From positions 36,001 through 100,000 of the forward strand of contig CAUYUJ010020680.1 in assembly GCA_963575745.1 (NCBI GenBank): 64,000 bases of DNA, read 5' to 3'. Every line of letters begins with the position of its first letter. Position 1 is the first letter of the stretch. Of the stretch, positions 1 through 64,000 are shown one piece after another. The DNA is from Prorocentrum cordatum. Lineage: Eukaryota; Sar; Dinophyceae; Prorocentrales; Prorocentraceae. Under the pieces are notes generated by a model that was given only the letters and a program-made list of their open reading frames with translations, was not told the DNA's origin and did not search any database. Both the position numbers and the translations under genes were made by a program.

Positions 1-1
1 C

Positions 2-124
2 AGGGGCAACGGGAAAGGCAAATACCACCGTAGACAACACCCCTATGAACAATCCCAGTGGAATTGGCAATCGGATCGCGACTGGAGCCATCAGCGACGG
101 CGTGAAGATCGCTGGTGGGCATAA
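2..124 (+). CDS. Possible C-terminal exon of an unidentified protein
   Basis: The frame starting at base 2 is open from the window edge to TAA at 122-124 (40 codons). Its product is rich in Gly, Lys, Arg, His, Gln and Trp, beginning RGNGKGKYHRRQ and ending in EDRWWA. That composition looks more like a natural basic tail than microsatellite translation, but no domain is visible and the rest lies outside the window. It could equally be the end of a Gag-like nucleic-acid-binding region of another retroelement. I do not recognise the gene. Confidence 0.2.
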   Translation, partial: RGNGKGKYHRRQHPYEQSQWNWQSDRDWSHQRRREDRWWA

Positions 125-680
125 ACTAATGCAGATGATCTGGTACGGCTTCGTCGTCACAAGGCCTGCGCCGCTCGGCTTCGCCGGCGCGATGTGCGTG
201 AGGGCAGGTGAAGGATATTTTTATGATATGAGCTGACGTCTGAGCTGGCGCGTGAATATAGCTCGGGTGGGGTGCGTCGGGTTGCTTCCGCCCATCGCCC
301 CTCGGCAACCTCGGTTGAGCTGTATCATTTCTTTTGGGGTTGGCTCCCGAGGATGTGCATATGTACAGGCCGAGTGGGCGTAGGCCGACGCGGGCCTACT
401 CGCCCCACCGCGGGGGGGGGGTCAATATGCTCCTCTCCGCACCACCATCGCGCCACCTTTGCTGTTACTCCCTTTCGCACTGATTGGTCATCTGCAGCCA
501 CTCTGATTCGAGAGGTATACGACATAGGAGCGAGCTGGCGCGCGCGCGCGCCGAGGGTCGCCCCCTCGTCGTCGTCGTCGTGTCATCAGCCGGCCGGCCT
601 CCTCCCTACCAGATATTTCTCTTATCCGCTTCGCGGAATCTACCTTCCAAGCCAGGGCCTTGTTGAAGCCCCCTGAGCAT
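125..680. other. Unassigned DNA with a G11 run and GC-rich low complexity
   Basis: There is no coding or RNA gene I can support here. The stretch contains a long G homopolymer near 411-421, an alternating CG tract near 539-551 and a GTC/CGT-rich run near 565-580. Short open frames on both strands disagree with each other and have no domain. Confidence 0.4.
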
Positions 681-800
681 TCCTCGCGTAACCTTCCCTT
701 AGGGGATCAGGACACCATATCGGGAAACATTGCAGGGAGCACTCCTCGCGTAACCTTCCCTTAGGGGATCAGGACACCATATCGGCAAACATTGCAGGGA
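681..800. repeat. 62-bp tandem duplication
   Basis: A unit starting TCCTCGCGTAACCTTCCC at 681 is repeated almost perfectly from 743. The period is 62 bp, and the second copy stops after about 58 bp at the shared TTGCAGGGA. Only one or two bases differ (CGGGAAAC versus CGGCAAAC), so the duplication is recent. Confidence 0.85.
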
Positions 801-2639
801 TAGCTAATATCCAGGCAGATCAGAAGGTTCGAAAGTCCCCCGGCCTTCTGAAAAGTCTCCAAAGCTTTCCCCGAAAACGAACAACAACTTCTCAAAAGGC
901 GCGAGGGTTTCTGAGAAATCGCGCCGCCTTCTGAGAAGGCCTTTTCCTTCTCATTTCCCCCCCGTCGCCCCCGCCGAGTCAGAGTCATTCCGGAGTCCAT
1001 CGGAGTCCCGCCCCCCGCCCCATCGGAGAGTCTCCCCTCGGAGCCCCGGCCCTGAGTGGGGCGCTCTTTGAGAGTTTTTTCTCGTCGGCTGCGTGTGGAG
1101 GCTTTGCCCTACAATGTGAGTGCAAAGTCGCGGCAGCAGCTCGCCGCTGGCGCCGGCGCGTCCAGCAAGGGCGGAGGGAAAAGGGCAATGGATGGGGAGG
1201 CAGGGATGGAAGAGAGGAGGGACCAGGGACGACCCCAGAGGGCAGAAGAGCCTGAAGCGAAAACCGCAAGGACAAATATGAAAACGCATATACAGGTAAG
1301 GAACGCGCTCGGCTGTTCAGCGCGGGCCGCGTGTAAGTTCACAGCTGTAAATCTGGAGGTGCAGTTAATGCGAACTTACGGACGAATACGCAAGGCGAAG
1401 CGAACCGTGAAGCGACTTAACCACGAGTGGTATTCCTCCCGTCGTGAACTTCTTCCGCCGTAGGCTGACCCGTACAGGCATGAGTGTGTGATACTTGCCC
1501 TCTTGCGAAACTGGAGCGAAAGAGGAGGCGAGGGAAAAGGGACACATTTTGCACATAACTGAGGTCGCAGTGTGCGTGTGTGTGTGTGATGGCCGGGGGA
1601 TGGTTGGACACGTCACCTGCGCAGAGGAGTGTTCGGAGGCATGGCAGTCGCCCGTTGATCCCCAGGAGTGAAGCCTGGGCGCGCGTGCGGCTTGATCGCC
1701 TTCGGAGCTGGGGTATGTGTAGGACGCGGCCGCGCCTTTCTAGCATCCCTCGTAATTTTACTGAAGAAGCCTGGCGGCATAGCACCGTTCACTCATGTCA
1801 TGGCTTGCTCGGTGCACGTCGACTCGGGCACCTTCGCATACAGTTGACTCGGGCGGCAGGGAAGGATACGTCGCAAGGTGTGGCGATCCAGCGATGCATT
1901 CGGTGCCATTTCGTCCGAGAGGGTCGGGTCGGATGTCCATGATGCTTCAACGCTGGCCCGTCTTGGCAGTATGTTGAGGCTGTCTTGTTCCACCCGTGGC
2001 CAATGGCCCCTGTTAGACTGTCCCTTGGCGATGGCAGGGCCGTCTTCGGTTTCTTTAGATAGCCGCAAAGGGCTTCCTGGGTGACGTCTGGAGTTGCCTC
2101 GAGGACTGCCGGGCCAATCTTTGTGCCACACAGGGAACGCACCATTTCAGTCTTCGAGTCGTGTTGGGCCATCTTGGCGTGGTATTCGGGCAGTTCTTGT
2201 TGACAGTCTTGAGGCAATTGTGGACTGCGAGCGTTCAGCGCGGCACGGTCAGGCTGGAGAGCCCAAAGGGATTACCCCCGGCCGTAGAGCGCTTGGCTGT
2301 GCATAGAAGCGTCGTGTGCGAACTACTCTTGCTCGACACGTGAACGATCTGTACTTGAATTGAGTTGCTGGGCCGTAAGAACAGCAGGAGGAGGACCCCA
2401 CTGGTGCTGGAAGTTAGGTGACAGCCGAATTTGAGCGGCACGCTCGAATATTAGAGCGTTTGGCTTGAACATCTGAGTACTCCTGCGTAGCCCCACGTGC
2501 CTGTCCCAAAACGATGCCCAGGGGAGCTGTAGGGAGGAGGGACGTAGATAAGCACACAATGAAGCAAGGCGGCAACAATTGTGAACGTAGAGACCTCTGT
2601 GATCCTCTGGTAGGCCTCCTGGAACTCTCTTGGAGCACT
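801..2639. other. Unassigned DNA, no supported gene
   Basis: A degenerate CTTCTGAGAA-type repeat occupies about 830-960. A frame from 1056 to 1463 is Arg/Lys/Glu-rich and contains a CAG|GTAAGG donor-like site near 1297, but it has no domain and both strands are open there. From 1500 to 2640 I see only overlapping short frames of mixed composition. No RNA gene or mobile-element signature was found. Confidence 0.35.
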
Positions 2640-3000
2640 CTTGGAGACCTTTCTTAGAGATATCTTGGGAGGACATCGACAAGACGGGGGCGGCATCATT
2701 AAGAGCACCCCGTCGGATCCCGAGCAGTAGCCTCTTCGGTCCCTCTTTGGATGTTCTTGGGGCGCTGCTCTCGAGGCCATCTGGGGACATCTTATGGGCC
2801 CTTGGAGCTCTCTCGGGTGATCTTGGAACCACCTTGAGGCCTCAGGAGCCTCCTGGAGCCCTCTTCGGGCGGTCTTGGGGATCCTTGGAGGCGTGCCATG
2901 GGCCATCTTGAATTATCTTGGGCTATCTAGTGCCATCGTGGAGGGCCATCTTGGGATATCTAGGACAGTCTTGGAGACATCTTGGGCCATCTCGGACGCT
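2640..3000. repeat. Degenerate GGCCATCTTGG-type minisatellite
   Basis: The sequence is a string of loosely repeated 10-20 bp phrases built from CTTGG, GGCCATC and GAGGCC (for example GGGCCATCTTG and CTCTTGGAG). The same phrase family recurs at about 4985-5460, 15046-15420 and 31588-33150. The minus strand is open over long distances because of the repeat (Pro/Lys/Ala-rich translations), which should not be taken as genes. Confidence 0.7.
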
Positions 3001-3513
3001 GCTATGGATCGTGGGGGGCCCATCCAAACCCAGGTGGGGGGCATGGGGAGGGTTCAAGCTATCCCCCCGAAGGACTCTGCCGTCTCGCTCACTTCCACAC
3101 GCCCTCCCAACACATGGGCAGCACTCAAGCGGAAGGCCCCAATCCCAATGGGTTCATGAGGTGGGATCCCCCCTCCAGCGAAGCGCCAAGCATCCAGTGA
3201 GAACGGTGGCTGCCCCTGGGAGCGCGAAGCACTGGCACCGATTGACAAAGCGTGCTTTCCTCGGCATCGCGCGCCTACGCATGACCTTCAGGAACCGATG
3301 ATTTTCGGGATGGGTGTCCGCCAGCAGAACAACACTTAATAGCACGACAGGTCCCAGCTGTAGGATGAGCAACAGCACGACGGAGCGGAATAATCCGACG
3401 CTTGAGAACACGGCGGAGCCATTCCCGCGTCGCTGGTATGGTTGTCCTGATGGTTGTCCCGATGGTGGTCGCGATGGCTGTCCCGACAGACAGATCGATA
3501 GGTACATCGATAC

Positions 3514-3515
<2 letters not shown>
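3001..3515. other. Unassigned DNA
   Basis: No gene is supported. A short GATGGTTGTCC-type repeat occurs near 3445-3485, just before the AT microsatellite. Confidence 0.3.
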
Positions 3516-3544
<29 letters not shown>

Positions 3545-3600
3545 TTCACACATACATTTATGTATCTATGAATACTTAGATAGATAGATAGTGATATCGG
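3516..3600. repeat. (AT)n and (TAGA)n microsatellites
   Basis: About 3517-3543 is a run of TA dinucleotides, followed by ATTTATTCACACATACATTT. A short (TAGA)n tract lies near 3576-3592. Open frames through this stretch read as Ile-Tyr or Leu-Ser strings and are artefacts. Confidence 0.85.
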
Positions 3601-3689
3601 TAGACAGACAGTGAGAGGAACACGGCCTGGACGCAAACCAATAATGATGCCCCGATGTTTTTTCCTGTATTGAATTATGCGTCTAGTTC

Positions 3690-4137
3690 AATCAAGAAAA
3701 TTGTGTTCACAGTGCACACAGCAGCGAGTATGCCGGCCCCCCGCCGTCCTTATTAAATACTGCAAAGTGGTCGCGGGGTGCTCGCGCATGATCAAGATGT
3801 TGGTGCAAAGTGCATTTTCTAATATCACTTTTGTAAGGGATGGTGCGGGGGTGCTAGGTTTGCGCACAGCAGGCAATATGCCGGCTCCCCCGCCGTGCCT
3901 GTCAAACACAAACCGCACATTGATCGCGGGGTTGCCGCGCATGATCCAGATTTTGTTGCAACGTGCATTTTGTCTTGTTTCTGTTGAAGGGGTGCTGTGG
4001 TGTGTGGGCATTGCGCGCAGCAGGCAATATGTCAGCATCCCTGCCGTCCCGGTCAAACACCAATTCGAAGTGATCGCAGGGCGTCCATGCATGATCCAGA
4101 TAATGGTACAAAGTTATGGTTTTGTTTTCTACTAGGG
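3690..4137. repeat. Three diverged copies of a ~150-bp tandem repeat
   Basis: The phrase G(C/T)GCACAGCAGGCAATATGCCGG starts near 3714, 3862 and 4013, giving periods of about 148 and 151 bp. Each unit also contains a GATCGCGGGG...GCATGATC(C/A)AGAT segment followed by GTGCAAAGTGCATTTT or a variant of it. Identity between copies looks to be about 75-80% by eye. No coding function is evident. Confidence 0.75.
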
Positions 4138-4286
4138 ATCGTGTGGGGGGTGGGGTGGGGTCGGCGGTGTCTCGGTTCTGTCGCCGTCCGCGTGGGGGGT
4201 AGGGTGTTCACTGATGAAGAAAAGTGACGACACCCTTCCAGAAGGCGAAGAACTGGGTTGGGAGATGAAGCGCTCTAAGCGACCTG

Positions 4287-4319
<33 letters not shown>

Positions 4320-4325
4320 ATATAT
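4287..4325. repeat. (CTAT)n microsatellite
   Basis: A run of CTAT tetranucleotides passes into TATATATGTGTATAT. Confidence 0.9.
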
Positions 4326-4329
4326 GTGT

Positions 4330-4984
4330 ATATAATAATGATATATGTGCAAAGGGCCTTGTGGGATCTATAGTTGTGTGCGTACGTGAGCCTTTGGGCG
4401 TGTGTTGTGAGCCTGTAGCTGACGAGCCGCGCGCCCGAAGGGCAGACGGATCCTGCCTCGTGGCTCGTTGGGTGCACCTCTCTCAGGGATGGCCGAGTGC
4501 GGTAGGTTCATGCGGCGTTGGCGCGCCGGCGACGCCGGCGAAGGCATTCAAGGTTGAGTTCTGCGACGCGGAAGCACCGAGGGACACGGTGACACCATTG
4601 GACCCGACGGAATTCAATTTTGAAAGATCGGGGCCGCGATCGATTCAAGGTGGAACGATCGACGCGGTGTCACAAACCTTTGCGCGCGCCGACGCCGTAC
4701 GAACCTACAGCGGCTGTTCTGTCTTCTGTCTTGCGTCCGTTCTTCCCGCTTGTGTTCAATGGTTGCAAAGGTTTCGCAGCCAGTTCCGCCGATCATGAAA
4801 ATAGATCAGCATGGGGCCTGTTGAAATCCCCAGGGGGCCCCAGTGCGCCCTCTTGCTTCGAGGCGGCCCCGAGGTACGAAGGCATCTGAAGGGGGTCGTC
4901 TTGCGGCCCTCGGCAGGCTTCCCGAAGATACCATGAGGCTTTGAATGATTGAGGGCGCCTCCAGCGAGTCACCGCCGCCCCCTA
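4330..4984. other. Unassigned DNA
   Basis: One frame (4214-4798) is open across the microsatellite and beyond, but it starts inside the CTAT tract and carries no recognisable domain. Nothing else is supported. Confidence 0.3.
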
Positions 4985-5460
4985 CCTTTCTGCAAACGCC
5001 GATGTGTTAGGGGCCATCTGGGGCGGTGTTGGAGCCATCTAGGGCCATCTAGGGCCATCTTGGGCCGTCTTGTCAGTCTTAAGGGTTATCTTGGACCGTC
5101 TTCTGTGTTGGGCCATTGTCGCCGACTTGGAGGCCATCTCGGCCGTTTTGGAGGCCATGCTTGACTGGCCTGGTTCCATCTTGCGCCCCTCTTTTGGGCC
5201 TCTTGGGCAATCGTGGGGCCTCAGAGGCTGTCAGGATCCATCGAGGGCGAAAACGACGAAATCATTGAGCAACAAAAAGAACATATATGCTTTTTGCCCT
5301 TTGGCGTCCTCTTAAGGCTTCCCTTGGATGCCTCTCAGGGCGTCTTGATGACCTCTTGGGTCGTCTTGGGGCCATCTTGACCGTTTTGGAGGCTTCTTGG
5401 GCCGGATTTGAGGCCGTCATGGAGGCAGTTTTGGGCCATCTGTGTAATTTTGAGAACCGG
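4985..5460. repeat. Degenerate GGCCATCTTGG-type minisatellite
   Basis: Repeated phrases include GGGCCATCTAGGGCCATC, GGCCGTCTTG and GGAGGCC. They are interrupted by an A-rich segment near 5232-5290 that resembles the interruptions in the larger array at 31588-33150. Confidence 0.7.
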
Positions 5461-5536
5461 TTGATTTGTCAACCGTTTTTCAGGGTTTGCCGCATGTTTG
5501 CGGCGAGGCCTTTGGGAATCGTTTTGAAAGGCCAGC

Positions 5537-5695
5537 TGCTAGGAAGTTTGTAGTTTCACATAGATATATGATTATATAAAATATAATCTAGACTGTCCTG
5601 GAGGATCCAGGAAATCCTGCAGCCCTTTGTTGCTCGAGGAAAAGAGCGACCCTCACCTCCCCCCTTTCTCCGCGAGGGGGGTGGGTGCGCGTGCA
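5537..5695 (+). repeat. 5' LTR of Copia-1
   Basis: This 159-bp LTR starts TGCTAGGAAG and ends GCGCGTGCA. It contains a perfect 8-bp inverted repeat with an AAA loop at 5570-5588 (GATTATAT/ATATAATC), which includes a TATATAAA-like motif and could be part of the promoter. It appears identical to the right LTR. Confidence 0.95.
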
Positions 5696-5708
5696 TGGTA
5701 GCGGAGCT
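5696..5708 (+). promoter_or_regulatory. tRNA primer binding site of Copia-1
   Basis: TGGTAGCGGAGCT begins at the first base after the LTR. It starts with TGG, the complement of a tRNA CCA end, and differs by one base from the complement of the usual eukaryotic initiator-Met acceptor end. The same 13 bases occupy the same place in Copia-2, suggesting both use the same tRNA. Confidence 0.85.
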
Positions 5709-6068
5709 CGCTTGAGGATCGCGGGCCGCTCCGCACCCCGGCGAGCTCAAGGAGCCCCTCAGCAGCTGGCGGGCCGATCCACGCGAGCGCCGAGAGGACC
5801 CCTTGCTAGTCAGAGCTGCGGTCAGACCCGCGCTCTGACAGTGGAGGCCAAGCAGCCACGGAGAAGGCCAAGAAGCCGAACAAGCGAGGAGGCAGGTCGG
5901 CGGACACGCGTCAGCACCGCGAGCTCCGAGGGACCGCCTTTAGGAAGCTCAAGGCGTGCGGCAGCAGAGCGCAGCTCACGCAGGAGGAGCGAGCAGCGGT
6001 GACGAGGCAGCTGAGAAGCGACATCGAGAGGATAGGGAAGCGTGTCAGCGACGTGCTAGACTATCAAG

Positions 6069-9000
6069 ATGGAGCAGCAGCTGCAGCAACTGGTCGATCA
6101 AGTTCAGAGGCTGACGACGGAGAGTCAGAACATGAGACAGGAACTTCAGAACAGAGACGTGACGATCGCAGAGATGCGAGGTCAGCTTCAAGCTCAGCAA
6201 CAGGCTCAGCAGCAGCGGGTAGCCCCGCGCGGCGAGATGATGGATCCGAAGATTCTTCACAAGGTGAAGCCGTTCGACGGCCACAGGGCGAGTTGGAAGA
6301 CGTTCAGTTTCCAGTACAGAGCGTACCTGATCGCCCAGGATCGAAGGTACCGAGATCTTCTGGAAAGGTGCGAGGACGGAGCCCAGGAGGTGGACAACGT
6401 CAACCTGGACGCGCAGGAGGAAGAGCTAAGCACGCAGTTGTACTACGGCCTGGTCCTGGCGATGCCCGAGGACTCAGTAGGCGAGCTGATCGTGAGGAAC
6501 AGCCCAGTAGGAGAAGGAGCCGAGTGTTGGAGGAAACTTCAGAAGGAGTACAACCCGAGCGAGGCAGGAAACGTGCTGGCGATGTGGACCAAGCTCACGG
6601 ACACGAAGTTCGACGCCAAAGAAGACGTGATGGTGAGCATCAGCAAGCTGGACGAGGACATGACAAGGTACCAGAAGATGGCAGGAGAACCAGTCTCGGA
6701 CCTGATCAAGCGAGGCATCCTTACAAAGGCGCTGAAGGATCACGACGAGCTGCAGAAGCACGTGTTTCGGAACAGCAGTCGGCTAAGTACGTACGAGCTC
6801 CTGAGAGCCGAGGTGGTGTCGGCGTTGATGGCAGAGCGAGCGGTTCAGGACGACCCGATGGAGATAGGCGCGCTGAAGGGCGGAAAGAGACCGTGGAAAG
6901 GCCGCGGCAAAGGGAAAGACGGCAAGGGCAAGGAGAGGCCACCGAATCCCGACGCCGAGATCGAGTGCCACTACTGTCACAAGAAGGGCCACCGCAGCGC
7001 AAACTGCCGAAAGCGGATCGCCGACGAGAAGAATACATCCGAGAAGGACAAGAAGGACAAGAAGCAGCTCCGAAAAGAGAAGGGAAAAGAAAAGAAGAAG
7101 ATCGGGGCAGCGGCAGTCAGGGAGCTCGAAAGGTTACGACAGGCAGGAGTGGGCACAGGAACAAGTTCGACAGCACCTACACAACAGATGTTGGGAAGTC
7201 AAGGAAGCGCCGACAGCGCGATGACTCAGCAGGTGCTGCGCCCAGTCAACTGCGCGCTGCAAGCGAAGATGATTCTGGCCCTGAGGGCAGAGGTCTCAAG
7301 AAGCGCAGCCACACGATCGACTGGAAGTACTGCTTGCCTAGCTACCACCAATATGTCTGCTGCTCTTGCAAGAAGACCTTTGAAGGATGGCGATGGCACT
7401 TCGATCAGTGGAAGCTGGACTACTGTGCCGCGTGTGCCGAGTACTGCCTGGACAACTGGTTCAAGGACGAGGAAGAGCCAGACGACAACGAGAAGCCAAG
7501 ACCAAAGAAGCACAAGAAAGACTATCAGTAAGTGCTGCGATGTGCCAGCTGCGGTGAGCCCCGCGCTGGCCGGCCCCAGGCATGTCACCGTCGCTGGTCT
7601 TCGGCCCGTGGATGAAGATCAGAGCCCTGCAGATGACCGATTGCGGTTAGCCCCGCTTCGGAATGCGATCATGCTCGACTCAGGTGCGCAGATCAGTGCG
7701 ATACCGAGATCACAGGTGACCAAGCATAACTACACGCCGACGGACAGCAACGTTGTCGGCTTGAAGGGCATAGGAGGCGAGGAGATCGAGAGGTACGGCC
7801 ACGTGGAGCTGAACCTATCCCGAGGAGGAGAGGTTATTCAAGTCGGTGCAGAGGTTGCCGATGTGGAGTACCCAGTTGTGGCTACAGATGCTGTAGTACA
7901 ACGTGGTCAGAGTGTTCTTCATAGCCCTGCAGGTCACTGGATCATCAACGGTACCGTCGAGCCACCTGACGGAGCTGAGTTCGTACCTCTACGGCGTCAC
8001 CAAGGCAACTACTACTTAGAGTACGATCACATCATCGACGGCCAGACTCAACCAGAAGCTTCAAAGGTAGCTGCGGTCCGAAAGACGCTACCGAGGAAGG
8101 TACCAGCTGAACAGGAAGCTGGATCTTTGCCGAAGGTTCTAGGTCCTGAAGCTGATGAGACCACAACTGTGCCAACGAGAGTGTTGAAGACTCCTCACCA
8201 ACCTAGTGCTGCGGAGAGAGCCGCGCACGAAGGGCATCATCTACCTTTTCGGCCTTGGTGTCCCATCTGCGTGCAGGCTCGAGCAGACGATGACCCACAC
8301 CACGCTCAGGAACCAGCTGATGAGAACAAGATCCCGAAGGTCATGTTCGACATCTTTTACGTAGGGACGGAACAGCTGGCTGCGAAGTACAAGCTTAAAG
8401 GAGGTTACTTCAGCATCAGGGAGAAGATGTCGGTCACGAAGGCCGAGCTAGACCAAGCGGTCTCTGTCTTGAATGTTATCGACTGTAAGATCTTGGCTCA
8501 GGCGACGTTGTACGCGAACAAGGAGACGGATGACTACAAGGTGTCCTTCCTGCTAGGCGTGCTGGAAGCTTGGGGCCACACAACAGTCATACTTCAGACA
8601 GACCAGGAGCCTGCCACCATGGCTCTGGCGCAGGCAGTTCGAGATCGCAGATCACACTCAATCTTGGTGCGGGGAGCACCGCCCTTTTCCAAGCAAAGTG
8701 CAGGCTACGCTGAAGGAGCTAACAAGCTAGCAGCTGGTCTACTTCGAGCCTACAAGCTGAAGCTGGAGCACAAGCTGGGCTGTGAGATCAAGATGACGGA
8801 TCCGATCGTGCCATGGCTTGTGAACTCAGTGGGGTGGATGATTACCAGATTCCAGCCTCGCAGTCACGGAGGTTCCTCCTACAAGATGCTCTACGGCAAA
8901 GAGTACAACGGCGAGATTGCGGAGATGGGTGAGCAGGTCTGGTATCGGATCTCAGCCAGAGTTGCCGCGGGACGTGGCAAATGGGAAGCCCGCTTCGCAA

Positions 9001-12000
9001 AAGGAATCTGGGTTGGTAAGAGTGAGCTGGACGATACACATCTCGTGATCGATCCTGAACGTGGAGTGCAGAAGGTCAGAACGGTGCGAAGGATGCCTGA
9101 GGAGTTCAGATGGCAGCCCGAGCTCATCCAGCACATCAGGGTGACGCCCTGGAAGCAGACGCCCGACAAGAGTTCAGGAACGATCGGACGCAGCATGTAC
9201 ATCACGGAGCGCATGATCGATGCTCATGGTCCTACTGACGAGTGCAGGAAGTGCAGTACAGGATACGGTTCGCATTCGGCAGCCTGCCGACAGCGTTTCG
9301 AGACCATTCAGGCCGACTTGCTGCGCGAGAAGTTGGCAAAGGACCCTGTGGCCCCTGAGGCTACAGTCGTGGTGCCAGCACCGGCTGCGGGTAGCCCCGC
9401 GCCTGGAGCCGCACCAGGAGGAGCAGCGGCATCAAGCAGCAGTGAGGTTGCGGTGAGCCCCGCACCTGCTGCCAGCGACGTAGCTATGGTCCCTGGCCCA
9501 GGAGAGGCTGAGGTGCAGACAGCCATGGACACGGAGAGTGGCGAGCTCAGGAGCGACTTTCGGCGAAGTGCCCCAGGTGAAGTTCGTGAAGGAGCTGAGG
9601 TCAAGAAGCCCAGGGTAGCAAGCATTGGGCATCTCTCTGTCTGTGAGTTGGCAGTCTGCGAGGAGGGCTACGACGAGAGCTTCGACCCCATGTGGGATCC
9701 ACACCCAAAGCGCAGTGCGAGATGTTCCGAGAGGTGTGAGAAGCACTCGTCACGATGCCAGCTACGAGAATGCCACCAAGCTGAGTGTGCATGCAGGAGA
9801 TGTTTGATGAGCCACATCGGCACAATCAGGAGCCACTTCGGAGATCCTGAGGATCAGCAGGTGGAGCAGATGGTTGAGGTGAGCGCCGAGCTGCATGAGA
9901 AAGACCAGTGGAGCCCAAAGACGATACACTACGATTACTATACTGGAGAGCCTCTGGATGAGGACCTGTATCAGAAGGGTCGCGACGACGAGCTGCAGGC
10001 CATGAAAGACTACGGGGTCTACGTGGAAGTGGCGACATCGACGGCGACTGACGGCAAGCACATTGGAGGTTTCCCGATAGCCCACATGAAAGAAGGAAAG
10101 GTCAGGTGGAGGTTCGTAGCAACCGAGGTGAACAAGTACGAGGTCAGGGAGGACAACCACCAAGGCACGCCCCCGCTCATGATTGTCAGAGCGACGCTGA
10201 GCCGTGCCGCTTCAAGTCCAACTTCCAGCGGGCAGCACCTGCGGAAGATACAAGTCTGGGACGTCAGGAAGGCTTTCTTCAACGCTGACTTAGACGAGAC
10301 GATCTACGTGCATCCTGGGAGAGAGCTGTGTCCGCCTGGAAGGTGCTGGTGGTTACGCAAGGCCATGAACGGTACCAGGAAGGCGTCGCAGATGTGGGGT
10401 GAGCTTGTGAGAACTACTATGGACGACGGCCATTGGGAATGCTTGGTTGGAACTCCTAACGTGTTCTACTTACCTGCTAGCCCCAACACAGCCCCCTTCG
10501 ACGAGGATAGCACAGCGATCTGCCATGGCGATGACTTTCTTGCTGAAGGCTACGACGAGCAGCTGGACGAGCTGGACGAGTTGTTGAAGCAGCAGTTTGA
10601 GGTCACGGCCAGCGCCAGACTTGGACCAGGAGCGGTGGGGCAGACTACATACCTCAAGAGGACGATCGGCTACACCGACAAGTTGCCAGGTTGCGAGGAG
10701 CCAGGTTTCTTCTGGACTGCCGATCCCAAGCATGTGGACTTCATGATCAAGTGGACGCAGAAGCGAGGTTGTAAACCAGCTCCTACTCCAGGAACGAAAG
10801 CTACAGGACAAGGCCGACGAGACAGCCTAGACCTTCTTTCCAAGGATCGTGCTCGAGAAGTGGCGGGTGCAGCAGGCACCGCTCTTTACCTTTCTTCGGA
10901 CAGGCCCGACACGATGTACGCCAGCAAGACAGCGATGCAGCACGTCTCCAACCCGAACGTCTTGATGCATGCGCGTGTTCAGCGACTTGGAAGGTACTAC
11001 GAAGGACAGCCTGTTTTGGTCTGGTGTTACCCACTTCAAGGTACTCCTGAAGGCATTCGTGTAGATGGTGATGCGGATTGGGCACCTACGAGTGAACTAC
11101 AGCGGCGATCTACCAGTGGAGGAGCTGTGAGGTATGGCGACCACACTTGGGACTGCTACTCAGTGACGCAGAGTACGATAGCCCTAAGTTCAGGGGAATC
11201 CGAGATGTATGCTACGGGAAGTGCGACAGCCAGAGGACTTCAGTGTAAGACTTACCTGATCGAGACCCAGAGGCCCTGCAACCTGAAGATCTATAGTGAC
11301 AGCACAGCTGGACGTGGCATGTGCAGCCGAGTTGGGGTGGGCAAGGTCAGGCATCTGGAGCTGAGGTACTTGTGGATTCAGGAGCGGTTGCGTCTCAAGG
11401 CGTTCGAGCTTCACAAGGAGGACACCAGCAAGATGACAGCCGACATGCTCACGAAGTACAGCGAGTGGCCGACAATCGAGAAGCATTGCACCACTCTCAA
11501 CCTCAGGTTCGGAAAGCAGATGACGGGCTTGAGCGCAATGGCAGTTTTCACGGAGGTCGTGACGAAGGCGTCAGGCGAGAAGGTGACAGTGTACGGAGGA
11601 TCTGACGAGGTTGCGGTTTGCCCCGCGCCTGTCAGCCACTATGTGGAGAGCGAGGAGTTCAGGTTCTACTTGATGTTGGGACTTGTTATGGTGACTGCAG
11701 CGAGTACTTTCTTATTGGGGTGCTGGTGTGGTTGCTACTTCAAGAACTTCTACGACAAGTTCTTCCTCCAGGGTGCGGTTAGCCCCGCCTCTGGAAGCAC
11801 TTGCCCACCATCTGCGCGGGCTGACGTCGAGTTCAAGACCGTGTGTGCACAGCAGGACAAAGGTGCAAGGCACAAGCTCTTAAACACGTTTCTTGTGGCT
11901 GAGCTGCGAGCTGTCTTGAAGGCCAAGAGCCTGGCCGTGTCAGGGATCAAAGAAGACCTGGTCACGAGGATGATCAAGCACGGAGGTGTTCTGTCGGATC

Positions 12001-12176
12001 GCCAGGCCAAGGAGATCGAGCAGCTGCGGGTGATGGCTACAGCGCATGGACCTCTTGCCAAGCTTAGCTTGCAGGACATCAGCAGTCCAGAGGCTGCGCA
12101 GAAGTGGATCGAGACGTTCAAGGGCGAGTGCCGAGACCGTTCCAGAGGCTCTCAGGTGATCCACGGAGAGGGCTAG
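6069..12176 (+). CDS. Copia-1 Gag-Pol polyprotein (2035 codons, unbroken)
   Basis: The start is the ATG at 6069, opening a Gln-rich coiled coil (about residues 1-60) before a UBN2-like Gag region (60-270). A CCHC zinc knuckle, CHYCHKKGHRSANC, lies near residue 300. The aspartic protease motif LDSGAQISAIP is near 536. Integrase follows: the H-x3-H...CPIC zinc site is near 720-734, and the D, D and E of the catalytic core are near 760 (MFDIFY), 844 (LQTDQ) and 881 (YAEGAN). RT has the motif A aspartate in DVRKAFFNA (near 1397) and the YxDD box as HGDDF (near 1487). RNase H spans about 1667-1810, with DGDADW, SSGESE, YSDSTA and TADMLTK. After it come a hydrophobic segment (about 1865-1890) and a SAP-like motif (about 1937-1972). 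All catalytic residues I can check are present. The stretch at residues about 345-487 reads as Ser/Thr/Arg-rich noise, and the -1 frame there looks more natural. Confidence 0.93.
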   Translation: MEQQLQQLVDQVQRLTTESQNMRQELQNRDVTIAEMRGQLQAQQQAQQQRVAPRGEMMDPKILHKVKPFDGHRASWKTFSFQYRAYLIAQDRRYRDLLERCEDGAQEVDNVNLDAQEEELSTQLYYGLVLAMPEDSVGELIVRNSPVGEGAECWRKLQKEYNPSEAGNVLAMWTKLTDTKFDAKEDVMVSISKLDEDMTRYQKMAGEPVSDLIKRGILTKALKDHDELQKHVFRNSSRLSTYELLRAEVVSALMAERAVQDDPMEIGALKGGKRPWKGRGKGKDGKGKERPPNPDAEIECHYCHKKGHRSANCRKRIADEKNTSEKDKKDKKQLRKEKGKEKKKIGAAAVRELERLRQAGVGTGTSSTAPTQQMLGSQGSADSAMTQQVLRPVNCALQAKMILALRAEVSRSAATRSTGSTACLATTNMSAALARRPLKDGDGTSISGSWTTVPRVPSTAWTTGSRTRKSQTTTRSQDQRSTRKTISKCCDVPAAVSPALAGPRHVTVAGLRPVDEDQSPADDRLRLAPLRNAIMLDSGAQISAIPRSQVTKHNYTPTDSNVVGLKGIGGEEIERYGHVELNLSRGGEVIQVGAEVADVEYPVVATDAVVQRGQSVLHSPAGHWIINGTVEPPDGAEFVPLRRHQGNYYLEYDHIIDGQTQPEASKVAAVRKTLPRKVPAEQEAGSLPKVLGPEADETTTVPTRVLKTPHQPSAAERAAHEGHHLPFRPWCPICVQARADDDPHHAQEPADENKIPKVMFDIFYVGTEQLAAKYKLKGGYFSIREKMSVTKAELDQAVSVLNVIDCKILAQATLYANKETDDYKVSFLLGVLEAWGHTTVILQTDQEPATMALAQAVRDRRSHSILVRGAPPFSKQSAGYAEGANKLAAGLLRAYKLKLEHKLGCEIKMTDPIVPWLVNSVGWMITRFQPRSHGGSSYKMLYGKEYNGEIAEMGEQVWYRISARVAAGRGKWEARFAKGIWVGKSELDDTHLVIDPERGVQKVRTVRRMPEEFRWQPELIQHIRVTPWKQTPDKSSGTIGRSMYITERMIDAHGPTDECRKCSTGYGSHSAACRQRFETIQADLLREKLAKDPVAPEATVVVPAPAAGSPAPGAAPGGAAASSSSEVAVSPAPAASDVAMVPGPGEAEVQTAMDTESGELRSDFRRSAPGEVREGAEVKKPRVASIGHLSVCELAVCEEGYDESFDPMWDPHPKRSARCSERCEKHSSRCQLRECHQAECACRRCLMSHIGTIRSHFGDPEDQQVEQMVEVSAELHEKDQWSPKTIHYDYYTGEPLDEDLYQKGRDDELQAMKDYGVYVEVATSTATDGKHIGGFPIAHMKEGKVRWRFVATEVNKYEVREDNHQGTPPLMIVRATLSRAASSPTSSGQHLRKIQVWDVRKAFFNADLDETIYVHPGRELCPPGRCWWLRKAMNGTRKASQMWGELVRTTMDDGHWECLVGTPNVFYLPASPNTAPFDEDSTAICHGDDFLAEGYDEQLDELDELLKQQFEVTASARLGPGAVGQTTYLKRTIGYTDKLPGCEEPGFFWTADPKHVDFMIKWTQKRGCKPAPTPGTKATGQGRRDSLDLLSKDRAREVAGAAGTALYLSSDRPDTMYASKTAMQHVSNPNVLMHARVQRLGRYYEGQPVLVWCYPLQGTPEGIRVDGDADWAPTSELQRRSTSGGAVRYGDHTWDCYSVTQSTIALSSGESEMYATGSATARGLQCKTYLIETQRPCNLKIYSDSTAGRGMCSRVGVGKVRHLELRYLWIQERLRLKAFELHKEDTSKMTADMLTKYSEWPTIEKHCTTLNLRFGKQMTGLSAMAVFTEVVTKASGEKVTVYGGSDEVAVCPAPVSHYVESEEFRFYLMLGLVMVTAASTFLLGCWCGCYFKNFYDKFFLQGAVSPASGSTCPPSARADVEFKTVCAQQDKGARHKLLNTFLVAELRAVLKAKSLAVSGIKEDLVTRMIKHGGVLSDRQAKEIEQLRVMATAHGPLAKLSLQDISSPEAAQKWIETFKGECRDRSRGSQVIHGEG
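7082..7088 (+). promoter_or_regulatory. Candidate -1 ribosomal frameshift heptamer G GGA AAA
   Basis: In the gag frame the codons read AAG GGA AAA GAA. This places the canonical X XXY YYZ heptamer GGGAAAA exactly in phase. A -1 slip here enters the frame that encodes the Cys/Trp-rich finger ending at 7531. I have not established a downstream stimulatory structure, although the following 100 nt are GC-rich. Confidence 0.45.
7088..7531 (+). CDS. -1-frame extension with Cys/Trp-rich zinc-finger-like domain
   Basis: Read from the slippery heptamer in the -1 frame, 148 codons are open to TAA at 7529-7531. The first part is basic. The last third has two CxxC-type pairs (VCCSCKKTF and DYCAACAEYC) separated by WRWHFDQWK, then an acidic/basic tail ending in KKHKKDYQ. 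This looks like a real metal-binding finger, whereas the gag-pol frame over the same bases is low-complexity. Two readings are possible. Programmed -1 frameshifting may make a Gag-finger protein. Alternatively, two compensating indels may have shifted this segment relative to an ancestral single frame. Confidence 0.5.
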   Translation, partial: RKEEDRGSGSQGARKVTTGRSGHRNKFDSTYTTDVGKSRKRRQRDDSAGAAPSQLRAASEDDSGPEGRGLKKRSHTIDWKYCLPSYHQYVCCSCKKTFEGWRWHFDQWKLDYCAACAEYCLDNWFKDEEEPDDNEKPRPKKHKKDYQ

Positions 12177-12387
12177 GAGAATGGTCGCAGGAAGCACTAC
12201 GACGGCCGAGGGTGAGCTTTGTTTTACAGGCTGCGGTTTGCCCCGCGCCTGCCCTCAGCGGGTAGCCCCGCGATGGGTTTAGGGGGCCAGCGCCGTTGCG
12301 ACGCCTGCCCAGGGAGCACAAAGAGGCTTCCCTGTGGCTCACTTTTCTTGGCTGGAGGCCGAGCCGCTTCCAGCGCCCAAGGAGAGG
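12177..12387 (+). other. 3' UTR of Copia-1
   Basis: This is non-coding sequence between the gag-pol stop and the right LTR. It holds two H1 hairpins (12233-12246, 12258-12271) and ends in the polypurine tract. Confidence 0.7.
12379..12387 (+). promoter_or_regulatory. Polypurine tract of Copia-1
   Basis: AAGGAGAGG abuts the first base (12388) of the right LTR, the position expected for the plus-strand primer of reverse transcription. Confidence 0.8.
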
Positions 12388-12546
12388 TGCTAGGAAGTTT
12401 GTAGTTTCACATAGATATATGATTATATAAAATATAATCTAGACTGTCCTGGAGGATCCAGGAAATCCTGCAGCCCTTTGTTGCTCGAGGAAAAGAGCGA
12501 CCCTCACCTCCCCCCTTTCTCCGCGAGGGGGGTGGGTGCGCGTGCA
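12388..12546 (+). repeat. 3' LTR of Copia-1
   Basis: This is a 159-bp copy of 5537-5695 with no difference visible by eye, including the AT-rich hairpin at 12421-12439. It is followed at once by the target duplication CCAGC (12547-12551). Confidence 0.95.
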
Positions 12547-12574
12547 CCAGCACGAGCTACAACATTCGGCATGC

Positions 12575-12790
12575 CAACACCCCTCTGTAGGCGTACTACG
12601 AGGGCGTCGGATCGAAAACGCCTGCGCCGAACCACAGCCACCCAGTGTTTTTTTTTTTTACCTATTGTTTGTTGCCAAGCGTCGGGCCACATTTTGGCCA
12701 AGATATTCGATTGTGTGTATCTCAAGCCATTGTGGAACCCTTTTGGGAAACACCTGGGGGAGGAACAGCGAGAGAGGAGGAGCAGGCAGA
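12575..12790. repeat. Diverged dispersed repeat, partner at 31825-32030
   Basis: Shared phrases in the same order and strand include CACCCCTCTG, a GATCGAA segment, CGCCGAA followed by CCACC, and further on TTGTGGAA...GGGAA with TGGGGGAGGA. Both copies sit just outside a copia element or its flank, and the second runs into a (GGA)n tract. Nothing coding was recognised. Confidence 0.55.
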
Positions 12791-13187
12791 GGAGAAGGTG
12801 GACGATGACCCAAGCAAGCCTAATATGCAACGGCGATGCTGCAAGGCACCCAGTTCCACGTCTCCTCCGCAGACGACCTTGCAAGCCTTTGCAGCCGAGT
12901 AAGCGCCCCCCCCATCATCCGGAAAGACCAGCACCCTGTGGGCCTGCTACGAAGTCGGGCCTGTCCCTCTACGGGGGGAACATTCAAAATGGTAAAGCAA
13001 AATCGTCAGGGGACGATTGTTTTGGACTCTTTGTGGTAATGCTGGGGCGTTTTTCCACCATCTTTCATCCGTAAGGGCTTCGCCCCCTGCCGCCGGTCCC
13101 CTCTCTCGGATAATGGGCCATGGAAAAGAGAAGTCATGAGGCTTTGGCTTCGCCGTGAAGCAGTGTCAGGACCTGTTTATTTTTTTC
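12791..13187. other. Unassigned DNA
   Basis: No gene is supported. Several short frames overlap in all phases with no domain. Confidence 0.3.
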
Positions 13188-13829
13188 GACCCTGACCCGA
13201 CGGATCTGCGTGAGGGGTGCCGCCGAATTTCAGAAATGTAGCAAATCCATTTTGTTTTTGCACCCTGACCCTACGGATCTGCGTGAGGGGTGCCACCGAT
13301 TTTCAGAAATGTGGCAAATCCCATGTGTTTATGGACCCTGACACTGCCGATCTGCGTGAGGGGTGCCACCGAATTTCAGAAATGTGGCAAGTCCTTCGTG
13401 TTTTTGGACCCTGACCCCGCCGATCTGCGTGAGGGGTGCCACCGAATTTCAAACCTACGGCAAATCCCATATGTTTTTGCACCCTGACCCCGCCAATCTG
13501 CGTGAGGGGTGCCACCGATTTCAGAAAAGTGGCAAATCCCATATGTTTTTTGGACCCTAACCTCGCCGATCTGCGTGAGGGGTGCCACCGAATTTCAGAA
13601 AAGTGGCAAATCCCGTGTGTTTTTGGACCCTGGCCTCGCCGATCTGCGTAAGGGGTGCCACCGATTTTGAGAAAAATGGCAAATCCCATATGTTTTTGTA
13701 CCCTGATCCGGCCGATCTGCGTGAAGGGTGCCGCCGAATTTCAGAAATGTGGCAAATCCCGTGTGTTTAGCAATGTGGCAAATCCCATATGTTTTTGGAC
13801 CTTGACCCCGCCGCTCTGCGTGAGGTGTG
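13188..13829. repeat. 73-bp tandem array, about 8.5 copies
   Basis: Units start with GACCCTGACCC and continue with GATCTGCGTGAGGGGTGCC, TTTCAGAAA and GGCAAATCC. Successive GGGGTGCC blocks fall 73 bp apart (for example 13217, 13290, 13363, 13436). Copies differ by several substitutions each, and the last is rearranged, with a duplicated ATGTGGCAAATCCC. Because 73 is not a multiple of 3, the apparent proteins drift through all frames. Confidence 0.9.
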
Positions 13830-14292
13830 TCAATTCTTACCCACCCCAGCAATTCAGACAATACGATTTGGGCGTGGTAGAAATGCCCGTTTTGGGCCTC
13901 CCCCCCTCGCGCGGTCCATCAACAAGGAACAGTAAGCAGCAAGACGTCAACAGGGAACAGTAGGCAGCAAGAAGCAGAACTGTAACAGTGGAAACTGGAA
14001 GCTGCAACTGCTACAGGAAACTGCGAACCTCCGGCCTACAGCCTGGTGGCCCCGCAAGGGGGCCGGCGGATTTTTCATCCAAAATCCCCTTGTAGGGGGA
14101 CATGCCCGACCTAAGCCTGCTACTCAGGCGAGAGTCCTGTCCTGAAAAGGCACCGCGTCCTTCCAGCGCGGAGCAGGAAGGCGAGCAGGCTAGGGTCAAA
14201 CGGTTCCGCGAGATGCCCAGCGAGCCCTTCGTGAAGCAAGGACTTTCCCCATCCGTGCATGTGTCCCAGAGGTTTACACATAAGCTTCGAGC
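13830..14292. other. Unassigned DNA with a short GAACAGTA(A/G)GCAGCAAGA duplication
   Basis: Two near copies of CAACA(A/G)GGAACAGTA(A/G)GCAGCAAGA lie at about 13919-13973. No gene is supported. Confidence 0.4.
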
Positions 14293-15045
14293 AGGGGGAG
14301 GAGTAGGAGGAGGAGGAGGAGGAGGAGGAGGAGGAGGAGGAGGAGGAGGAGGAGAGGAGGAGGAGGAGGAGGAGGAGGGTCATCAGCTTCGAGGAGGTCT
14401 CAAGAAGGAGCTTTATCTTGAGAAGCAGCCGCCCTCCGCCCGTGCGCCGCTCCAGCGAGGGCCCCAGCGATAAAAAGGGAGCCGACCTCCGCCCGCCCCC
14501 TCCGTCCTTGTGCAGCTGCGGCAAGCTTCTGAGATCATGTGCGCGGTGCTGACCTCCTCCTCCTCCCTCCTCCTCCTCCTCCTCCTCCTCCTACTCCTCT
14601 TCCTCCTCCTCCTACTCCTCCTCTTCCTCCTCCTGGTCCTGTTTTCAAGAGGATCCCGTCCATCCCTGTTGCTTTCGCATACATTCAGGACGCATGTGCG
14701 CGGAGCCAAGGCGAGAGAGCCCCGTCACGGCGAGGACCCCTCATCCGTAATTTTTAGGCGTGGGGGGTGCATGTGCACAGCGGTAAGGGGATACGCTCCA
14801 TTTTGAAACAAACGGCGTGCACTGCATCCATGTCGCTGCCGCGAATTGCAAGGTTCAAAATCATACACGGTGGGGGCGCCTCGGGCGAAGCGCCCGACCC
14901 GCCCCATCGACACGCCTGGGGGTGCGACAGGGAGGAGTTCAGTGACAAGGATGGAGGAGGAGGAGGAGGAGGAGGAGGAGGAGGAGGAGGAGGAGGAGGA
15001 GGAGGAGGAGGAGGGGGAGGGGGAGGGAGGAGGAGGAGGGGCCCC
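14293..15045. repeat. (GGA)n / (TCC)n microsatellites
   Basis: There are three tracts: GGA at about 14293-14378, TCC at about 14553-14635 and GGA at about 14952-15041. Between them is unassigned sequence. The poly-Gly, poly-Glu, poly-Leu and poly-Pro frames here are artefacts. Confidence 0.9.
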
Positions 15046-15420
15046 TGATGGCCCCTCTGGGGTCTTCTGAACACTTCATGGGGGCTGGGCCTCTTTGGGG
15101 TCTCGAGGAGCCTCCTGGGGGCCTCTCGGAGGTCTCCTGAGGGTCTCTGGGGGCGTTCGGGGGGCCTTTAGGGGGCCTCGTGGGGCCTCTTTTGCAGTCT
15201 TGGGCTTCTCTTGGCCCGTCGGACGGGTTCTGAGGCCGTCTTGGGGGCCTGCCTGGGCCGTCTTTGGTCCACCTTGCGGCACTGTAGGGCCGTCTTGGAT
15301 GTCTTTTTGACTGTCCTTGGGCTCCTTTGGAGCCGTCTTTGGGGCCCCTTGGCCCGTCTTGGGGCTCTTTAGGGGCTTTTTGGGCAGCTTTTGAGCTATC
15401 TTGGGCCGCCTTCGGCAGTC
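15046..15420. repeat. Degenerate GGGGCCTCTTGG-type minisatellite
   Basis: Phrases such as GGGGCCTCTTG, GGGCCGTCTTG and CTTGGGG are repeated loosely. The array ends about 80 bp before Copia-2. Confidence 0.7.
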
Positions 15421-15502
15421 GGGAGCCCGACACGGCGAGAACGCGGACATCATTGATACACCTGCGTGACATCAACGACTTTGGCTTCGTGGAGGCCGCT
15501 TG

Positions 15503-15767
15503 ACTTTAAGGGTAGCTCTTTGGGAGATGTTATATAGGATCGGGAGTATAGCTCGCGCGCCGTTGCATTTGGCTCAAGGCACGCGCGCCCTATTTGCCCG
15601 GACACTGCTTATGTTCGCTATGTGCTGGAAAGATCATTACATCGATCTTATCCTATCTTATCCGTCCATTCCCCTTACTGAACCACGCAGTACGGCACGG
15701 GACGCTATTTGCCATCCGATTCCCATAGAATCGGGTGCTATTTGACTTACCATAGTCACTTCAGACT
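15503..15767 (+). repeat. 5' LTR of Copia-2
   Basis: The LTR begins ACTTTAAGGG and ends CTTCAGACT, so it lacks the usual TG...CA ends. Its limits are set by the GCTTG duplication and the primer site at 15768. A spliced-leader-like stretch CCGTTGCATTTGGCTCAAG lies at 15560-15578, between complementary GC-rich arms. Confidence 0.85.
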
Positions 15768-15780
15768 TGGTAGCGGAGCT
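15768..15780 (+). promoter_or_regulatory. tRNA primer binding site of Copia-2
   Basis: TGGTAGCGGAGCT immediately follows the left LTR and matches the Copia-1 site for 13 bases. Confidence 0.85.
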
Positions 15781-17643
15781 GGCCGCACTCTCGTGTGGTC
15801 AGCTCTTGCTCTTCTTATCCTCACGCTATCCGGCACGATCTTCGTGACCAACTACCACCCTGCGCCACCACTCCAACTACATTTACGAGGATCATTTCAA
15901 GAGCAAGAAGCAACACGAGAGGTACGACGTCTAGACAACAACATTGGTACCATATACGCTTCATCACTACGCTACTACCAACCGCTCGGCAACGAGCCAA
16001 AACCGCAGTACTTGAAGCGTAGGCGGGGAGACCCGCAAGATAAAGCGCCTCGTAGACTTGACAAGGCGCTACAAGCCCTACCCCAGCGCGACAACGCGCC
16101 TGATAACCACCCTTATCTTCACAGCCTAGGGCTGGTTATCTTCGCCATCATATGGTTTGCGCTGGGGGCGGCAATCGGACACATGCGCCGAGGACATAAT
16201 AGCACAGATGGGCAAACACATGGCCCATACTGGGACCCTCAAGGCAACGTACCTTTTCGCGCATACGTTTATGAGGTCAACGCGTGGCTAAACGTCACAA
16301 GCGGGCGCATGACGCCACAAGCCCAAGCAGCCGCCATGCAACGCGGCCTGGGTGGCCTAGCGAGGACACTCGCCATGAGGGTACCACCTGACATTATAAA
16401 CTATGGTGCGGACATCGATGGTGTCCACACCGACCCAGTAACATACATTATGTTTCTCTTAAACATGAAGTTCGAACGCCTGGAAGATGAGCGCCAGCTC
16501 ACTTCAGGCACACAGCTCATCGACTTTCATGTGCCTCACGGAGAACGAATCGATGTAACCCTCACTCGGTTCGAGATGGCCCGTCTTGAGGCACAGTCGG
16601 TGGGGTTCGACCTTCCCAACTTCCATCTGCTCACTACTATCCTATTCCGCGCCCTAGGCGTCGGCAACCAGAGAGCCATGCAACTCTTGCAGCCACTCAA
16701 CCACCAAATGCCCCGAACACAACAACAGTATGATGAGTTGTGCGAGAGAATGCGCTCGATAGGCCATTTGTCAGAACGGTCTCCTGGTAACATAGGATCA
16801 GTGTTTGGAAGGGGAAGGGGAACTGGTAGTGGAATTTTCTATACTACCTTAACCACTGAAGCTCAGCCTGGCAACGGGCCCTCAAGCATATGGGCCGACG
16901 ATCCTGGAGAATATATTGCCCTACTAACAGGGGATCGATCGCAACCAAGCTGGGCAACCAGCCCCCCTCCTAGAGAACCTCAACCACACCGTTCCTTATG
17001 GGGTGAAGCGAATCCCCTGAACGACGGTGTATCCACCTACTTGGGAAATGACGATTTCGACTCCGGCACCGACGCCGACGCCATATCATCAGATGGTATT
17101 GAACCTTTAGACTGGTCAGATATCATGCAAATGAAAGGTGACAATCAGCGTGCCGAACACCTGTTCTGGTTATTACAACAGGCGAAGCGGAGGTGGAGGA
17201 GGTTCACACGAAAACCAGTGCGTTGTGTTAGGGGGAGGATACGGAGGAGCTTCAAAGGAAAAGGTAAAGGCAAACGGGGTCGCCGTAGGTTGAATGGACG
17301 AGGCATCGCGGCTTTCCTCCAGAGGCTCTCAGATGATCAGTATGATGAGATATTTTTCGGGGGGAAAGGCCGCGGTAAAGGCCGTAGAGATACCTCAGGC
17401 AAGGGTAAAGGTAGGCGGGGAAACCTGCGAGGTATAGACGGCCAGATCCTAAAGTGCCATGAGTGTGATAGTACCGATCATCTTGTAAAAGATTGTCCAG
17501 CGAAGGGAAATGGAAATGGCAGATCAACCGAAGTCCATTTCGGCTCAAGTGAACCAGTTATTGAATATCTGAGCCTCCAAGATTTTGAGGCCATGGAGCA
17601 GGTATTTTTTCACTTGGGCCAGCAGCATGGACAACTTGGATGA
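15781..17643 (+). CDS. Copia-2 Gag-like region with two hydrophobic segments and a zinc knuckle
   Basis: This frame is open from within the LTR to TAA/TGA near 17643. The first ATG is at 16183, so the upstream part needs an intron or a non-AUG start. Two hydrophobic stretches precede or overlap that point (LVWSALALLILTLSGTIF and LGLVIFAIIWFALGAAIG), which is unusual for Gag. A helical Gag-like core follows (about 16240-16790). Then come an acidic stretch, a Lys/Gly/Arg-rich tail, and a CCHC knuckle CHECDSTDHLVKDC near 17457-17500. Six hairpins of family H2 lie within it. The next frame (ATG 17627) overlaps its last 17 bases. Confidence 0.7.
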   Translation, partial: GRTLVWSALALLILTLSGTIFVTNYHPAPPLQLHLRGSFQEQEATREVRRLDNNIGTIYASSLRYYQPLGNEPKPQYLKRRRGDPQDKAPRRLDKALQALPQRDNAPDNHPYLHSLGLVIFAIIWFALGAAIGHMRRGHNSTDGQTHGPYWDPQGNVPFRAYVYEVNAWLNVTSGRMTPQAQAAAMQRGLGGLARTLAMRVPPDIINYGADIDGVHTDPVTYIMFLLNMKFERLEDERQLTSGTQLIDFHVPHGERIDVTLTRFEMARLEAQSVGFDLPNFHLLTTILFRALGVGNQRAMQLLQPLNHQMPRTQQQYDELCERMRSIGHLSERSPGNIGSVFGRGRGTGSGIFYTTLTTEAQPGNGPSSIWADDPGEYIALLTGDRSQPSWATSPPPREPQPHRSLWGEANPLNDGVSTYLGNDDFDSGTDADAISSDGIEPLDWSDIMQMKGDNQRAEHLFWLLQQAKRRWRRFTRKPVRCVRGRIRRSFKGKGKGKRGRRRLNGRGIAAFLQRLSDDQYDEIFFGGKGRGKGRRDTSGKGKGRRGNLRGIDGQILKCHECDSTDHLVKDCPAKGNGNGRSTEVHFGSSEPVIEYLSLQDFEAMEQVFFHLGQQHGQLG

Positions 17644-18631
17644 GCTCGAGGCGTGCGGCCACGGACTGTACGCGTACTACCTCGAGTACCTCCGCAGATT
17701 TGTTCTCGGAAATATCGAGCTTACGCCTGTGGAGAATGGTGCGCTGGGAAACCAGCCCTTATCTTTCTTCGACTGGATGTTCGGTGACCCAGGCAACATC
17801 ATGGCCTACGAGAGCAGCGACGAGGACGTCACTGTAGAGGCCTCGCCTTCGGAGTCTGACCACAACCTTCGACATCAACCCGACCCTATGCCTGGAAACA
17901 GGCCCACTCCAGTATATCCTCCAAAATATGCCGACCTGATGGAACTAGAACCTCAAGCATTCATTACGGGCGTGCCAGGGGGCCCATATGTACCACCTGG
18001 CTCGCTTGCCCCAGGCGAGTACGGACCGCGCGCGATACTGCAGACCCTCATGCAGATGCACGCTGCATTGGTCGTAGCATATCCCGAGAGTCAAGAGAGT
18101 GTCGAGAGTGGCCACATGATGCTACAAGACACCGATGCCTGTGACGACTCGGAGTTAGTGCTGGCGGCCCTCACTCTTATTGATAGCGTGCACCCTGAGG
18201 ACGTGCAGCGACATGTGTGGTATTCCAGAGGGAGATGGCGCCAAGCCCTTGAAAGGGCCATCTCCATGCGCGGTCAGGCTCTCCCTCCGCCGGGATGGGG
18301 TCTCCAAGCGGCGGGGCTACAGCCTAACCACGCGGCCGTGCGAAATATTACCGGGCCGCCTACGCTCGGTAACGAGCCTGAGCCGACTACAGTGCCGCCG
18401 ACTCCGGGACAGCCGAGCGATGCTCAGACGTTTGTGCGGCAGGGGAACCTGCCCGTCCCGGCTGAACCGATGACCATCGTCATCGGCAACCCTATGTCAG
18501 AAGATGAAGAAGGTGATGGATGTGGGATGTGCGAGGACGAGGCCACCATCCTCATGATGGAAGCCAATGGTGAAGACGAGGAGGTGGATTTCAGCCCCGA
18601 CCGTCCAGACACACCACCACCTGCACAATAA
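17627..18631 (+). CDS. Copia-2 acidic Pro-rich polyprotein segment
   Basis: The ATG at 17627 overlaps the end of the Gag frame in the +1 phase, and the frame runs to TAA at 18629-18631. The product (MDNLDELEACGHGLYAYYLE...) is acidic and Pro-rich, with no domain I recognise, and ends in a run of Glu/Asp and a CGMCEDE motif. Four H2 hairpins lie in it, read as L-GN-Q-P, P-GN-R-P, L-GN-E-P and Q-GN-L-P. It continues in the same phase after the stop, so the stop is probably a lesion. Confidence 0.5.
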   Translation: MDNLDELEACGHGLYAYYLEYLRRFVLGNIELTPVENGALGNQPLSFFDWMFGDPGNIMAYESSDEDVTVEASPSESDHNLRHQPDPMPGNRPTPVYPPKYADLMELEPQAFITGVPGGPYVPPGSLAPGEYGPRAILQTLMQMHAALVVAYPESQESVESGHMMLQDTDACDDSELVLAALTLIDSVHPEDVQRHVWYSRGRWRQALERAISMRGQALPPPGWGLQAAGLQPNHAAVRNITGPPTLGNEPEPTTVPPTPGQPSDAQTFVRQGNLPVPAEPMTIVIGNPMSEDEEGDGCGMCEDEATILMMEANGEDEEVDFSPDRPDTPPPAQ

Positions 18632-19440
18632 CCAATTGTGCCAGACTCCAGTCAGCAGGGAGACCTGCCTGTCCAGGATGTGCCGCCTGCGGCCCCGCAG
18701 GAACCCCCGCCGGCTCCTGTTCAGGCTGCGTCGGCGGCTTCGTCTGATGAGCGCGCCAGGAGGTCTCGCTCTCATCCACGCCTTGGGAAGAACCTCGCCC
18801 GCAAGCACGGCTCCCCCGCGAATGGAGGCAAGCAGGCCCGACAGAGCATGCCGCTCGGCGGGGGGGGTCAGTTGCTCGCCTACAACGACCCTGGGCGTCA
18901 GACGGGTGGGCATTCTGCTTTCGGAAAAGACAACCCAGCCTACAGGGATGCCCAAGGCAGGTCCATACGAGGTGGCTACCAGCTCGCGACGAATATTCGT
19001 CGTCCTGACATAGAGGCAGTACGGGCGCAGCTGCGGAATGTCATTGCAGCGCGCAAACTATACAGACCCAGCGCAGTCTGCGGGCCGTGCTCAGAGCCAT
19101 TTCAGGAGCATAGGCCTGGGTGCCCTGTGGGGCTCAACGAAGGCTTGAGCCCGAATAGAGGCCGCGCTCCTGCCAAGGAGGGTCATCCACCGTTGGTTCC
19201 GATGACTCAAGCAGAGATCGACGAGATCAACCGTCGTCTCGGAACAACGGCTCATAGGAGCCCGATGGCCGAGGAGGTCCAGCCTCCGAGGGGACTTGTG
19301 CCTATGACCCAGGAAGAGAAAGAGGCGCTCAATCGCCTTCCTGGAACGCGGGGAAGCCCGCCTGGCGTCTTCAGTCAGGCCCAACAGCCAGAGATGATGG
19401 ATGACGATGAAGGCTCAGCGAGCCGCAGCAGATGCGGAGC
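18632..19440 (+). CDS. Copia-2 linker segment, function unknown
   Basis: This continues in the same phase as the preceding segment, past its stop codon. It is Pro/Arg/Ala-rich, with a possible metal site CGPCSEPFQEHRPGC near 19079-19123 and two copies of a VPMTQAEIDEINRRLG-like phrase (19195-19245, 19300-19345). Around 19400 the natural reading passes to the next frame. Two H2 hairpins (18655, 19348) are present. Confidence 0.45.
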
Positions 19441-21191
19441 GCAAACGAATAGCAGACGAACGCACCCGCGAGGCAACTCGCCAAATGTTGCTGGAGCCCC
19501 AAAAGATTTATATGAAGGGGGCAAGGAAGCCCCCACTCCAACCGAAGGCCAAGAGCGAAACACCTGCACCCAGGACGCCTTCGGGGGAGAAACAGAAAAC
19601 GTCGGCCCGCTCAGAGGAACTCGGGTTAGATGTGCAGATGGAGATTCCTCGCTCTGAAACGCCGAGGTCACCGACTGGGGCAACTCCGGCACAGAGACCC
19701 GACCCTAGGCAACAACCTCAGGACTCCGTGGATCGTAGACGACCGCCTAGCCGTAGCGGCTCTATCGCCGGCAAGGCCAAGGCTTTCGAGCGTGCAGGGT
19801 TTACCCCTACGCCGGCCTCGCCTGCGGCGGTGCGCTCCAAGAGGTCTGAGGAAGGTGCTCTATCTAGGGGCACCTGGGTGCCTAAGATGAAGGGCAGCGC
19901 CAGCCGAGAAACACTGCGGGGAAACCCGCCAGGCGCTGCAGCTGCAGCATCCTCCTCCTCAGGAGCCGCAGCCTCTTCGGTGACAGAGGCTCCTTTGCGG
20001 GGAAACCCGCCCGAGGATGAGCTGCACCGCCCAGGGGGCACTTCCTTTACTAGCGGGAGTCAGGCTTTGATCAATGATCGACGTGCCCTGCGGAATCTTC
20101 CACCGATGCGCTCGGTGGATGAAGCGTTCATGGAGAGCTGCAGGCAGAAAGGTATTGTCCCGAGACATAACCATACACTCAAGCAGCCTAGTAAATGCCT
20201 AAACAGGATCGGCAGACACGCACCTGACAAACCACGCGATGCCGTGTGGAGCCTTGAGACATTCGATGATCATGATGGATGGGTCAATCTCGACGAGCTC
20301 GTACGTGAGTTTCCGTGGAACAACGGACGTACGAGACAGGACGGGTATAACCCTAGGATGGATGAGGCCAAGATCATCGCCGAGACCTTCTACGGCAGAA
20401 CGGTTGACCAGATGGCTGCCATTATGGTGGCGATCGTTCGCGTCCGCGAGCCGGACGGTGAGGAGAAGCAGCGTCTCCAGTTTCAGGTCTTGATGCGGGA
20501 TTCTGGCAAACCCGACATATTCGTCCGCGCCTCGCAAGGGCTCTCGTGGACGCTCAAGGCCCCTTGGTCGTTGTACAAGTACATTGTACTACACGACAAC
20601 CCTGCTGGGAGACCGGCCCCATACCCCGAGGTTGCCATGCATGGCACACGATGGGCAGCCTTTGAGGGCATCATGTGGTATGGCCTCTCTTGTCGTCAAG
20701 AACACAACGCCAAGAAGAGAGGGACAGGCCGATCACACATCCACTTTGTTCCGACGCTTCGTCGTCGCGGCGTGCAGAGTGGATGGGGCCCCGATTCCGA
20801 GATCGTTATCTTTGTGGACTGGCATCGGGCCCTGAAGGACGGAATCGAATTTTGCTGGTCCGACAATGGGGTTCTCCTATCTGAAGGAAAAGACGGCATC
20901 ATTGAGCCGTATTATATGTCACACGTGGAAGAACTCTCCACGGGTAAACATTGGCGTGACCCAGAATATTTGGGCAATCGCCCTGCACGCGTTTCCACCG
21001 CCATAATGACGGCCCCGAACAGGTGGACCCATGTGGGCAGTGCTAGTGTCAAGCACAAATGGTCTCTTGACCGAGAGGTTAATGATCCTCACGCGGTTCA
21101 TGGTCACAGAGAAGTTGGGGGACCATTACAGCCCAACAGTGCTGGGAAACCAGCCCGAAATCCACCAGATCCTTATGATCAACGAGAGTGA
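19401..21191 (+). CDS. Copia-2 segment with Tpt1/KptA RNA 2'-phosphotransferase-like domain
   Basis: After a charged helix and Pro/Ser-rich linkers, residues about 260-520 (about 20185-20960) match the order of Tpt1/KptA motifs. These are GRHAP with DGWVNLDELV, then VRASQGLS, HGTRW...GLS...SHIHF, DGIEFCWSDNGVLLSEG and IIEPYYM. Family members use NAD+ to remove the 2'-phosphate left by tRNA splicing. The N-terminal Arg-His pair and the Arg of the RAxQG motif are kept, but QGHS reads QGLS. The position usually held by SGMR reads SGWG, so the fourth catalytic Arg appears lost. It may be an RNA- or ADP-ribose-binding relic. This is an unexpected cargo for a copia element. Confidence 0.75.
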   Translation: MTMKAQRAAADAERKRIADERTREATRQMLLEPQKIYMKGARKPPLQPKAKSETPAPRTPSGEKQKTSARSEELGLDVQMEIPRSETPRSPTGATPAQRPDPRQQPQDSVDRRRPPSRSGSIAGKAKAFERAGFTPTPASPAAVRSKRSEEGALSRGTWVPKMKGSASRETLRGNPPGAAAAASSSSGAAASSVTEAPLRGNPPEDELHRPGGTSFTSGSQALINDRRALRNLPPMRSVDEAFMESCRQKGIVPRHNHTLKQPSKCLNRIGRHAPDKPRDAVWSLETFDDHDGWVNLDELVREFPWNNGRTRQDGYNPRMDEAKIIAETFYGRTVDQMAAIMVAIVRVREPDGEEKQRLQFQVLMRDSGKPDIFVRASQGLSWTLKAPWSLYKYIVLHDNPAGRPAPYPEVAMHGTRWAAFEGIMWYGLSCRQEHNAKKRGTGRSHIHFVPTLRRRGVQSGWGPDSEIVIFVDWHRALKDGIEFCWSDNGVLLSEGKDGIIEPYYMSHVEELSTGKHWRDPEYLGNRPARVSTAIMTAPNRWTHVGSASVKHKWSLDREVNDPHAVHGHREVGGPLQPNSAGKPARNPPDPYDQRE

Positions 21192-23262
21192 GGCAGGAAG
21201 CGCGGCTCCAAGCCGTGCTCCAAGCCAAGGGCCTAGTGCCATATCTTGGCAGGTCCTTAGCACCTCAGATCTGGATCAGATCGCGGCCGCTCTAAATCCT
21301 GAGCAGGTGGAACAGCTGGCGGACAGACTGTGCCAGCAAGACCCCTGGGCCGCTGGCCAGGGCGCCATGTCCGCCATGGTGACGCGTAGCCGTCAGGCCA
21401 TGCAGGGACACCTGCCCGTTAATGGACTCAGAAATGATATGCCCGAGCCGCAGGGAGACCCGCAGACGTTCGGCCGCATCTTCGGAGAGTTTGCTCGATT
21501 TGAGCAGATGCCAGGGAGCCCCTCGCATATCATGCACACACCGAGGGGCATGACCCCAGTGGCGACGCCACCAGCGCAGTCTCCGTTTGGGACTCCTGGT
21601 CGATTTGCCACGAATGGCACTCTCATGGAGCGGATCGCTGCGGCCAGAGCTGAGCATGGTACAGCTCTTCTGAACATGATGCCACCTGGTACGCCAACGA
21701 GTTTGCAGGGAAACCTGCCCGGCACTCCAATACACCACCGACCTTTTGCTACTGTTGCTGGAGTGCCTGATGACTACCGCGCAAGGGTGGCAGCTGCGGT
21801 GCAACAGGTGCAGAGTCACAACCTGCCCCACCCGAGTGGTCAGAGGTGGAGGCCAGCCTGGTCCTGGGAGCCAGAGGGTCCGAACCCACGTGGCCCTGCT
21901 CGGCAACGAGCCTTCATCCCTGCCTTCAATGCTCATCCAAGCATGGCTCAGGGCCAGAGGCCAGCGCCAGCACCAATGGATCCGCCACTGTACCCAGATG
22001 GGTCTAGAGTCCCGAACAGATTTGTTCGCGAAATGGCGGACCAGATTCATTGCCTCACGAATGTGCGCTGCAGTGATCAGTCCATGTACCCGCACATGGC
22101 TTTCATGCCTGCACCGACAACGCCAGAGGTGGCCGTCCAGCCTACTGCCCATTCAATATCATCAGGCAGTAGAGGAGTACCAGACTACATCAGACAGACG
22201 TACCACACTCAACAGGCGTGCTTCAGGCGCAGGCAGGCAGTACAGAGCATACGTGACCAAGCACGTGCATCCGCACTTGAGGTCGTGAGGAACAGAGGCT
22301 CACCCATGCGAGGAATCTCGCCAGCCGTGTCGCCCGCAGCCTCCACAACGGCAGCTCCACCGGAGGCATTGGCTCCCGCAGGAGATCCTCCAGCTGCTTT
22401 CATGGACTCCGAAACAGTCCTGGAGCGGCAGCGGCGGGTGTATCCTAGGGTGGCAGATGTGGAAATCTATACTGGGATGGAAGACACCTGCGCGGTATGC
22501 CTCGAGGAGTTTCAGCCGAGGGAAAGCATCTACCGCTTGAGGTGCAACCACCTGTTCCACGAGGAGTGCTGGGACTCGAACGTTGTGGGCCATGTTGCGA
22601 ATCAGCGAGAAGGAGACCCTCGGCAACCAGTATGTGCCATCTGCCGAGCGCCAGGCATCATAGCGTCATCGTTTCCATGGACCGGCTCCTGCACTCAGGC
22701 TCCCGAACAGGCAGCGAGGGAGCTGCGGGAGTTAAGGGGCATGGTGGAGGAGATGACAGCCAATATGCTGGGCAGGCAGACAGCGCAGCCCCAGCAGCGG
22801 GGAAACCCGCCGGAGGAGGTGAGGTCACCGATGGAGACGGGATACTTCGACCAACTTATCCCGATGACGGCGCCTCAGCAGGGAAACCTGCCTAACACTC
22901 CACCTGTGCCGATCCTTCCGACTCATGACGAGCTTGGAGTCGGGCAGGTGGCTCCTCCGATGTCTCCCCAGAGTGGGGGCGGGGCCGAGCTGCCACTGGA
23001 CCCTGAACAGTTGCGAGAACTGCGTGTTCGCCATTTCCAGACCCAGATGGACAATGCGCACACTACGTTCATGTTGGGCGCCAATAATCCTGAGACTGAG
23101 AACTCGTCGTTGGATCTCTCAGACTCATCAGTGGCGACAGCGGCAACAGCAGTCAGGGCCGTCGAGCTCTCAGCCACGAACAATGAGTTCGACGAGTGGT
23201 TGCGATACAGGGATCACCTTGCGAATGAGGGATTGCAGGACATCGCCCTTATTCGTATTTGA
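21031..23262 (+). CDS. Copia-2 segment with RING-H2 finger
   Basis: The frame becomes natural near 21140 and is Pro/Gln/Met-rich and low in structure until 22480. There a C3H2C3 RING appears: CAVC-x14-C-x-H-x2-H-x2-C, about 21 residues, then CAIC (22489-22646). RING-H2 fingers usually recruit E2 enzymes for ubiquitin transfer. The C6-C7 loop is longer than usual. The domain is followed by a short coiled region and Gln/Pro-rich sequence. Seven H2 hairpins lie in this frame. Host-derived capture is likely; activity is unknown. Confidence 0.7.
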   Translation: MWAVLVSSTNGLLTERLMILTRFMVTEKLGDHYSPTVLGNQPEIHQILMINESEAGSAAPSRAPSQGPSAISWQVLSTSDLDQIAAALNPEQVEQLADRLCQQDPWAAGQGAMSAMVTRSRQAMQGHLPVNGLRNDMPEPQGDPQTFGRIFGEFARFEQMPGSPSHIMHTPRGMTPVATPPAQSPFGTPGRFATNGTLMERIAAARAEHGTALLNMMPPGTPTSLQGNLPGTPIHHRPFATVAGVPDDYRARVAAAVQQVQSHNLPHPSGQRWRPAWSWEPEGPNPRGPARQRAFIPAFNAHPSMAQGQRPAPAPMDPPLYPDGSRVPNRFVREMADQIHCLTNVRCSDQSMYPHMAFMPAPTTPEVAVQPTAHSISSGSRGVPDYIRQTYHTQQACFRRRQAVQSIRDQARASALEVVRNRGSPMRGISPAVSPAASTTAAPPEALAPAGDPPAAFMDSETVLERQRRVYPRVADVEIYTGMEDTCAVCLEEFQPRESIYRLRCNHLFHEECWDSNVVGHVANQREGDPRQPVCAICRAPGIIASSFPWTGSCTQAPEQAARELRELRGMVEEMTANMLGRQTAQPQQRGNPPEEVRSPMETGYFDQLIPMTAPQQGNLPNTPPVPILPTHDELGVGQVAPPMSPQSGGGAELPLDPEQLRELRVRHFQTQMDNAHTTFMLGANNPETENSSLDLSDSSVATAATAVRAVELSATNNEFDEWLRYRDHLANEGLQDIALIRI

Positions 23263-24450
23263 CGCTGACGCGGCGCACTACCCGCGAACGGTACACGAGC
23301 ATACGTGATGAGTATGCCAACTGGCGGGAGGAACAGGGCGCTCAAGCCCAGAACGTGTCGTACATCCAGTGCATCGACCTGGCACGTATGGCCGCAGGAA
23401 GGCCAGGTGCCAGCACGACGCGGGGAAACCCGCCAAGGAATACGACCGAACTGCGGGGAACCCCGCCAGACAGCACAGCCGGCACTTCAGAGACAGTGCA
23501 CATCAAGCAGCCTAGTAAGACCTTCCTTGAAGATGGTGGAGAATTCAATCCTCATCGACGCAGGCTCGAAGATTAACATAATGGGAGAAAGTACGAGCCG
23601 CAAGTTCGTCCAGGCTGCTGAGGCACATAATCGTCCTTGTACGTTTGAACCTCGTTCTCGTTTGAACATCCACGGGGTGGGCGAGGGGCCGGCCCCAGCT
23701 GATACCGTGGGCACCTTCAGCATTGCCTGCGAGTGCCAGGGTTCGACTCAGCTCGACTCGTACAAGACGAATCTTGTGTCAGGCTGTGGCAAGGACCTGC
23801 CAGCTATCCTGGGCCTCGACAGTATGCAGGACAAGCGCGCTATTATTGTGCTCGAACGAGGCCAGGAGAAGCTGATATTCCTTGGGAAGGGACAGGTCAA
23901 GATGGAACTTCCCGAGGGCTCCAAGATCATGCCGACAACGAAGTTGCCATCAGGGCATCTGTCAATCAGGTGTGATCGATTCGGAGCTGCGGGGCAACCC
24001 GCCTCGAGTACAAGTACCACATCGTTCCAGACGGTGCTGACAGGCGAGCCGACCCCTGCGCAAGAGCGCCAACAATTGCAGGGAAACCTGCCTCAGGGGT
24101 TGCTGGAGACACTCGCCAAAGCGACGACGAGAGGCGACAGCATCGACGATCTGGAAACGCCTGATTGCTTCGTATCCAGGACACTGGCCCAGCATGGCGG
24201 ACTTGTACCCATGGATGCTGTACGGTCCCGCCGGAAGATAGTGATGGGATATTCGAACCATGAGCTGCAAACTGTTAACGGCGCAAGGTCGAAAGGCCTA
24301 TTGAAGCAGCTGATGGATAATCCATCCATGCTGGCCACGTTTGCGGAGCAATCCGCCTCTGAGGCTACAGCGCGCTGCAGTGCTGAGCTCCAGCATCTGA
24401 GGGAAGCCCAGATGCTGGCAGACGTTGCAGGCGCATCTTCTTTATCTTGA
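23259..24450 (+). pseudogene. Copia-2 linker and aspartic protease, frame-shifted
   Basis: Coding passes from one phase (23259-about 23530, ANWREEQGAQ...) to the next (about 23530-24450). The protease motif reads ILIDAGSKINIMG (about 23546-23585), with DAG in place of the usual DSG/DTG; the catalytic Asp remains. A second conserved patch, AILGLDSMQ, is near 23803-23830. Five H2 hairpins occur (23420, 23453, 23989, 24078 and, just beyond, 24521). The one at 23989 is read in a different codon phase. Confidence 0.65.
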
Positions 24451-24489
24451 AGATGGCAGGGCGACGCTGCCCCCTCGTCGTCTTGCCTA

Positions 24490-25548
24490 GTGACTGAAAG
24501 GCCAAGGGGTAACAAGGACAGCGGGGCAACCTGCCTTAGTAAAAGAGCTTTTGTTATCGAAGATACGAGAGAGGCTTGCGCTGACCTCCGCGTCCGAGGT
24601 TATATCTGTGATCGCATTTCCCACAACGAGCTTATGACGACTGTGGGCGCAGATTGCCTGGGCGCGGTGATCATTGGGGACTATACTCTAATATGGGTTA
24701 GTACCCCGGGCGACTGGTATGTGCGAACCCCAGGAAGAAGAGTGGCCCCACACTGGTCTTGTATTCAAAACCTTTTGATAAAAGCCAAGAAGCTCCGCAT
24801 GAAAATCATAGCGTTTGGCTCCCCAGGATACGTTTGGAAGGTATCCCCAATACGTGGTACTCTGGAAGATCTCAAGTTGACAGTGATACGGATGCGGTTG
24901 TGTCATTTCGGTATCAGGTTTAACATGCAAGACAATGCGCCGAGTGGTACCTATATGCAGGTAGCAACATCAATACGGATTAGCTCTAAGTTGTGGGCAT
25001 GTACGTGCAAATTGGCGATGCCACAACATGTGTTGGATTGGTACGGCCAAACGTTACGACATGCCGAATGGCGAGCTCAGACACGCATCACACTCATCCG
25101 TCACCTCAACGGCAAAATCCTGGGAAGCAGCACTACGCACGGAAACGTGCCGATATATTTGAACACCTATACACGTACGGATCACAACATCCATCACTAT
25201 GTGACGACCAACAAGGGAGGACCGAAATGGTCTGATGTTATCCGACGTGTAACAATTAACCTGGATACCAATGCGGTTATTCAGGATATCGCAGTAGCCG
25301 GTCAACCAACAGGATATGATTGGCATGCACCACTACCTACAGGGGTTGCCAACATCAGTACACGGATGTACTGGCAGCCCGAGGAACCGGTCATGCTCGG
25401 AAGCGAGCCCACTCAATCACCGCAGCAACTTAGACGCGTCGTCATAGATGACTGTCCTTCTCCCCTCCCGACTCTGGAGATTGAAGCGTGCACCCACTCA
25501 TCAACGACGATGGGCACACAGACCGGTGAACAAGACGAGCAAGCCTGA
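24490..25548 (+). CDS. Copia-2 module of unknown function, weakly methyltransferase-like
   Basis: The frame has a globular-looking sequence with IWVSTPGDWYVRTPGRR, IIAFGSPGYVWK, RLCHFGIRFNMQDNAPSGTY and a CTC segment. The order of these patches recalls the second half of C5-methyltransferase-like domains (a Pro-Cys loop, an ENP-like strand, then a CxFG...KPT-like element), but the key residues are absent. I treat it as unknown. It precedes a clearer methyltransferase-like module. Confidence 0.4.
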   Translation: MTERPRGNKDSGATCLSKRAFVIEDTREACADLRVRGYICDRISHNELMTTVGADCLGAVIIGDYTLIWVSTPGDWYVRTPGRRVAPHWSCIQNLLIKAKKLRMKIIAFGSPGYVWKVSPIRGTLEDLKLTVIRMRLCHFGIRFNMQDNAPSGTYMQVATSIRISSKLWACTCKLAMPQHVLDWYGQTLRHAEWRAQTRITLIRHLNGKILGSSTTHGNVPIYLNTYTRTDHNIHHYVTTNKGGPKWSDVIRRVTINLDTNAVIQDIAVAGQPTGYDWHAPLPTGVANISTRMYWQPEEPVMLGSEPTQSPQQLRRVVIDDCPSPLPTLEIEACTHSSTTMGTQTGEQDEQA

Positions 25549-25735
25549 CCTACGGAGTCGCGTATCAAACAGAAGGAAAGGCTCAAAGCCGAAAAGGAAG
25601 CAGGCATCAAGCCTCGCCGCGTCAAAAAGCACGTCGAAGACGGAAACGATGATTGCGGTGACGACTTGTCGGGGCTCGGACAGGATCTTATGGCGACCTG
25701 GAGCACTGACGCCCCTGTTTAGCTGATAAGCTCAG

Positions 25736-26420
25736 ATGAGGATGATGACCTGTTCCTTACCCTCCCCACATCTATGCCACGTACACGCTGACATATATAG
25801 CATAGTAGCTACTCTATGCTATGGTCACAATAATTGCGTGGATATGTTGGAGCTTTGTGGAGGTGAGGGTCGTATTTCAGAGCTTGCCTTCTCAAGGGTA
25901 CTTTCCTCAGGAGGCAACTTAGACAAGACCGCATGTGTCGACCTGGGGGATCCCTCGGTGCAGCGAGCTGTAGATCACTACATCGCAATATGCCACGTAC
26001 GAGTAGCCATACTACAGCCCAGTTGCCGCACCACAGGACCACCATCCTACTACAACTACAAAGTCAACCACAGCACTTGGGAACAGCATCGTAAATAATA
26101 TTTGCCACACATAACTTATTGTGGCAAAATAGATGTTACTCAAGATAATGCACGGAGGTGGTTTATACGCGAACAACCCACAGGAATATGGGTGGATGAT
26201 ATTTCCCAATGGAAAGAACTTGCCAACCGACCACGTATCACAGCCGTACACATCGACCAATGTGCGACGGGACTTAAAGATACGGTTGGTGACTATATCA
26301 AGAAGCCGACAAATATCACCAGAAACGACGAGACGATTCTTAAACCCTTTGAGCGACTCAAATGCAACGGTCAGCATGTGCACGCACAACCGTTCAACAG
26401 GGAGCTTTCACTGGCACCAA
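25736..26420 (+). pseudogene. Copia-2 methyltransferase-like module, one in-frame stop
   Basis: Visible patches in order: VDMLELCGGEGRISELAF (a motif-I-like glycine loop), LQPSCRTTGPP (a motif-IV-like P-C segment), FIREQPTGIW (in place of ENP) and DQCATGL...KKPTNITRN. This fits a divergent SAM-dependent DNA methyltransferase fold. A TAA at 26096-26098 interrupts the frame, which continues in phase. Comparable modules occur in the two tyrosine-recombinase elements of this window. Activity cannot be judged. Confidence 0.55.
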
Positions 26421-29400
26421 AATACACTCGACGACTGCAGTCTGCCTTTGTGGAAGCCGTCTATTTGGCGAAAGCCATCGGCACCACGCGCGGAGACGCG
26501 CCTACACGTACTGCGCATGCTTACCCTGCTGACCTTCCTGATCAAGCTGAACCGGGAGAAGGTATGAGACGCATCGGCGATCGTATCGTCCCAAAAGTGG
26601 CTACATGCCCAGCATGCATCGACAACTTCCGAAAGGGCAGTCCCAGCCACAACCGAGACCCTACACAGCGTAAGTATCATGATTCTATCTCTGTATATTG
26701 GCCATGCCCTGCATGCCAAAGGGACCTTACGAGAAGCAAGGGTGTTAATAACCACCTCGACACTGAGCCCGGCAAATGTCGTTTTGCTGAGCCGTTCAAA
26801 CTCCCAGATGATCATGATCCCGAAGGCAACAATGTGCCAGCTTGGTGGAAACCCTTGCCCAAACCGGGGGAGGGCCAAGCTTCAGCATCGGGTGGCCGTC
26901 AGGGCGCTCGCGCCGGGCCACCGCGACCACGAGCCTTTGGGAACGCTGATCCTACATCTGGCGCCAGCAGTTACGATATACTGCGAGACGCGCCCGAGCG
27001 TGGAAACGCGCCTTCCGCGTCTTCTGGCGAGCCGCCACAGGTAGCGGCCCGCCGCGGCCGCCTACAAGGCGTACCACCGCCACCAGATGCAGATGACGAA
27101 GGGGACCGACTGCGGAGAGCTACAAGGAACCCTCTTGCCTCAACCGGCTCGGGGGCTCCACGACTGCCCGACTGGGCGAGATTTGACATCCAACGCAGTC
27201 TGCAAAATCTCCGTAGTCACGAACCTCATGTAATCAAAAAGGAACCCCGTAAACTGCACTTACGGTATCATGCGAAGGAACTCAAGATGAGGCTAATCCT
27301 AGACAGAGTGGGGCTGGATAGCGCTCGACTAAATATGATCAAAGAAATCTGTGACACATGTCGGGAATGTAGAGCATGGGAACGTCCAGGTAATTCGACG
27401 CTGCCTTCTGTAAGCCTTCCTGGAAATTGGCTCGATGAAGGCGAAGTAGATCTCATGTTTTACAAGAAGCGAACCATATTTCATATTATGGACCGATGTA
27501 TTCGCCTGGCAGCAGGCCAAGAGATTTCCGATAGAGAACGTGACACTATACTCGACGCCTACCACTACTGCTGGATTGCCCATCGCGGACCCTTCAAAGT
27601 CTTGTATTCAGATGGAGAAGGCGCCCTAAATAATGACACTGCCAAGGCCATGATGGCGAACAAGGGTACGACACTTCGTATCCGAGCGCCTGGCCAACGC
27701 GCGACCCCGATCGAGTCACGCAACGGCATTCTTAGGGGTACTTTCCATATGATTGAGGAAGAGCTGAACAGACACAACATCCCTGTTGTATTTACTAGAG
27801 TATTGGCTGAAGGCATCTTCGTCACCAACGCCTTCACGTTTTACAACGGAGTATCGCCATACCAAGCACACACTGGGCGACAGCCCTCCTTTCTTCCTCA
27901 TCTCGACACCCTTGACTTCCCTAAGGGACCCGAGACGTCAGGTCACGAACGAGAGCGCCGCGTGAGGGAAGTTAGCCTGGAAGCAATAACTCAAGCCACG
28001 GCGGTAGCTAAGACAAATCGTGCTCTCAGGGCTAAAACGGCCCCAGATGGTGCTCGCCTTTACTCAGCAGCGGACTTGGTCGACTATCACCGACCTACCG
28101 CCATTAAGGACGATCATGGAGGCTGGAATGGCCCGTTTCCTGTGATCCGTAACGTGCCTGAACGAGGACACGTCGTCGTCAAGGCAGGATCACGTGAGGT
28201 AATTGTAATGTATCCTGATGCTCGTCACATGTTATACATTGAATGCCTCCTTACCAGGGAACTTGGCATGGACAACATGGCCATGGAAACCGTCCTTACA
28301 TATGTGGGACATTCCGGTGCAGGGAAACCTGCCAAAGTCTTTGGCTATATTCCAGAGTACAAGGGAAACCTCAATCTTTCGGACGACAGCAAGTTTCACC
28401 CGCGCGTACATCTTGCACTACAGTATCTCGTGCGAAATTATTTCGGAGTTGAACGTGTAGTAGCAGTTAGACTGGCCAAGAGCGTGTCTAATTTACCCGC
28501 AGTACAGTACGCCACCGGGTCTACACTGATCCACTACGACAACGATGTCAACCCAGCCTTCCACTATTATGAGTGTGTGGGCACCGGCCTGAACATCCCT
28601 CAAATCACTGGTAGCACTCACTCCAGACTCATCCAGTGCTTGACTTCACATTTTCTTTCCTCAGGATTTCATGACGACCTTGCCAAGTATCAGCACTTGG
28701 GCACAACGCCTGGAGAACACGACCAGCCTGGAGACAGGCCTCCACCAGACACCCCAGGTGCCTCATCACCAAGTGAAGGTCGCCTGTTTACAATCTACGA
28801 AGAAAACGAGGAACATGACATCGAAGCTATGATGATGGAGGAGTGGTACGATGAGTTACGTATGGACCGCCATCCCACAACGGTTACCGACGATCATCTC
28901 TACTGCGTCCCAACAAGTATGCTGCCCGACCAATGTGTTCTGGTCTCAGCATCCGTGGACGAAGAAGATATCGTAGTGTCGGAAATGCTCGGAGACGAGC
29001 CTGAACCACAAGAGCCCTGTCTTGTCTCTCTATTCTCAACCACACCTGACGAGGGCTATTCTCTTGACAGTGATGAATATGGTCCTTATGTTGAGTTATG
29101 TTTTACACCAGAAATGTCAAAGGTAGTGTTAGATCAGACCCACCTTGCACAGCTCGAAACTGACATGGTCGCAACGATGAGAGTATACATAGCATCGGCT
29201 GCTAAACGTGCTGTGGTAGTCAAGGAAGACGACCTACTCACCAAAGCCGACATAGCAGCACACCCTAAAGAGGTTAGTGAAGCTTTGTACACCGAACTCA
29301 AGATCTGGCTTGATAACCGGTGCTTTGAGATGTATGACCTATCTGTAGTTTCCAACATCATGACATCCAGATATGTATACAAATGGAAGTTTGTGAAGGT

Positions 29401-29476
29401 AGGCACCGAGAACGTTAAAACCATCCGTCTCAGACTTGTCCTTCGTGGATTTAGGACACGGACGCGTTCGATGTAG
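26421..29476 (+). CDS. Copia-2 integrase and N-terminal RT
   Basis: A Cys/His cluster (ATCPAC, WPCPACQRD, NNHLDTEPGKC; about 26595-26780) and a Pro/Arg-rich linker come first. The integrase zinc site follows (a His-rich LHLRYHAKEL region and CDTCREC near 27350-27370). The catalytic core is next, with Asp in EVDLMFY (27447), Asp in YSDGEGAL (27605) and Glu in ESRNGILR (27714). A long acidic linker leads into RT, which begins at SRYVYKWKFV...IRLRLVLRGF. The frame stops at TAG near 29476, where RT continues in another phase. H2 hairpins lie at 26488, 26998, 28319, 28726 and 28987. Confidence 0.75.
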
Positions 29477-30945
29477 AAACCTTCTCAGGAACTGCTCGAC
29501 GGCAGTCCCAGGCTCCTGGCAAGTGAGGCGGCGTGCCATCCAGAATGGATCTTAGCATCCATGGATATCGACAAAGCGTTCCTCCAAGGTCTGACCTATG
29601 AGGAACTTGCTCATGCCACCAGCGAAGAAACTCGCATGGTTTGCTTCGCTCTTCCACCAGGAAGCGCCCAGGTGCTTCGTACACTGCCAGGCTTCTCTTC
29701 TTACGATGAAAGCCGACTCTGCCTCGGGTGCCTCAAGCCAGGGACGGGTGCAAAGGACGCCCCAAGAGCGTTCCCCCTCAAGCTTCGTACGACCACGCGA
29801 GCTATAGGCCTCGCACCGACAAGTTACGATCCTGAGTTTGAATTCAGTCAAGATCTGTTAACAGCAAAACATGTCGACGACATCAACATGACAGGCCTAG
29901 AGGAAATGTAGATGACTATGTACAACGTGTCGAAAAGGTGTTTGGTAAATGCAAGCTCAACAAACATTCTTATACGAACTGCGCCGTTCGCTACACTAAG
30001 AATGACCAAGGGGATGTGATCATGGATCAGGACGAGTACATTAAACAACTACGTCCTATTACACACCCCGAACTTACGGGAGCGGCGGCTGACGCCAAAG
30101 CTACCAAACTCATCGCCGACATGTTCGTTAGTCTGCGAGGAGCTCTCGCCTATGCCCTTCTTACTCAAGTCTGGCTTTTGGTGTATGTGGTCTCTCTCCA
30201 GAAGAATCAAGAGCCCGACAACTTACAAGTCAGACGACTGAATGCTGTGGCGCGAAAGCTGATCAGCAGCCCGAAACGCATCACCTCCCCTCGGATGAAA
30301 CCGACGAGCGAAGTAGATATGCACAGTGATTCGGGGTATCGGAAGCTCACCGGGGAGGAAGACGATGAGACTAAGGGCTACGGCATACGTGGGGCTAACG
30401 TATTACGTCGAGGACACTCGCCTCAAGGCAGATCCGTCATCCACCTTTGCGGCGGACTATGTAAATCACACCGACTGCAGGTGAGATCCAGCTATGCCGC
30501 TGAGGCACTTGCAGCTGCACACAACCTTGATGAATGTTACCCTACGCTCATCGCTCTCTACGAGCTCAAGGCAGGGGCCCTGACTCCACGACAACTGCGA
30601 GATATGCGTGAAGTTGGAGGCCTAGCTATCAAAGTATCCCTTACCATAGACGCTGAGTCTGTGTACAAACCGCTAGCCAGCAAAGATCTTAAGATACCGA
30701 CGGAACGGACTTTGCTGGGACATATCAGCTGGATACGTGAGTTGATGGATATAGGTATAGTGCATAACGTGCAGTGGTGTGATACTAGAGACATGACCGC
30801 AGATGGGCATACAAAGGAGAGTATCGATCGGGAGCTGCCTTTGGAGGTGATGTCAGGTACTCAGTCATTTAAGTATGACGTGAAGCAGTTTGTTCCCTTT
30901 CGGGGTCCTGAGAACAGAAACAAGCCTAAGTCAAATCAGTTTTAG
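29465..30945 (+). pseudogene. Copia-2 RT (remainder) and RNase H, frame-shifted
   Basis: After DAFDVETFSGTAR in one phase, RT continues at 29545-29911 with SMDIDKAFLQG (motif A Asp present), LKPGTGAKDAPRAF and KHVDDINM (the YxDD box as HVDD). Another phase change leads to 29938-30945: the RT thumb/connection, then RNase H with MHSDSGYRK, SSYAAEALAAAH, TIDAES and WCDTRDMTADGHTK. The D-E-D-D set is still visible. At least two frame changes make this copy unable to give an intact RT. Confidence 0.75.
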
Positions 30946-31321
30946 TCTGTCCTTGTTGCCCCCGCGGTCCAGTCTGCCAGCATGGGCGCCTAATACAGAG
31001 GCGCCCTCCTAGTTCCTCGGAAACGAGCCTTACTTTTCACGCTTGCTAACGAGCCTGTTCAGATTGATTCAGGCTCTTTGCTTTAATACCCTTTTGCTCG
31101 GAGAGGTATAGCCTGTTTGGCTTACCTCTAGCCGGGCCGATAGCCCTTTGATGTTCAAGGGGCTATCTTGCGTATGCGTGAAATGCTTTGCGAGGAAACT
31201 GGCCTTATAGTCTGGTGTTAGGCCAGACTGTACGCACTGTTTTTCTTGCAAACAGTCGTGCGCGCGGCCTTTGTAGAGCCTAACGGCTGCGCGGCTATAC
31301 TCACCGTCTCCTCCTCTCCCG
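30946..31321 (+). other. Hairpin-packed 3' UTR of Copia-2
   Basis: Consecutive inverted repeats fill the region. They are GGGCGCC/GGCGCCC (30984-31006), two H2 units (31016, 31041), GAGCCTG/CAGGCTC (about 31051-31077), AGAGGTA-AGCC/GGCT-TACCTCT (about 31102-31129), ATAGCCCTTTGA/TCAAGGGGCTAT (31140-31166), AGTCTGG/CCAGACT (about 31209-31229), ACTGTTT/AAACAGT (about 31236-31257) and a GC-rich arm pair near 31261-31294. The region ends in the pyrimidine-rich stretch GTCTCCTCCTCTCCC rather than a polypurine tract. Confidence 0.75.
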
Positions 31322-31587
31322 ATTTTAAGGGTAGCTCTTTGGGAGATGTTATATAGGATCGGGAGTATAGCTCGCGCGCCGTTGCCTTTGGCTCAAGGCA
31401 CGCGCGCCCTATTTGCCCGGACACTGCTCGTGTTCGTTACGTGTTGGAAAGATCATTACATCGATCTTATCTTATCTTATCCGTCCATTCCCCTTACTGA
31501 ACCACCACAGTACGGCGCCGGACGCTATTTGCCATCCGCTTCCCATGGAGTCGGATGCTATTTGACTTACCATAGTCACTTCAGACT
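31322..31587 (+). repeat. 3' LTR of Copia-2
   Basis: This 266-bp copy of 15503-15767 has about 16 differences by eye (roughly 94% identity), clustered in the second half. The spliced-leader-like stretch is CCGTTGCCTTTGGCTCAAG at 31379-31397. It is followed by the target duplication GCTTG (31588-31592). Confidence 0.85.
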
Positions 31588-33150
31588 GCTTGGGCCGTCT
31601 TGAGGCCTGGATGCGTCTTGGGCGAACCTGGAATCTTCTTGGACCTTCTTGGGCCGTCTTGGAGACCATCTAGTTCCATCTTGGGCAGTCTTGGAGGCCA
31701 TCGTACGCTATTTTGGTCATCTTGGAAGCGAGATTTCAGGGTTTTCTGGGCTCTTCGGAGTGGCTGGAGGAGACTGCATTTTGAACGTTTTTGGAAGGGC
31801 CCAACCGGCCAGTTGCCACTAAGCACGCTGTGCACCCCTCTGCTAGCAAACGCGTGGCGGCGGATCGAAGTCGCCTACGGCGAATCACCGCCACCCCCTG
31901 CCTGTTGGAATCGCCCATGTGGCCGAGCGTTGTGGCAAGAGCTCTGCCAAGCTACCGGGCCATGTGTTCCCACAGTTGTTGTGGGAATCTTTCGGGGAAC
32001 ATTTGGGGGAGGATGGCGGGGAAGATCAGGAGGAGGAGGAGGAGGAGGAGGAGGAGGAGGAGGAGGAGGAGGAGGAGGAGGAGGAGGAGGAGGAGGAAAA
32101 GGAGGGGGCATTTTGGGAGCCTCTGGGGGCACTCTTGGGGCCTCTTGGAGGCATCTTGGGGGCCTTCTTGGGCCTCTTGGAGGCGATGGGGGCTTTTCCG
32201 GGGCCTCTTGGGCCGTCTTGACGCTGTCGGAAGCCGTTTTAGGGGCCTCTCTGGGCCGACTTGGGGCCCTCTTGGCGTGCTCCAGGGCCGTCTTGGAGGC
32301 CATCTTGGGCATCTTGGAGGCCTCTTGGGCCGACCAGGGGCCGTGTTGGGGGCCTCTTGGGGGCCTCTTGCGCCGTTCTGGGGTCATCTTTGAGGCCTCT
32401 TGGGGGATCTTGGGGCGATCTTTGGGCCGTCTGCCATCGGAAGGCAGAAACAGCAAATGCCAGCATCCTTGAAAAGCCTTCGGACAATCAGTGATTTTGG
32501 TTTCTTCGGGCCTTCCTGGAGGCCCTCTTGGTGGCCTCTTGGGCCGTCTTGGAGACCTCTTGGGGGCCTCTTGGGCCGTCTTGGGCCATCTTGGAGCCAT
32601 CTTGGGCCGTCTTGGTGGGCTCCTGGCCCATCTGATGCCGTCGGAAGCCGTCTTTGGGGCTTCTCTGGGCAGACTTAGGGCCCTCTTGGCGTACTCCGGG
32701 GCAGTCTTGGAGGCCATCTTAAGCGTCTTAAGAACCTCCTAGGCCGTCTTGGGGCTCCTTGGGGCCGTCTTGGGGGTCTCTTGGGCCGTCCTAGGACCAT
32801 CTTGGGGGCCTCTGGGGCGATCTTGGGGCGATCTTTGGGGGCTCTTGGGCCGTCTCAGGCCGTTGGAAAACCGAAAAGAAGCAAATGCCGAAATCCTCGA
32901 AACATCAAAGGAAACCACTGATTTTGGCTCCTTCGGGCTCTCCTGGAGGGTGTCTTGGGGACATCTCGGGAGCCTCTTGGGCCGCTGAGGGCCATCTTGG
33001 AGGCTTCTTGGGCGGACTCGGAGTCATCTTGGCGCCGTTTTGGGCCGTTCTTCGGTAAACTTGGAGGCAACGCGGACCATCTTGGGCCATCTTGGAGGCC
33101 ATTTCGGGCCAACGTGTCCATCTTTGAGGCCATCTTGACCGTCTTGGGCA
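31588..33150. repeat. Large degenerate GGCCATCTTGG minisatellite with higher-order units
   Basis: Phrases such as GGGCCGTCTTGG, GGCCATCTTGG and GAGGCCTCTTGGG are repeated throughout, interrupted by (GGA)n at 32029-32097. A larger unit of about 415 bp recurs: the segment around 32405-32530 (GGCGATCTTTGG...AGCAAATGCC...TGATTTTGG) matches 32820-32945. The minus strand gives long Pro/Lys/Arg-rich open frames purely because of the repeat. Confidence 0.75.
31825..32030. repeat. Diverged dispersed repeat, partner of 12575-12790
   Basis: This shares CACCCCTCTGCTAG, GGATCGAAGTCGCC, CGAATCACCGCCACCCC and the later GGGGAACATTTGGGGGAGGA with the first copy. It leads straight into the (GGA)n tract. Confidence 0.55.
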
Positions 33151-34039
33151 TTTTTTGTGGACGTTGTGCCCGTTCATGGTTCCCTTCGGGTGGCTGGCGC
33201 GCTGGGCCGAAGCCTCAGGGGGAGTTCTCTTGGAAAAGAGCCAACACCACATCGTAAGAAGTCAGCACGCCGGGCACCCTGGTGGCAAGCCAACAGGGGA
33301 CGGCGGATCTGGCGGCCTTCGGACTACAGGCGGGGCGCTGAAGAAGGAACCCTTTTCGTTTGGGAGGGGCTCCGTGCTCCTTAATTGTTTTGCCGTTTGC
33401 CTTAGGTTTACCTTCGGTCTCCGATCGGACATCGGAGTTAAACTTAAGGAAAAAAAGAGAATCGTTCCTGTTCCTCAGGTCAACGCCCCGACTGTATGCT
33501 GCCACCGTGCCTGGGTCGTGGACCAGAGGCCCTTTGGATACCTTTTGGGGTCCCTTCTTTGTGTGTCTTGGGGGCCTCTTGTGAGCAGGGTCTCTTGGAG
33601 GACTCCGGGGGGGGGCGCTCGAGGCCATAGCAGAGAGGAGAAATCCAGTGGGGTCTGGCTGTTGCTTGCTTTTTGGGGCCCTCTTGGTGTTGTCTTGGAG
33701 GCTTCTTCGGCCCTTCGGTGGGGTCCTCGAGGATCATCCAGCTGTGATCGTATCGGCTTCTGGGGCCGTGAAAGATGATTCTGCCATCATCGCTCAATCA
33801 TTTTTTGGTTTGACATGCTTTGCTTCTCTGGCAGGCCCCGATGGCGCCTTCAGGAGGGACCCAGGGGCCCTCAAGACTCAAGACGGTCTAGCAGGAAACC
33901 CTGGGAGACTGCTAACGATTGCCAGAGGTCTGGACTCCGAACCATCCCGTGGGGCTAGTTCTGGGCCTACGGGGGGGGGTTGCAGTCCAGGGTGGCGGCT
34001 GCCCCCCACCCCCTCCCTTGAGGGTGCCTCCCTCGGGAT
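33151..34039. other. Unassigned DNA
   Basis: No gene is supported. A GATCGGACATCGG-type inverted phrase lies near 33423-33436, and a run of G occurs at 33608-33615. Frames here have no domain. Confidence 0.3.
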
Positions 34040-34051
34040 TCCTCCTCCTCC

Positions 34052-34083
<32 letters not shown>

Positions 34084-34216
34084 CTCCTCCTCCTCCTCCT
34101 CCTCCTCCTCCTCCTCCTCCTCCTCCTCCTCCTCCTCCTCCTCCTCCTCCTCCTCCCTTTCCTCCTCCCTTTCCTCCTCCCTTTCCTCCTCCTCCTCCTC
34201 CTCCTCCTCCTCCTCT
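34040..34216. repeat. (TCC)n microsatellite
   Basis: About 175 bp of CCT/CTC trinucleotides with a few CTT and CCCTTT interruptions. Confidence 0.9.
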
Positions 34217-35060
34217 CCCCGCCACCCTGGCGGGAGGGGATCAAAGGGAAGGGTCTTCCCTTCGGTTAGATTGCGACGTTGCTCGGTCTCCCTTCGGCTG
34301 GCGTGCCTGGGGAGGAGGGCTCAAGGTGGCCAAAGTGACGGGGGGCCCCCACGGGGCCATCATCCTCTCACACACGCACCCGCCAGCAGGGTCGTCGTGT
34401 GTTGACGAGTCAATCCGGCTTCGCTCTGATTTTGCCTCGTCGTTTCTGTGATTATCTCTCCCAGCCCTCTTCCATCACACCCCCGCCGACGCTTCAATAT
34501 CTGTGTCGTGTCTTATGAGGGTCCCAGCGCGCGGCGGCCGCTGCACTACAACTGCATGCGGAGCGCGATGCGGGGATCAAAGAGCGTGTCTGCGAGTAGG
34601 AGGAAGAGGGATACTTCGATGACTTGGACAGGGAGGTGAGAAGTCGAAGAAGGAGGAGGCGGAGTAGGAGGCAAGGGCATTTTGTGCTCGAAAGGAGTGT
34701 CTCCACGTTACCAGCTGAAGCACTTTTTCGGATTTGGGTACGCTGTCTTCCTTTCTGTGGGAGAGCGGTCCAGTCAATTCTTGCCTCTCCATTTCTGACA
34801 CTCAGAGCATTGCTGTCCCGACAGTCTCTTGAGTCCCTTGGTACTTGGCCCCTGACGGTCGATCTTGGAGCCGAGTCATTGTTGAGAAGCGGAGCTGCTG
34901 GCCCTCCAGCGGTGCCGCTGCGCTTGCTCAGCGAGACACGTCCCCTGCACCTTACTCACCTGTTTTACCTGTGCGTCTCGCGTGATGGTCGAAGCAACAA
35001 GCTCTCGGCGTCATCCCAACACACTAATACTCTGTGTGCGTCGCCCCCTCCCCCCCCCAC
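34217..35060. other. Unassigned DNA
   Basis: One frame (34624-35082) is open for 152 codons but has no domain, and its middle is contradicted by an equally open minus-strand frame. It is not supported as a gene. Confidence 0.3.
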
Positions 35061-35212
35061 GGGCGACGCGCGCACCGAGTAATCTCATAGTACATGCGTC
35101 GTGGCGGGCGCTTTCTGGCCACACCGGTGTGAAAACTATATACTACAAGATGGGTGTACTATACGTTCGGGTCGGATGCGCGCCCCCAAGGAGGAGATGT
35201 AGTATTAGTATG
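35061..35212. repeat. ~150-bp dispersed repeat, left copy
   Basis: This is homologous and in direct orientation to 44254-44407. Shared blocks include TAGTACATGCGTCGTGGCGG, TTCTGGCCACACCG, CTACAAGATGGGT and AAGGAGGA. Identity is about 80-85% by eye. The pair flanks the LINE region and each copy sits just beside a microsatellite or C-rich run. Confidence 0.75.
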
Positions 35213-36194
35213 CCTGTTCGCGCCTCAAGCTCTGGCAGTTCCTTTTACCGTACTCGCAGTGGAACGCACCGTGCCACACAGACGAGGGGGGTGCGCCGCC
35301 CGGCCCTGCAGCGTGTCTATGTTCAAGGATCCCGTCCAGCTGGAGCATGCGGACGTCACGTCTGGAAAGGAACTACGCAGAGCTTTGCAGCCACACGAGC
35401 GTGGCAAGCGAGCGACGCAGAACAACGGGGTCTTCTGCGCCGACATCGGCGAGTAATCTGCTCGCGTAAGGACGCGCGTGAGCGCCCTCGTCTCCAATGT
35501 GACTTGCTGCGCTGGCGGCCCACGTAAGCCACCGCGTAAGGTCGCTCTGTCATCTCGCGTGAGACACGTTTTTGAGTGTCGCTTAAGTGAATCACGACGA
35601 GTTTTGAGCGGCTTCTCACTAGCATCTTTTTGTCCAGAGAGAAGCATGCTGGGAAGTTCCTGCAGGCGCGCGACCACGCGGGAAGCCGAGGCGCTGCGCT
35701 TCCCTGGTTTCCAGAGCATCTGGATTTCCCAACTTCCGAATGTGGGTTGTCGATGGGTATATGAGACTGACCAATCGGCACGAACACGAAATGATGTGCT
35801 AGGAACGTGATAGTTTCCTGGCCGTTGCATCCAAGAAGACACCTGTACTCGGTTTTCCCTTTCCGTCTGCCCCGCTCCAAGTGACAATTCCATCATGATT
35901 CTTCTCTGGCTGCCGTCCTCTCATGCAATTCTTCCAGTCCCGCCTTGGTGACGCCCTCCTGCTCCTCCTCATCCCACGCTCCTCCTCATCCTGCGCTCCT
36001 CCTCTTGCTCCTTCTTTTCTCCCCTCTCTCGTCCTGGGTCCCCCTCCTGCCTGTCTCCTCTCCTTCGCACCTCCTCCCATCTCCCATCCTCTCTTTCGCT
36101 CCCTCCCTCGGCAACCGTCGGCCCGCGGAGGCTCCCAAGGCTCAACTCTTGAGACTCGGCCCACGACCCAGACCCCGCGCCTCCCAGCGCCGCC
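35213..36194. other. Unassigned DNA
   Basis: Long frames are open on both strands (for example minus 35225-35896) without any domain. The stretch 35940-36110 is CTC/TCC-rich. No gene is supported. Confidence 0.3.
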
Positions 36195-36350
36195 ATGGTG
36201 TTCGGGACTCTCTTCGGCTCCCGCCTGCTGCCGCGGCAGCTGTCGCTGTCCGCAGCCCGGCTGTCTTCTGGCACCACGGCGCCCGCCTCGGTGGCGTGGG
36301 CACAGGGGGACGGCGAGGGTTCAAAGATGTGGGGAGACCGAAAGGTGCCG
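36195..36350 (+). CDS. Weak candidate first exon with a mitochondrial-presequence-like start
   Basis: An ATG in a good context (GCCGCCATGG) at 36195 begins MVFGTLFGSRLLPRQLSLSA, an Arg/Ser/Leu-rich, acid-free stretch resembling a mitochondrial targeting peptide. The downstream sequence, DGEGSKMWGDRKVPI, may still be coding. After about 36350 no frame is convincing, and a minisatellite begins at 36478. It could be a lone 5' exon or chance. Confidence 0.2.
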
Positions 36351-36477
36351 ATACCGCTACCCCCCGGACCTCTCCCAGGGTGCGCTCTGCGCAGGACTTC
36401 GAGGCGAATCCAGCGGTGGCGACGAGGGCCTCCCAGGAGGCCCACAAAGGGAAAACCAGGCGAAAGGCAGCGGTATG

Positions 36478-36715
36478 GGTACCTTCGGAATCCTTGGGAA
36501 CCCTTAGGAACCCTTAGGAAGCCTTAAGAATACTTAGGAATACTTAGGAATCCCTAGGATTCCTTCGAGATCCTTAGGAATCAATAGGAATCCTTAGGAA
36601 TCCTTCGGACCCCCTCGGAATCCTTAGGAATCCCTAGGACCCCCTCGGAATCTTCAGGAATCCCTAGAAGGGATCCTGAAGGATCCTTAGGGATCCCCAG
36701 GAATCCTTTGGAATC
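36478..36715. repeat. Degenerate 10-bp minisatellite (CCTTAGGAAT-type)
   Basis: Units such as CCTTAGGAAT, ACTTAGGAAT and CCCTCGGAAT recur about every 10 bp, with insertions. Confidence 0.8.
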
Positions 36716-37196
36716 CCTCCGACGCGCGCGGCGACTGCGAAGATGTGGCAGCTGTGAGGCCCCAGGGCGGGGCCGAGCTGCGGAGGAGGCAGGGCGCACA
36801 CCCGCCCGCCCAGGGTCGGCGTCACCTCAATTTGCTAGTACTACACCGCCGTGACAAAAGTTTCTTCAATGTGCTATGATGAGGATCTCTCCCATCCCTC
36901 TCAATATTCCTAACGTGACATGATGCTTGGATCATTCGGCGGAGTAGTTTCCGATATCAGAGACATTAATAACTCTATTATCCCAAACCGGGATCGGAAA
37001 CTACTCCGCACCAAACCACACAAATTATCGAGCGGGATGCGATTGCGCGCGGAGTAGATTTATTAACACTGCCCCGAACTACCCTGCACGAGCGCGTCAT
37101 TCCAAAAGGCAAATTGAAAGAAATTATCGTCACGGCGATGTATGTGTGCGTCGCCCCCTCAGGTGGAGGGTTTCGGCGAAGGGCTTAAGCGACCCG
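36716..37196. other. Unassigned DNA with CGGAGTAG repeats
   Basis: GCGGAGTAG and its near inverse CTACTCCGC occur around 36940-37050 in opposite orientations, suggesting a small palindromic repeat. Nothing coding is supported. Confidence 0.35.
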
Positions 37197-37512
37197 TCCT
37201 CCTCCTCCTTTCCTCCTCCCTCTTCTTCTTCTTCTTTTCCTCCTCTTCCTCCCTTCTCCTCCTCCTCCTCCTCCTCCTCCTCCTCCAGCGTCCTCTTCAC
37301 TCTGGCTGCGCCTTGCCCATCTAGCATGCTGACACACACTTGGTTGATGTTGAACAAATCCTCCTCCTCCCCCTCCTCCTCCTCGCCCTCCTCCTCCTCC
37401 TCCTTCCCTCCCTCCCTCCCTCCCTCCCTCCCTCCCTCCTGCTCCTCCTCCTCCTCCTCCTCCATGTCCCCCCCCCCTCCCCCCCTATCCCTCCCCCTCC
37501 CCCTCCCCCTCC
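37197..37512. repeat. (TCC)n / (TTC)n / (CCCT)n microsatellites
   Basis: Pyrimidine trinucleotide and tetranucleotide runs are broken by a short unique segment at about 37289-37357. Confidence 0.85.
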
Positions 37513-37514
37513 AG

Positions 37515-37536
37515 TCCGTAGCCATTTTGATTCAAG
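37515..37536 (+). other. Spliced-leader relic
   Basis: These 22 bases match the dinoflagellate trans-spliced leader (DCCGTAGCCATTTTGGCTCAAG) at 20 positions. TCCGTAGCCATTTTG is intact and the following GC reads AT before TCAAG. What follows is ATGCTTTG, not the donor sequence of a leader RNA gene, so this is a retro-copied mRNA 5' end. A more decayed leader-like stretch (CCCGACAGTTTTGTTCAAG) lies at 37602-37620. Confidence 0.85.
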
Positions 37537-37676
37537 ATGCTTTGTTCCACTTGGGAACACGAGAATACCGCTAGTCCGCGGCTAGTGCCAGGGCGACTCA
37601 GCCCGACAGTTTTGTTCAAGAGTCTCGGCCTTCGCCGCGGGAGTTGGGCCCCCGCCCCAGGATTGCAACCAGGGGA

Positions 37677-38850
37677 ATGGCGCCGCCGCATCACCGAGCG
37701 GAACAGCGCAAACATCAGTGGTACTGCAAGAGCTGCGTCGGGGCCCGTGGCTCGCCATGGTTCAACGCCCCCGACGCGATGTCGTGCACCAAGTGCAAGC
37801 TGGGGGAGGGCCTCTGTTTCAAGGAGCACCGCTTGCCTTCGGCTCCGTCCTCCTCAGCACGCTCACCAATCGCACGCTGGCGGCGTGGTCGAGCTCGGTC
37901 GAGGTGCAGAAGGAAGCTCAAGGCAAAGTTGGCCGCGGCCTACGCCAAGCTCCAGCAGGCCACTGGCCAGACAGCCCCTCAGCCTGAGGAACCAGCCACC
38001 ACTGGCGACGAGTATTCCAAGAAAAAGGCTACGCGAGCTTGCGGACCTCATCAAGACGGCAGGCTCCAACACCGACCCGCACATGGTCGCTGCCAAGGAA
38101 GCCTACTTCAAAGAGCAGTCTGAGATCAAGGTCACGCTGGCCGCGGCCAGGCCGCTGGGTCAGCGGCTCCGCGACCTGGGGGCGCATATCAACCGCCAAC
38201 AGAAGTTATGCCAAGACCAGGAGCGGAAGCGGGACAACTTCCGTGAGCGGAAGGCGCACCTTCAAGAGCAGGGGGACGCAGCCACTAAGCAGTTGGCGGA
38301 GATTGATAAGCCGATGGAGGAGTCTCAGGCGCTCCAGCGCGAGCTCCAGCGTGAAGTACCAGTTCCCCCGCAGAGCTCCATTGGGTAGCCTGCCGCCGAC
38401 GAGCCAATCAAGGGCCTCTTGGTCCCGCTCGACGGCCTGGGCGAAGTGTCCACGGCGCTCGGGGTTAACCGCGAGCTGGCGGAGCGGCCCAAGACTGACC
38501 TCGAGTATCTGCGCAAGCTGGAGGCTGAAGCCCGCGCCAAGCAAGCTGAGCGTGCTGGGCGCCAGGCCGCAGAGCGAACAAGTCATGTGCAAGCTGAGGC
38601 GCGGGCTCCAAACGAAGAGATGGCTGTGGACGCCAAGGGCGAGCAGAGTCTGCTCGAGGAGGTGGCCAATGCGGGAGGTGGCAAACGTAGGGTCGCTGAA
38701 ATCTTCGAGGCGCACGGGGCCAAGGTCAAGTGGACCAAGTCTGCGCCCTCCGTGTCGCAGGAGGTCCCGCCAGCAGCTACCCCACCTCAAAAACAACGGC
38801 TCATCTTTCCAGCGGATATTCTTGTCTCTTGTGGCTTTCTTTGGGTTGTT
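37677..38850 (+). pseudogene. LINE ORF1: zinc finger and coiled coil, frame-shifted
   Basis: The ATG at 37677 follows a 140-nt leader. HQWYCKSC-x16-CTKC near residues 12-40 resembles a RanBP2-type finger (W-x-C-x2-C...C-x2-C). Near 38030 the natural reading moves to the next phase and forms a long charged coiled coil (RLRELADLIKTAG..., LCQDQERKRDNFRERKAHL...). It passes TAG at 38386 and ends in an Ala/Glu-rich region to about 38800. ORF1 proteins of this kind bind element RNA; this one is broken. Confidence 0.6.
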
Positions 38851-39640
38851 GACGAGTTCGATTGCTATCACTACTTTGAATGTTTCTTCAGGCGGCCCTC
38901 TCATCGACTGCCTGGGGCCCTGCCGCAACATGTGCACCGCTGTGCAGGAACATCATGCCCGTGTCGAGGGCGGCGGCCTGGCCAAGGCACAGAAATACGC
39001 ATTGGCCGAGGGTATCCATGGCGTTTGGGGGCCCGCTCTGCCTGGGGCGGGCGCTGGGGCGCAGGCAGGCGTGGCCATCTTGGCGCCCGGACGAGTGTTG
39101 GTCACTACCCCGCCAGGCCTAGGCGGGCCCACGCTGGGGCCTGGCAGGGCGGCAGCCGCGCGCGTCAGTTGCGGCGGCCGAAGGGGCGTCGTCATGGTCT
39201 CGGTCTACCTTCGCGTCGACGAGCAGCTGTCGTCCGAGAACCTGGTCATGCTTTTCAAGCTCTACAAGTGCCTCCAGGCGCTGGAGGCGATGCAGTTGCC
39301 GTGGATCGTGGGCGGCGGCTTCAACAGGGAGGTGTCGCAGCTGGGGTCATTGGCTTGGTTGCACTCCGTCAACGGCGTGGCCAGTGTTCCGTCGGCCCCC
39401 ACATGTTTGGAATCTCTTCCTGGCAGCGCGATCGATTATCTCTTCGCCTCCTGACTGCTGGTCCCGCGACTTAGCCCCGCAGCTGTCGGCGAGGCTGACA
39501 CTTGGCCACGCCTGCCCGTGACCATCACGATGCGGGCGAAGCCCCAGGACATGTGGATCAGGGAGCTGGTGCAGCCGAAAGGGGTCAGCAAGGCCCCCAA
39601 TGCAGAGTGTGCGCGGCCGCCTTCCGACTTGGGGCCGCTC
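38840..39640 (+). pseudogene. LINE endonuclease (exonuclease-endonuclease-phosphatase fold)
   Basis: Motifs in order: TLNVSSGG (start strand), VQEHH (catalytic Glu), AGVAILAPGR, VVMVSVYLRVDEQ, LPWIVGGGFN (normally GDFN, so Asp reads Gly) and SAIDYLFAS (the S-x-IDY strand). The last expected SDH-like motif is replaced by TWPRLPV. A TGA at 39452-39454 follows IDYLFAS in phase. This domain nicks target DNA to prime reverse transcription; the Asp loss and the stop suggest inactivity. Confidence 0.7.
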
Positions 39641-40966
39641 CGCCACCGAGCTCAGGAGGCCGCCGCTGCGCTGGATATGGCACATGTGTGGGGCCAGTTG
39701 CTGCTTGGCATCGAGTTTGGGTTGCAGGGGAGGTTTGGTATTGTTGGACCGTGTACCGACATATTTACAAGGAATGTAGGCCCCTCGGCGCCCGAGTGGA
39801 AGAAGTGCGATCCCGCGGAGTCTGTATCCTGGAAGCGCAAGGCACCTGGCGTTGCGGCGTGGGCAACGGCTGCGCGGTGGGCTCGCCACTTTCGCAGGGT
39901 ACGCACGGCCCTGCAGGCGTTCGTGTTCAAGTTAGCCAGCCCCGCGTTCATTCTCTCGTCGGTCAACCATTGCGAGGGGGAGTTGCGTGAAAGCTCTCCA
40001 CAGTGTGACGGCAGGTTTCACGATGCTGGTCCCTCCTCCAGCAGTTCTCAGAGGGCGGCTGGCTGGTCTTCAGGCGCGTGCGGCGGTTCGGCCTCTGGGT
40101 CGACAGGCGACGGCGTATCTCTGGAGGACAGACTCTCGGCGGTTAGAGCGCGAGCCCCAGCCCCCAGGTGCACCCATGAGGTAGACAGCGCGCGGGGCTG
40201 GGCTCAGTCGTCGAGTTGTTTGCTGGAGCCTGCCCCCAGGTGCACCCAGGGGGTGAAAGGCGAGTGGGGCAGGCCTGCCCCGATGCGGGCAGCGGCTGGC
40301 GATGCTACCCACTGGCGCTTGAGGTAGATGTGGAGTTCGGCTCGGTGCCTGGCAGGCGTGCTGCTGGCGGCGCCCGCGGGGCCGCTGCCGCGGCGCTTGC
40401 CGGGTCGCCTCCGGAGGTGGCGCGCGGGAGAGGCAGGCCCAGCAGGGCCGCGACCGCTTTGGTGGAGGTCGCGGGGGAGCTGGGGCCCCAGGTCAGGTTT
40501 GCGGCGAAACTGCGCCTCAGCGAGGTGGACTGGATGCCCGTGCGCGGCGTCCTTCCGAAGGTGGGCCGGACGTCTTCTGCGATCGCCGGCCTCAAACATG
40601 GGAGGAGGCCAGGCTCCCAGCTGCCGAGGGAGAAGGTGTTGAGTGCGCAGGGCCCCGCCCAGCGCCTGCCTTCGTCGCGCCTGGCGTGACAGGTAGCTGG
40701 CCCCCGACACCCCCCCGCGGGAGGTCCCCCGACAAGCTCTGCACCAAGACAGCGAAGCACATCTTGGAGTTCGAGAATTTCTTGCGTCGTATGGGGGCCC
40801 AGGCTGGGATCTGGAATCACTTGGATGGGCACGCCAAGGTTTTCTTTGGGCGCGGCATGGGCTCTTTCCTGCAGGATGATTTCGAGCAGCAGATCGACAG
40901 GATCCTGGCGAAGGCTGAGGCGATGCAGCGCACTCACGATCAGAAGATTACCCAGGGCTGCAAGTT
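39641..40966 (+). pseudogene. LINE region between endonuclease and RT, degraded
   Basis: Fragments in different phases look natural (ALQAFVFKLASPAF near 39910-39950; FFGRGMGSFLQDDFEQQIDRI near 40847-40910). Between them (40000-40680) is GC-rich sequence that I cannot assign. The region corresponds to the poorly conserved linker of such LINEs. Confidence 0.4.
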
Positions 40967-42600
40967 GTGGGCCGAGGCAGCTTTCGAAGGTGGAACCAGT
41001 CGCGCTCGCAAATTTTCCAACCGCAGGCTCTCCAGGAGGTCATTGACTTCGGCGATGGAGTGCAGCATGCCTACCAGCTCGCCGACGGAAAGTGGGAGTA
41101 TTGGAACGGATTCTGGCAACAGCATGAGGCTCAACCCGTCGAGCTTCCGCCCGGCGCTGCTGATTGGGGCCCGCCCCCGCCCCTCACTGGCAATGACATC
41201 CGCAGGGCGGTCCGAGCTCTCATCTGGTCTACGGGGGTGGGACAGGTCAAGATTGCGCCGCGAGTGCTCGACCAACTGTCGGACGCTGCCTTGAGTGCGA
41301 TGGCGATGGCGCTTCGCCGCTGTGAGGAGTTGCTGCTATAGCCTCAGGAGAGGCTAATGTCCAAGATGGTACGTCTCCCCAGACCTGGGGGAGGGGAACG
41401 CCTCATCGCGCTCCTCAACACTCTGATGCGTGTCTGGGGTCGGGCGCGTCGCCCGATTTCGGCGGACTGGGGGCTGCGCTATGCCAGCGAGGAGTTCTGG
41501 GGCCATATGGGCGGACGTTCCTCCACAGATGCGGCATTCGACCTGGCGCTTGAGACGGAGACGGCGTGCCGAGTCTTTTCCGAGTCAGCGCGTGCCCTTG
41601 GCCTCATTCTGCAACCCGGCAAGTCTGGCCACTTAGCCTTGGCGCGTCAGACGGCTTATCATTTCAAGTCGTTCGCCAGGATGCTCCAGATTGCAGGCGA
41701 GCGCCTCGTGCGGCATCATGGCCATGACCTTGGTGCTGCAGCGGCCATATGTGGGGTGCAGAAGGACCGTCTGAAGAAGATGCACGGCAGGAAGGCCAGA
41801 ATCCGTGCCCTTCAGACGGGAGTTGGACGTGCCAAGGCGGCCAGGATTTGGATGCCAGGAGTGCTTCCCTCTGTCTGCCACGGCGCTGCCGTCAGTGGTA
41901 TCCATGACCGCGAGCTGGAGCAGTTGAGGGGCGTTGCTGGGCGTGTTTTTTGTGGATTCACAGGCGCAGGCTCGCTCGCCCTATACCTCGCTGTGCAGAG
42001 GCAGCGCACATGCGACCCGATCTACCACGCCACGTGGGTTATCCTGCAGCTGTATTCTGCCTGGGTGTGGGAGCTCCGCGGTTCGTCGTCGCACCTCCAG
42101 AAGGCGTGGATGGCGCTGCGAGACCAGATCAGGGGCGCCCCCCAGTTCACCTGGGATAGCGCCAGAGGGCCGCTCTCGGCGCTCTGGCTCACGCTGAAAC
42201 GGGTGGGCTGGGACATGGTGTCGCCCACGGTTGTCGTCGACGACCTCGGCGTGGCGTATGACTTGCTCAGGGTGTCCCCTAGCGAGTTGAAGTGCTACCT
42301 CTTCGCCAGCCTGGAGAGATGGCAAAGTCACAGGATTCGGGGCCACGTTCCTGGAGCTCCTCAGCGGGATGAAGGAGGTGGCCGTCAGCGCATCTGGATG
42401 CGTGCTCTGAGGAAAGGGCATTGGCAACCGCTTTCCAATGGTCTTCGAGGAGCTCTTGCCAAGCTGCAGTAAAACGGTCTGTGGTCGCCCGAGAGTCGGC
42501 GTTTGGCGGGCTACACGGACGGCGCGAGCTGCGAGTTTTGTGGCCACGAGCCCTCGGACCTGGAGTAGGACATTTTCTACTGCTCGATCCGCGAGCCGCA
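40967..42600 (+). pseudogene. LINE reverse transcriptase with catalytic core deleted
   Basis: RT begins with ELPPGAADWGPPPPLTGND and continues through LLL*PQERLMSKMV (Trp replaced by TAG 41339-41341) to RLPRPGGGERLIALLNTLMR and RSSTDAAFDLALETE (about 41560). It then jumps directly to VFSESARALGLILQPGKSG. The intervening palm motifs A to C, including both catalytic aspartates, are absent, consistent with an internal deletion of several hundred bases. The thumb continues to TAA 42470. A CEFCGHEPSDLE segment ends in TAG (42566-42568) where a zinc-ligand His would be expected. Confidence 0.7.
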
Positions 42601-43282
42601 GGAAGACGAAGAGGGGCCTCCCTACCACGACGACGTCTTGCAGGTCAGGAAGGACAGCCGGGGTCAGGGGCAGACAGGAGTTGGCCTGGAGTGGGACTTC
42701 ACCCCCGCCAACCTGCTCTACACCATCCCTCTGAGGCTTGTTTTCAGGCCCCCTGAGCCTTGCCTGCTGCCTGTCAAAGAATGGGGCGCTGCGACGGTCC
42801 CGTGGCCAGGCAAATTCTACGGTGATGGTTCTTGTTTCGGCAGTGTTTTTCCTGAATCCAGGAGATGCGGGTGGGCCGTGGTGGCCTTGGCGCCCAACCT
42901 CGTCCCGTTCAAAGTTATTTTTGGCGGCCTTGGCGGTCCAATTCAAGCAGTTCCCCGCGCAGACAGAATCGCTGCGCTGCGCGGGCTGGAAGTTGCGGCC
43001 AGGCCGACAGAGTTTGTTACCGATCATCTGAGTTTCGCCCGTGAAGGGGCCTCTTGGGTTGGTAAACGTGCTAAACCCCCTGCCCCGCGCGCCAGCGTCT
43101 GGCGCAACATGCATCAGTTGTACAGTCCTGATGAGTGCCGACCTGTCTTCACCTGGACCAAGGCCCATCGGTCTGTCGATGAGGGTTTGTCTGCGTGCGT
43201 CGATTCGGGCGAGGCGCTCGATAATTTTTCCGCCAACATGTGGGCCGACTGTTTCGCGAAGGTGGCCGCGCTCGAGATGTAG
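42569..43282 (+). pseudogene. LINE RNase H domain
   Basis: This is in phase with the RT after the TAG. YGDGSCFGS...RCGWAVVA gives the first Asp. QAVPRADRIAALRGLEVA sits where the Glu is usual (here Asp). FVTDHLSF gives the third acid. VFTWTKAHRS...DNFSANMWADCFAK closes the domain with the last Asp. RNase H degrades the RNA of the hybrid during copying. It stays open to TAG at 43280-43282, but it is uncoupled from RT by upstream stops. Confidence 0.7.
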
Positions 43283-43349
43283 GGTTTTTCGCCGGTCGTT
43301 CACGTTTTCAAGCTTCAGCTAGAGCAGGCGCTGAGCCGCATGAGGTGTC

Positions 43350-43860
43350 TTGCGTTTGCTGCTGGGAGTGGCAACGATGGCCACACCTGTTGTTAGGAAG
43401 CCCACTGCGCCCGCCCCGAGAGCTCGGCGCGTGAGGAAGCCCACCACGCACGTGTTCGTCGGTTTCCCTGAGGGAGCCTTCGGCTGCAAGGTTTGCTGGG
43501 GGCAGGCCACCACCCTCTCCTCCCTCAAATCTCTGTCCGCCCGTCCCTGCGATCCCCAGACTCCAGGGCCTGGCCATCAGGTGCAAGAGTTGGAGCGTGT
43601 GCTTATCTGCACGCGCTGCGGTGCGCACGCGGTGCGCCCGCAGCGCAGCGCCTCGCCTCTCGGTCGGCCTGGTGCGTGGCTGCAAAGGGGGCGGGACGGG
43701 GGTGATTTGGAGTCGGGCGGAGCGGGATCGGCTGCAGAGGCTCCTGTCGAATGCTCAGAGGGTCCGTCATCCCAAGACGGGCGAGGCCCTTTGCCCGCTT
43801 TTGCTGGCCAGCGCGCCAGAGGGTTCTCCTAGAGAGTCCGAAGAGTCCCAGTAGGTGCCT
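43350..43860 (+). pseudogene. LINE C-terminal Cys/His region
   Basis: FGCKVCWG...RPCDPQTPGPGHQVQELERVLICTRCGAHAV suggests a treble-clef-like metal site at 43480-43640. In another phase, CKGGGTGVIWSRAERDRLQRLL follows to about 43850. Both fit the tail of this LINE family as I read it; the exact limit is uncertain. Confidence 0.45.
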
Positions 43861-44093
43861 CCGTGGTTGGGGATTGCGGGCCCTGGGGCCGAGGCCGTCG
43901 GCCTGCGCGGCGAGGTGTGGTTCGAAGGTGCCCCAGGCTCGGATCCACTGCCCGCGGAGGCCGTGTGAGTTTCTCTGCGCGGTGCGGATTGTTGTCCGCG
44001 CCGCCTGAGGCGACCCCAGCCTTTTTGGGTCGCCCTCCTTTTATCTCGAGGCGGCTTCGTGATGCATCTTGCCGCTCTATGCGTTGCTCCACT
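43861..44093. other. Unassigned DNA between the LINE and a microsatellite
   Basis: No gene is supported. Confidence 0.3.
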
Positions 44094-44215
44094 GCTCCTC
44101 CTCCTCCTCCTCCTCCTCTTCCTCCTTCTCCTCCCCCTCCTCCTCCTCCTCTTCCTCCTTCTCCTCCTCCTCCTCCTCCTCCTCCTCCTTCTCCTCCTCC
44201 TCCTCCTCCTCCTCG
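44094..44215. repeat. (CTC)n/(CTT)n microsatellite
   Basis: About 120 bp of CTC/CTT trinucleotides. Confidence 0.9.
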
Positions 44216-44253
44216 GGTCGCCTACGGCCTCGGGGGAAACCGTGCACCCCTCA

Positions 44254-44407
44254 GGGGCGACGCGTGCACCGAGAAATCTTATAGTACATGCGTCGTGGCG
44301 GGCGCATTCTGGCCACACCGCTGGGAGAAGCGATCAACTACAAGATGGGTCTATTATACGTTTGGGTCGGACGCGCGCCTCCAAGGAGGACATCTATCAC
44401 AAGTATG
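44254..44407. repeat. ~150-bp dispersed repeat, right copy
   Basis: Direct-orientation homologue of 35061-35212, again placed just after a pyrimidine microsatellite. Confidence 0.75.
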
Positions 44408-44716
44408 TATCCGTGCGTCCGCCCAGGGTGTCCCAGCCTGCGCTCTCGCGGCTTGTGGCCGAGGTTCGGCTTTCGGGCGCGAGTGCATGGCCTCCGCGGC
44501 CCGCGCGACGGCGGGGGGAGCGAGGGCGACGAGGCGTTGAGCGTGCGAGAGGCGAGCAGAGCAGGAGGTGTCCGTCTTCGAAGAAGAAGAATACGAATCA
44601 CAATGATAACAGTGATCATGCTAGTAAGAAAAACAACACTAATATTACTAATTCTAATACTGAGGATAAGAATGATGATGCAAATCATAAGAAACATCCA
44701 AAGAAAAAGAAAAAAC
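44408..44716. other. Unassigned DNA with an A/T-rich AAT-type stretch
   Basis: The tract 44578-44710 is an unusually A/T-rich stretch of AATACTAAT/GAT words in an otherwise GC-rich area. No gene is supported. Confidence 0.35.
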
Positions 44717-44884
44717 GCCACCAACAGAAACTTTTGGCGTTCCGCGCGGATTTTCTTGGATTCGCGCTGGGCCCCCCCCAGCGGCGCGTCCGGCGCTGCC
44801 CCTGGCGCGCTCCGCGCGTCAGGGAGGGGTCCAGCGCGGATCCCAGAAAGTACACGCGGACCGCCAAAAGTTGATGTTTATGCA
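44717..44884. mobile_element. Fold-back (MITE-like) element, copy 1
   Basis: The ends are inverted repeats: left AACTTTTGGCGTTCCGCG (near 44729-44747) and right CGCGGACCGCCAAAAGTT (near 44855-44872). The pairing extends imperfectly over about 45 bp on each side. The centre is GC-rich. No coding capacity. A closely related element lies at 45481-45637. Confidence 0.65.
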
Positions 44885-45044
44885 GTTTTTGGTTCCTCTG
44901 TGTCCGTGATCCCTGGGCTCCGGCCCCTAAGAGTCCCGAGTCTTTCTCCCTCCCTGCCCCCGGTGAGGCGATCGCTGTAGGCGTCGGGGCGGCCAGCGGG
45001 CTTCGCCTGAGGGGTGGTGCCTTCGAGGAATCGAGAGGCTGGCA

Positions 45045-45165
45045 TCGGACGCATTGATCGAGGAATCGAGGACGCCGAGGCCTTCGAGGAATCGAGGACG
45101 CAGAGAGATCGATGAATCGAGCATCAGCAGAGCACCTTCGAGGAATCGAGGACGCCGATGCCTTC
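45045..45165. repeat. CGAGGAATCGAGGACGC-type short tandem repeat
   Basis: The phrase GAGGAATCGAGGACGC recurs at about 45060, 45084 and 45140, with variants between. Sequence from 44885 to 45044 and from 45166 to 45480 is unassigned. Confidence 0.6.
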
Positions 45166-45480
45166 CTTGGCGAGTGGCGGCGGAGTGCTGGCGGAAGCCG
45201 GCGGACACAGAGTGGGGGCGGCTCCGCCAGCGGAAGCCGGGGCTGGCGGAAGGAACTGCTGCCCTCCCAAGAGAGGTGCCAGCCTGCCAGAGTAAGGGGC
45301 GGCATGGCTTCGAAGGTGCATTCGAAGAAGAAAAAACGGAAGAAGCATACGAGCTCCACACCACCCCTCACGAGGCCCAGAGGGCCCCAGGGGCTCCAGC
45401 ATTGAGCGGCAAGCTGGGGGCGGGCACCTTGGGCCGGGGGCACCTGTTGCAACCCCCGACGATTGTGAAGAAGAATGAGC

Positions 45481-45637
45481 GCCATAAACATAAACTTTTG
45501 GCGCTTCGCGCAGATTTCTTGAGTCCGCGCTGGCCCCCCCCCTGGCGCCGTCTCTGGCACGCTGCGCGCGCCAGGGAGGAGGGTCCAGCGCAGATCCAAG
45601 AAGCCCGCGCGGAGCGTCAAGAGTTTACGTTTATGCA
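45481..45637. mobile_element. Fold-back (MITE-like) element, copy 2
   Basis: Terminal inverted repeats of about 50 bp: the left end starts GCCATAAACATAAACTTTTG, and the right end reads, as reverse complement, GCATAAACGTAAACTCTTG. Both arms continue to CGCGCTGG or CTGCGCTGG with few mismatches. A partial right-arm-like sequence (GTGCAGATCCAAGAAGC) also appears near 46648. Confidence 0.7.
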
Positions 45638-45914
45638 GGTTTTTCTTCTTCTAATGCTACTCGAGCAACGGCATGGTTGTCTGAGCTCTGCGGCGCTGGC
45701 CATCCAGCCTTCGGGGCCGAGTCTTGCTCGGCGTGGTGTCCGTCCGTCTCCCGAGACATGGTATTATTTTTGGGCTCAGGGTTTCCGAGACCGAGCATCT
45801 GGTGGCGAGTGTGTCTCAAGGCCAGTCTCCTTGTGGATGCCGCTCCCCCCGGGTCCTCGGAGTGGCCCCCCCCCCTCGAGCCCCGAGGAGACCCCCCCCG
45901 TGAAAGTCGCTGCA
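45638..45914. other. Unassigned DNA
   Basis: No gene is supported. Confidence 0.3.
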
Positions 45915-46090
45915 CAGCAACACGCGCAGAGCATTGCATTGCGGTGCAATGCAAAGCAACGCAGCGAATCGCAATGCCACACAATGCAAAGCATATCGAG
46001 TCAGTTCAAAGCGAGGCAGAACAGTGTAACGCGATGCAGCGAGAAGCAATTCGAACAAACCGATGCAATGCGCTGCACTTCGGAGCAAAC
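45915..46090. repeat. Degenerate GCAATGCAAA minisatellite
   Basis: Words such as GCAATGCAAA, GCGATGCAGC and GAAGCAATTC recur about every 10 bp. Confidence 0.7.
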
Positions 46091-47858
46091 CGACGCATCG
46101 CTGCCACGTGTGCCAGCTTCCCCCGCAGCTCGGGTTTCGCCTGTTCTAAGCTCCATGTTGTATGTAGCTTGTAACTTAGCTTGTCTTTGTCTTTGGCTTG
46201 TCTGGAGCCACAGTGAGTCCCTACAGCGTAAGGGCCTTTGTAGTGCGGTCCATCATTTGTTCAAAGCGTATGTTTGCCTTGTATTGTAGATGTCCTTGTA
46301 GATTGAAGTACGGGTGGTTGCAATCCCCCCCGCACTCTTGGCATGGTCCTGGACAGTTACCTGAACATGATGTTTCGGCCAGTGACCAAAGCTCAGTGAC
46401 AAGAACCAATGGACACTAGCGATCCAGTTAGGAACCGTGTCTTTCCAGATCCTGAGAGCTCACGCAAGTCGGTCCAGGCCTTGTCATCGCCTCTTTGGTA
46501 ACAGTTGATTTTCGGAACTAATATGGACGCCGATGCCTCGCATCAACTTCCGTGGCCAATGCCAGTTGTTATTTGAATGTGCGCCTGGAATCGGAGGCAC
46601 ACCATCGTCACGAAACGTTTATCACATTCATGTTGATTGCCCTGCGTGCAGATCCAAGAAGCTTGTGCGGACCTCCAGAAGTGTGTGTTTGTACCCCTGC
46701 TCTTCTTCGGCTCCCGGACGACGTGCCGTTGCGTGCTCCTCCGCCTCCTCCCCGTGCATGGAATTCGCCTTCCGCCCTCCCATCTCCCCCGACCCTCGCC
46801 GACACCTCCTGGCCACCCCGACGCTCGCTCCTTCCTCTGGACCGGTCCGGGTGCGCGTCGTGCTCCAAGAGCGCCGACCGTCCTCTGGGTCGGTATTCCT
46901 GGCGCGCGCCCGCGAGCGGCGCCCAGGTCAGGATGTGGGTTCCGAAGCGATGCGTCCCGGGCCTCCTCAGTCTGGAGGTCTTGCATGGCAGGGCCCGCGC
47001 GAGTGTACGTGGTCGAGGCAGGGATTTGTACATGCCACTGCCTGGAGAGCTGATCTTCCTAGACCTCGGGATCTGTGGATATGGATATGTTCGCCCTCCC
47101 TGGGGCTAAACGATATCCACATCCACTGGCCGCAGGGCCACGAGGTCGGTTGCCCAGGCGGTGGATACGGACATACCCACGCCTCGCAACATGCAATCAC
47201 TCCGCAGGCGAGAGCGCGGGCATCGAAGCACAGAGAGCTTGAGGCTTGCAAATCTGGCCGAGGTGACTGCCATGACTTCTTCTGCTCGTGCCCGTGGTCC
47301 ACTTCACCTGCAAGCCGCAGGCAGCCGCAGCTGTTGGAACGCGCCGCTGCCTTCCATCTGCCCTTGGCATCAGCTCCACAAAATCTGAGCGCATGTGATC
47401 AGTATGCTAAGAAGCCAGCCCCGATGACACTTTGCTAGTTGGTCCCTGGCCCAACTAGGATACAGCTGCAAGCGGTTGTTGGGCTCGAGTCGTCGATTCC
47501 ACATAAGTTCGGAATGTATTGTGCGTTATCTCCTCGGGGCAGCCTCCGAAGTGTGCGATGATGTCGTGGGTGAGGGCTGTGCTCCTTGGAGGGAAGGAGG
47601 GACATCTAGGGGCGCTTGCATGGTGTGGGGGGGTTCAACCAGGGGAATCACCCCCAGATGTGCTCCCATTGGAAGGTTCAGCGGTGGGCTGGGGGGCACA
47701 GTGCACCCAGGGAAGGGCCCTCCTTCTGCGGGTGGGTTCGTGGGCTGGTGCTTTTGGCGGAAGGGGTTCACTGCTCACATCCTGAGTGGAGTTCTTTTTT
47801 TCTTTGGACACCCCCGTGCAGGAAGGAACACCTCACCCTCTCTTCCTCTCCTCCTTGC
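46091..47858. other. Unassigned DNA
   Basis: Several 100-300 codon frames overlap on both strands (for example 46533-47438 plus and 46543-46986 minus), with no recognisable domain. A small inverted repeat of GGATATGGATAT/ATATCCACATCC type occurs near 47080-47125. No gene is supported. Confidence 0.3.
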
Positions 47859-47985
47859 AGACTCACCATCACCATCACACCGTGACCATCATCATCATTT
47901 CCATCAGCACCATGGCCATCATCATCAACATCATCATCCCATCATCACCTTCACCACCACGCTCACATTCTCACTTAACACAGTG
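47859..47985. repeat. Degenerate (CAT)n tract
   Basis: CATCACCATCA-type words, complementary in type to the GAT tracts near 49.3 and 63.2 kb. Confidence 0.75.
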
Positions 47986-48144
47986 CCATATTGAGGATGC
48001 CATGCCATATGATCACTAGCATCCTGACTTACGTCTTAAGCGTCGTCCTCATCACTAGCACTACTTCATTACCAGCGCTACCACGATTATGATCCTGATT
48101 CCCCCGCGAACTCTCATGATGTATATCTTGCGCTCAAGGTTGAA

Positions 48145-48845
48145 TCTGCAAGACTTCTCGATCGGGAGCCTCGTCTGTGAGTGAATTGTGAGGCAGTGTC
48201 GAGCGGGAGCCCCTTCTATGGGTCCCCATTCCATGCTTGTAATCCCAGGCGGTTATCGGGAAATTGTAGCAGGCATAGCACCTCAGCACCCCAAGGGGCC
48301 AACTCGTGAGGGAGTCTCAAGTGGGAGCCTCGTCTGCGAGTGAATGCGAGGCAGCATCGATTGGGAGCCCCTTACCTATGGGGCCCGCACTTTATCTTTG
48401 TAATCCCAGGCGGTCATCGGAACACCGTAGCAGGCACTGAACTTCAGCCCCCAAAGGGCCAAATCGCGAGGAAGTCTCTAGCGGAGGTCTCGTCTGTTAG
48501 TGATTTGCGAGGCAGTACCGGGCGGGAGCCCCTTCCCAATGGTGGCCCCGCTTCATGCTTGTGATCCCAGGCGGTCGCCGCGTCTGTGAGCGAGACGCGA
48601 GGGCGTCTCGAGCATCAGCCCCCTCCCCATGCGGCCCACGCGCCATGTTTGTGATCCGAGGTGGCCATCGGACAACGTGTAGCCATCGCCACTTCTGGGC
48701 TCCTGAGGCTTGAAGCTTGAGGGGGTCTCGAGCGCGGGCCTCGTCTGTGAGTGAGGCGCGAGGAAGTCTCCAGCGGGAGCCCCCTCCCCATGGGGCCCGT
48801 GCGTCATACCAGTAATCCGAGGCGGCCATTGCTCATCGGAGAACG
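48145..48845. repeat. ~160-bp tandem repeat, about five copies
   Basis: Units share GGGAGCCTCGTCTGTGAGTGA, GGGAGCCCC(T/C)T, ATGGGGCCC and TGTAATCCCAGGCGG(T/C)CATCGG. CTCGTCTGT falls near 48170, 48329, 48488, 48580 (shortened unit) and 48740. Copies are perhaps 75-80% identical. Confidence 0.75.
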
Positions 48846-49276
48846 CGCCAGTGCCAGCCAAGGCGGCGACGGCGCCATGGAACATCGACGCGCGCGCCCT
48901 TGCAAGAGGGACGGGGGAGAAGAGGCAGGAGAACGAGGAGGAGGAAGAGCAGAGGGCGGTATGAGGGCCTCCGCCAGGGCGGAAAGGATCAGGGCGATGC
49001 TGCGACAGGAAGGCAGCCTTCGCAGCCACGAGGATGATGAGGATTAGTTCCAGATTCGTTTGGGAGATTCTCCTGTGAGGTCCTACCGTCGGAGTAATTG
49101 GGTGGTGTCCGGAAGCGTTTGTTTGCTTTGTTTCATTGTTGTCTTTATGTTTTTGAGGCGTGGTTAGCTGCGACTGGATGTATGTCTCAGTCAGTACCTG
49201 CAGAAGTCATTCTCTCGTAGGAGAGCCGACGAACCATTTCGCAATAAAAAGAAGAGACCCTGGTGAGGGACCATAA
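48846..49276. other. Unassigned DNA
   Basis: No gene is supported. Near 49200-49260 the sequence TTTCGCAATAAAAAGAAGAGACC could be an mRNA 3' end, but nothing upstream supports a gene. Confidence 0.3.
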
Positions 49277-49670
49277 GGGACTAATGTTTATGATAATGGT
49301 GATGCTGATGATGATGCTGCTGATGATGAAGATGATGATGCTCATGATGGTGATGATTATGATGATGATGCTGATGATGCTGATGCTGATGCTGATGATG
49401 ATGCTGCTTACGATGATGATTATGATCGAATGACGCTGATTATGATACTGATGTTTATGATGATGCTGATTCTGACGATGCTGATGCTGGTGATGCTGAG
49501 GATGCTGAGGATGCTGATTATGATGATGGTGATGATGCTGACGATGCTGCTGCTGCTGCTGCTGCTGCTAATGCTGATGATGCTGCTGCTGCTGATGATG
49601 CTGATGAAGATGATGCTGATGAGGATGATGCTGCTGCTGCTGATGATGATGATGATGGTGATGATGCTGC

Positions 49671-49726
<56 letters not shown>

Positions 49727-49745
49727 GTGTTTTTCATACTGATGA
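49277..49745. repeat. (GAT)n-rich tract, left of YR-2
   Basis: GAT, GCT and GAA trinucleotides, becoming pure (GAT)n at about 49663-49725. The same repeat in the same strand resumes at 63207, after the YR-2/YR-1 complex. Confidence 0.9.
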
Positions 49746-49801
49746 TGGTCTTTTCTTTTGAAGTTTAATGCCTTTCGAGGGGGAGGGGAGAGGCCGAAGG
49801 C

Positions 49802-51575
49802 TTGCATACCATAGCCTTCGGCTCTCGAGCTAAGTGCCGCGGCGGGCCGCGGTGCATGGCTTGGCTGGGCCTCCCGGAGGGTTTGCTGAGGGTCCTGGAT
49901 CGCTGGGACGTGCCGGCGCTGCAGGCCTGGGTCGCTCGCTGCCCCGCGATCGAGGTCCCGCCCTGCCGCGCGTGCCTGGCCTGCCCGCCGTGCCCTGGGG
50001 CCACCGTGGGCGCGACCTCGGGCGCGGTGGCCCTCGCCTGCCTGGCCGCGGGCGTGGCTGGCGCCTCCCTCGGCGCATTGGTCGCGATCGCGGGCCTGCG
50101 GGTGTGGGGCCCGCTCCGCTTCAGAGTGAAGCGCGGGCCCGGGTCCCGCCGGCTCCGAACGGGGCGCCTCCACGCCTAGCGTTGGCGGCGACTGGCGAAC
50201 GCGGAGGCGTGGGCGTGGGTTCTCTACAACTTGGCGGGCGCGCCGCTCCTCCACCAGAGGATGGTTGTGGGTCAATTGGCACTCACGGATGATGTGATCA
50301 CAGTGGCGCCTGACGACATGGTCTACGCGGAACGCTTGCTGGCAGCTGGGCCCGACATAGCAGCGGTGCGTTTTGCGGCAGCTCGTTGGCCGCCCCCGCC
50401 TGGGATCGCGTCCGACGCCACCTAGAGGTTCGCCCGCGCCCCGTCGGCAGCCCGCGAGGCAGAGTGGCTGGCGGCCGCGACCGCCGAGGCCGACGTCGAG
50501 TTCGCCCGCCGCCACCCTGGAGTGCCCCCTCCCGCCTGGTGGCACGCTCATCCCCATGAGCGGCGGGCTGCTGCCGGGAGGGTCCCCCCTCTGCTGCCGC
50601 TGGTGGGGCGTTGGTGGGAGCTGCCGCGGGCCCGGGCGGTGATGCCGCCGCGCTGGCTGCCGCGGGGCTCCCGCCGCCGGCTGGGCGCTGCCGGGCCGCC
50701 GCCGCCCGCCGCGCTGCCGCCTGGCCCGCTGGTCGCCCCTGCTGCGGGGGCTCCCGTCGCAGCGGGAGCTCCGCCAACCGTCGGTGCGCCGCCTGGGCCG
50801 GGCTGGAAGGGCGACGGCGGCCCCCCGCTCGGGGCCAACGGAGAGGCGCCAGCAGGTCGGCCCGATCTGAAGGCGTCGTGCTGGCGTCGCGGGCTGGCAG
50901 GTGCGGGATCGTCATGCTCGGAGCGGGGGTATCGGCCATGGCTTTCATCCTGGAGGATTGGAGGCGGGCCGATTTCTCTGCGAAGTGGCGGGTGTCGGAT
51001 CCGCGGACGTCGGCACGCATCGCGGGCAGCAGTGGACCTCGCAGTTGGCTCGCGGTGACGGAGACGTCGAGAGAGATGGCCTACCCCCACTTCGTGCTGC
51101 AGCCGCGCTCGGCCGCCTGGCGCGTAGCTTGGCTGCTCCGCGGGGGCGGGCCGATTCAGCGTCGCGAGAACTGGAAGGCACGCAAGCGGCTCAGCACCTC
51201 GGACTGCGGGGTCGCCGAACACCGCGCCCTGATCACGGTGCTGGAGGACCTAGCGGCGATCGACGAGGTCAATGTGTCGAGCCTTGTCGGAACGGAGCGC
51301 CCGCTCAGGAATGTGCAGCTCATCGAGCACTTCTGGGAGGAGATGCAGAGTGGGCAGGGCGCCACCCAGCAGAAGTTGCCCCAGAAGGAAATCAGCGGTT
51401 CATGGGGGGCACGGGGGCCACCAGCCGCCCCGGCAGCATGGTCTGCCCCGCGCTCTTGGACGTCGTGGGCAGGGAGCTCGAGGGCGTCAGCCAGCTCAAG
51501 AAGACCCCCCGCTTGCTGCGGGAAGATGCGAAGGCCGCCTCTCGGGCCGAGGCCGGGGGGGCGAAGTCATGATGT
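49802..51575 (+). pseudogene. YR-2 Gag-like region, several frame changes
   Basis: Natural-looking stretches change phase. The first (49802-50179) has PPCRACLACPPCPG and a hydrophobic segment LACLAAGVAGASLGALVAI. Next is LLHQRMVVGQLALTDDVITV with DMVYAERLLAAGPDIAAVRF (50245-50385). An Ala/Pro-rich section follows, then LEDWRRADFSAKWRVSDPR and CGVAEHRALITVLEDLAAIDEV (50947-51270), then MVCPALLDVVGRELEGVSQLK (51438-51500). The pattern fits the Gag of dinoflagellate tyrosine-recombinase retroelements as I know them; no enzyme motif is present. Confidence 0.45.
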
Positions 51576-52199
51576 CATCGTGCCGGGGGGGGGCCTTCCG
51601 GCCCGTCCACCCCAGGCGCTGCGGCAACTGGGCCTATTTCGGCGTTCGCCTGCGCCGCTGAGAGTGTGCGTGGCAGGGGCGGCGGAGTGGGCGCGGAACG
51701 GCAGCGGGGCCTTTTTCCGCTGCCCGTGCGTGCTGCTGCTGGCCCCGGCGAGCTGGCTGGTGGCAGGTGTTCTCGCAGTATGCTGAGGCGGGCCCGCCGT
51801 GCTGCGTCTGCGCCGTGGCTCATCAGGCAGGCGGCGGGGTCGCTCAACGGCCTCAGCGGCGCGGGGGGCGGTGGCGAGCCTGGGCCGCTGGCCGATGCGG
51901 CGCTGGCGCAGCGGCGGTGCCAGTCCCGCGTCGCGGGCTCCGTCATGCAGCTGGGCCCCCCGCCGGGCGACCTTCAGCCTTCGGCAGCCCTTCGGGAGCT
52001 CCAGGCTGCTCTGTCCTACGACGGCGCGCTGCCGACCAGGGCGGAGGCGATGGGCGTCTCCCGGCTCTCGCTGCCGCCTCCGGGCAATTGCCCCGTGGCG
52101 CTGGAGCGGCTTCTGGAGTCCGAGGTTTATGATTCCTATCGTTGTGATATCTCGAGCATGGTCTTGCCAAAGACCGAAATTTTGAAGGTGGGGCAGGGT
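51576..52199 (+). pseudogene. YR-2 pol, N-terminal part before the YR-1 insertion
   Basis: The frame runs LGPPPGDLQPSAALRELQAA...LPPPGNCPVALERLL...VLPKTEILKVGQG and ends exactly at a codon boundary at 52199, where the A1 repeat of YR-1 begins. It resumes in register at 59465. Confidence 0.6.
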
Positions 52200-52309
52200 T
52201 ATCAGTTTTCAAACATTCTTTCCTGGGCTCGGTTTAAGGGGTTCCAGGTGGCCGCTCCCCCCTTGCCTGTGAAGAGTAGTATACGACAGATGTGCTCACG
52301 TCTGTTGGC
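52200..52309 (+). repeat. YR-1 A1 repeat
   Basis: This 110-bp repeat begins TATCAGTTTTCAAAC and ends ACGTCTGTTGGC. It is identical by eye to 59257-59366. Confidence 0.9.
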
Positions 52310-52478
52310 TCGCAGTTTTTTGGGCTCAAGAGATTGGGGCGGGTAAGCCTGTGCCGCCGCCCTTCCTTGGCCCAGAGAGCGCCCATCCGCCCGCGCGGCT
52401 GGGGCGCATCCTGCGCTTGGCGCTTCGAGGAGGCCTCATCGGGCCCAGGCAGCCCCTCACGCCACCACGGCGGGGCGG

Positions 52479-54293
52479 GTGGCCACCGCCGTGTTCTGGG
52501 TGGTCCTCGCGTTCCTCGGCTTCAGCGACCGGCCGTGGGAGCAGCCTGCGGCCGAACAGCCCGAGGAGCCCGCCGCGTCGGCGGCATTCGAGGACGTAGA
52601 GTACACTGAGCGAGCCCGCGACGGAGATCGCGGGACTTTCCCGTGGAAGTCGATGTCATTCCGAAAGTGGAACCGACTGTGCTGGCGCAGCAGCAAGGAT
52701 GGCCCTGCTGGAGTGGTGATGCTGCTCATCGAGAAGGCTCCCTCAGGAGCGGGCCGCGCTGGCGAGTGGACGGCCCTAGATCCCACGGGCAGGGTCCAGC
52801 TGATCAACCCGAAGGACAAGGTCCACGCTTCGACGCGGGCCAAGCCTGGTGTCACGTACACGGACCATGCAGGACTCAGCCAGCACGAGAAGGAGGAGGC
52901 GGAGCAGGCCAGCAAGCGCCTGCTTGACCGCATGAAGGGCCACACGGTGCCGAGCAGCTCCAAGAAGAAGGCCCCCGCCAAGTCCAAGGGTCGTCGCATT
53001 CGCCTGATCCCGAGCTTCGGGGCCACGAAGGCGGCTGCTTCGATCGGGCTCTGGGCGTGGGCGAGGCGAAGCTGGGGGCCTGTAGCGGGAGCTGGGATCG
53101 TGGCTTGGCGTGCGTGGAACTATTTCAATGTCTACGGTTGGGTGGTGGCTCTATACTCCAAGTTCGAGGAAGGCCGCGAGTGGGTCGAGTATCTCGGCGA
53201 GCTGGGGGAGTCCGTGGGCGAGATGCGCGAGAGTGGGGAGCTCGACTTCTATGTGTTCTCCCTGGCGATCGGGCTGATCGCTATCTGGTGGGTCTTCGGC
53301 GGGTCCAAGGACACGGGCACGGAGTACGCGGGTTCCGAGAGCGACGATGACTCCGTGGCCAGCGACGTCACCACCGAGAGCGAGGAGGCCGACTCGAAGA
53401 CCGCCACGATGATGGAGACCATTCTCGCAGGACAGCAGCAGATGGCGGAGCTGATGCAGGCTGTCAATGACTTGAAGAACCGCCCTGCCAATGCGTCGGC
53501 GGAGGGGGGATCGGACGTGCAGTCGGGGCCGATCGAACCGTCAAGGGACAAGATCGAGGAACTTCTGGCCAAGTTGCGGGAGCACGAGCGGGTCGTCGAG
53601 CTCGACAGCACTCGGGGGACCCGCGGGTCGCCCTCAGCGGGGAGCTCTCCGTCGTCTCCCCACGGTTTCGAGCTCGTCGGCGCTGGCATGGAGGACAGCC
53701 CGAACCGCAACCCCCTGAAGGTCAGGATCCACGAGCTGGAGATGGAGTCTCGCAACCCTCGGGAGGCGATGCTGTCCGCGCTCAAGGCTTTTGATGGCGC
53801 TGCTGACCTTGGCCGCGTAGGGGAGATTCGCACTCGCGTGGCCCCTGAGGTGCTCACGCGGCTCTACCGCGGAGGGAAGAAGGCCCAGGCAGAGCTTCGT
53901 GAGTGGCTACGGAGCAAGGAGCTCGAGAGCTGCAGCGCGGCCGCGGAGGTCCTCGTCCTCGGCATGGTGATTGACCGGATGCTGGAGGCAGAGTCGCCGG
54001 CGTCGGTCATCAACTCGAGGGCGGCGGAGCTGGTCTGCCTGAGGATCTACAGCATCATGAAGGCGTTCGATCGGGTTCAGAAGAAGGACGACTGGCTTCG
54101 TCCAAAGAGTCAGGCCGGATCGAAGTGGAAGAGCAAGGTCGACTGGATGCTGGCGGAGCAGTACTTCAGGGTCGACAGGTCGGAGAACGACATTGACGCG
54201 GCGGACGACGAGGTGACCGAGAAGCTCAAGAAGAAGGCTCTCTTCCAGAAGCACTTGGGGTCAGTCTCTGGTTCTGCCGCGGCGGACGAGTGA
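52479..54293 (+). CDS. YR-1 Gag-like protein with hydrophobic segments
   Basis: The frame is open for 604 codons; the first ATG in phase is at 52653 (MSFRKWNRLCW). Features: a possible N-terminal hydrophobic stretch, a charged region, a Lys-rich basic patch (SSKKKAPAKSKGRRIR), then hydrophobic segments VAGAGIVAWRAWNYFNVYGW and VFSLAIGLIAIWWVFGG. The rest is an acidic stretch, a coiled coil (DKIEELLAKLREHERVVEL) and a helical C-terminal domain. No enzyme motif. By position it is the Gag of the element; membrane-like segments are atypical. Confidence 0.6.
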   Translation: MATAVFWVVLAFLGFSDRPWEQPAAEQPEEPAASAAFEDVEYTERARDGDRGTFPWKSMSFRKWNRLCWRSSKDGPAGVVMLLIEKAPSGAGRAGEWTALDPTGRVQLINPKDKVHASTRAKPGVTYTDHAGLSQHEKEEAEQASKRLLDRMKGHTVPSSSKKKAPAKSKGRRIRLIPSFGATKAAASIGLWAWARRSWGPVAGAGIVAWRAWNYFNVYGWVVALYSKFEEGREWVEYLGELGESVGEMRESGELDFYVFSLAIGLIAIWWVFGGSKDTGTEYAGSESDDDSVASDVTTESEEADSKTATMMETILAGQQQMAELMQAVNDLKNRPANASAEGGSDVQSGPIEPSRDKIEELLAKLREHERVVELDSTRGTRGSPSAGSSPSSPHGFELVGAGMEDSPNRNPLKVRIHELEMESRNPREAMLSALKAFDGAADLGRVGEIRTRVAPEVLTRLYRGGKKAQAELREWLRSKELESCSAAAEVLVLGMVIDRMLEAESPASVINSRAAELVCLRIYSIMKAFDRVQKKDDWLRPKSQAGSKWKSKVDWMLAEQYFRVDRSENDIDAADDEVTEKLKKKALFQKHLGSVSGSAAADE

Positions 54294-54603
54294 CAAACCG
54301 GCTGCCCCTCGGTGGCGGGGCGGTTCAGATCCAGAAGTCCACCCGAGCAGAGGAGGCTGTTCGCGGCCCTCTTCTTGCTCGTTTCGCTCGGTGTGTACTG
54401 GACCCTCGTCGGGCCCTTCATCATCCAGTTCGGCGGTGCTGCTACTGCTCCGCACGTCGGTTGGCGTACAACGCGTTCCACCTCTTCGGCGGCTTCAGCG
54501 TGTGCTGCCTGCTCGAGCTCACTCTTCGAGCTCCCAGTTTTGAAGGCCTTGCAGGTTTCCTTGTACTTGCCAGCTTGGCCTTGCCGCGACCCAGTTCGTC
54601 GTC

Positions 54604-57600
54604 ATGAGCAAGGACGGCGCCCAGGACACGAAACCCTCGCGACCTCGCCAGGAGGACGCTCGCGGGCATCGAGATCTGATTGGAACGCTACCTTTTTTAC
54701 CAGCGACGTGGTGCTCAACTTCAGACGGCGCGTTGAGCGCGAGCGTGAGGCGGGTGACGTGGCTTCGGTCGAATCGTGCCATCGCTGCGCTCCGCGGTCT
54801 GGCCCGTGGGCACTTCAAGGAGCTGAGGGACTGGGAGCCGCGCGTCTCCAGTGGCGGTTGGGCTCACTCCACGTTCTTGCAGAAGGAGATTGTCCGACGC
54901 GTCTGGAACGAGCAGGTCAAGAGGGCTACGTGGGGTTCCGTCGACGATGGCAGAGCGGTTTTGCGCCGCTATGGCGAGAAGCTCCCTGTGGGATATGGGA
55001 GCGGCTCTGCCTCGGAGACGGGAGGGAGCGAGCGACTTCAGAGAGGGGCCCTGTGCCCGCTGCGAGTATCCGAGGTAGACCTGCCTCCACCGAAGCTCCG
55101 AGGGGTCAGCGTGAAAGACCTGGCACGGTCTGCGGCCGCTTACCTCGAGGAGCCTGGACGTTTCATGCTGAAGTCGGAGGCGGAGATCGACATGAGGGAG
55201 TATCGCAAGATCAAGCCGTACGAGGCCCCCGAGCTCAAGCACGGCACGACTCGGCTGGAGCTGGCCGTCAAGATGTGGGAGTCGAACATGCTGCAGTACG
55301 TGGACGAAGTTCGGGAGAGGCTCTCGGTCTTCACCGTAGTCAAGAAGGTCGAGGGGGCGGGCTCGGACAGGAAGGTCACCTCCAGGTTGGTGTGGGACGC
55401 TCGTCGAGTCAACTTGCACTTCCAGACGCCTCCGTGGGTGCCTCTCGGCTCTCCCGCGGCGTTGGCGGAGATCGACCTGGGCCCCGACGTCTTGGGGGAG
55501 AAGCAGTTCCTCACCTTCCAAGGCGACGTGCCCGTGATGTTCTACAGGCTGAAGAACTTGCCAGAGTTGTACTCCTACTTTGTCTTGGATGGAGTCGACC
55601 CGGCCGAGCTGTGGGAGTTCGCGCGAGGTCGAGGCGTCGAGCTGCCGCCTCCGACCAAGAGTGCCGTGGGCGTCGCCTGCTGTGTTGTGCCCATGGGGTG
55701 GAGTTGGGCCGTCTTCCTTGCCCACACCTCCTTGACCGACTGCCTCGACGACCTGGAGGCCACAGGAGCGGCGAGGGTCGAGCACGGCAGCTCCGTGCCG
55801 AACCTCCTCGAGCACCGCTTGCTGTACTGGCTCTACATCGACGACTACGGCGGGGGCCTGACGGGCGACGACGAGAACGACCCGAACCTGCATGCGGCGG
55901 CTGCCGAGGCGAAGCAGATGCTTGTGGACAAGGGCCTGGCAGTCCACAAGGAGAGCGCGGGGAGGGGGCTGCCCGAGCAGCTGGGCATCACCATCGACCC
56001 CGTCACCTTGCGCTGTCGCGTCAAGGACGAGAAGCTACGGGAGCTGGTGCTGGCAACCGAGGCCCTCGCTCTTCAGGACTCGGCCCAGCCCGCTCTCCTC
56101 GAGGTGGTCATGGGGCACTGGGCGTGGGCCATGATGGTGGCTCGAGCTGCCTTCTCTATACCTCACGTCATCTACGCCTGGATCCACGCTTCGGAGGATC
56201 GGTCGCGGCCCAGGCTGTTGTGGAAGGACGTGAAGGCGGAGCTGGTCGCCCTGGCCGAGCTGTCCATCTTCTTCTTCTCGGACCTCTCTTTGGCTTGGCA
56301 CTCGAGTGTGTACATGACCGACGCCAGCAACTACGGCTACGCGGTGATGTCCTCGGAGGCCTCAGCGGAGTCGCAGAGATGCGAGGCCCGCTGGGCCCGT
56401 CAGCAAGGCTGGGGAGTGCAGGTCGACACGGCGTACACCGAGGCCGAATGGCGACACGCGGCCAAGGACGACATCTTCTCCGAGGAGACCGAGGAGACCA
56501 CGGGGTTCAGGGTCACGGGCCTGCCCGGCATGGTCGAGCTCTTTGCGGGGTCGGGGAATCTAGCGGAGGCCTTCAGGGTGGGCGTCCCCACCTGGGCGGA
56601 GGCCTGGGAGATCGACAACGGGAAGCAGTGCGACCTTCTCGATCAGACGGCCGTCGCGAGGTTCATGCTCAGGCTGCGGCAGAAGGAGTTTTGGTGGGTC
56701 CACGCAGGTCCACCGTGCTCCACCTTTTCGCGAGCCAGGATCCCCCGTCTGAGGACACCAGATCACCTGTTTGGTGTCCCAGGCTTGGGGAGAGCGGACC
56801 GCAGGAAGGTGAAAGACGGTACCATGATGGCGATGGTCGCGATCGAAGCTTGCATCCTGGCCCTCACGATCGGCGTGTTCTTCTCGCTGGAGAACCCTTT
56901 CGACAGTCTCATCTGGCTCCTCCCCGAGATGGCTGCGCTCGAGGCGCGGAGCGACGTCTTTGTCATTGTCCTCGACTACTGCCAGTACGGCACGCCTTGG
57001 AAGAAGCCGACCAAGATACTGACCTCGTGCGAGGATCTGAGAAGCCTTGGCAGAACGTGTTCAGGTACGGCAGGATCCTGTTCCGTCACACACCAACCGC
57101 ACCAAGTTCTACGGGGAGATGCGCCTTGCGGGACCAAGTGGACCAAGCTTGCCTGCCCCTACCCGCCGAGCCTCTGCGAGGAGATCGTGAGGATCGCGAA
57201 GGGGCACGCACCTGCAGGAGTGGGGCGACCTCTACCAGCACACTTGAGGAGGGCGGCGCGACAGCCTGCTCCTCCCCTGGCCGCGGAGTGGACGGACATC
57301 GAGCGCTGGGCGACGGCTTTTGCCGGTCGCTGGGAGCGACACGAGCGCAACAACGTGCTCGAGGGCCGTGGGGTGCTGGCCGTCCTTCGACATCTATCGA
57401 GAAGCAGCCGTTCATGGTGCAAGCGCGTCCTCATCTTCACGGACTCGCTTGTCGTCGTGGGGGCGCTCAGCAAAGGACGAGCCTCGTCCTTCGACCTCCT
57501 GAGGCTCTGCAGGATGGCGGCGGCCATCCAACTGGCGTGCGGCATCCGCATCTACCTGAGGTGGGTCCCCAGCGAGATCAACGTGGCGGACGGCCCGTCG

Positions 57601-57732
57601 CGCGGGGGGCCGGAGGGCGCGGATGCCGACACGGTCCAGGGCCACCTGACCCGCGGGCTCCCACGGAGTCTGCGAGCTGCGTTTCGACGTCATCGGGGAG
57701 AGGCCGCAGCTCAGGGTGCGGCCCACTGGTGA
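54604..57732 (+). CDS. YR-1 RT-RNase H with nested C5-methyltransferase-like domain (1042 aa)
   Basis: The ATG at 54604 opens a frame to TGA 57730-57732. RT: FTVVKKVEG and RLVWDARRVN, then FQGDVPVMFYRL (palm), CCVVPMGWSWAVFLAH and the active box YIDDY (55835-55850). RNase H starts with VYMTDASNYGYAV (56300-56345). It is then interrupted by a methyltransferase-like domain: VELFAGSGNLAEAF, AWEIDN, AGPPCSTFSRA, SLENPF and QYGTPWKKPTKI (56530-57030). RNase H resumes at LEGRGVLAVLRHL, LIFTDSLVVV and NVADGPSRG (57360-57605). All four RNase H acids are present. A second frame is stop-free across the same bases. Confidence 0.85.
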   Translation: MSKDGAQDTKPSRPRQEDARGHRDLIGTLPFLPATWCSTSDGALSASVRRVTWLRSNRAIAALRGLARGHFKELRDWEPRVSSGGWAHSTFLQKEIVRRVWNEQVKRATWGSVDDGRAVLRRYGEKLPVGYGSGSASETGGSERLQRGALCPLRVSEVDLPPPKLRGVSVKDLARSAAAYLEEPGRFMLKSEAEIDMREYRKIKPYEAPELKHGTTRLELAVKMWESNMLQYVDEVRERLSVFTVVKKVEGAGSDRKVTSRLVWDARRVNLHFQTPPWVPLGSPAALAEIDLGPDVLGEKQFLTFQGDVPVMFYRLKNLPELYSYFVLDGVDPAELWEFARGRGVELPPPTKSAVGVACCVVPMGWSWAVFLAHTSLTDCLDDLEATGAARVEHGSSVPNLLEHRLLYWLYIDDYGGGLTGDDENDPNLHAAAAEAKQMLVDKGLAVHKESAGRGLPEQLGITIDPVTLRCRVKDEKLRELVLATEALALQDSAQPALLEVVMGHWAWAMMVARAAFSIPHVIYAWIHASEDRSRPRLLWKDVKAELVALAELSIFFFSDLSLAWHSSVYMTDASNYGYAVMSSEASAESQRCEARWARQQGWGVQVDTAYTEAEWRHAAKDDIFSEETEETTGFRVTGLPGMVELFAGSGNLAEAFRVGVPTWAEAWEIDNGKQCDLLDQTAVARFMLRLRQKEFWWVHAGPPCSTFSRARIPRLRTPDHLFGVPGLGRADRRKVKDGTMMAMVAIEACILALTIGVFFSLENPFDSLIWLLPEMAALEARSDVFVIVLDYCQYGTPWKKPTKILTSCEDLRSLGRTCSGTAGSCSVTHQPHQVLRGDAPCGTKWTKLACPYPPSLCEEIVRIAKGHAPAGVGRPLPAHLRRAARQPAPPLAAEWTDIERWATAFAGRWERHERNNVLEGRGVLAVLRHLSRSSRSWCKRVLIFTDSLVVVGALSKGRASSFDLLRLCRMAAAIQLACGIRIYLRWVPSEINVADGPSRGGPEGADADTVQGHLTRGLPRSLRAAFRRHRGEAAAQGAAHW

Positions 57733-57755
57733 TCGCGCTGACCGTCTGCGTGCAC

Positions 57756-58973
57756 ATGGCCAACTACGGGGTCCTTGCGACTTCGCCCCCACCCCGCCGT
57801 CGGGGTTCAGGGCGCCTCGCCACGAGTTCCCCGCCGCCACTGACTGGGCGAGGGGCTCGAGCCTGGGAGCACGCCAGGGACGATGTGCTCAGCTACGCCA
57901 ACCGGCTCTGTGTCCACGCGGTGGATGACAACACCAACAGGCGCTATGTCAAAGAGGTCAGGCGTTTCCTGCAGGACGTACAGCGGCAGCGGGTCCCCTT
58001 CGACAGCTTTGCCGAGCGCGACACCGCCATGGCCAACTACCTGTCGGCGCTGTGCTACTTGCACCGCGAGAGCGTGGGCGTCGGCAACGCCGTCTTCTTT
58101 GGGTTCCTGCACATCTACGAGGACCATCGTGACAAGATGCCTCAGTCGGCCCGCGCGCTTAAGTCCTGGCTCAGGATGGCTGCGCAGGGCGAGGGGAAGC
58201 CTCTCGACCGAGCCTCCATCGCCTGCATTGCGCTGTGGATGCTGCGCGGCAACATGATCTACGAGGGCGTCCTGGTGCTTCTCTCCTTCGACTGCCTGCT
58301 GAGGGAGCAGGACTGGAGCCTGCTCAGGACCATGGATGTCGCATTTGACAGATCGTCGGCGAGTTTGGCGCTGGGAGTACGTGCGCGGGGCGAGACAGTC
58401 AAGACGGGCAGTGACCAAGGGGTGGTCCTCCGCTTCCAGTTCGTGAAGGCCCTCCTGCAGGGCGTGGTGGACGTGACCACCAACGGCGATCTGCTCTTTC
58501 CGCTCTCCGCCGCCTCCTTTCGGAAGACTTGGTGGACGGCATTGCGGGCCCTCAACCTGGAGTGGAGCGGACCACCACATGGCCTACGACATTCAGGCGC
58601 AGCTGACTTCGTGGAGTCGGGCCAGACGCTGGAGGCTACCCGACGGCGTGGCCGCTGGAAGTCAGCCGCATCCGTCCAGCGCTACACGAAGCAGTATGAG
58701 CTGGTGAGGCATCGAGCGCAGGCGGGACACCAGATTGAGCAGGAGGGAGCGATCTTTTGGACCGACCCGTCGGCTGCCCTCCTCGCCAGTCTCGCCAGCG
58801 TCCAGCTCAAGAAGTTCAAGGGCCTCAGGAGGGCGCTCACCACCCGCCTGCAGGAGCTCGCAGGCGACGACGAGTCCAGCGTCTCCTCGACGGAGGGTGT
58901 TCCAGAGGAGCCCCGCAGTGCTGAGGCAGCACAGCGGGCCAAGCGTCAGAGACGCCGACAGAGAGGCGGCTGA
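57756..58973 (+). CDS. YR-1 tyrosine recombinase
   Basis: The ATG at 57756 lies 24 nt after the RT stop, in the -1 phase relative to RT, and the frame ends at TGA 58971-58973. The N-terminal DNA-binding helices include DDNTNRRYVKEVRRFLQDVQ. The catalytic set is complete: Arg in CLLREQDW, Lys in ETVKTG, His and Arg in PHGLRHSG, Trp in RGRWKS and Tyr in VQRYTKQY. A basic tail ends RQRRRQRGG. The recombinase integrates the circular cDNA. Because the same phase is also open upstream through RT, -1 frameshifting is an alternative to internal initiation. Confidence 0.88.
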   Translation: MANYGVLATSPPPRRRGSGRLATSSPPPLTGRGARAWEHARDDVLSYANRLCVHAVDDNTNRRYVKEVRRFLQDVQRQRVPFDSFAERDTAMANYLSALCYLHRESVGVGNAVFFGFLHIYEDHRDKMPQSARALKSWLRMAAQGEGKPLDRASIACIALWMLRGNMIYEGVLVLLSFDCLLREQDWSLLRTMDVAFDRSSASLALGVRARGETVKTGSDQGVVLRFQFVKALLQGVVDVTTNGDLLFPLSAASFRKTWWTALRALNLEWSGPPHGLRHSGAADFVESGQTLEATRRRGRWKSAASVQRYTKQYELVRHRAQAGHQIEQEGAIFWTDPSAALLASLASVQLKKFKGLRRALTTRLQELAGDDESSVSSTEGVPEEPRSAEAAQRAKRQRRRQRGG

Positions 58974-59155
58974 CGCCAGATGGGAGAAATGCGTTTTTTC
59001 TCTGGCAGGATGGTAGACTGTTGCAGGGCCCTGCCATCAGGCTGGGCCGTGCGCGAATCGAGCCTCACGCACGACCAGCCAAACCTTTGGCCCCACGTCG
59101 GGGCACCAGAGCGGCAGAAAAAGTGATGTTGAAAATATCGCGCTGTGACTGCTTA
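58974..59155 (+). other. YR-1 3' non-coding segment
   Basis: This lies between the recombinase stop and B1. It has no gene. GGGCCCTGCCATCAGGCTGGGCC could fold. Confidence 0.5.
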
Positions 59156-59256
59156 GGCCAACGCCATTCCGCCTGAGTGTTGTCTAGGCTCCTACTTTAA
59201 TCCGAATGCGTTGGGGGCAAAAGTAAGCTGGCCCCCTCCCCCTCGGGCCCCAGGAA
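59156..59256 (+). repeat. YR-1 B1 repeat
   Basis: This 101-bp repeat begins GGCCAACGCCATTCC and ends GGGCCCCAGGAA. It abuts A2. Confidence 0.9.
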
Positions 59257-59366
59257 TATCAGTTTTCAAACATTCTTTCCTGGGCTCGGTTTAAGGGGTT
59301 CCAGGTGGCCGCTCCCCCCTTGCCTGTGAAGAGTAGTATACGACAGATGTGCTCACGTCTGTTGGC
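59257..59366 (+). repeat. YR-1 A2 repeat
   Basis: This 110-bp copy of A1 overlaps the first three bases (GGC) of B2. Confidence 0.9.
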
Positions 59367-59464
59367 CAACGCCATTCCGCCTGAGTGTTGTCTAGGCTCC
59401 TACTTTAATCCGAATGCGTTGGGGGCAAAAGTAAGCTGGCCCCCTCCCCCTCGGGCCCCAGGAA
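59364..59464 (+). repeat. YR-1 B2 repeat
   Basis: This 101-bp copy of B1 forms the right end of the element. The YR-2 reading frame resumes at the next base. Confidence 0.9.
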
Positions 59465-61150
59465 GGTGGCTTCAGGGGGCCCTGCGTGGATCCGATTCTT
59501 CGAGACCGGCGTCGGTGCGCAGCCCTCGTGGTTCGCCTGCTCGCCGCAGGGGTCATCGACCTGGCCAGCGACCCCAGCGCTGTGATGGACGAGGTCGGCC
59601 TTTTCAGCGCGCCCAAGAAGAGCGGGCGGCAGCGGCTCGTCGTCGACGCCCGGCCCGCCAACTTTTGGTTCGGCGCGCCCGCTGACGTGCGCCTGGCGGC
59701 GATTGAGCTGCCCGACGGCGCCAACCTGTGGGCGGCCTCGGCGGACATCGCGGGCGCCTTCTACAACGTGGAGCTGCCGCGCGTATGGCGGCCATGTTTC
59801 GCGCCCCCGCCGATAGACGCTTGGGGGCGGGGGCGTGGTGCCGTCCAGGGGCAGCGGCAGTCTCAGCGGCAGTGGCCGCGCCTCGCAGTTCTGCCCATGG
59901 GATGGAGCCGCTCGCTGGCCGTCTGTCAGCGGGTGTCGGAGTCGGCTGCCGATCGGGCGGGGCTGGCGCCGGCGTCGAGGGTCGTGGGCCGCCAGAGCTG
60001 CCCGCGCATGGCAGGGGGCGGGCACCTCGAGTACGTCGACAACTTTGCCTCGCTCTCGTTGGATCGCGACACCATCGGGCGGATGAAGGATGACATTGTC
60101 GCAGAGCTGCGCGAGAGCGGCCTCCCTGTCCACGAGGATGAGAGCGCAGCGCTCCGCGCGCAGTTGCTGAGCTGGGTCACTGATGGCGAGCGCGGGCCCG
60201 TCTCTCCGACGCCTCGGAGGGCTTGGCGTTTGATCCTCGCCGCGCGGGCGCTCCTGGCAATGCCCGAGGTCTCGGCCCCGCGCTTTAGGCAGGTGGTAGG
60301 TCACTACACCTTCCTCTGTATGGTGAGGCGCCCGCGGCTGTTCATTTTCTCCGCGGTGTACCGTTCGCCGCCGAGGCTGGGGGGGCGCCGCGCCAGTGGT
60401 GACATGGCGTGCGCCGCGAGCTGCCGTGGGTCATGGGCGTCGTGCCCCTGGCCGTGGCGGACCTGCGCGCGGACTGGCTTGGCCGCGTCTTGCGCGCGGG
60501 GCGTGCGGGCGTGACTTTGACAAAAGTGCGGTGGAGAAGCCTGGGGGAGTTCATGAACGCTGGCGCTTCCGAGGCCCCAACGCGAGAGCCCCTGGGGGGG
60601 AGCTCTTCGCGCCCTTCTGCGAGAGCCTCGTCGACGTCGGGTCGCTTTCGAAGTCCAACGTCCTCGCTACTCCGTCGGCTTCTGCGGATGCCACCACCCT
60701 CGTGGAGTGCCCAGCAGCAGGCTACAGGATTTGAGCCTCTTGAAGTGGAGCTGGTCTAGGGTGAGTGGGTCGTCATCTCCAGTGGGGCCTGGGAACGGGG
60801 GAAGCACGTCGCGGCGTTGGAGGGGGGGGGCTCTCCTTCGCGCACTGAAACATGTACTTCGAGATTCGAAACAGCATGGCCATCGTGTTCTCTTTCTCTC
60901 GGACGGCCTCGTCGCCGTCCTGGCTCTTCCGAAGGGCCGCTCCTCGCGGCCGCGTCTGCCGTCGGTGGGCCGCCCTGGCCGATGCGGGCGGCGTCAGCGC
61001 GGCGCTGCGCTGGGTGTTCTCGGAGGCGAACCTGGCGGACCTGCCGTCTCGTCGCGCCATTCGCATCGGCGCTCGGCTCCATTGGGGCGCAGTCGCCAGT
61101 CTGGCCGCCGCGAAGGGGCCCGGCCCCGCGAGCGGCGGTGGCCCGGGGCC
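59465..61150 (+). pseudogene. YR-2 reverse transcriptase and RNase H, frame-shifted
   Basis: In phase with the left half, VDPILRD is followed by EVGLFSAPKKSGRQRLVVDARPAN, SADIAGAFYNVEL (palm Asp), AVLPMGWSRSLAVCQ and EYVDNF (the box as YVDN). RNase H remains as fragments in three phases: LPWVMGVVPLAVADLRADW (60415-60470), HVAALEGG (60808-60835), then VLFLSDGLVAVLALPKGRSS (60880-60940), then VFSEANLADLPSR (61015-61055). The shift near 60822-60830 falls in a run of nine Gs. Confidence 0.65.
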
Positions 61151-61279
61151 AGGCCGCGAGGCCGCGGGCGCCGCTGATGGCGGCCTCCCTGGCAGGGCCG
61201 GCGCGGGGCCGCCGACGGGCCGCCCGCGGCCTGGGGGCGAGGGCGGCGGAGGAGGGCAGCGGCGCGGGCGCCCGAGGCC

Positions 61280-62150
61280 ATGGCCCTGCTGGTCTCGGCA
61301 GGGCACGTGTTGAGGGCCCTCTCGGTTGCCGAGACCACGGGGGCCAAGGGCGTGAACGTGTGGGGGGGCTTCGCCGCCTGGCTGGCGACTGCGTCTCTGC
61401 CGCTTCGGACCGAGACGGCGGGCGACCAGATGGCGCACTGGATGGGCCAGCAGTGCTTGGAGGGCTGGAACCCCGAGCGGGGCGCCTACATGCTGGCGGC
61501 GCTGAAGTTCACCATGCCGCAGTTCTCGCGCGGGGGGCTCGGTCTGCCGCGGGCGCTGCAGGCCTTGCGGGGCTGGAGGAGGCGGGTGCCCGCCCGCGCC
61601 GGGCCCCCGCTGCCGCGGGAGATCGCGGCGCCGATCGCGGCGAGGCTGATCGCGGCGAGGCTGCGGGCGGCGATCTACGTGCTGGTGACCTTCGCGGGCT
61701 ACCTGCGGCCGTCGGGGGCCCCCGGGGCGACGGGGTCTCATCTGATCCTTCCGACGCCTGGCGGGGCGTGCGACGGGTGGTCGCTGGCTTTCCATCCTCG
61801 CGAGCTGGCGGTGCCGAGCGAGACGCAGGTTTACGACGAGGCGATGCCCTTCGACGCGCCGTTCTACGGTTTCCTGCCAGCAGCCCTTCGCTGGCTCAAG
61901 GCGTCGACCCATCCGAGCGCACTGCCGTTCTTGATCGCCCTCGTGCAGGCCCTCTTCAAGCGGGCGGCGGCCAATGTCGGCGTTGCGACGCTGGCGCCGC
62001 AGCTGTGCCAGCTCAGACGCTCGGGGCCGTCGGTTGAGCAGGCCATTGAGCTGCGGGCCCTGGCCAGCGTCAAGGTGCGCGGCCGCTAGAGGACTGACGC
62101 CTCGGTCGCCCGGTGCCAGAAGCCCGGGCGCGTGAACGAGCAGTTGCAGA
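61280..62150 (+). pseudogene. YR-2 tyrosine recombinase, inactivated
   Basis: The helical N-terminus and the catalytic fold are recognisable. The first Arg is in GYLRPSG (61705). The PHxLRH motif has become PQLCQLRRSG (61999-62028), so the His is lost. RGR is followed by TAG (62087-62089) where Trp is expected, and the nucleophile position reads Cys in SVARCQK (62114-62116). These lesions rule out activity. The natural frame continues in phase to about 62170. Confidence 0.65.
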
Positions 62151-62179
62151 GGCTGGGCCCCGCGGTGCAGCGCGCGGCC

Positions 62180-62878
62180 CAGCTGGCCCCCGCTCGGCTG
62201 GCCTCGCTCCTCAGCTGGCGCTGGGGGGGCTGCTGGGGCCGCGGCGCAGACGCCCTCTGGCGCCGCCAATCTTCGCGGAGGTGTTCTCGGGCGAGGGCGT
62301 TCTCGCAGCTGCCCTGCGCCGAGAGGGCTCCCTGGCCATCGAGTCGGACATCGCCTGGGGGCCCGACTGGGATCTGACGGTCCCGAAGGTGGTGCGGCTG
62401 CTGCGAAGTCGTTTGGGCGCGGGGCTCATCTGGGGCGTGCGCCTCGGGGTGCCCTGCCAGACGTGGACCAGGATCAGGAACGCTGGGCCTCTTCGTGCAC
62501 CAGGTGAGCGCGGCTCCTGGCCCACTCGCTTGAGATCAGACGACGAGGTCTGGGGCCTGGCCGCCGTGGCGGACCCGTCCGACCGCGCTCAGATAGTGCT
62601 GGCGAACAGGCTCGTGAGGTTGCGTGAAAGCCTCTGGTCTGGTTCTCCGCGCATGCATTCCTTTCGCGATCGAGAACCCTGCCATTCTAGGCCCTAGACT
62701 CTGGCTCATTCCGTCACTTCAGCGGCTTCGGAAGCAAGCGCGTGTCTCTTGGGTTGTCACTCGCTGCTGTCAGGACGGGACCCCTTGGAAGAAACCCACG
62801 GGTCTCTTGGGGTTCCGCGTAGATGTTGAAGCGTTTGCTCGTCTTTGTAAAAGAATGGTACGCCCCATCATATTCTGA
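62180..62878 (+). pseudogene. YR-2 C-terminal C5-methyltransferase-like domain, frame-shifted
   Basis: Motifs: FAEVFSGEGVLAAAL (motif I), AIESDIAWG, LGVPCQTWTRIRN (a PCQ-like motif IV), then after a phase change PFAIENPAILGPRLW (ENP) and CQDGTPWKKPTGLL (motif VIII-like). The frame ends near 62878. Here the domain follows the recombinase, unlike YR-1 where it is nested in RNase H. Whether it ever methylated DNA is unknown. Confidence 0.6.
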
Positions 62879-63206
62879 ATGGTCGAGCTCCGGGAGGCCC
62901 TCCGCGGACTCTTGCGGCGCTGCCTTGCCCGAAATCGCTCGCCGCCAGGTGGGCGAGAGTTTGTTTGTTTTCGACGCTCGTTTGCAGTCTGAAGGTTTAT
63001 CTTTCGCGCCGTTGTGGATCGGCTGTTGACTAGAGAGGAGGGGCCCTCGGGAATGTTCGGAGAGGGTTTGGCCGTGGGGCCGCGCGTCAGAGTTGATTCG
63101 GTTATTGAATGTTCTTTGCCCGGGCCCAGTGTGCACGCGGTGCTGCCCTTCGCTCTCGAATGCAATCCTCGCTGGCCTCGGATAAACCATCGTTCGGGCG
63201 TGATTG
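62879..63206. other. Unassigned DNA right of YR-2
   Basis: This probably includes the 3' non-coding end of YR-2. No repeat matching the left end of YR-2 was found by eye. Confidence 0.35.
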
Positions 63207-63682
63207 TGATGCTTTTGCTGATGATGCTGCTGATCATGATGATGAGGATGATGATGATGATGATGCTGACGATGATGATTTTGACGATGGTGATGAGGAT
63301 GGTGATGATGCCGACGGTGTTTATGATGATGCTGATGATGCTGATGCTGACGACGATGGTGATGTTGATGGTGATGGTGATGAAGATGGCGATGACGATG
63401 GCAATGCTGATGATGTTGATGACGGTGGTGATGCTGATGATGCTGGTGATGATGATTCTGATGATGACGATGATTATGATGATACTGGCGATGACGATGC
63501 CGATGATGGTGATGCTGATCATGATGATGATTATATTGCTGATACTAGTATCTCTGATGATGCCGCTGATGATGGTGATGCTGGTGCTGCTGGTGATGGT
63601 GATGACGCTTTTGATGCTGATTTTGCTGGTGATTATCATGCTTTTCATGATTCTGCTGATGATGATGGTGATGCTCATGATA

Positions 63683-63742
<60 letters not shown>

Positions 63743-64000
63743 TCGATGATGATTATGATGCTGATGAGGGTCATGCTGATGCTGCTGATGATGGTGGTGA
63801 TGATCCCGGCGATGATGATGATGTGGATGATGCTGATGATGATGATGGCGAGGAGGAATAATAGTATGAACAACGCAGGATGAAGATGAGAATGATGATG
63901 CTGCTGACGATGATGGTGTTGATTATGATGATTCGGATGATGATGACCATGCTGATGAGGTTTCGTGATGATGCTGGTGGTGGTGATCATGGTTCCGATG
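63207..64000. repeat. (GAT)n-rich tract, right of YR-2
   Basis: GAT with GCT, GGT and GAC variants runs to the window end, and is pure (GAT)n at about 63682-63740. The poly-Asp and poly-Met frames through it are artefacts. Confidence 0.9.

Follow-up and report, generated by a model that had tools for sequence, protein, structure and literature searches.

The retrotransposon and its coding regions

The window, i.e. the whole 64-kb stretch of DNA that was analysed, contains on its forward strand a long LTR element (15503-31587) that carries the hairpins described here. Its 5' LTR (15503-15767) and 3' LTR (aligned stretch 31321-31587) were identical in 251 of the 267 columns when 15502-15767 was aligned with 31321-31587, and the element is flanked by a 5-bp target-site duplication, GCTTG, at 15498-15502 and 31588-31592. 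Ty1/copia elements usually have a target-site duplication of 5 bp. The pol region (24478-30981; integrase, RT and RNase H part) was recognised by homology to proteins P0001-P0029 and is interrupted by stops and frameshifts. A copia-type RT (RVT_2) with the integrase upstream was assigned by homology: the window pol matches P0005 and P0019, both of which score for RVT_2, and P0003, in which rve precedes RVT_2, some of these scores falling short of the Pfam cut-offs. No Pfam match to RVT_2 or rve was obtained with the pol ORFs of the window itself. The LTR pair, the GCTTG duplication and the pol homology identify the element as a Ty1/copia-type LTR retrotransposon, in agreement with the copia assignment of an earlier sequence-only reading of this DNA. 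The clade of Ty1/copia-type retrotransposons that carry the hairpins is probably one of dinoflagellates.

A gag-like segment (17188-17496, forward strand) comprises an Arg/Lys-rich stretch (17188-17430) and a CCHC knuckle (17455-17496; matched weakly by a Pfam zinc knuckle with E 0.0014 and 19.2 bits, the cut-off being 27) and is a candidate RNA-binding partner of the hairpins. A Tpt1/KptA RNA 2'-phosphotransferase-like domain (20460-20888), recognised by domain search and comparison with solved Tpt1, and a RING finger (22489-22647), found by domain search, are encoded on the same strand. The RING-bearing ORF of this Tpt1/RING part had no homologue among 7994 candidates scored.

Number and positions of the hairpin units

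The window was searched with the pattern GCNNGGNRACNNGC. The formula GCNNG-GNRA-CNNGC gave 31 matches, all on the forward strand and none on the reverse. Complete pairing was found in 29 of them, all inside the element (15984-28987), with only Watson-Crick pairs in 24; the other two, at 21450 and 31190, have one unpaired position each. In 200 dinucleotide shuffles of 15501-31500 the mean was 0.225 pattern matches and 0.035 paired units (maximum 1), so chance and composition were rejected. A relaxed search that included loop variants and one-mismatch copies yielded 45 candidates. Of these, 10 keep the stem and differ at a single loop base, and their number is above the background (4 on the two strands of the remaining window), whereas the 4 with further losses do not exceed it. 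About 40 units in the element look real, in line with the approximately 37 copies counted previously.

All units lie on the forward strand. Three precede the first in-frame ATG (16183), namely the strict matches GCTCGGCAACGAGCC (15984-15998) and GCGGGGAGACCCGCA (16023-16037) and the loop variant GCGCG-ACAA-CGCGC (16086-16100, relaxed search). Further strict matches are units with one G-T pair each at 16866-16880 and, just 5' of the zinc knuckle, at 17415-17429, the unit with one unpaired position at 21450-21464, and those at 17743-17757, 17890-17904, 18364-18378, 18439-18453, 18655-18669, 19916-19930, 19997-20011, 21705-21719, 22797-22811, 22878-22892 and 24078-24092. The relaxed search added the loop variants GCGAG-GACA-CTCGC (16360-16374), GAAG (19348-19362 and 25395-25409), GACA (21402-21416), GAAT (22308-22322) and GAAC (23453-23467). 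Off-phase, pol-region and 3' units are located below.

The loops of the 31 matches were GAAA (15), GCAA (7), GAGA (7), GTAA (1) and GGAA (1). The 15th base, an unpaired C already noticed in the sequence-only reading, is present in 27 of the 29 paired units, including all 7 off-phase ones, and is thus kept in all phases; the other flanking positions carry at most 0.46 bit. There is about one unit per 350 nt. The intervals (mean 346, CV 0.83) indicate no fixed period, and regular spacing was rejected, as was local tandem spread, since neighbouring units share a stem in 5 cases vs 4.3 expected.

The strict unit was not found elsewhere in the 64-kb window, as a host-wide repeat might have been, and two other element-like stretches of the window have 1-2 GNRA hairpins per strand, within the range of their shuffles. 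The forward strand of 38000-49000, outside the element, has 6 GNRA hairpins vs 1.8 (maximum 5), three of them being one repeated sequence; this excess was counted against an element-specific RNA function. Rfam 15 gave 0 matches at the gathering score in the window. A single 15-mer query against viral contigs hit at least 120 loci; among the matches listed 4 hold two units and none more, which indicates no similar array there.

Covariation and folding of the stems

The inner stems of the window units comprise eight Watson-Crick combinations. When the inner 3' arms were permuted among the 31 matches, a mean of 7.8 remained paired (maximum 17 in 20000 permutations) vs 29 observed. In a covariation test on 23 distinct rows, 98.3% of the cells were paired vs 77.7% in shuffles, and the covariation score was 0.519 vs 0.100, with 0 of 500 shuffles as high for either measure. 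Two of the five measures did not discriminate (both-side-change pairs 2 vs 2.0; further pair types 9 vs 7.0, 46/500) because only two pairs vary. The covariation claimed before is therefore upheld by the permutation and the score, with the nucleotide evidence coming from one element only.

Stem formation was predicted with P>0.5 for 22 of 29 units and, among 58 further tetraloop hairpins with 5-bp stems in the element, for 16; this control is not GC-matched. Seven of the 29 units showed no folding above P=0.5 in 214 nt, and this counts against a reading as RNA structure. The two LTRs are separated by 15 substitutions over 266 aligned bases. Simple arithmetic then gives about 18 changes expected since insertion in the 45 candidates, where the count of departures was 30. 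Decay after insertion may account for a good part of these, not clearly all, and this comparison is not leaned on.

Reading phase of the units

Most units are read in a common phase, x-Gly-Asn/Asp-y-Pro. Among the 29 paired units, 20 have this as their sole phase, for 2 it is one possibility and 7 are off-phase; the single dominant phase described earlier thus holds for 20 to 22. Each of the two ambiguous units, 19468-19482 and 21141-21155, is covered by two overlapping frames, one of which gives the common phase. Of three copies previously reported as off-phase, those at 23989-24003 and 24521-24535 proved to be so, the one at 19468 belongs to these ambiguous units, and five were added: 16949-16963, 20604-20618 (within the Tpt1-like domain), 21898-21912, 23420-23434 and 28319-28333. 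The idea that the 24521 unit, near the start of the pol ORF, is off-phase through frame decay only was dropped, because the frame open through it continues into pol and motifs of relatives (RGNAH, RGNVH, RGNAT and PGNRI) align just upstream, to the window RGNK codons 24505-24516 and not to the unit.

Resampling of synonymous codons (300 runs) left a mean of 1.3 hairpins and a maximum of 5, vs 31 counted in ORFs (29 units, two of which were counted twice in overlapping ORFs). Protein sequence plus codon usage was therefore rejected as the cause of the hairpins. The earlier conclusion that protein constraint is insufficient is strengthened by the off-phase units and by the copies outside long ORFs. 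Beyond the last long ORF two copies had been reported; there are three, all degenerate, at 31015-31029 and 31041-31055 (relaxed search) and at 31190-31204 (a strict match with one unpaired position), where 0.09 would be expected in 375 nt.

Comparison with related pol proteins

Relatives were compared as protein only, the set being 22 pol proteins from the copia clade of the element, and codon pairing was scored as compatibility with reverse-complement codons; none of the relatives' DNA was found in viral contigs or genome contigs. Motifs of the form x-G-[N/D]-y whose flanking codons could be reverse complements recur among these proteins, some at the window's sites with other stems. The pol-region units lie mostly in variable linkers, and the relatives keep G-N/D in linkers. 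At the unit HGNVP (25137-25151) P0005 has an aligned RGNV; RGDAP (26488-26502) aligns with RGNAP of P0005 and HGNVA of P0016, and P0011 has HGNVH in the same linker. P0011 (HGDVP) and P0013 (RGDVH) carry motifs at the site of RGNAP (26998-27012), and P0011 (HGDVH), P0013 (RGNAN) and P0018 (PGDRI) at or near that of PGDRP (28726-28740). P0001 has RGNAP where the window has the degenerate TCGAG-GACA-CTCGC (RGHSP, 30408-30422), which has lost its outer pair.

The best orthologous site with exchanged stems was that of LGDEP (28987-29001). Here 12 of 16 rows were complementary, with the pair types L/E, H/V, P/R, R/S and R/T (0 of 20000 shuffles as high); pairing was broken in three rows (HGNE, HGNT and PGNP), and the TGNG row pairs only with a codon not beginning with C. 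In a weaker test, with each x/y type counted once, 5 of 8 were complementary vs 1.9 (P 0.02). The next codons outward were complementary in 8 of 15 rows of relatives (shuffle mean 3.7, P 0.01); in the window a longer stem, with position -1 paired to +15, occurs in 1 of 29 units.

Over the variable sites 33 of 99 motifs were complementary vs 15.1 (0 of 20000 as high), and 22 of 84 vs 10.8 (6 of 20000) when one was kept per site bin and pair type. Without P0018 and P0019 the de-duplicated test weakened to 17 of 73 vs 10.6 (308 of 20000). The narrow motif xG[N/D]yP showed no clear excess in the relatives (8 of 42 vs 5.8 by permutation, maximum 12). Two control classes were also above shuffles: xG[S/T/H/Q]y followed by a C-type codon (20 of 97 vs 8.6), probably explained by conserved stretches such as LGTEL, and xG[S/T]y (6 of 39 vs 1.8), where the excess is not fully explained. 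The broader tests among the relatives are thus mixed, and the control excesses and the weak tests were counted against the explanation by RNA pairing.

The unit at 28319 reads AGKPA and replaces (A/S)GKTP or similar without insertion. In 25 of 26 matches the five codons of the unit aligned without any gap, so that it arose in place, by substitution. Against this, some gap was present within 30 nt in 22 of 26, outside the five codons with one exception. The 20604 unit likewise showed no gap at its place vs solved Tpt1, though the similarity is low. Other units were gained by insertion. Compared with P0018, P0019 has in-frame gains of 8-9 residues with units at positions 21 and 1127, which are insertions into sites empty in a relative, as a mobile palindrome would make and as was not found at 28319. 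Two of the eight PG[N/D]R motifs of P0019 are such insertions, and the units are alike within P0018 and P0019. In P0011 and, less clearly, P0012 a unit comes with additional residues at places where most relatives lack them.

Possible function of the hairpins

These sequence comparisons suggest that it is the shape of the RNA that is preserved: the two arms change together, and relatives appear to carry hairpins at some of the same spots. The sequence-only reading had left the choice between a tiny mobile palindrome and a functional RNA structure. The exchanged stems at 28987 and the in-place origin of 28319 make selection on RNA pairing more likely than a palindrome that is purely selfish, and the confinement to one strand and the non-coding units point the same way, whereas the units gained by insertion in P0019 speak for mobility. 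Roles in packaging, dimerisation, translation or defence against silencing would look the same at the level of sequence.

The best explanation would be that a copia clade carries short, dispersed, cis-acting hairpins on its genomic RNA, with the core CNNG-GNRA-CNNG, which in the window takes the form GCNNG-GNRA-CNNGC plus an unpaired 3' C. In the window, pairing on the sense strand is kept along the whole of one long element, through varied stems and whatever the codon phase; at protein level the relatives have hairpin-compatible motifs, in some cases at matching sites but with other stems, and have gained units by short in-frame insertion. A protein reading the GNRA loop and the fixed base pairs might bind many hairpins at once. 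The most likely binder would be the element's own Gag, with its basic stretch and CCHC knuckle, and such binding could select, condense or package the roughly 16-kb genomic RNA, by analogy with single-stranded RNA viruses and their multiple dispersed packaging signals. That the units are recognition hairpins bound by Gag for packaging or condensation is a proposal for which we hold confidence and doubt in about equal measure. A wider proposal is put forward tentatively: some retrotransposons may form a class in which dozens of copies of one GNRA recognition hairpin tile the genomic RNA, from the leader through the genes to the 3' end, and evolve within coding sequence under base-pairing selection, the stems shifting among elements together with the reader protein.

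The units, which measure 15 nt here and about 24 nt in P0019, might instead be copies of a tiny selfish palindrome multiplying inside the element, e.g. by template switching of reverse transcriptase, and tolerated in protein linkers. The gains in P0019, P0011 and, less clearly, P0012, the likeness of the units within P0018/P0019, as copying would give, the lack of conserved flanks beyond base 15 and, in the window, the confinement to one element and one strand all fit such spread. Copying, however, gives no compensating changes in two arms, whereas eight Watson-Crick combinations in the window and five pair types at 28987 are found, and the gapless units at 28319 and, at low similarity, 20604 also disagree with it; we regard this explanation as rather unlikely. 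Docking of GNRA loops into helical receptors within or between genomic RNAs, giving compaction or dimerisation without protein, would suit the loops, the GC-rich stems and the density of the units, but it is improbable given that the loops vary at the second and third base and that the unpaired 3' C is left unexplained. Signals for ribosome pausing or co-translational folding at the domain linkers of long polyproteins are suggested by the variable linkers of pol and the dominant phase; units that precede the first in-frame ATG or fall outside long ORFs, off-phase units inside aligned domains (20604, 28319) and a fixed loop with fixed base pairs, which a pausing hairpin would not need, make this quite improbable. 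A peptide-level repeat (an xGNyP linker or processing site) with codon bias agrees with the reading of most units and with the G-N/D kept in relatives' linkers, but it is highly improbable because the hairpins are lost when synonymous codons are resampled, the codons for x and y covary as complements, and off-phase and non-coding copies exist.

Comparison with known systems

The proposed Gag-mediated recognition of dispersed hairpins has partial parallels. The boxB RNA of phage lambda resembles the unit in its length of about 15 nt, 5-bp stem, GNRA-like loop and binding by an arginine-rich peptide; it differs in being present in one or two copies, in serving bacterial antitermination and in its unrelated sequence. 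Multiple dispersed packaging signals are described for the packaging-signal-mediated assembly of single-stranded RNA viruses (PMC6281560), and many hairpins of a shared motif across a genomic RNA are likewise found in the window element; the viral signals are known from viral capsids, whereas here an LTR retrotransposon carries a strict common formula and the binding partner is a putative one. Yeast Ty1 is also a Ty1/copia element whose Gag must choose genomic RNA and recognises RNA structure, but the signal proposed for it is a single 5' region (+230-580) that has a pseudoknot close to the 5' end, and the text of that paper does not contain the term 'GNRA' (PMC8396678).

The Rickettsia palindromic elements are palindromes inserted in frame into protein-coding genes, but they are about 150 bp long vs 15 nt here and are spread across unrelated bacterial genes, and the available text mentions no covarying GNRA formula (PMC10969869). 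The organelles of Volvox carteri have very many short hairpins with a common loop, which is TAAA or TTTA, and these are described in non-coding DNA and extend beyond one element (PMC2670323). In Nematomorpha mitochondria hairpin and protein coding share the same bases, but as perfect inverted repeats of up to 284 bp, and a short unit repeated through one element is not mentioned in the accessible text (PMC6649704). No description of dispersed GNRA hairpins in a retrotransposon was found among the titles and abstracts listed from the open-licence literature.

The way in which LTR retrotransposons choose and pack their RNA is poorly defined even for Ty1 (PMC8396678). About 40 near-identical covarying hairpins are an unusually clear signature of possible dispersed multivalent RNA recognition outside viruses, and the signature can be traced even in the protein sequences of relatives. 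The units also suggest that RNA structure shapes protein linkers. If the wider proposal of tiled genomic RNAs is true, the hairpins would be a multivalent RNA address code around which proteins evolve, and a source of new linker peptides.

Hairpin-bearing element and its units

The copia-type LTR retrotransposon carrying the hairpins occupies 15503-31587 on the + strand and is delimited by an LTR pair (251 of 267 alignment columns identical) and a flanking 5-bp duplication, GCTTG. Its gag-like ORF encodes a basic stretch and a CCHC knuckle; its copia pol region is interrupted by stops and frameshifts in this copy. Upstream of pol, a Tpt1/KptA RNA 2'-phosphotransferase-like domain (20460-20888; E 1.5e-19, with a match to Tpt1 in the PDB) and a RING finger (22489-22647) were found, an unusual cargo for a copia-type element. 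The RING-bearing ORF had no homologues in a protein search scoring the roughly 8000 candidates that had the most words in common with it.

The 14-nt formula GCNNG-GNRA-CNNGC has 31 matches, all on the + strand: 30 lie in 15984-28987 and one at 31190. Of the 31, 29 were fully paired, against 0.035 expected from dinucleotide-preserving shuffles. The pattern search found no match on the - strand or in the rest of the 64-kb window. A relaxed scan gave 45 candidates: the 10 with an intact stem and one changed loop base exceeded the rest of the window (4, both strands summed), whereas the 4 with additional losses did not rise above background, so about 40 units is a fair count, in line with the 37 or so proposed by the sequence-only reading. 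When all GNRA hairpins with 5-bp stems were counted without bias, the + strand of the element held 35 (1.35 in shuffles) and the - strand 1; the fixed outer pairs are thus not merely an artefact of the search pattern.

In the 31 matches variation is possible at the two inner pairs only, where G-C, C-G, A-U, U-A and G-U all occur. The claim that the partner strand changes to match was borne out, since permutation of the arms left a mean of 7.8 paired units against the 29 of 31 observed, and the covariation score of the 23 distinct rows (98.3% paired) reached 0.519, while shuffles scored 0.100 and no slid control exceeded 0.092; of the five measures in this analysis, two were non-discriminating. 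The fifteenth base was C in 27 of the 29 paired units and in all seven units read outside the common x-Gly-Asn/Asp-y-Pro phase, the remaining flanking positions carried at most 0.46 bit, and position -1 could pair with base 15 in only 1 of 29. The unit is therefore 15 nt long with an unpaired 3' C in any reading phase. When the folding of 214-nt pieces was predicted, 22 of the 29 units formed at P>0.5, against 16 of 58 comparison hairpins of equal size from the element, whose GC content was not matched to the units.

Independence from protein coding

Synonymous-codon resampling of the element ORFs left a mean of 1.3 units (maximum 5 in 300 trials) against 31 counted, which represent 29 units with two counted double in overlapping ORFs. 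Three units precede the first in-frame ATG (16183); the frame upstream of it is open, so that their place in a leader is likely rather than certain. The stretch from the last long ORF to the 3' LTR holds three degenerate units (0.09 expected), where two 3' UTR copies had been reported earlier. As had been argued from sequence alone, protein constraint does not explain the units, and neither does codon bias.

Other repeats in the window

A second copia-type element (5528-12546), with a 2038-aa open frame between 98% identical repeats and weak gag and RVT_2 matches, contained no GCNNG-GNRA-CNNGC hairpin on either strand in the pattern search. Direct repeats at 52194-59366 surround an ORF of 1559 aa whose product has a tyrosine recombinase domain of the phage-integrase type; this may be a DIRS-like element. 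The hairpin TTCGA-GGAA-TCGAG occurs three times at 45022-45150, spaced 54-61 nt, apparently as part of a diverged tandem repeat. A tandem array of 73-bp period lies at 13101-13841, and similar stretches (81-87% identical) about 9.2 kb apart at 35046-35212 and 44240-44407.

Possible codon complementarity in related proteins

Protein searches, each scoring the roughly 8000 candidates that had the most words in common with the query, yielded 4 and then 27 proteins. The 22 close relatives (P0001, P0005-P0025) were used for the counts at variable sites and at site 28987; P0002-P0004 and P0026-P0029, being distant or partial, were excluded, among them P0028 of the dinoflagellate Effrenium voratum, a distant, partial match from which a dinoflagellate host for the element is inferred. 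Viral and genome contigs were scanned for DNA of the relatives and yielded none; the nucleotide-level evidence consists of one broken element copy. In P0005-P0019 a conserved stretch that precedes the integrase region and has the consensus ELCGG...ISQVAFRRGL...TGCDLG...LQPNCR gives the impression, and only that, of a SAM-binding methyltransferase fold; P0005, P0011 and P0019 had no methyltransferase match in Pfam.

At site 28987 the peptide trace of the unit, x-G-[N/D]-y, was present in 16 of 23 rows (window row included), the other seven being without the motif or cut short. The x and y codons could be reverse complements in 12 rows with a C-first codon (L/E, H/V, P/R, R/S, R/T) and in 13 with any codon allowed; shuffles averaged 3.8 and none of 20000 reached 12. 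With each x/y type taken once, 5 of 8 were complementary against 1.9 (P 0.02; 15 rows, without P0015). Pooled variable sites gave 33/99 against 15.1, and 22/84 against 10.8 with one entry per site bin and pair type, weakening to 17/73 against 10.6 without P0018 and P0019. Other results tell against codon pairing: the narrow motif xG[N/D]yP was complementary in just 8/42 (5.8 expected). No clear excess was found in the control classes xG[A/E]y, xG[K/R/Q]y, xG[V/I/L]y, xGHy and x[S/P/A/E][N/D]y. The control xG[S/T]y exceeded expectation (6/39 against 1.8), as did xG[S/T/H/Q]y followed by a C-type codon (20/97 against 8.6), the latter probably inflated by conserved stretches such as LGTEL. Among more distant relatives, xG[N/D]y followed by a C-type codon occurred 12 times and was never complementary.

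Origin of the units

At the places of units 25137, 26488, 26998 and 28726 a motif with a different stem is present in one or more relatives, as at 28987, and unit 24521 lies just downstream of the relatives' motif position; the linkers align loosely, so that 28987 is the one site of firm exact orthology. P0019 has eight PG[N/D]R motifs, five as DPGNRI, for which codons forming a 7-bp stem with a GNAA loop can be chosen, and P0018, 76% identical to it, has four; two of the extra P0019 motifs are insertions of 8-9 residues relative to P0018. Unit 28319 occupies the place of (A/S)GKTP or similar in most relatives, and it arose by substitution, since no gap interrupts its five codons in 25 of 26 matches; a gap occurs somewhere within 30 nt in 22 of the 26. 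Unit 20604, in the Tpt1 domain, is gap-free at its place against solved Tpt1, at low similarity.

Probable role of the hairpins

Confinement to one strand, a GNRA loop and fixed outer and closing pairs are what would be expected of a selected RNA recognition hairpin, which also fits the free inner pairs, the use of any codon phase, the copies outside the main ORFs at both ends and the gain of units by insertion as well as substitution. It is likely that the units are under selection at the RNA level. Copying clearly aids their spread, but neither the compensating stems nor the in-place origin would follow from a purely selfish palindrome multiplying within the element. For a recognition hairpin the most natural reader would be Gag, a partner proposed here by analogy with the dispersed packaging signals described for RNA viruses (PMC6281560); the units may instead serve in docking, translation or stability. 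There is about an even chance that the full explanation holds, namely that these are dispersed recognition hairpins on the genomic RNA, bound by Gag for packaging or condensation.
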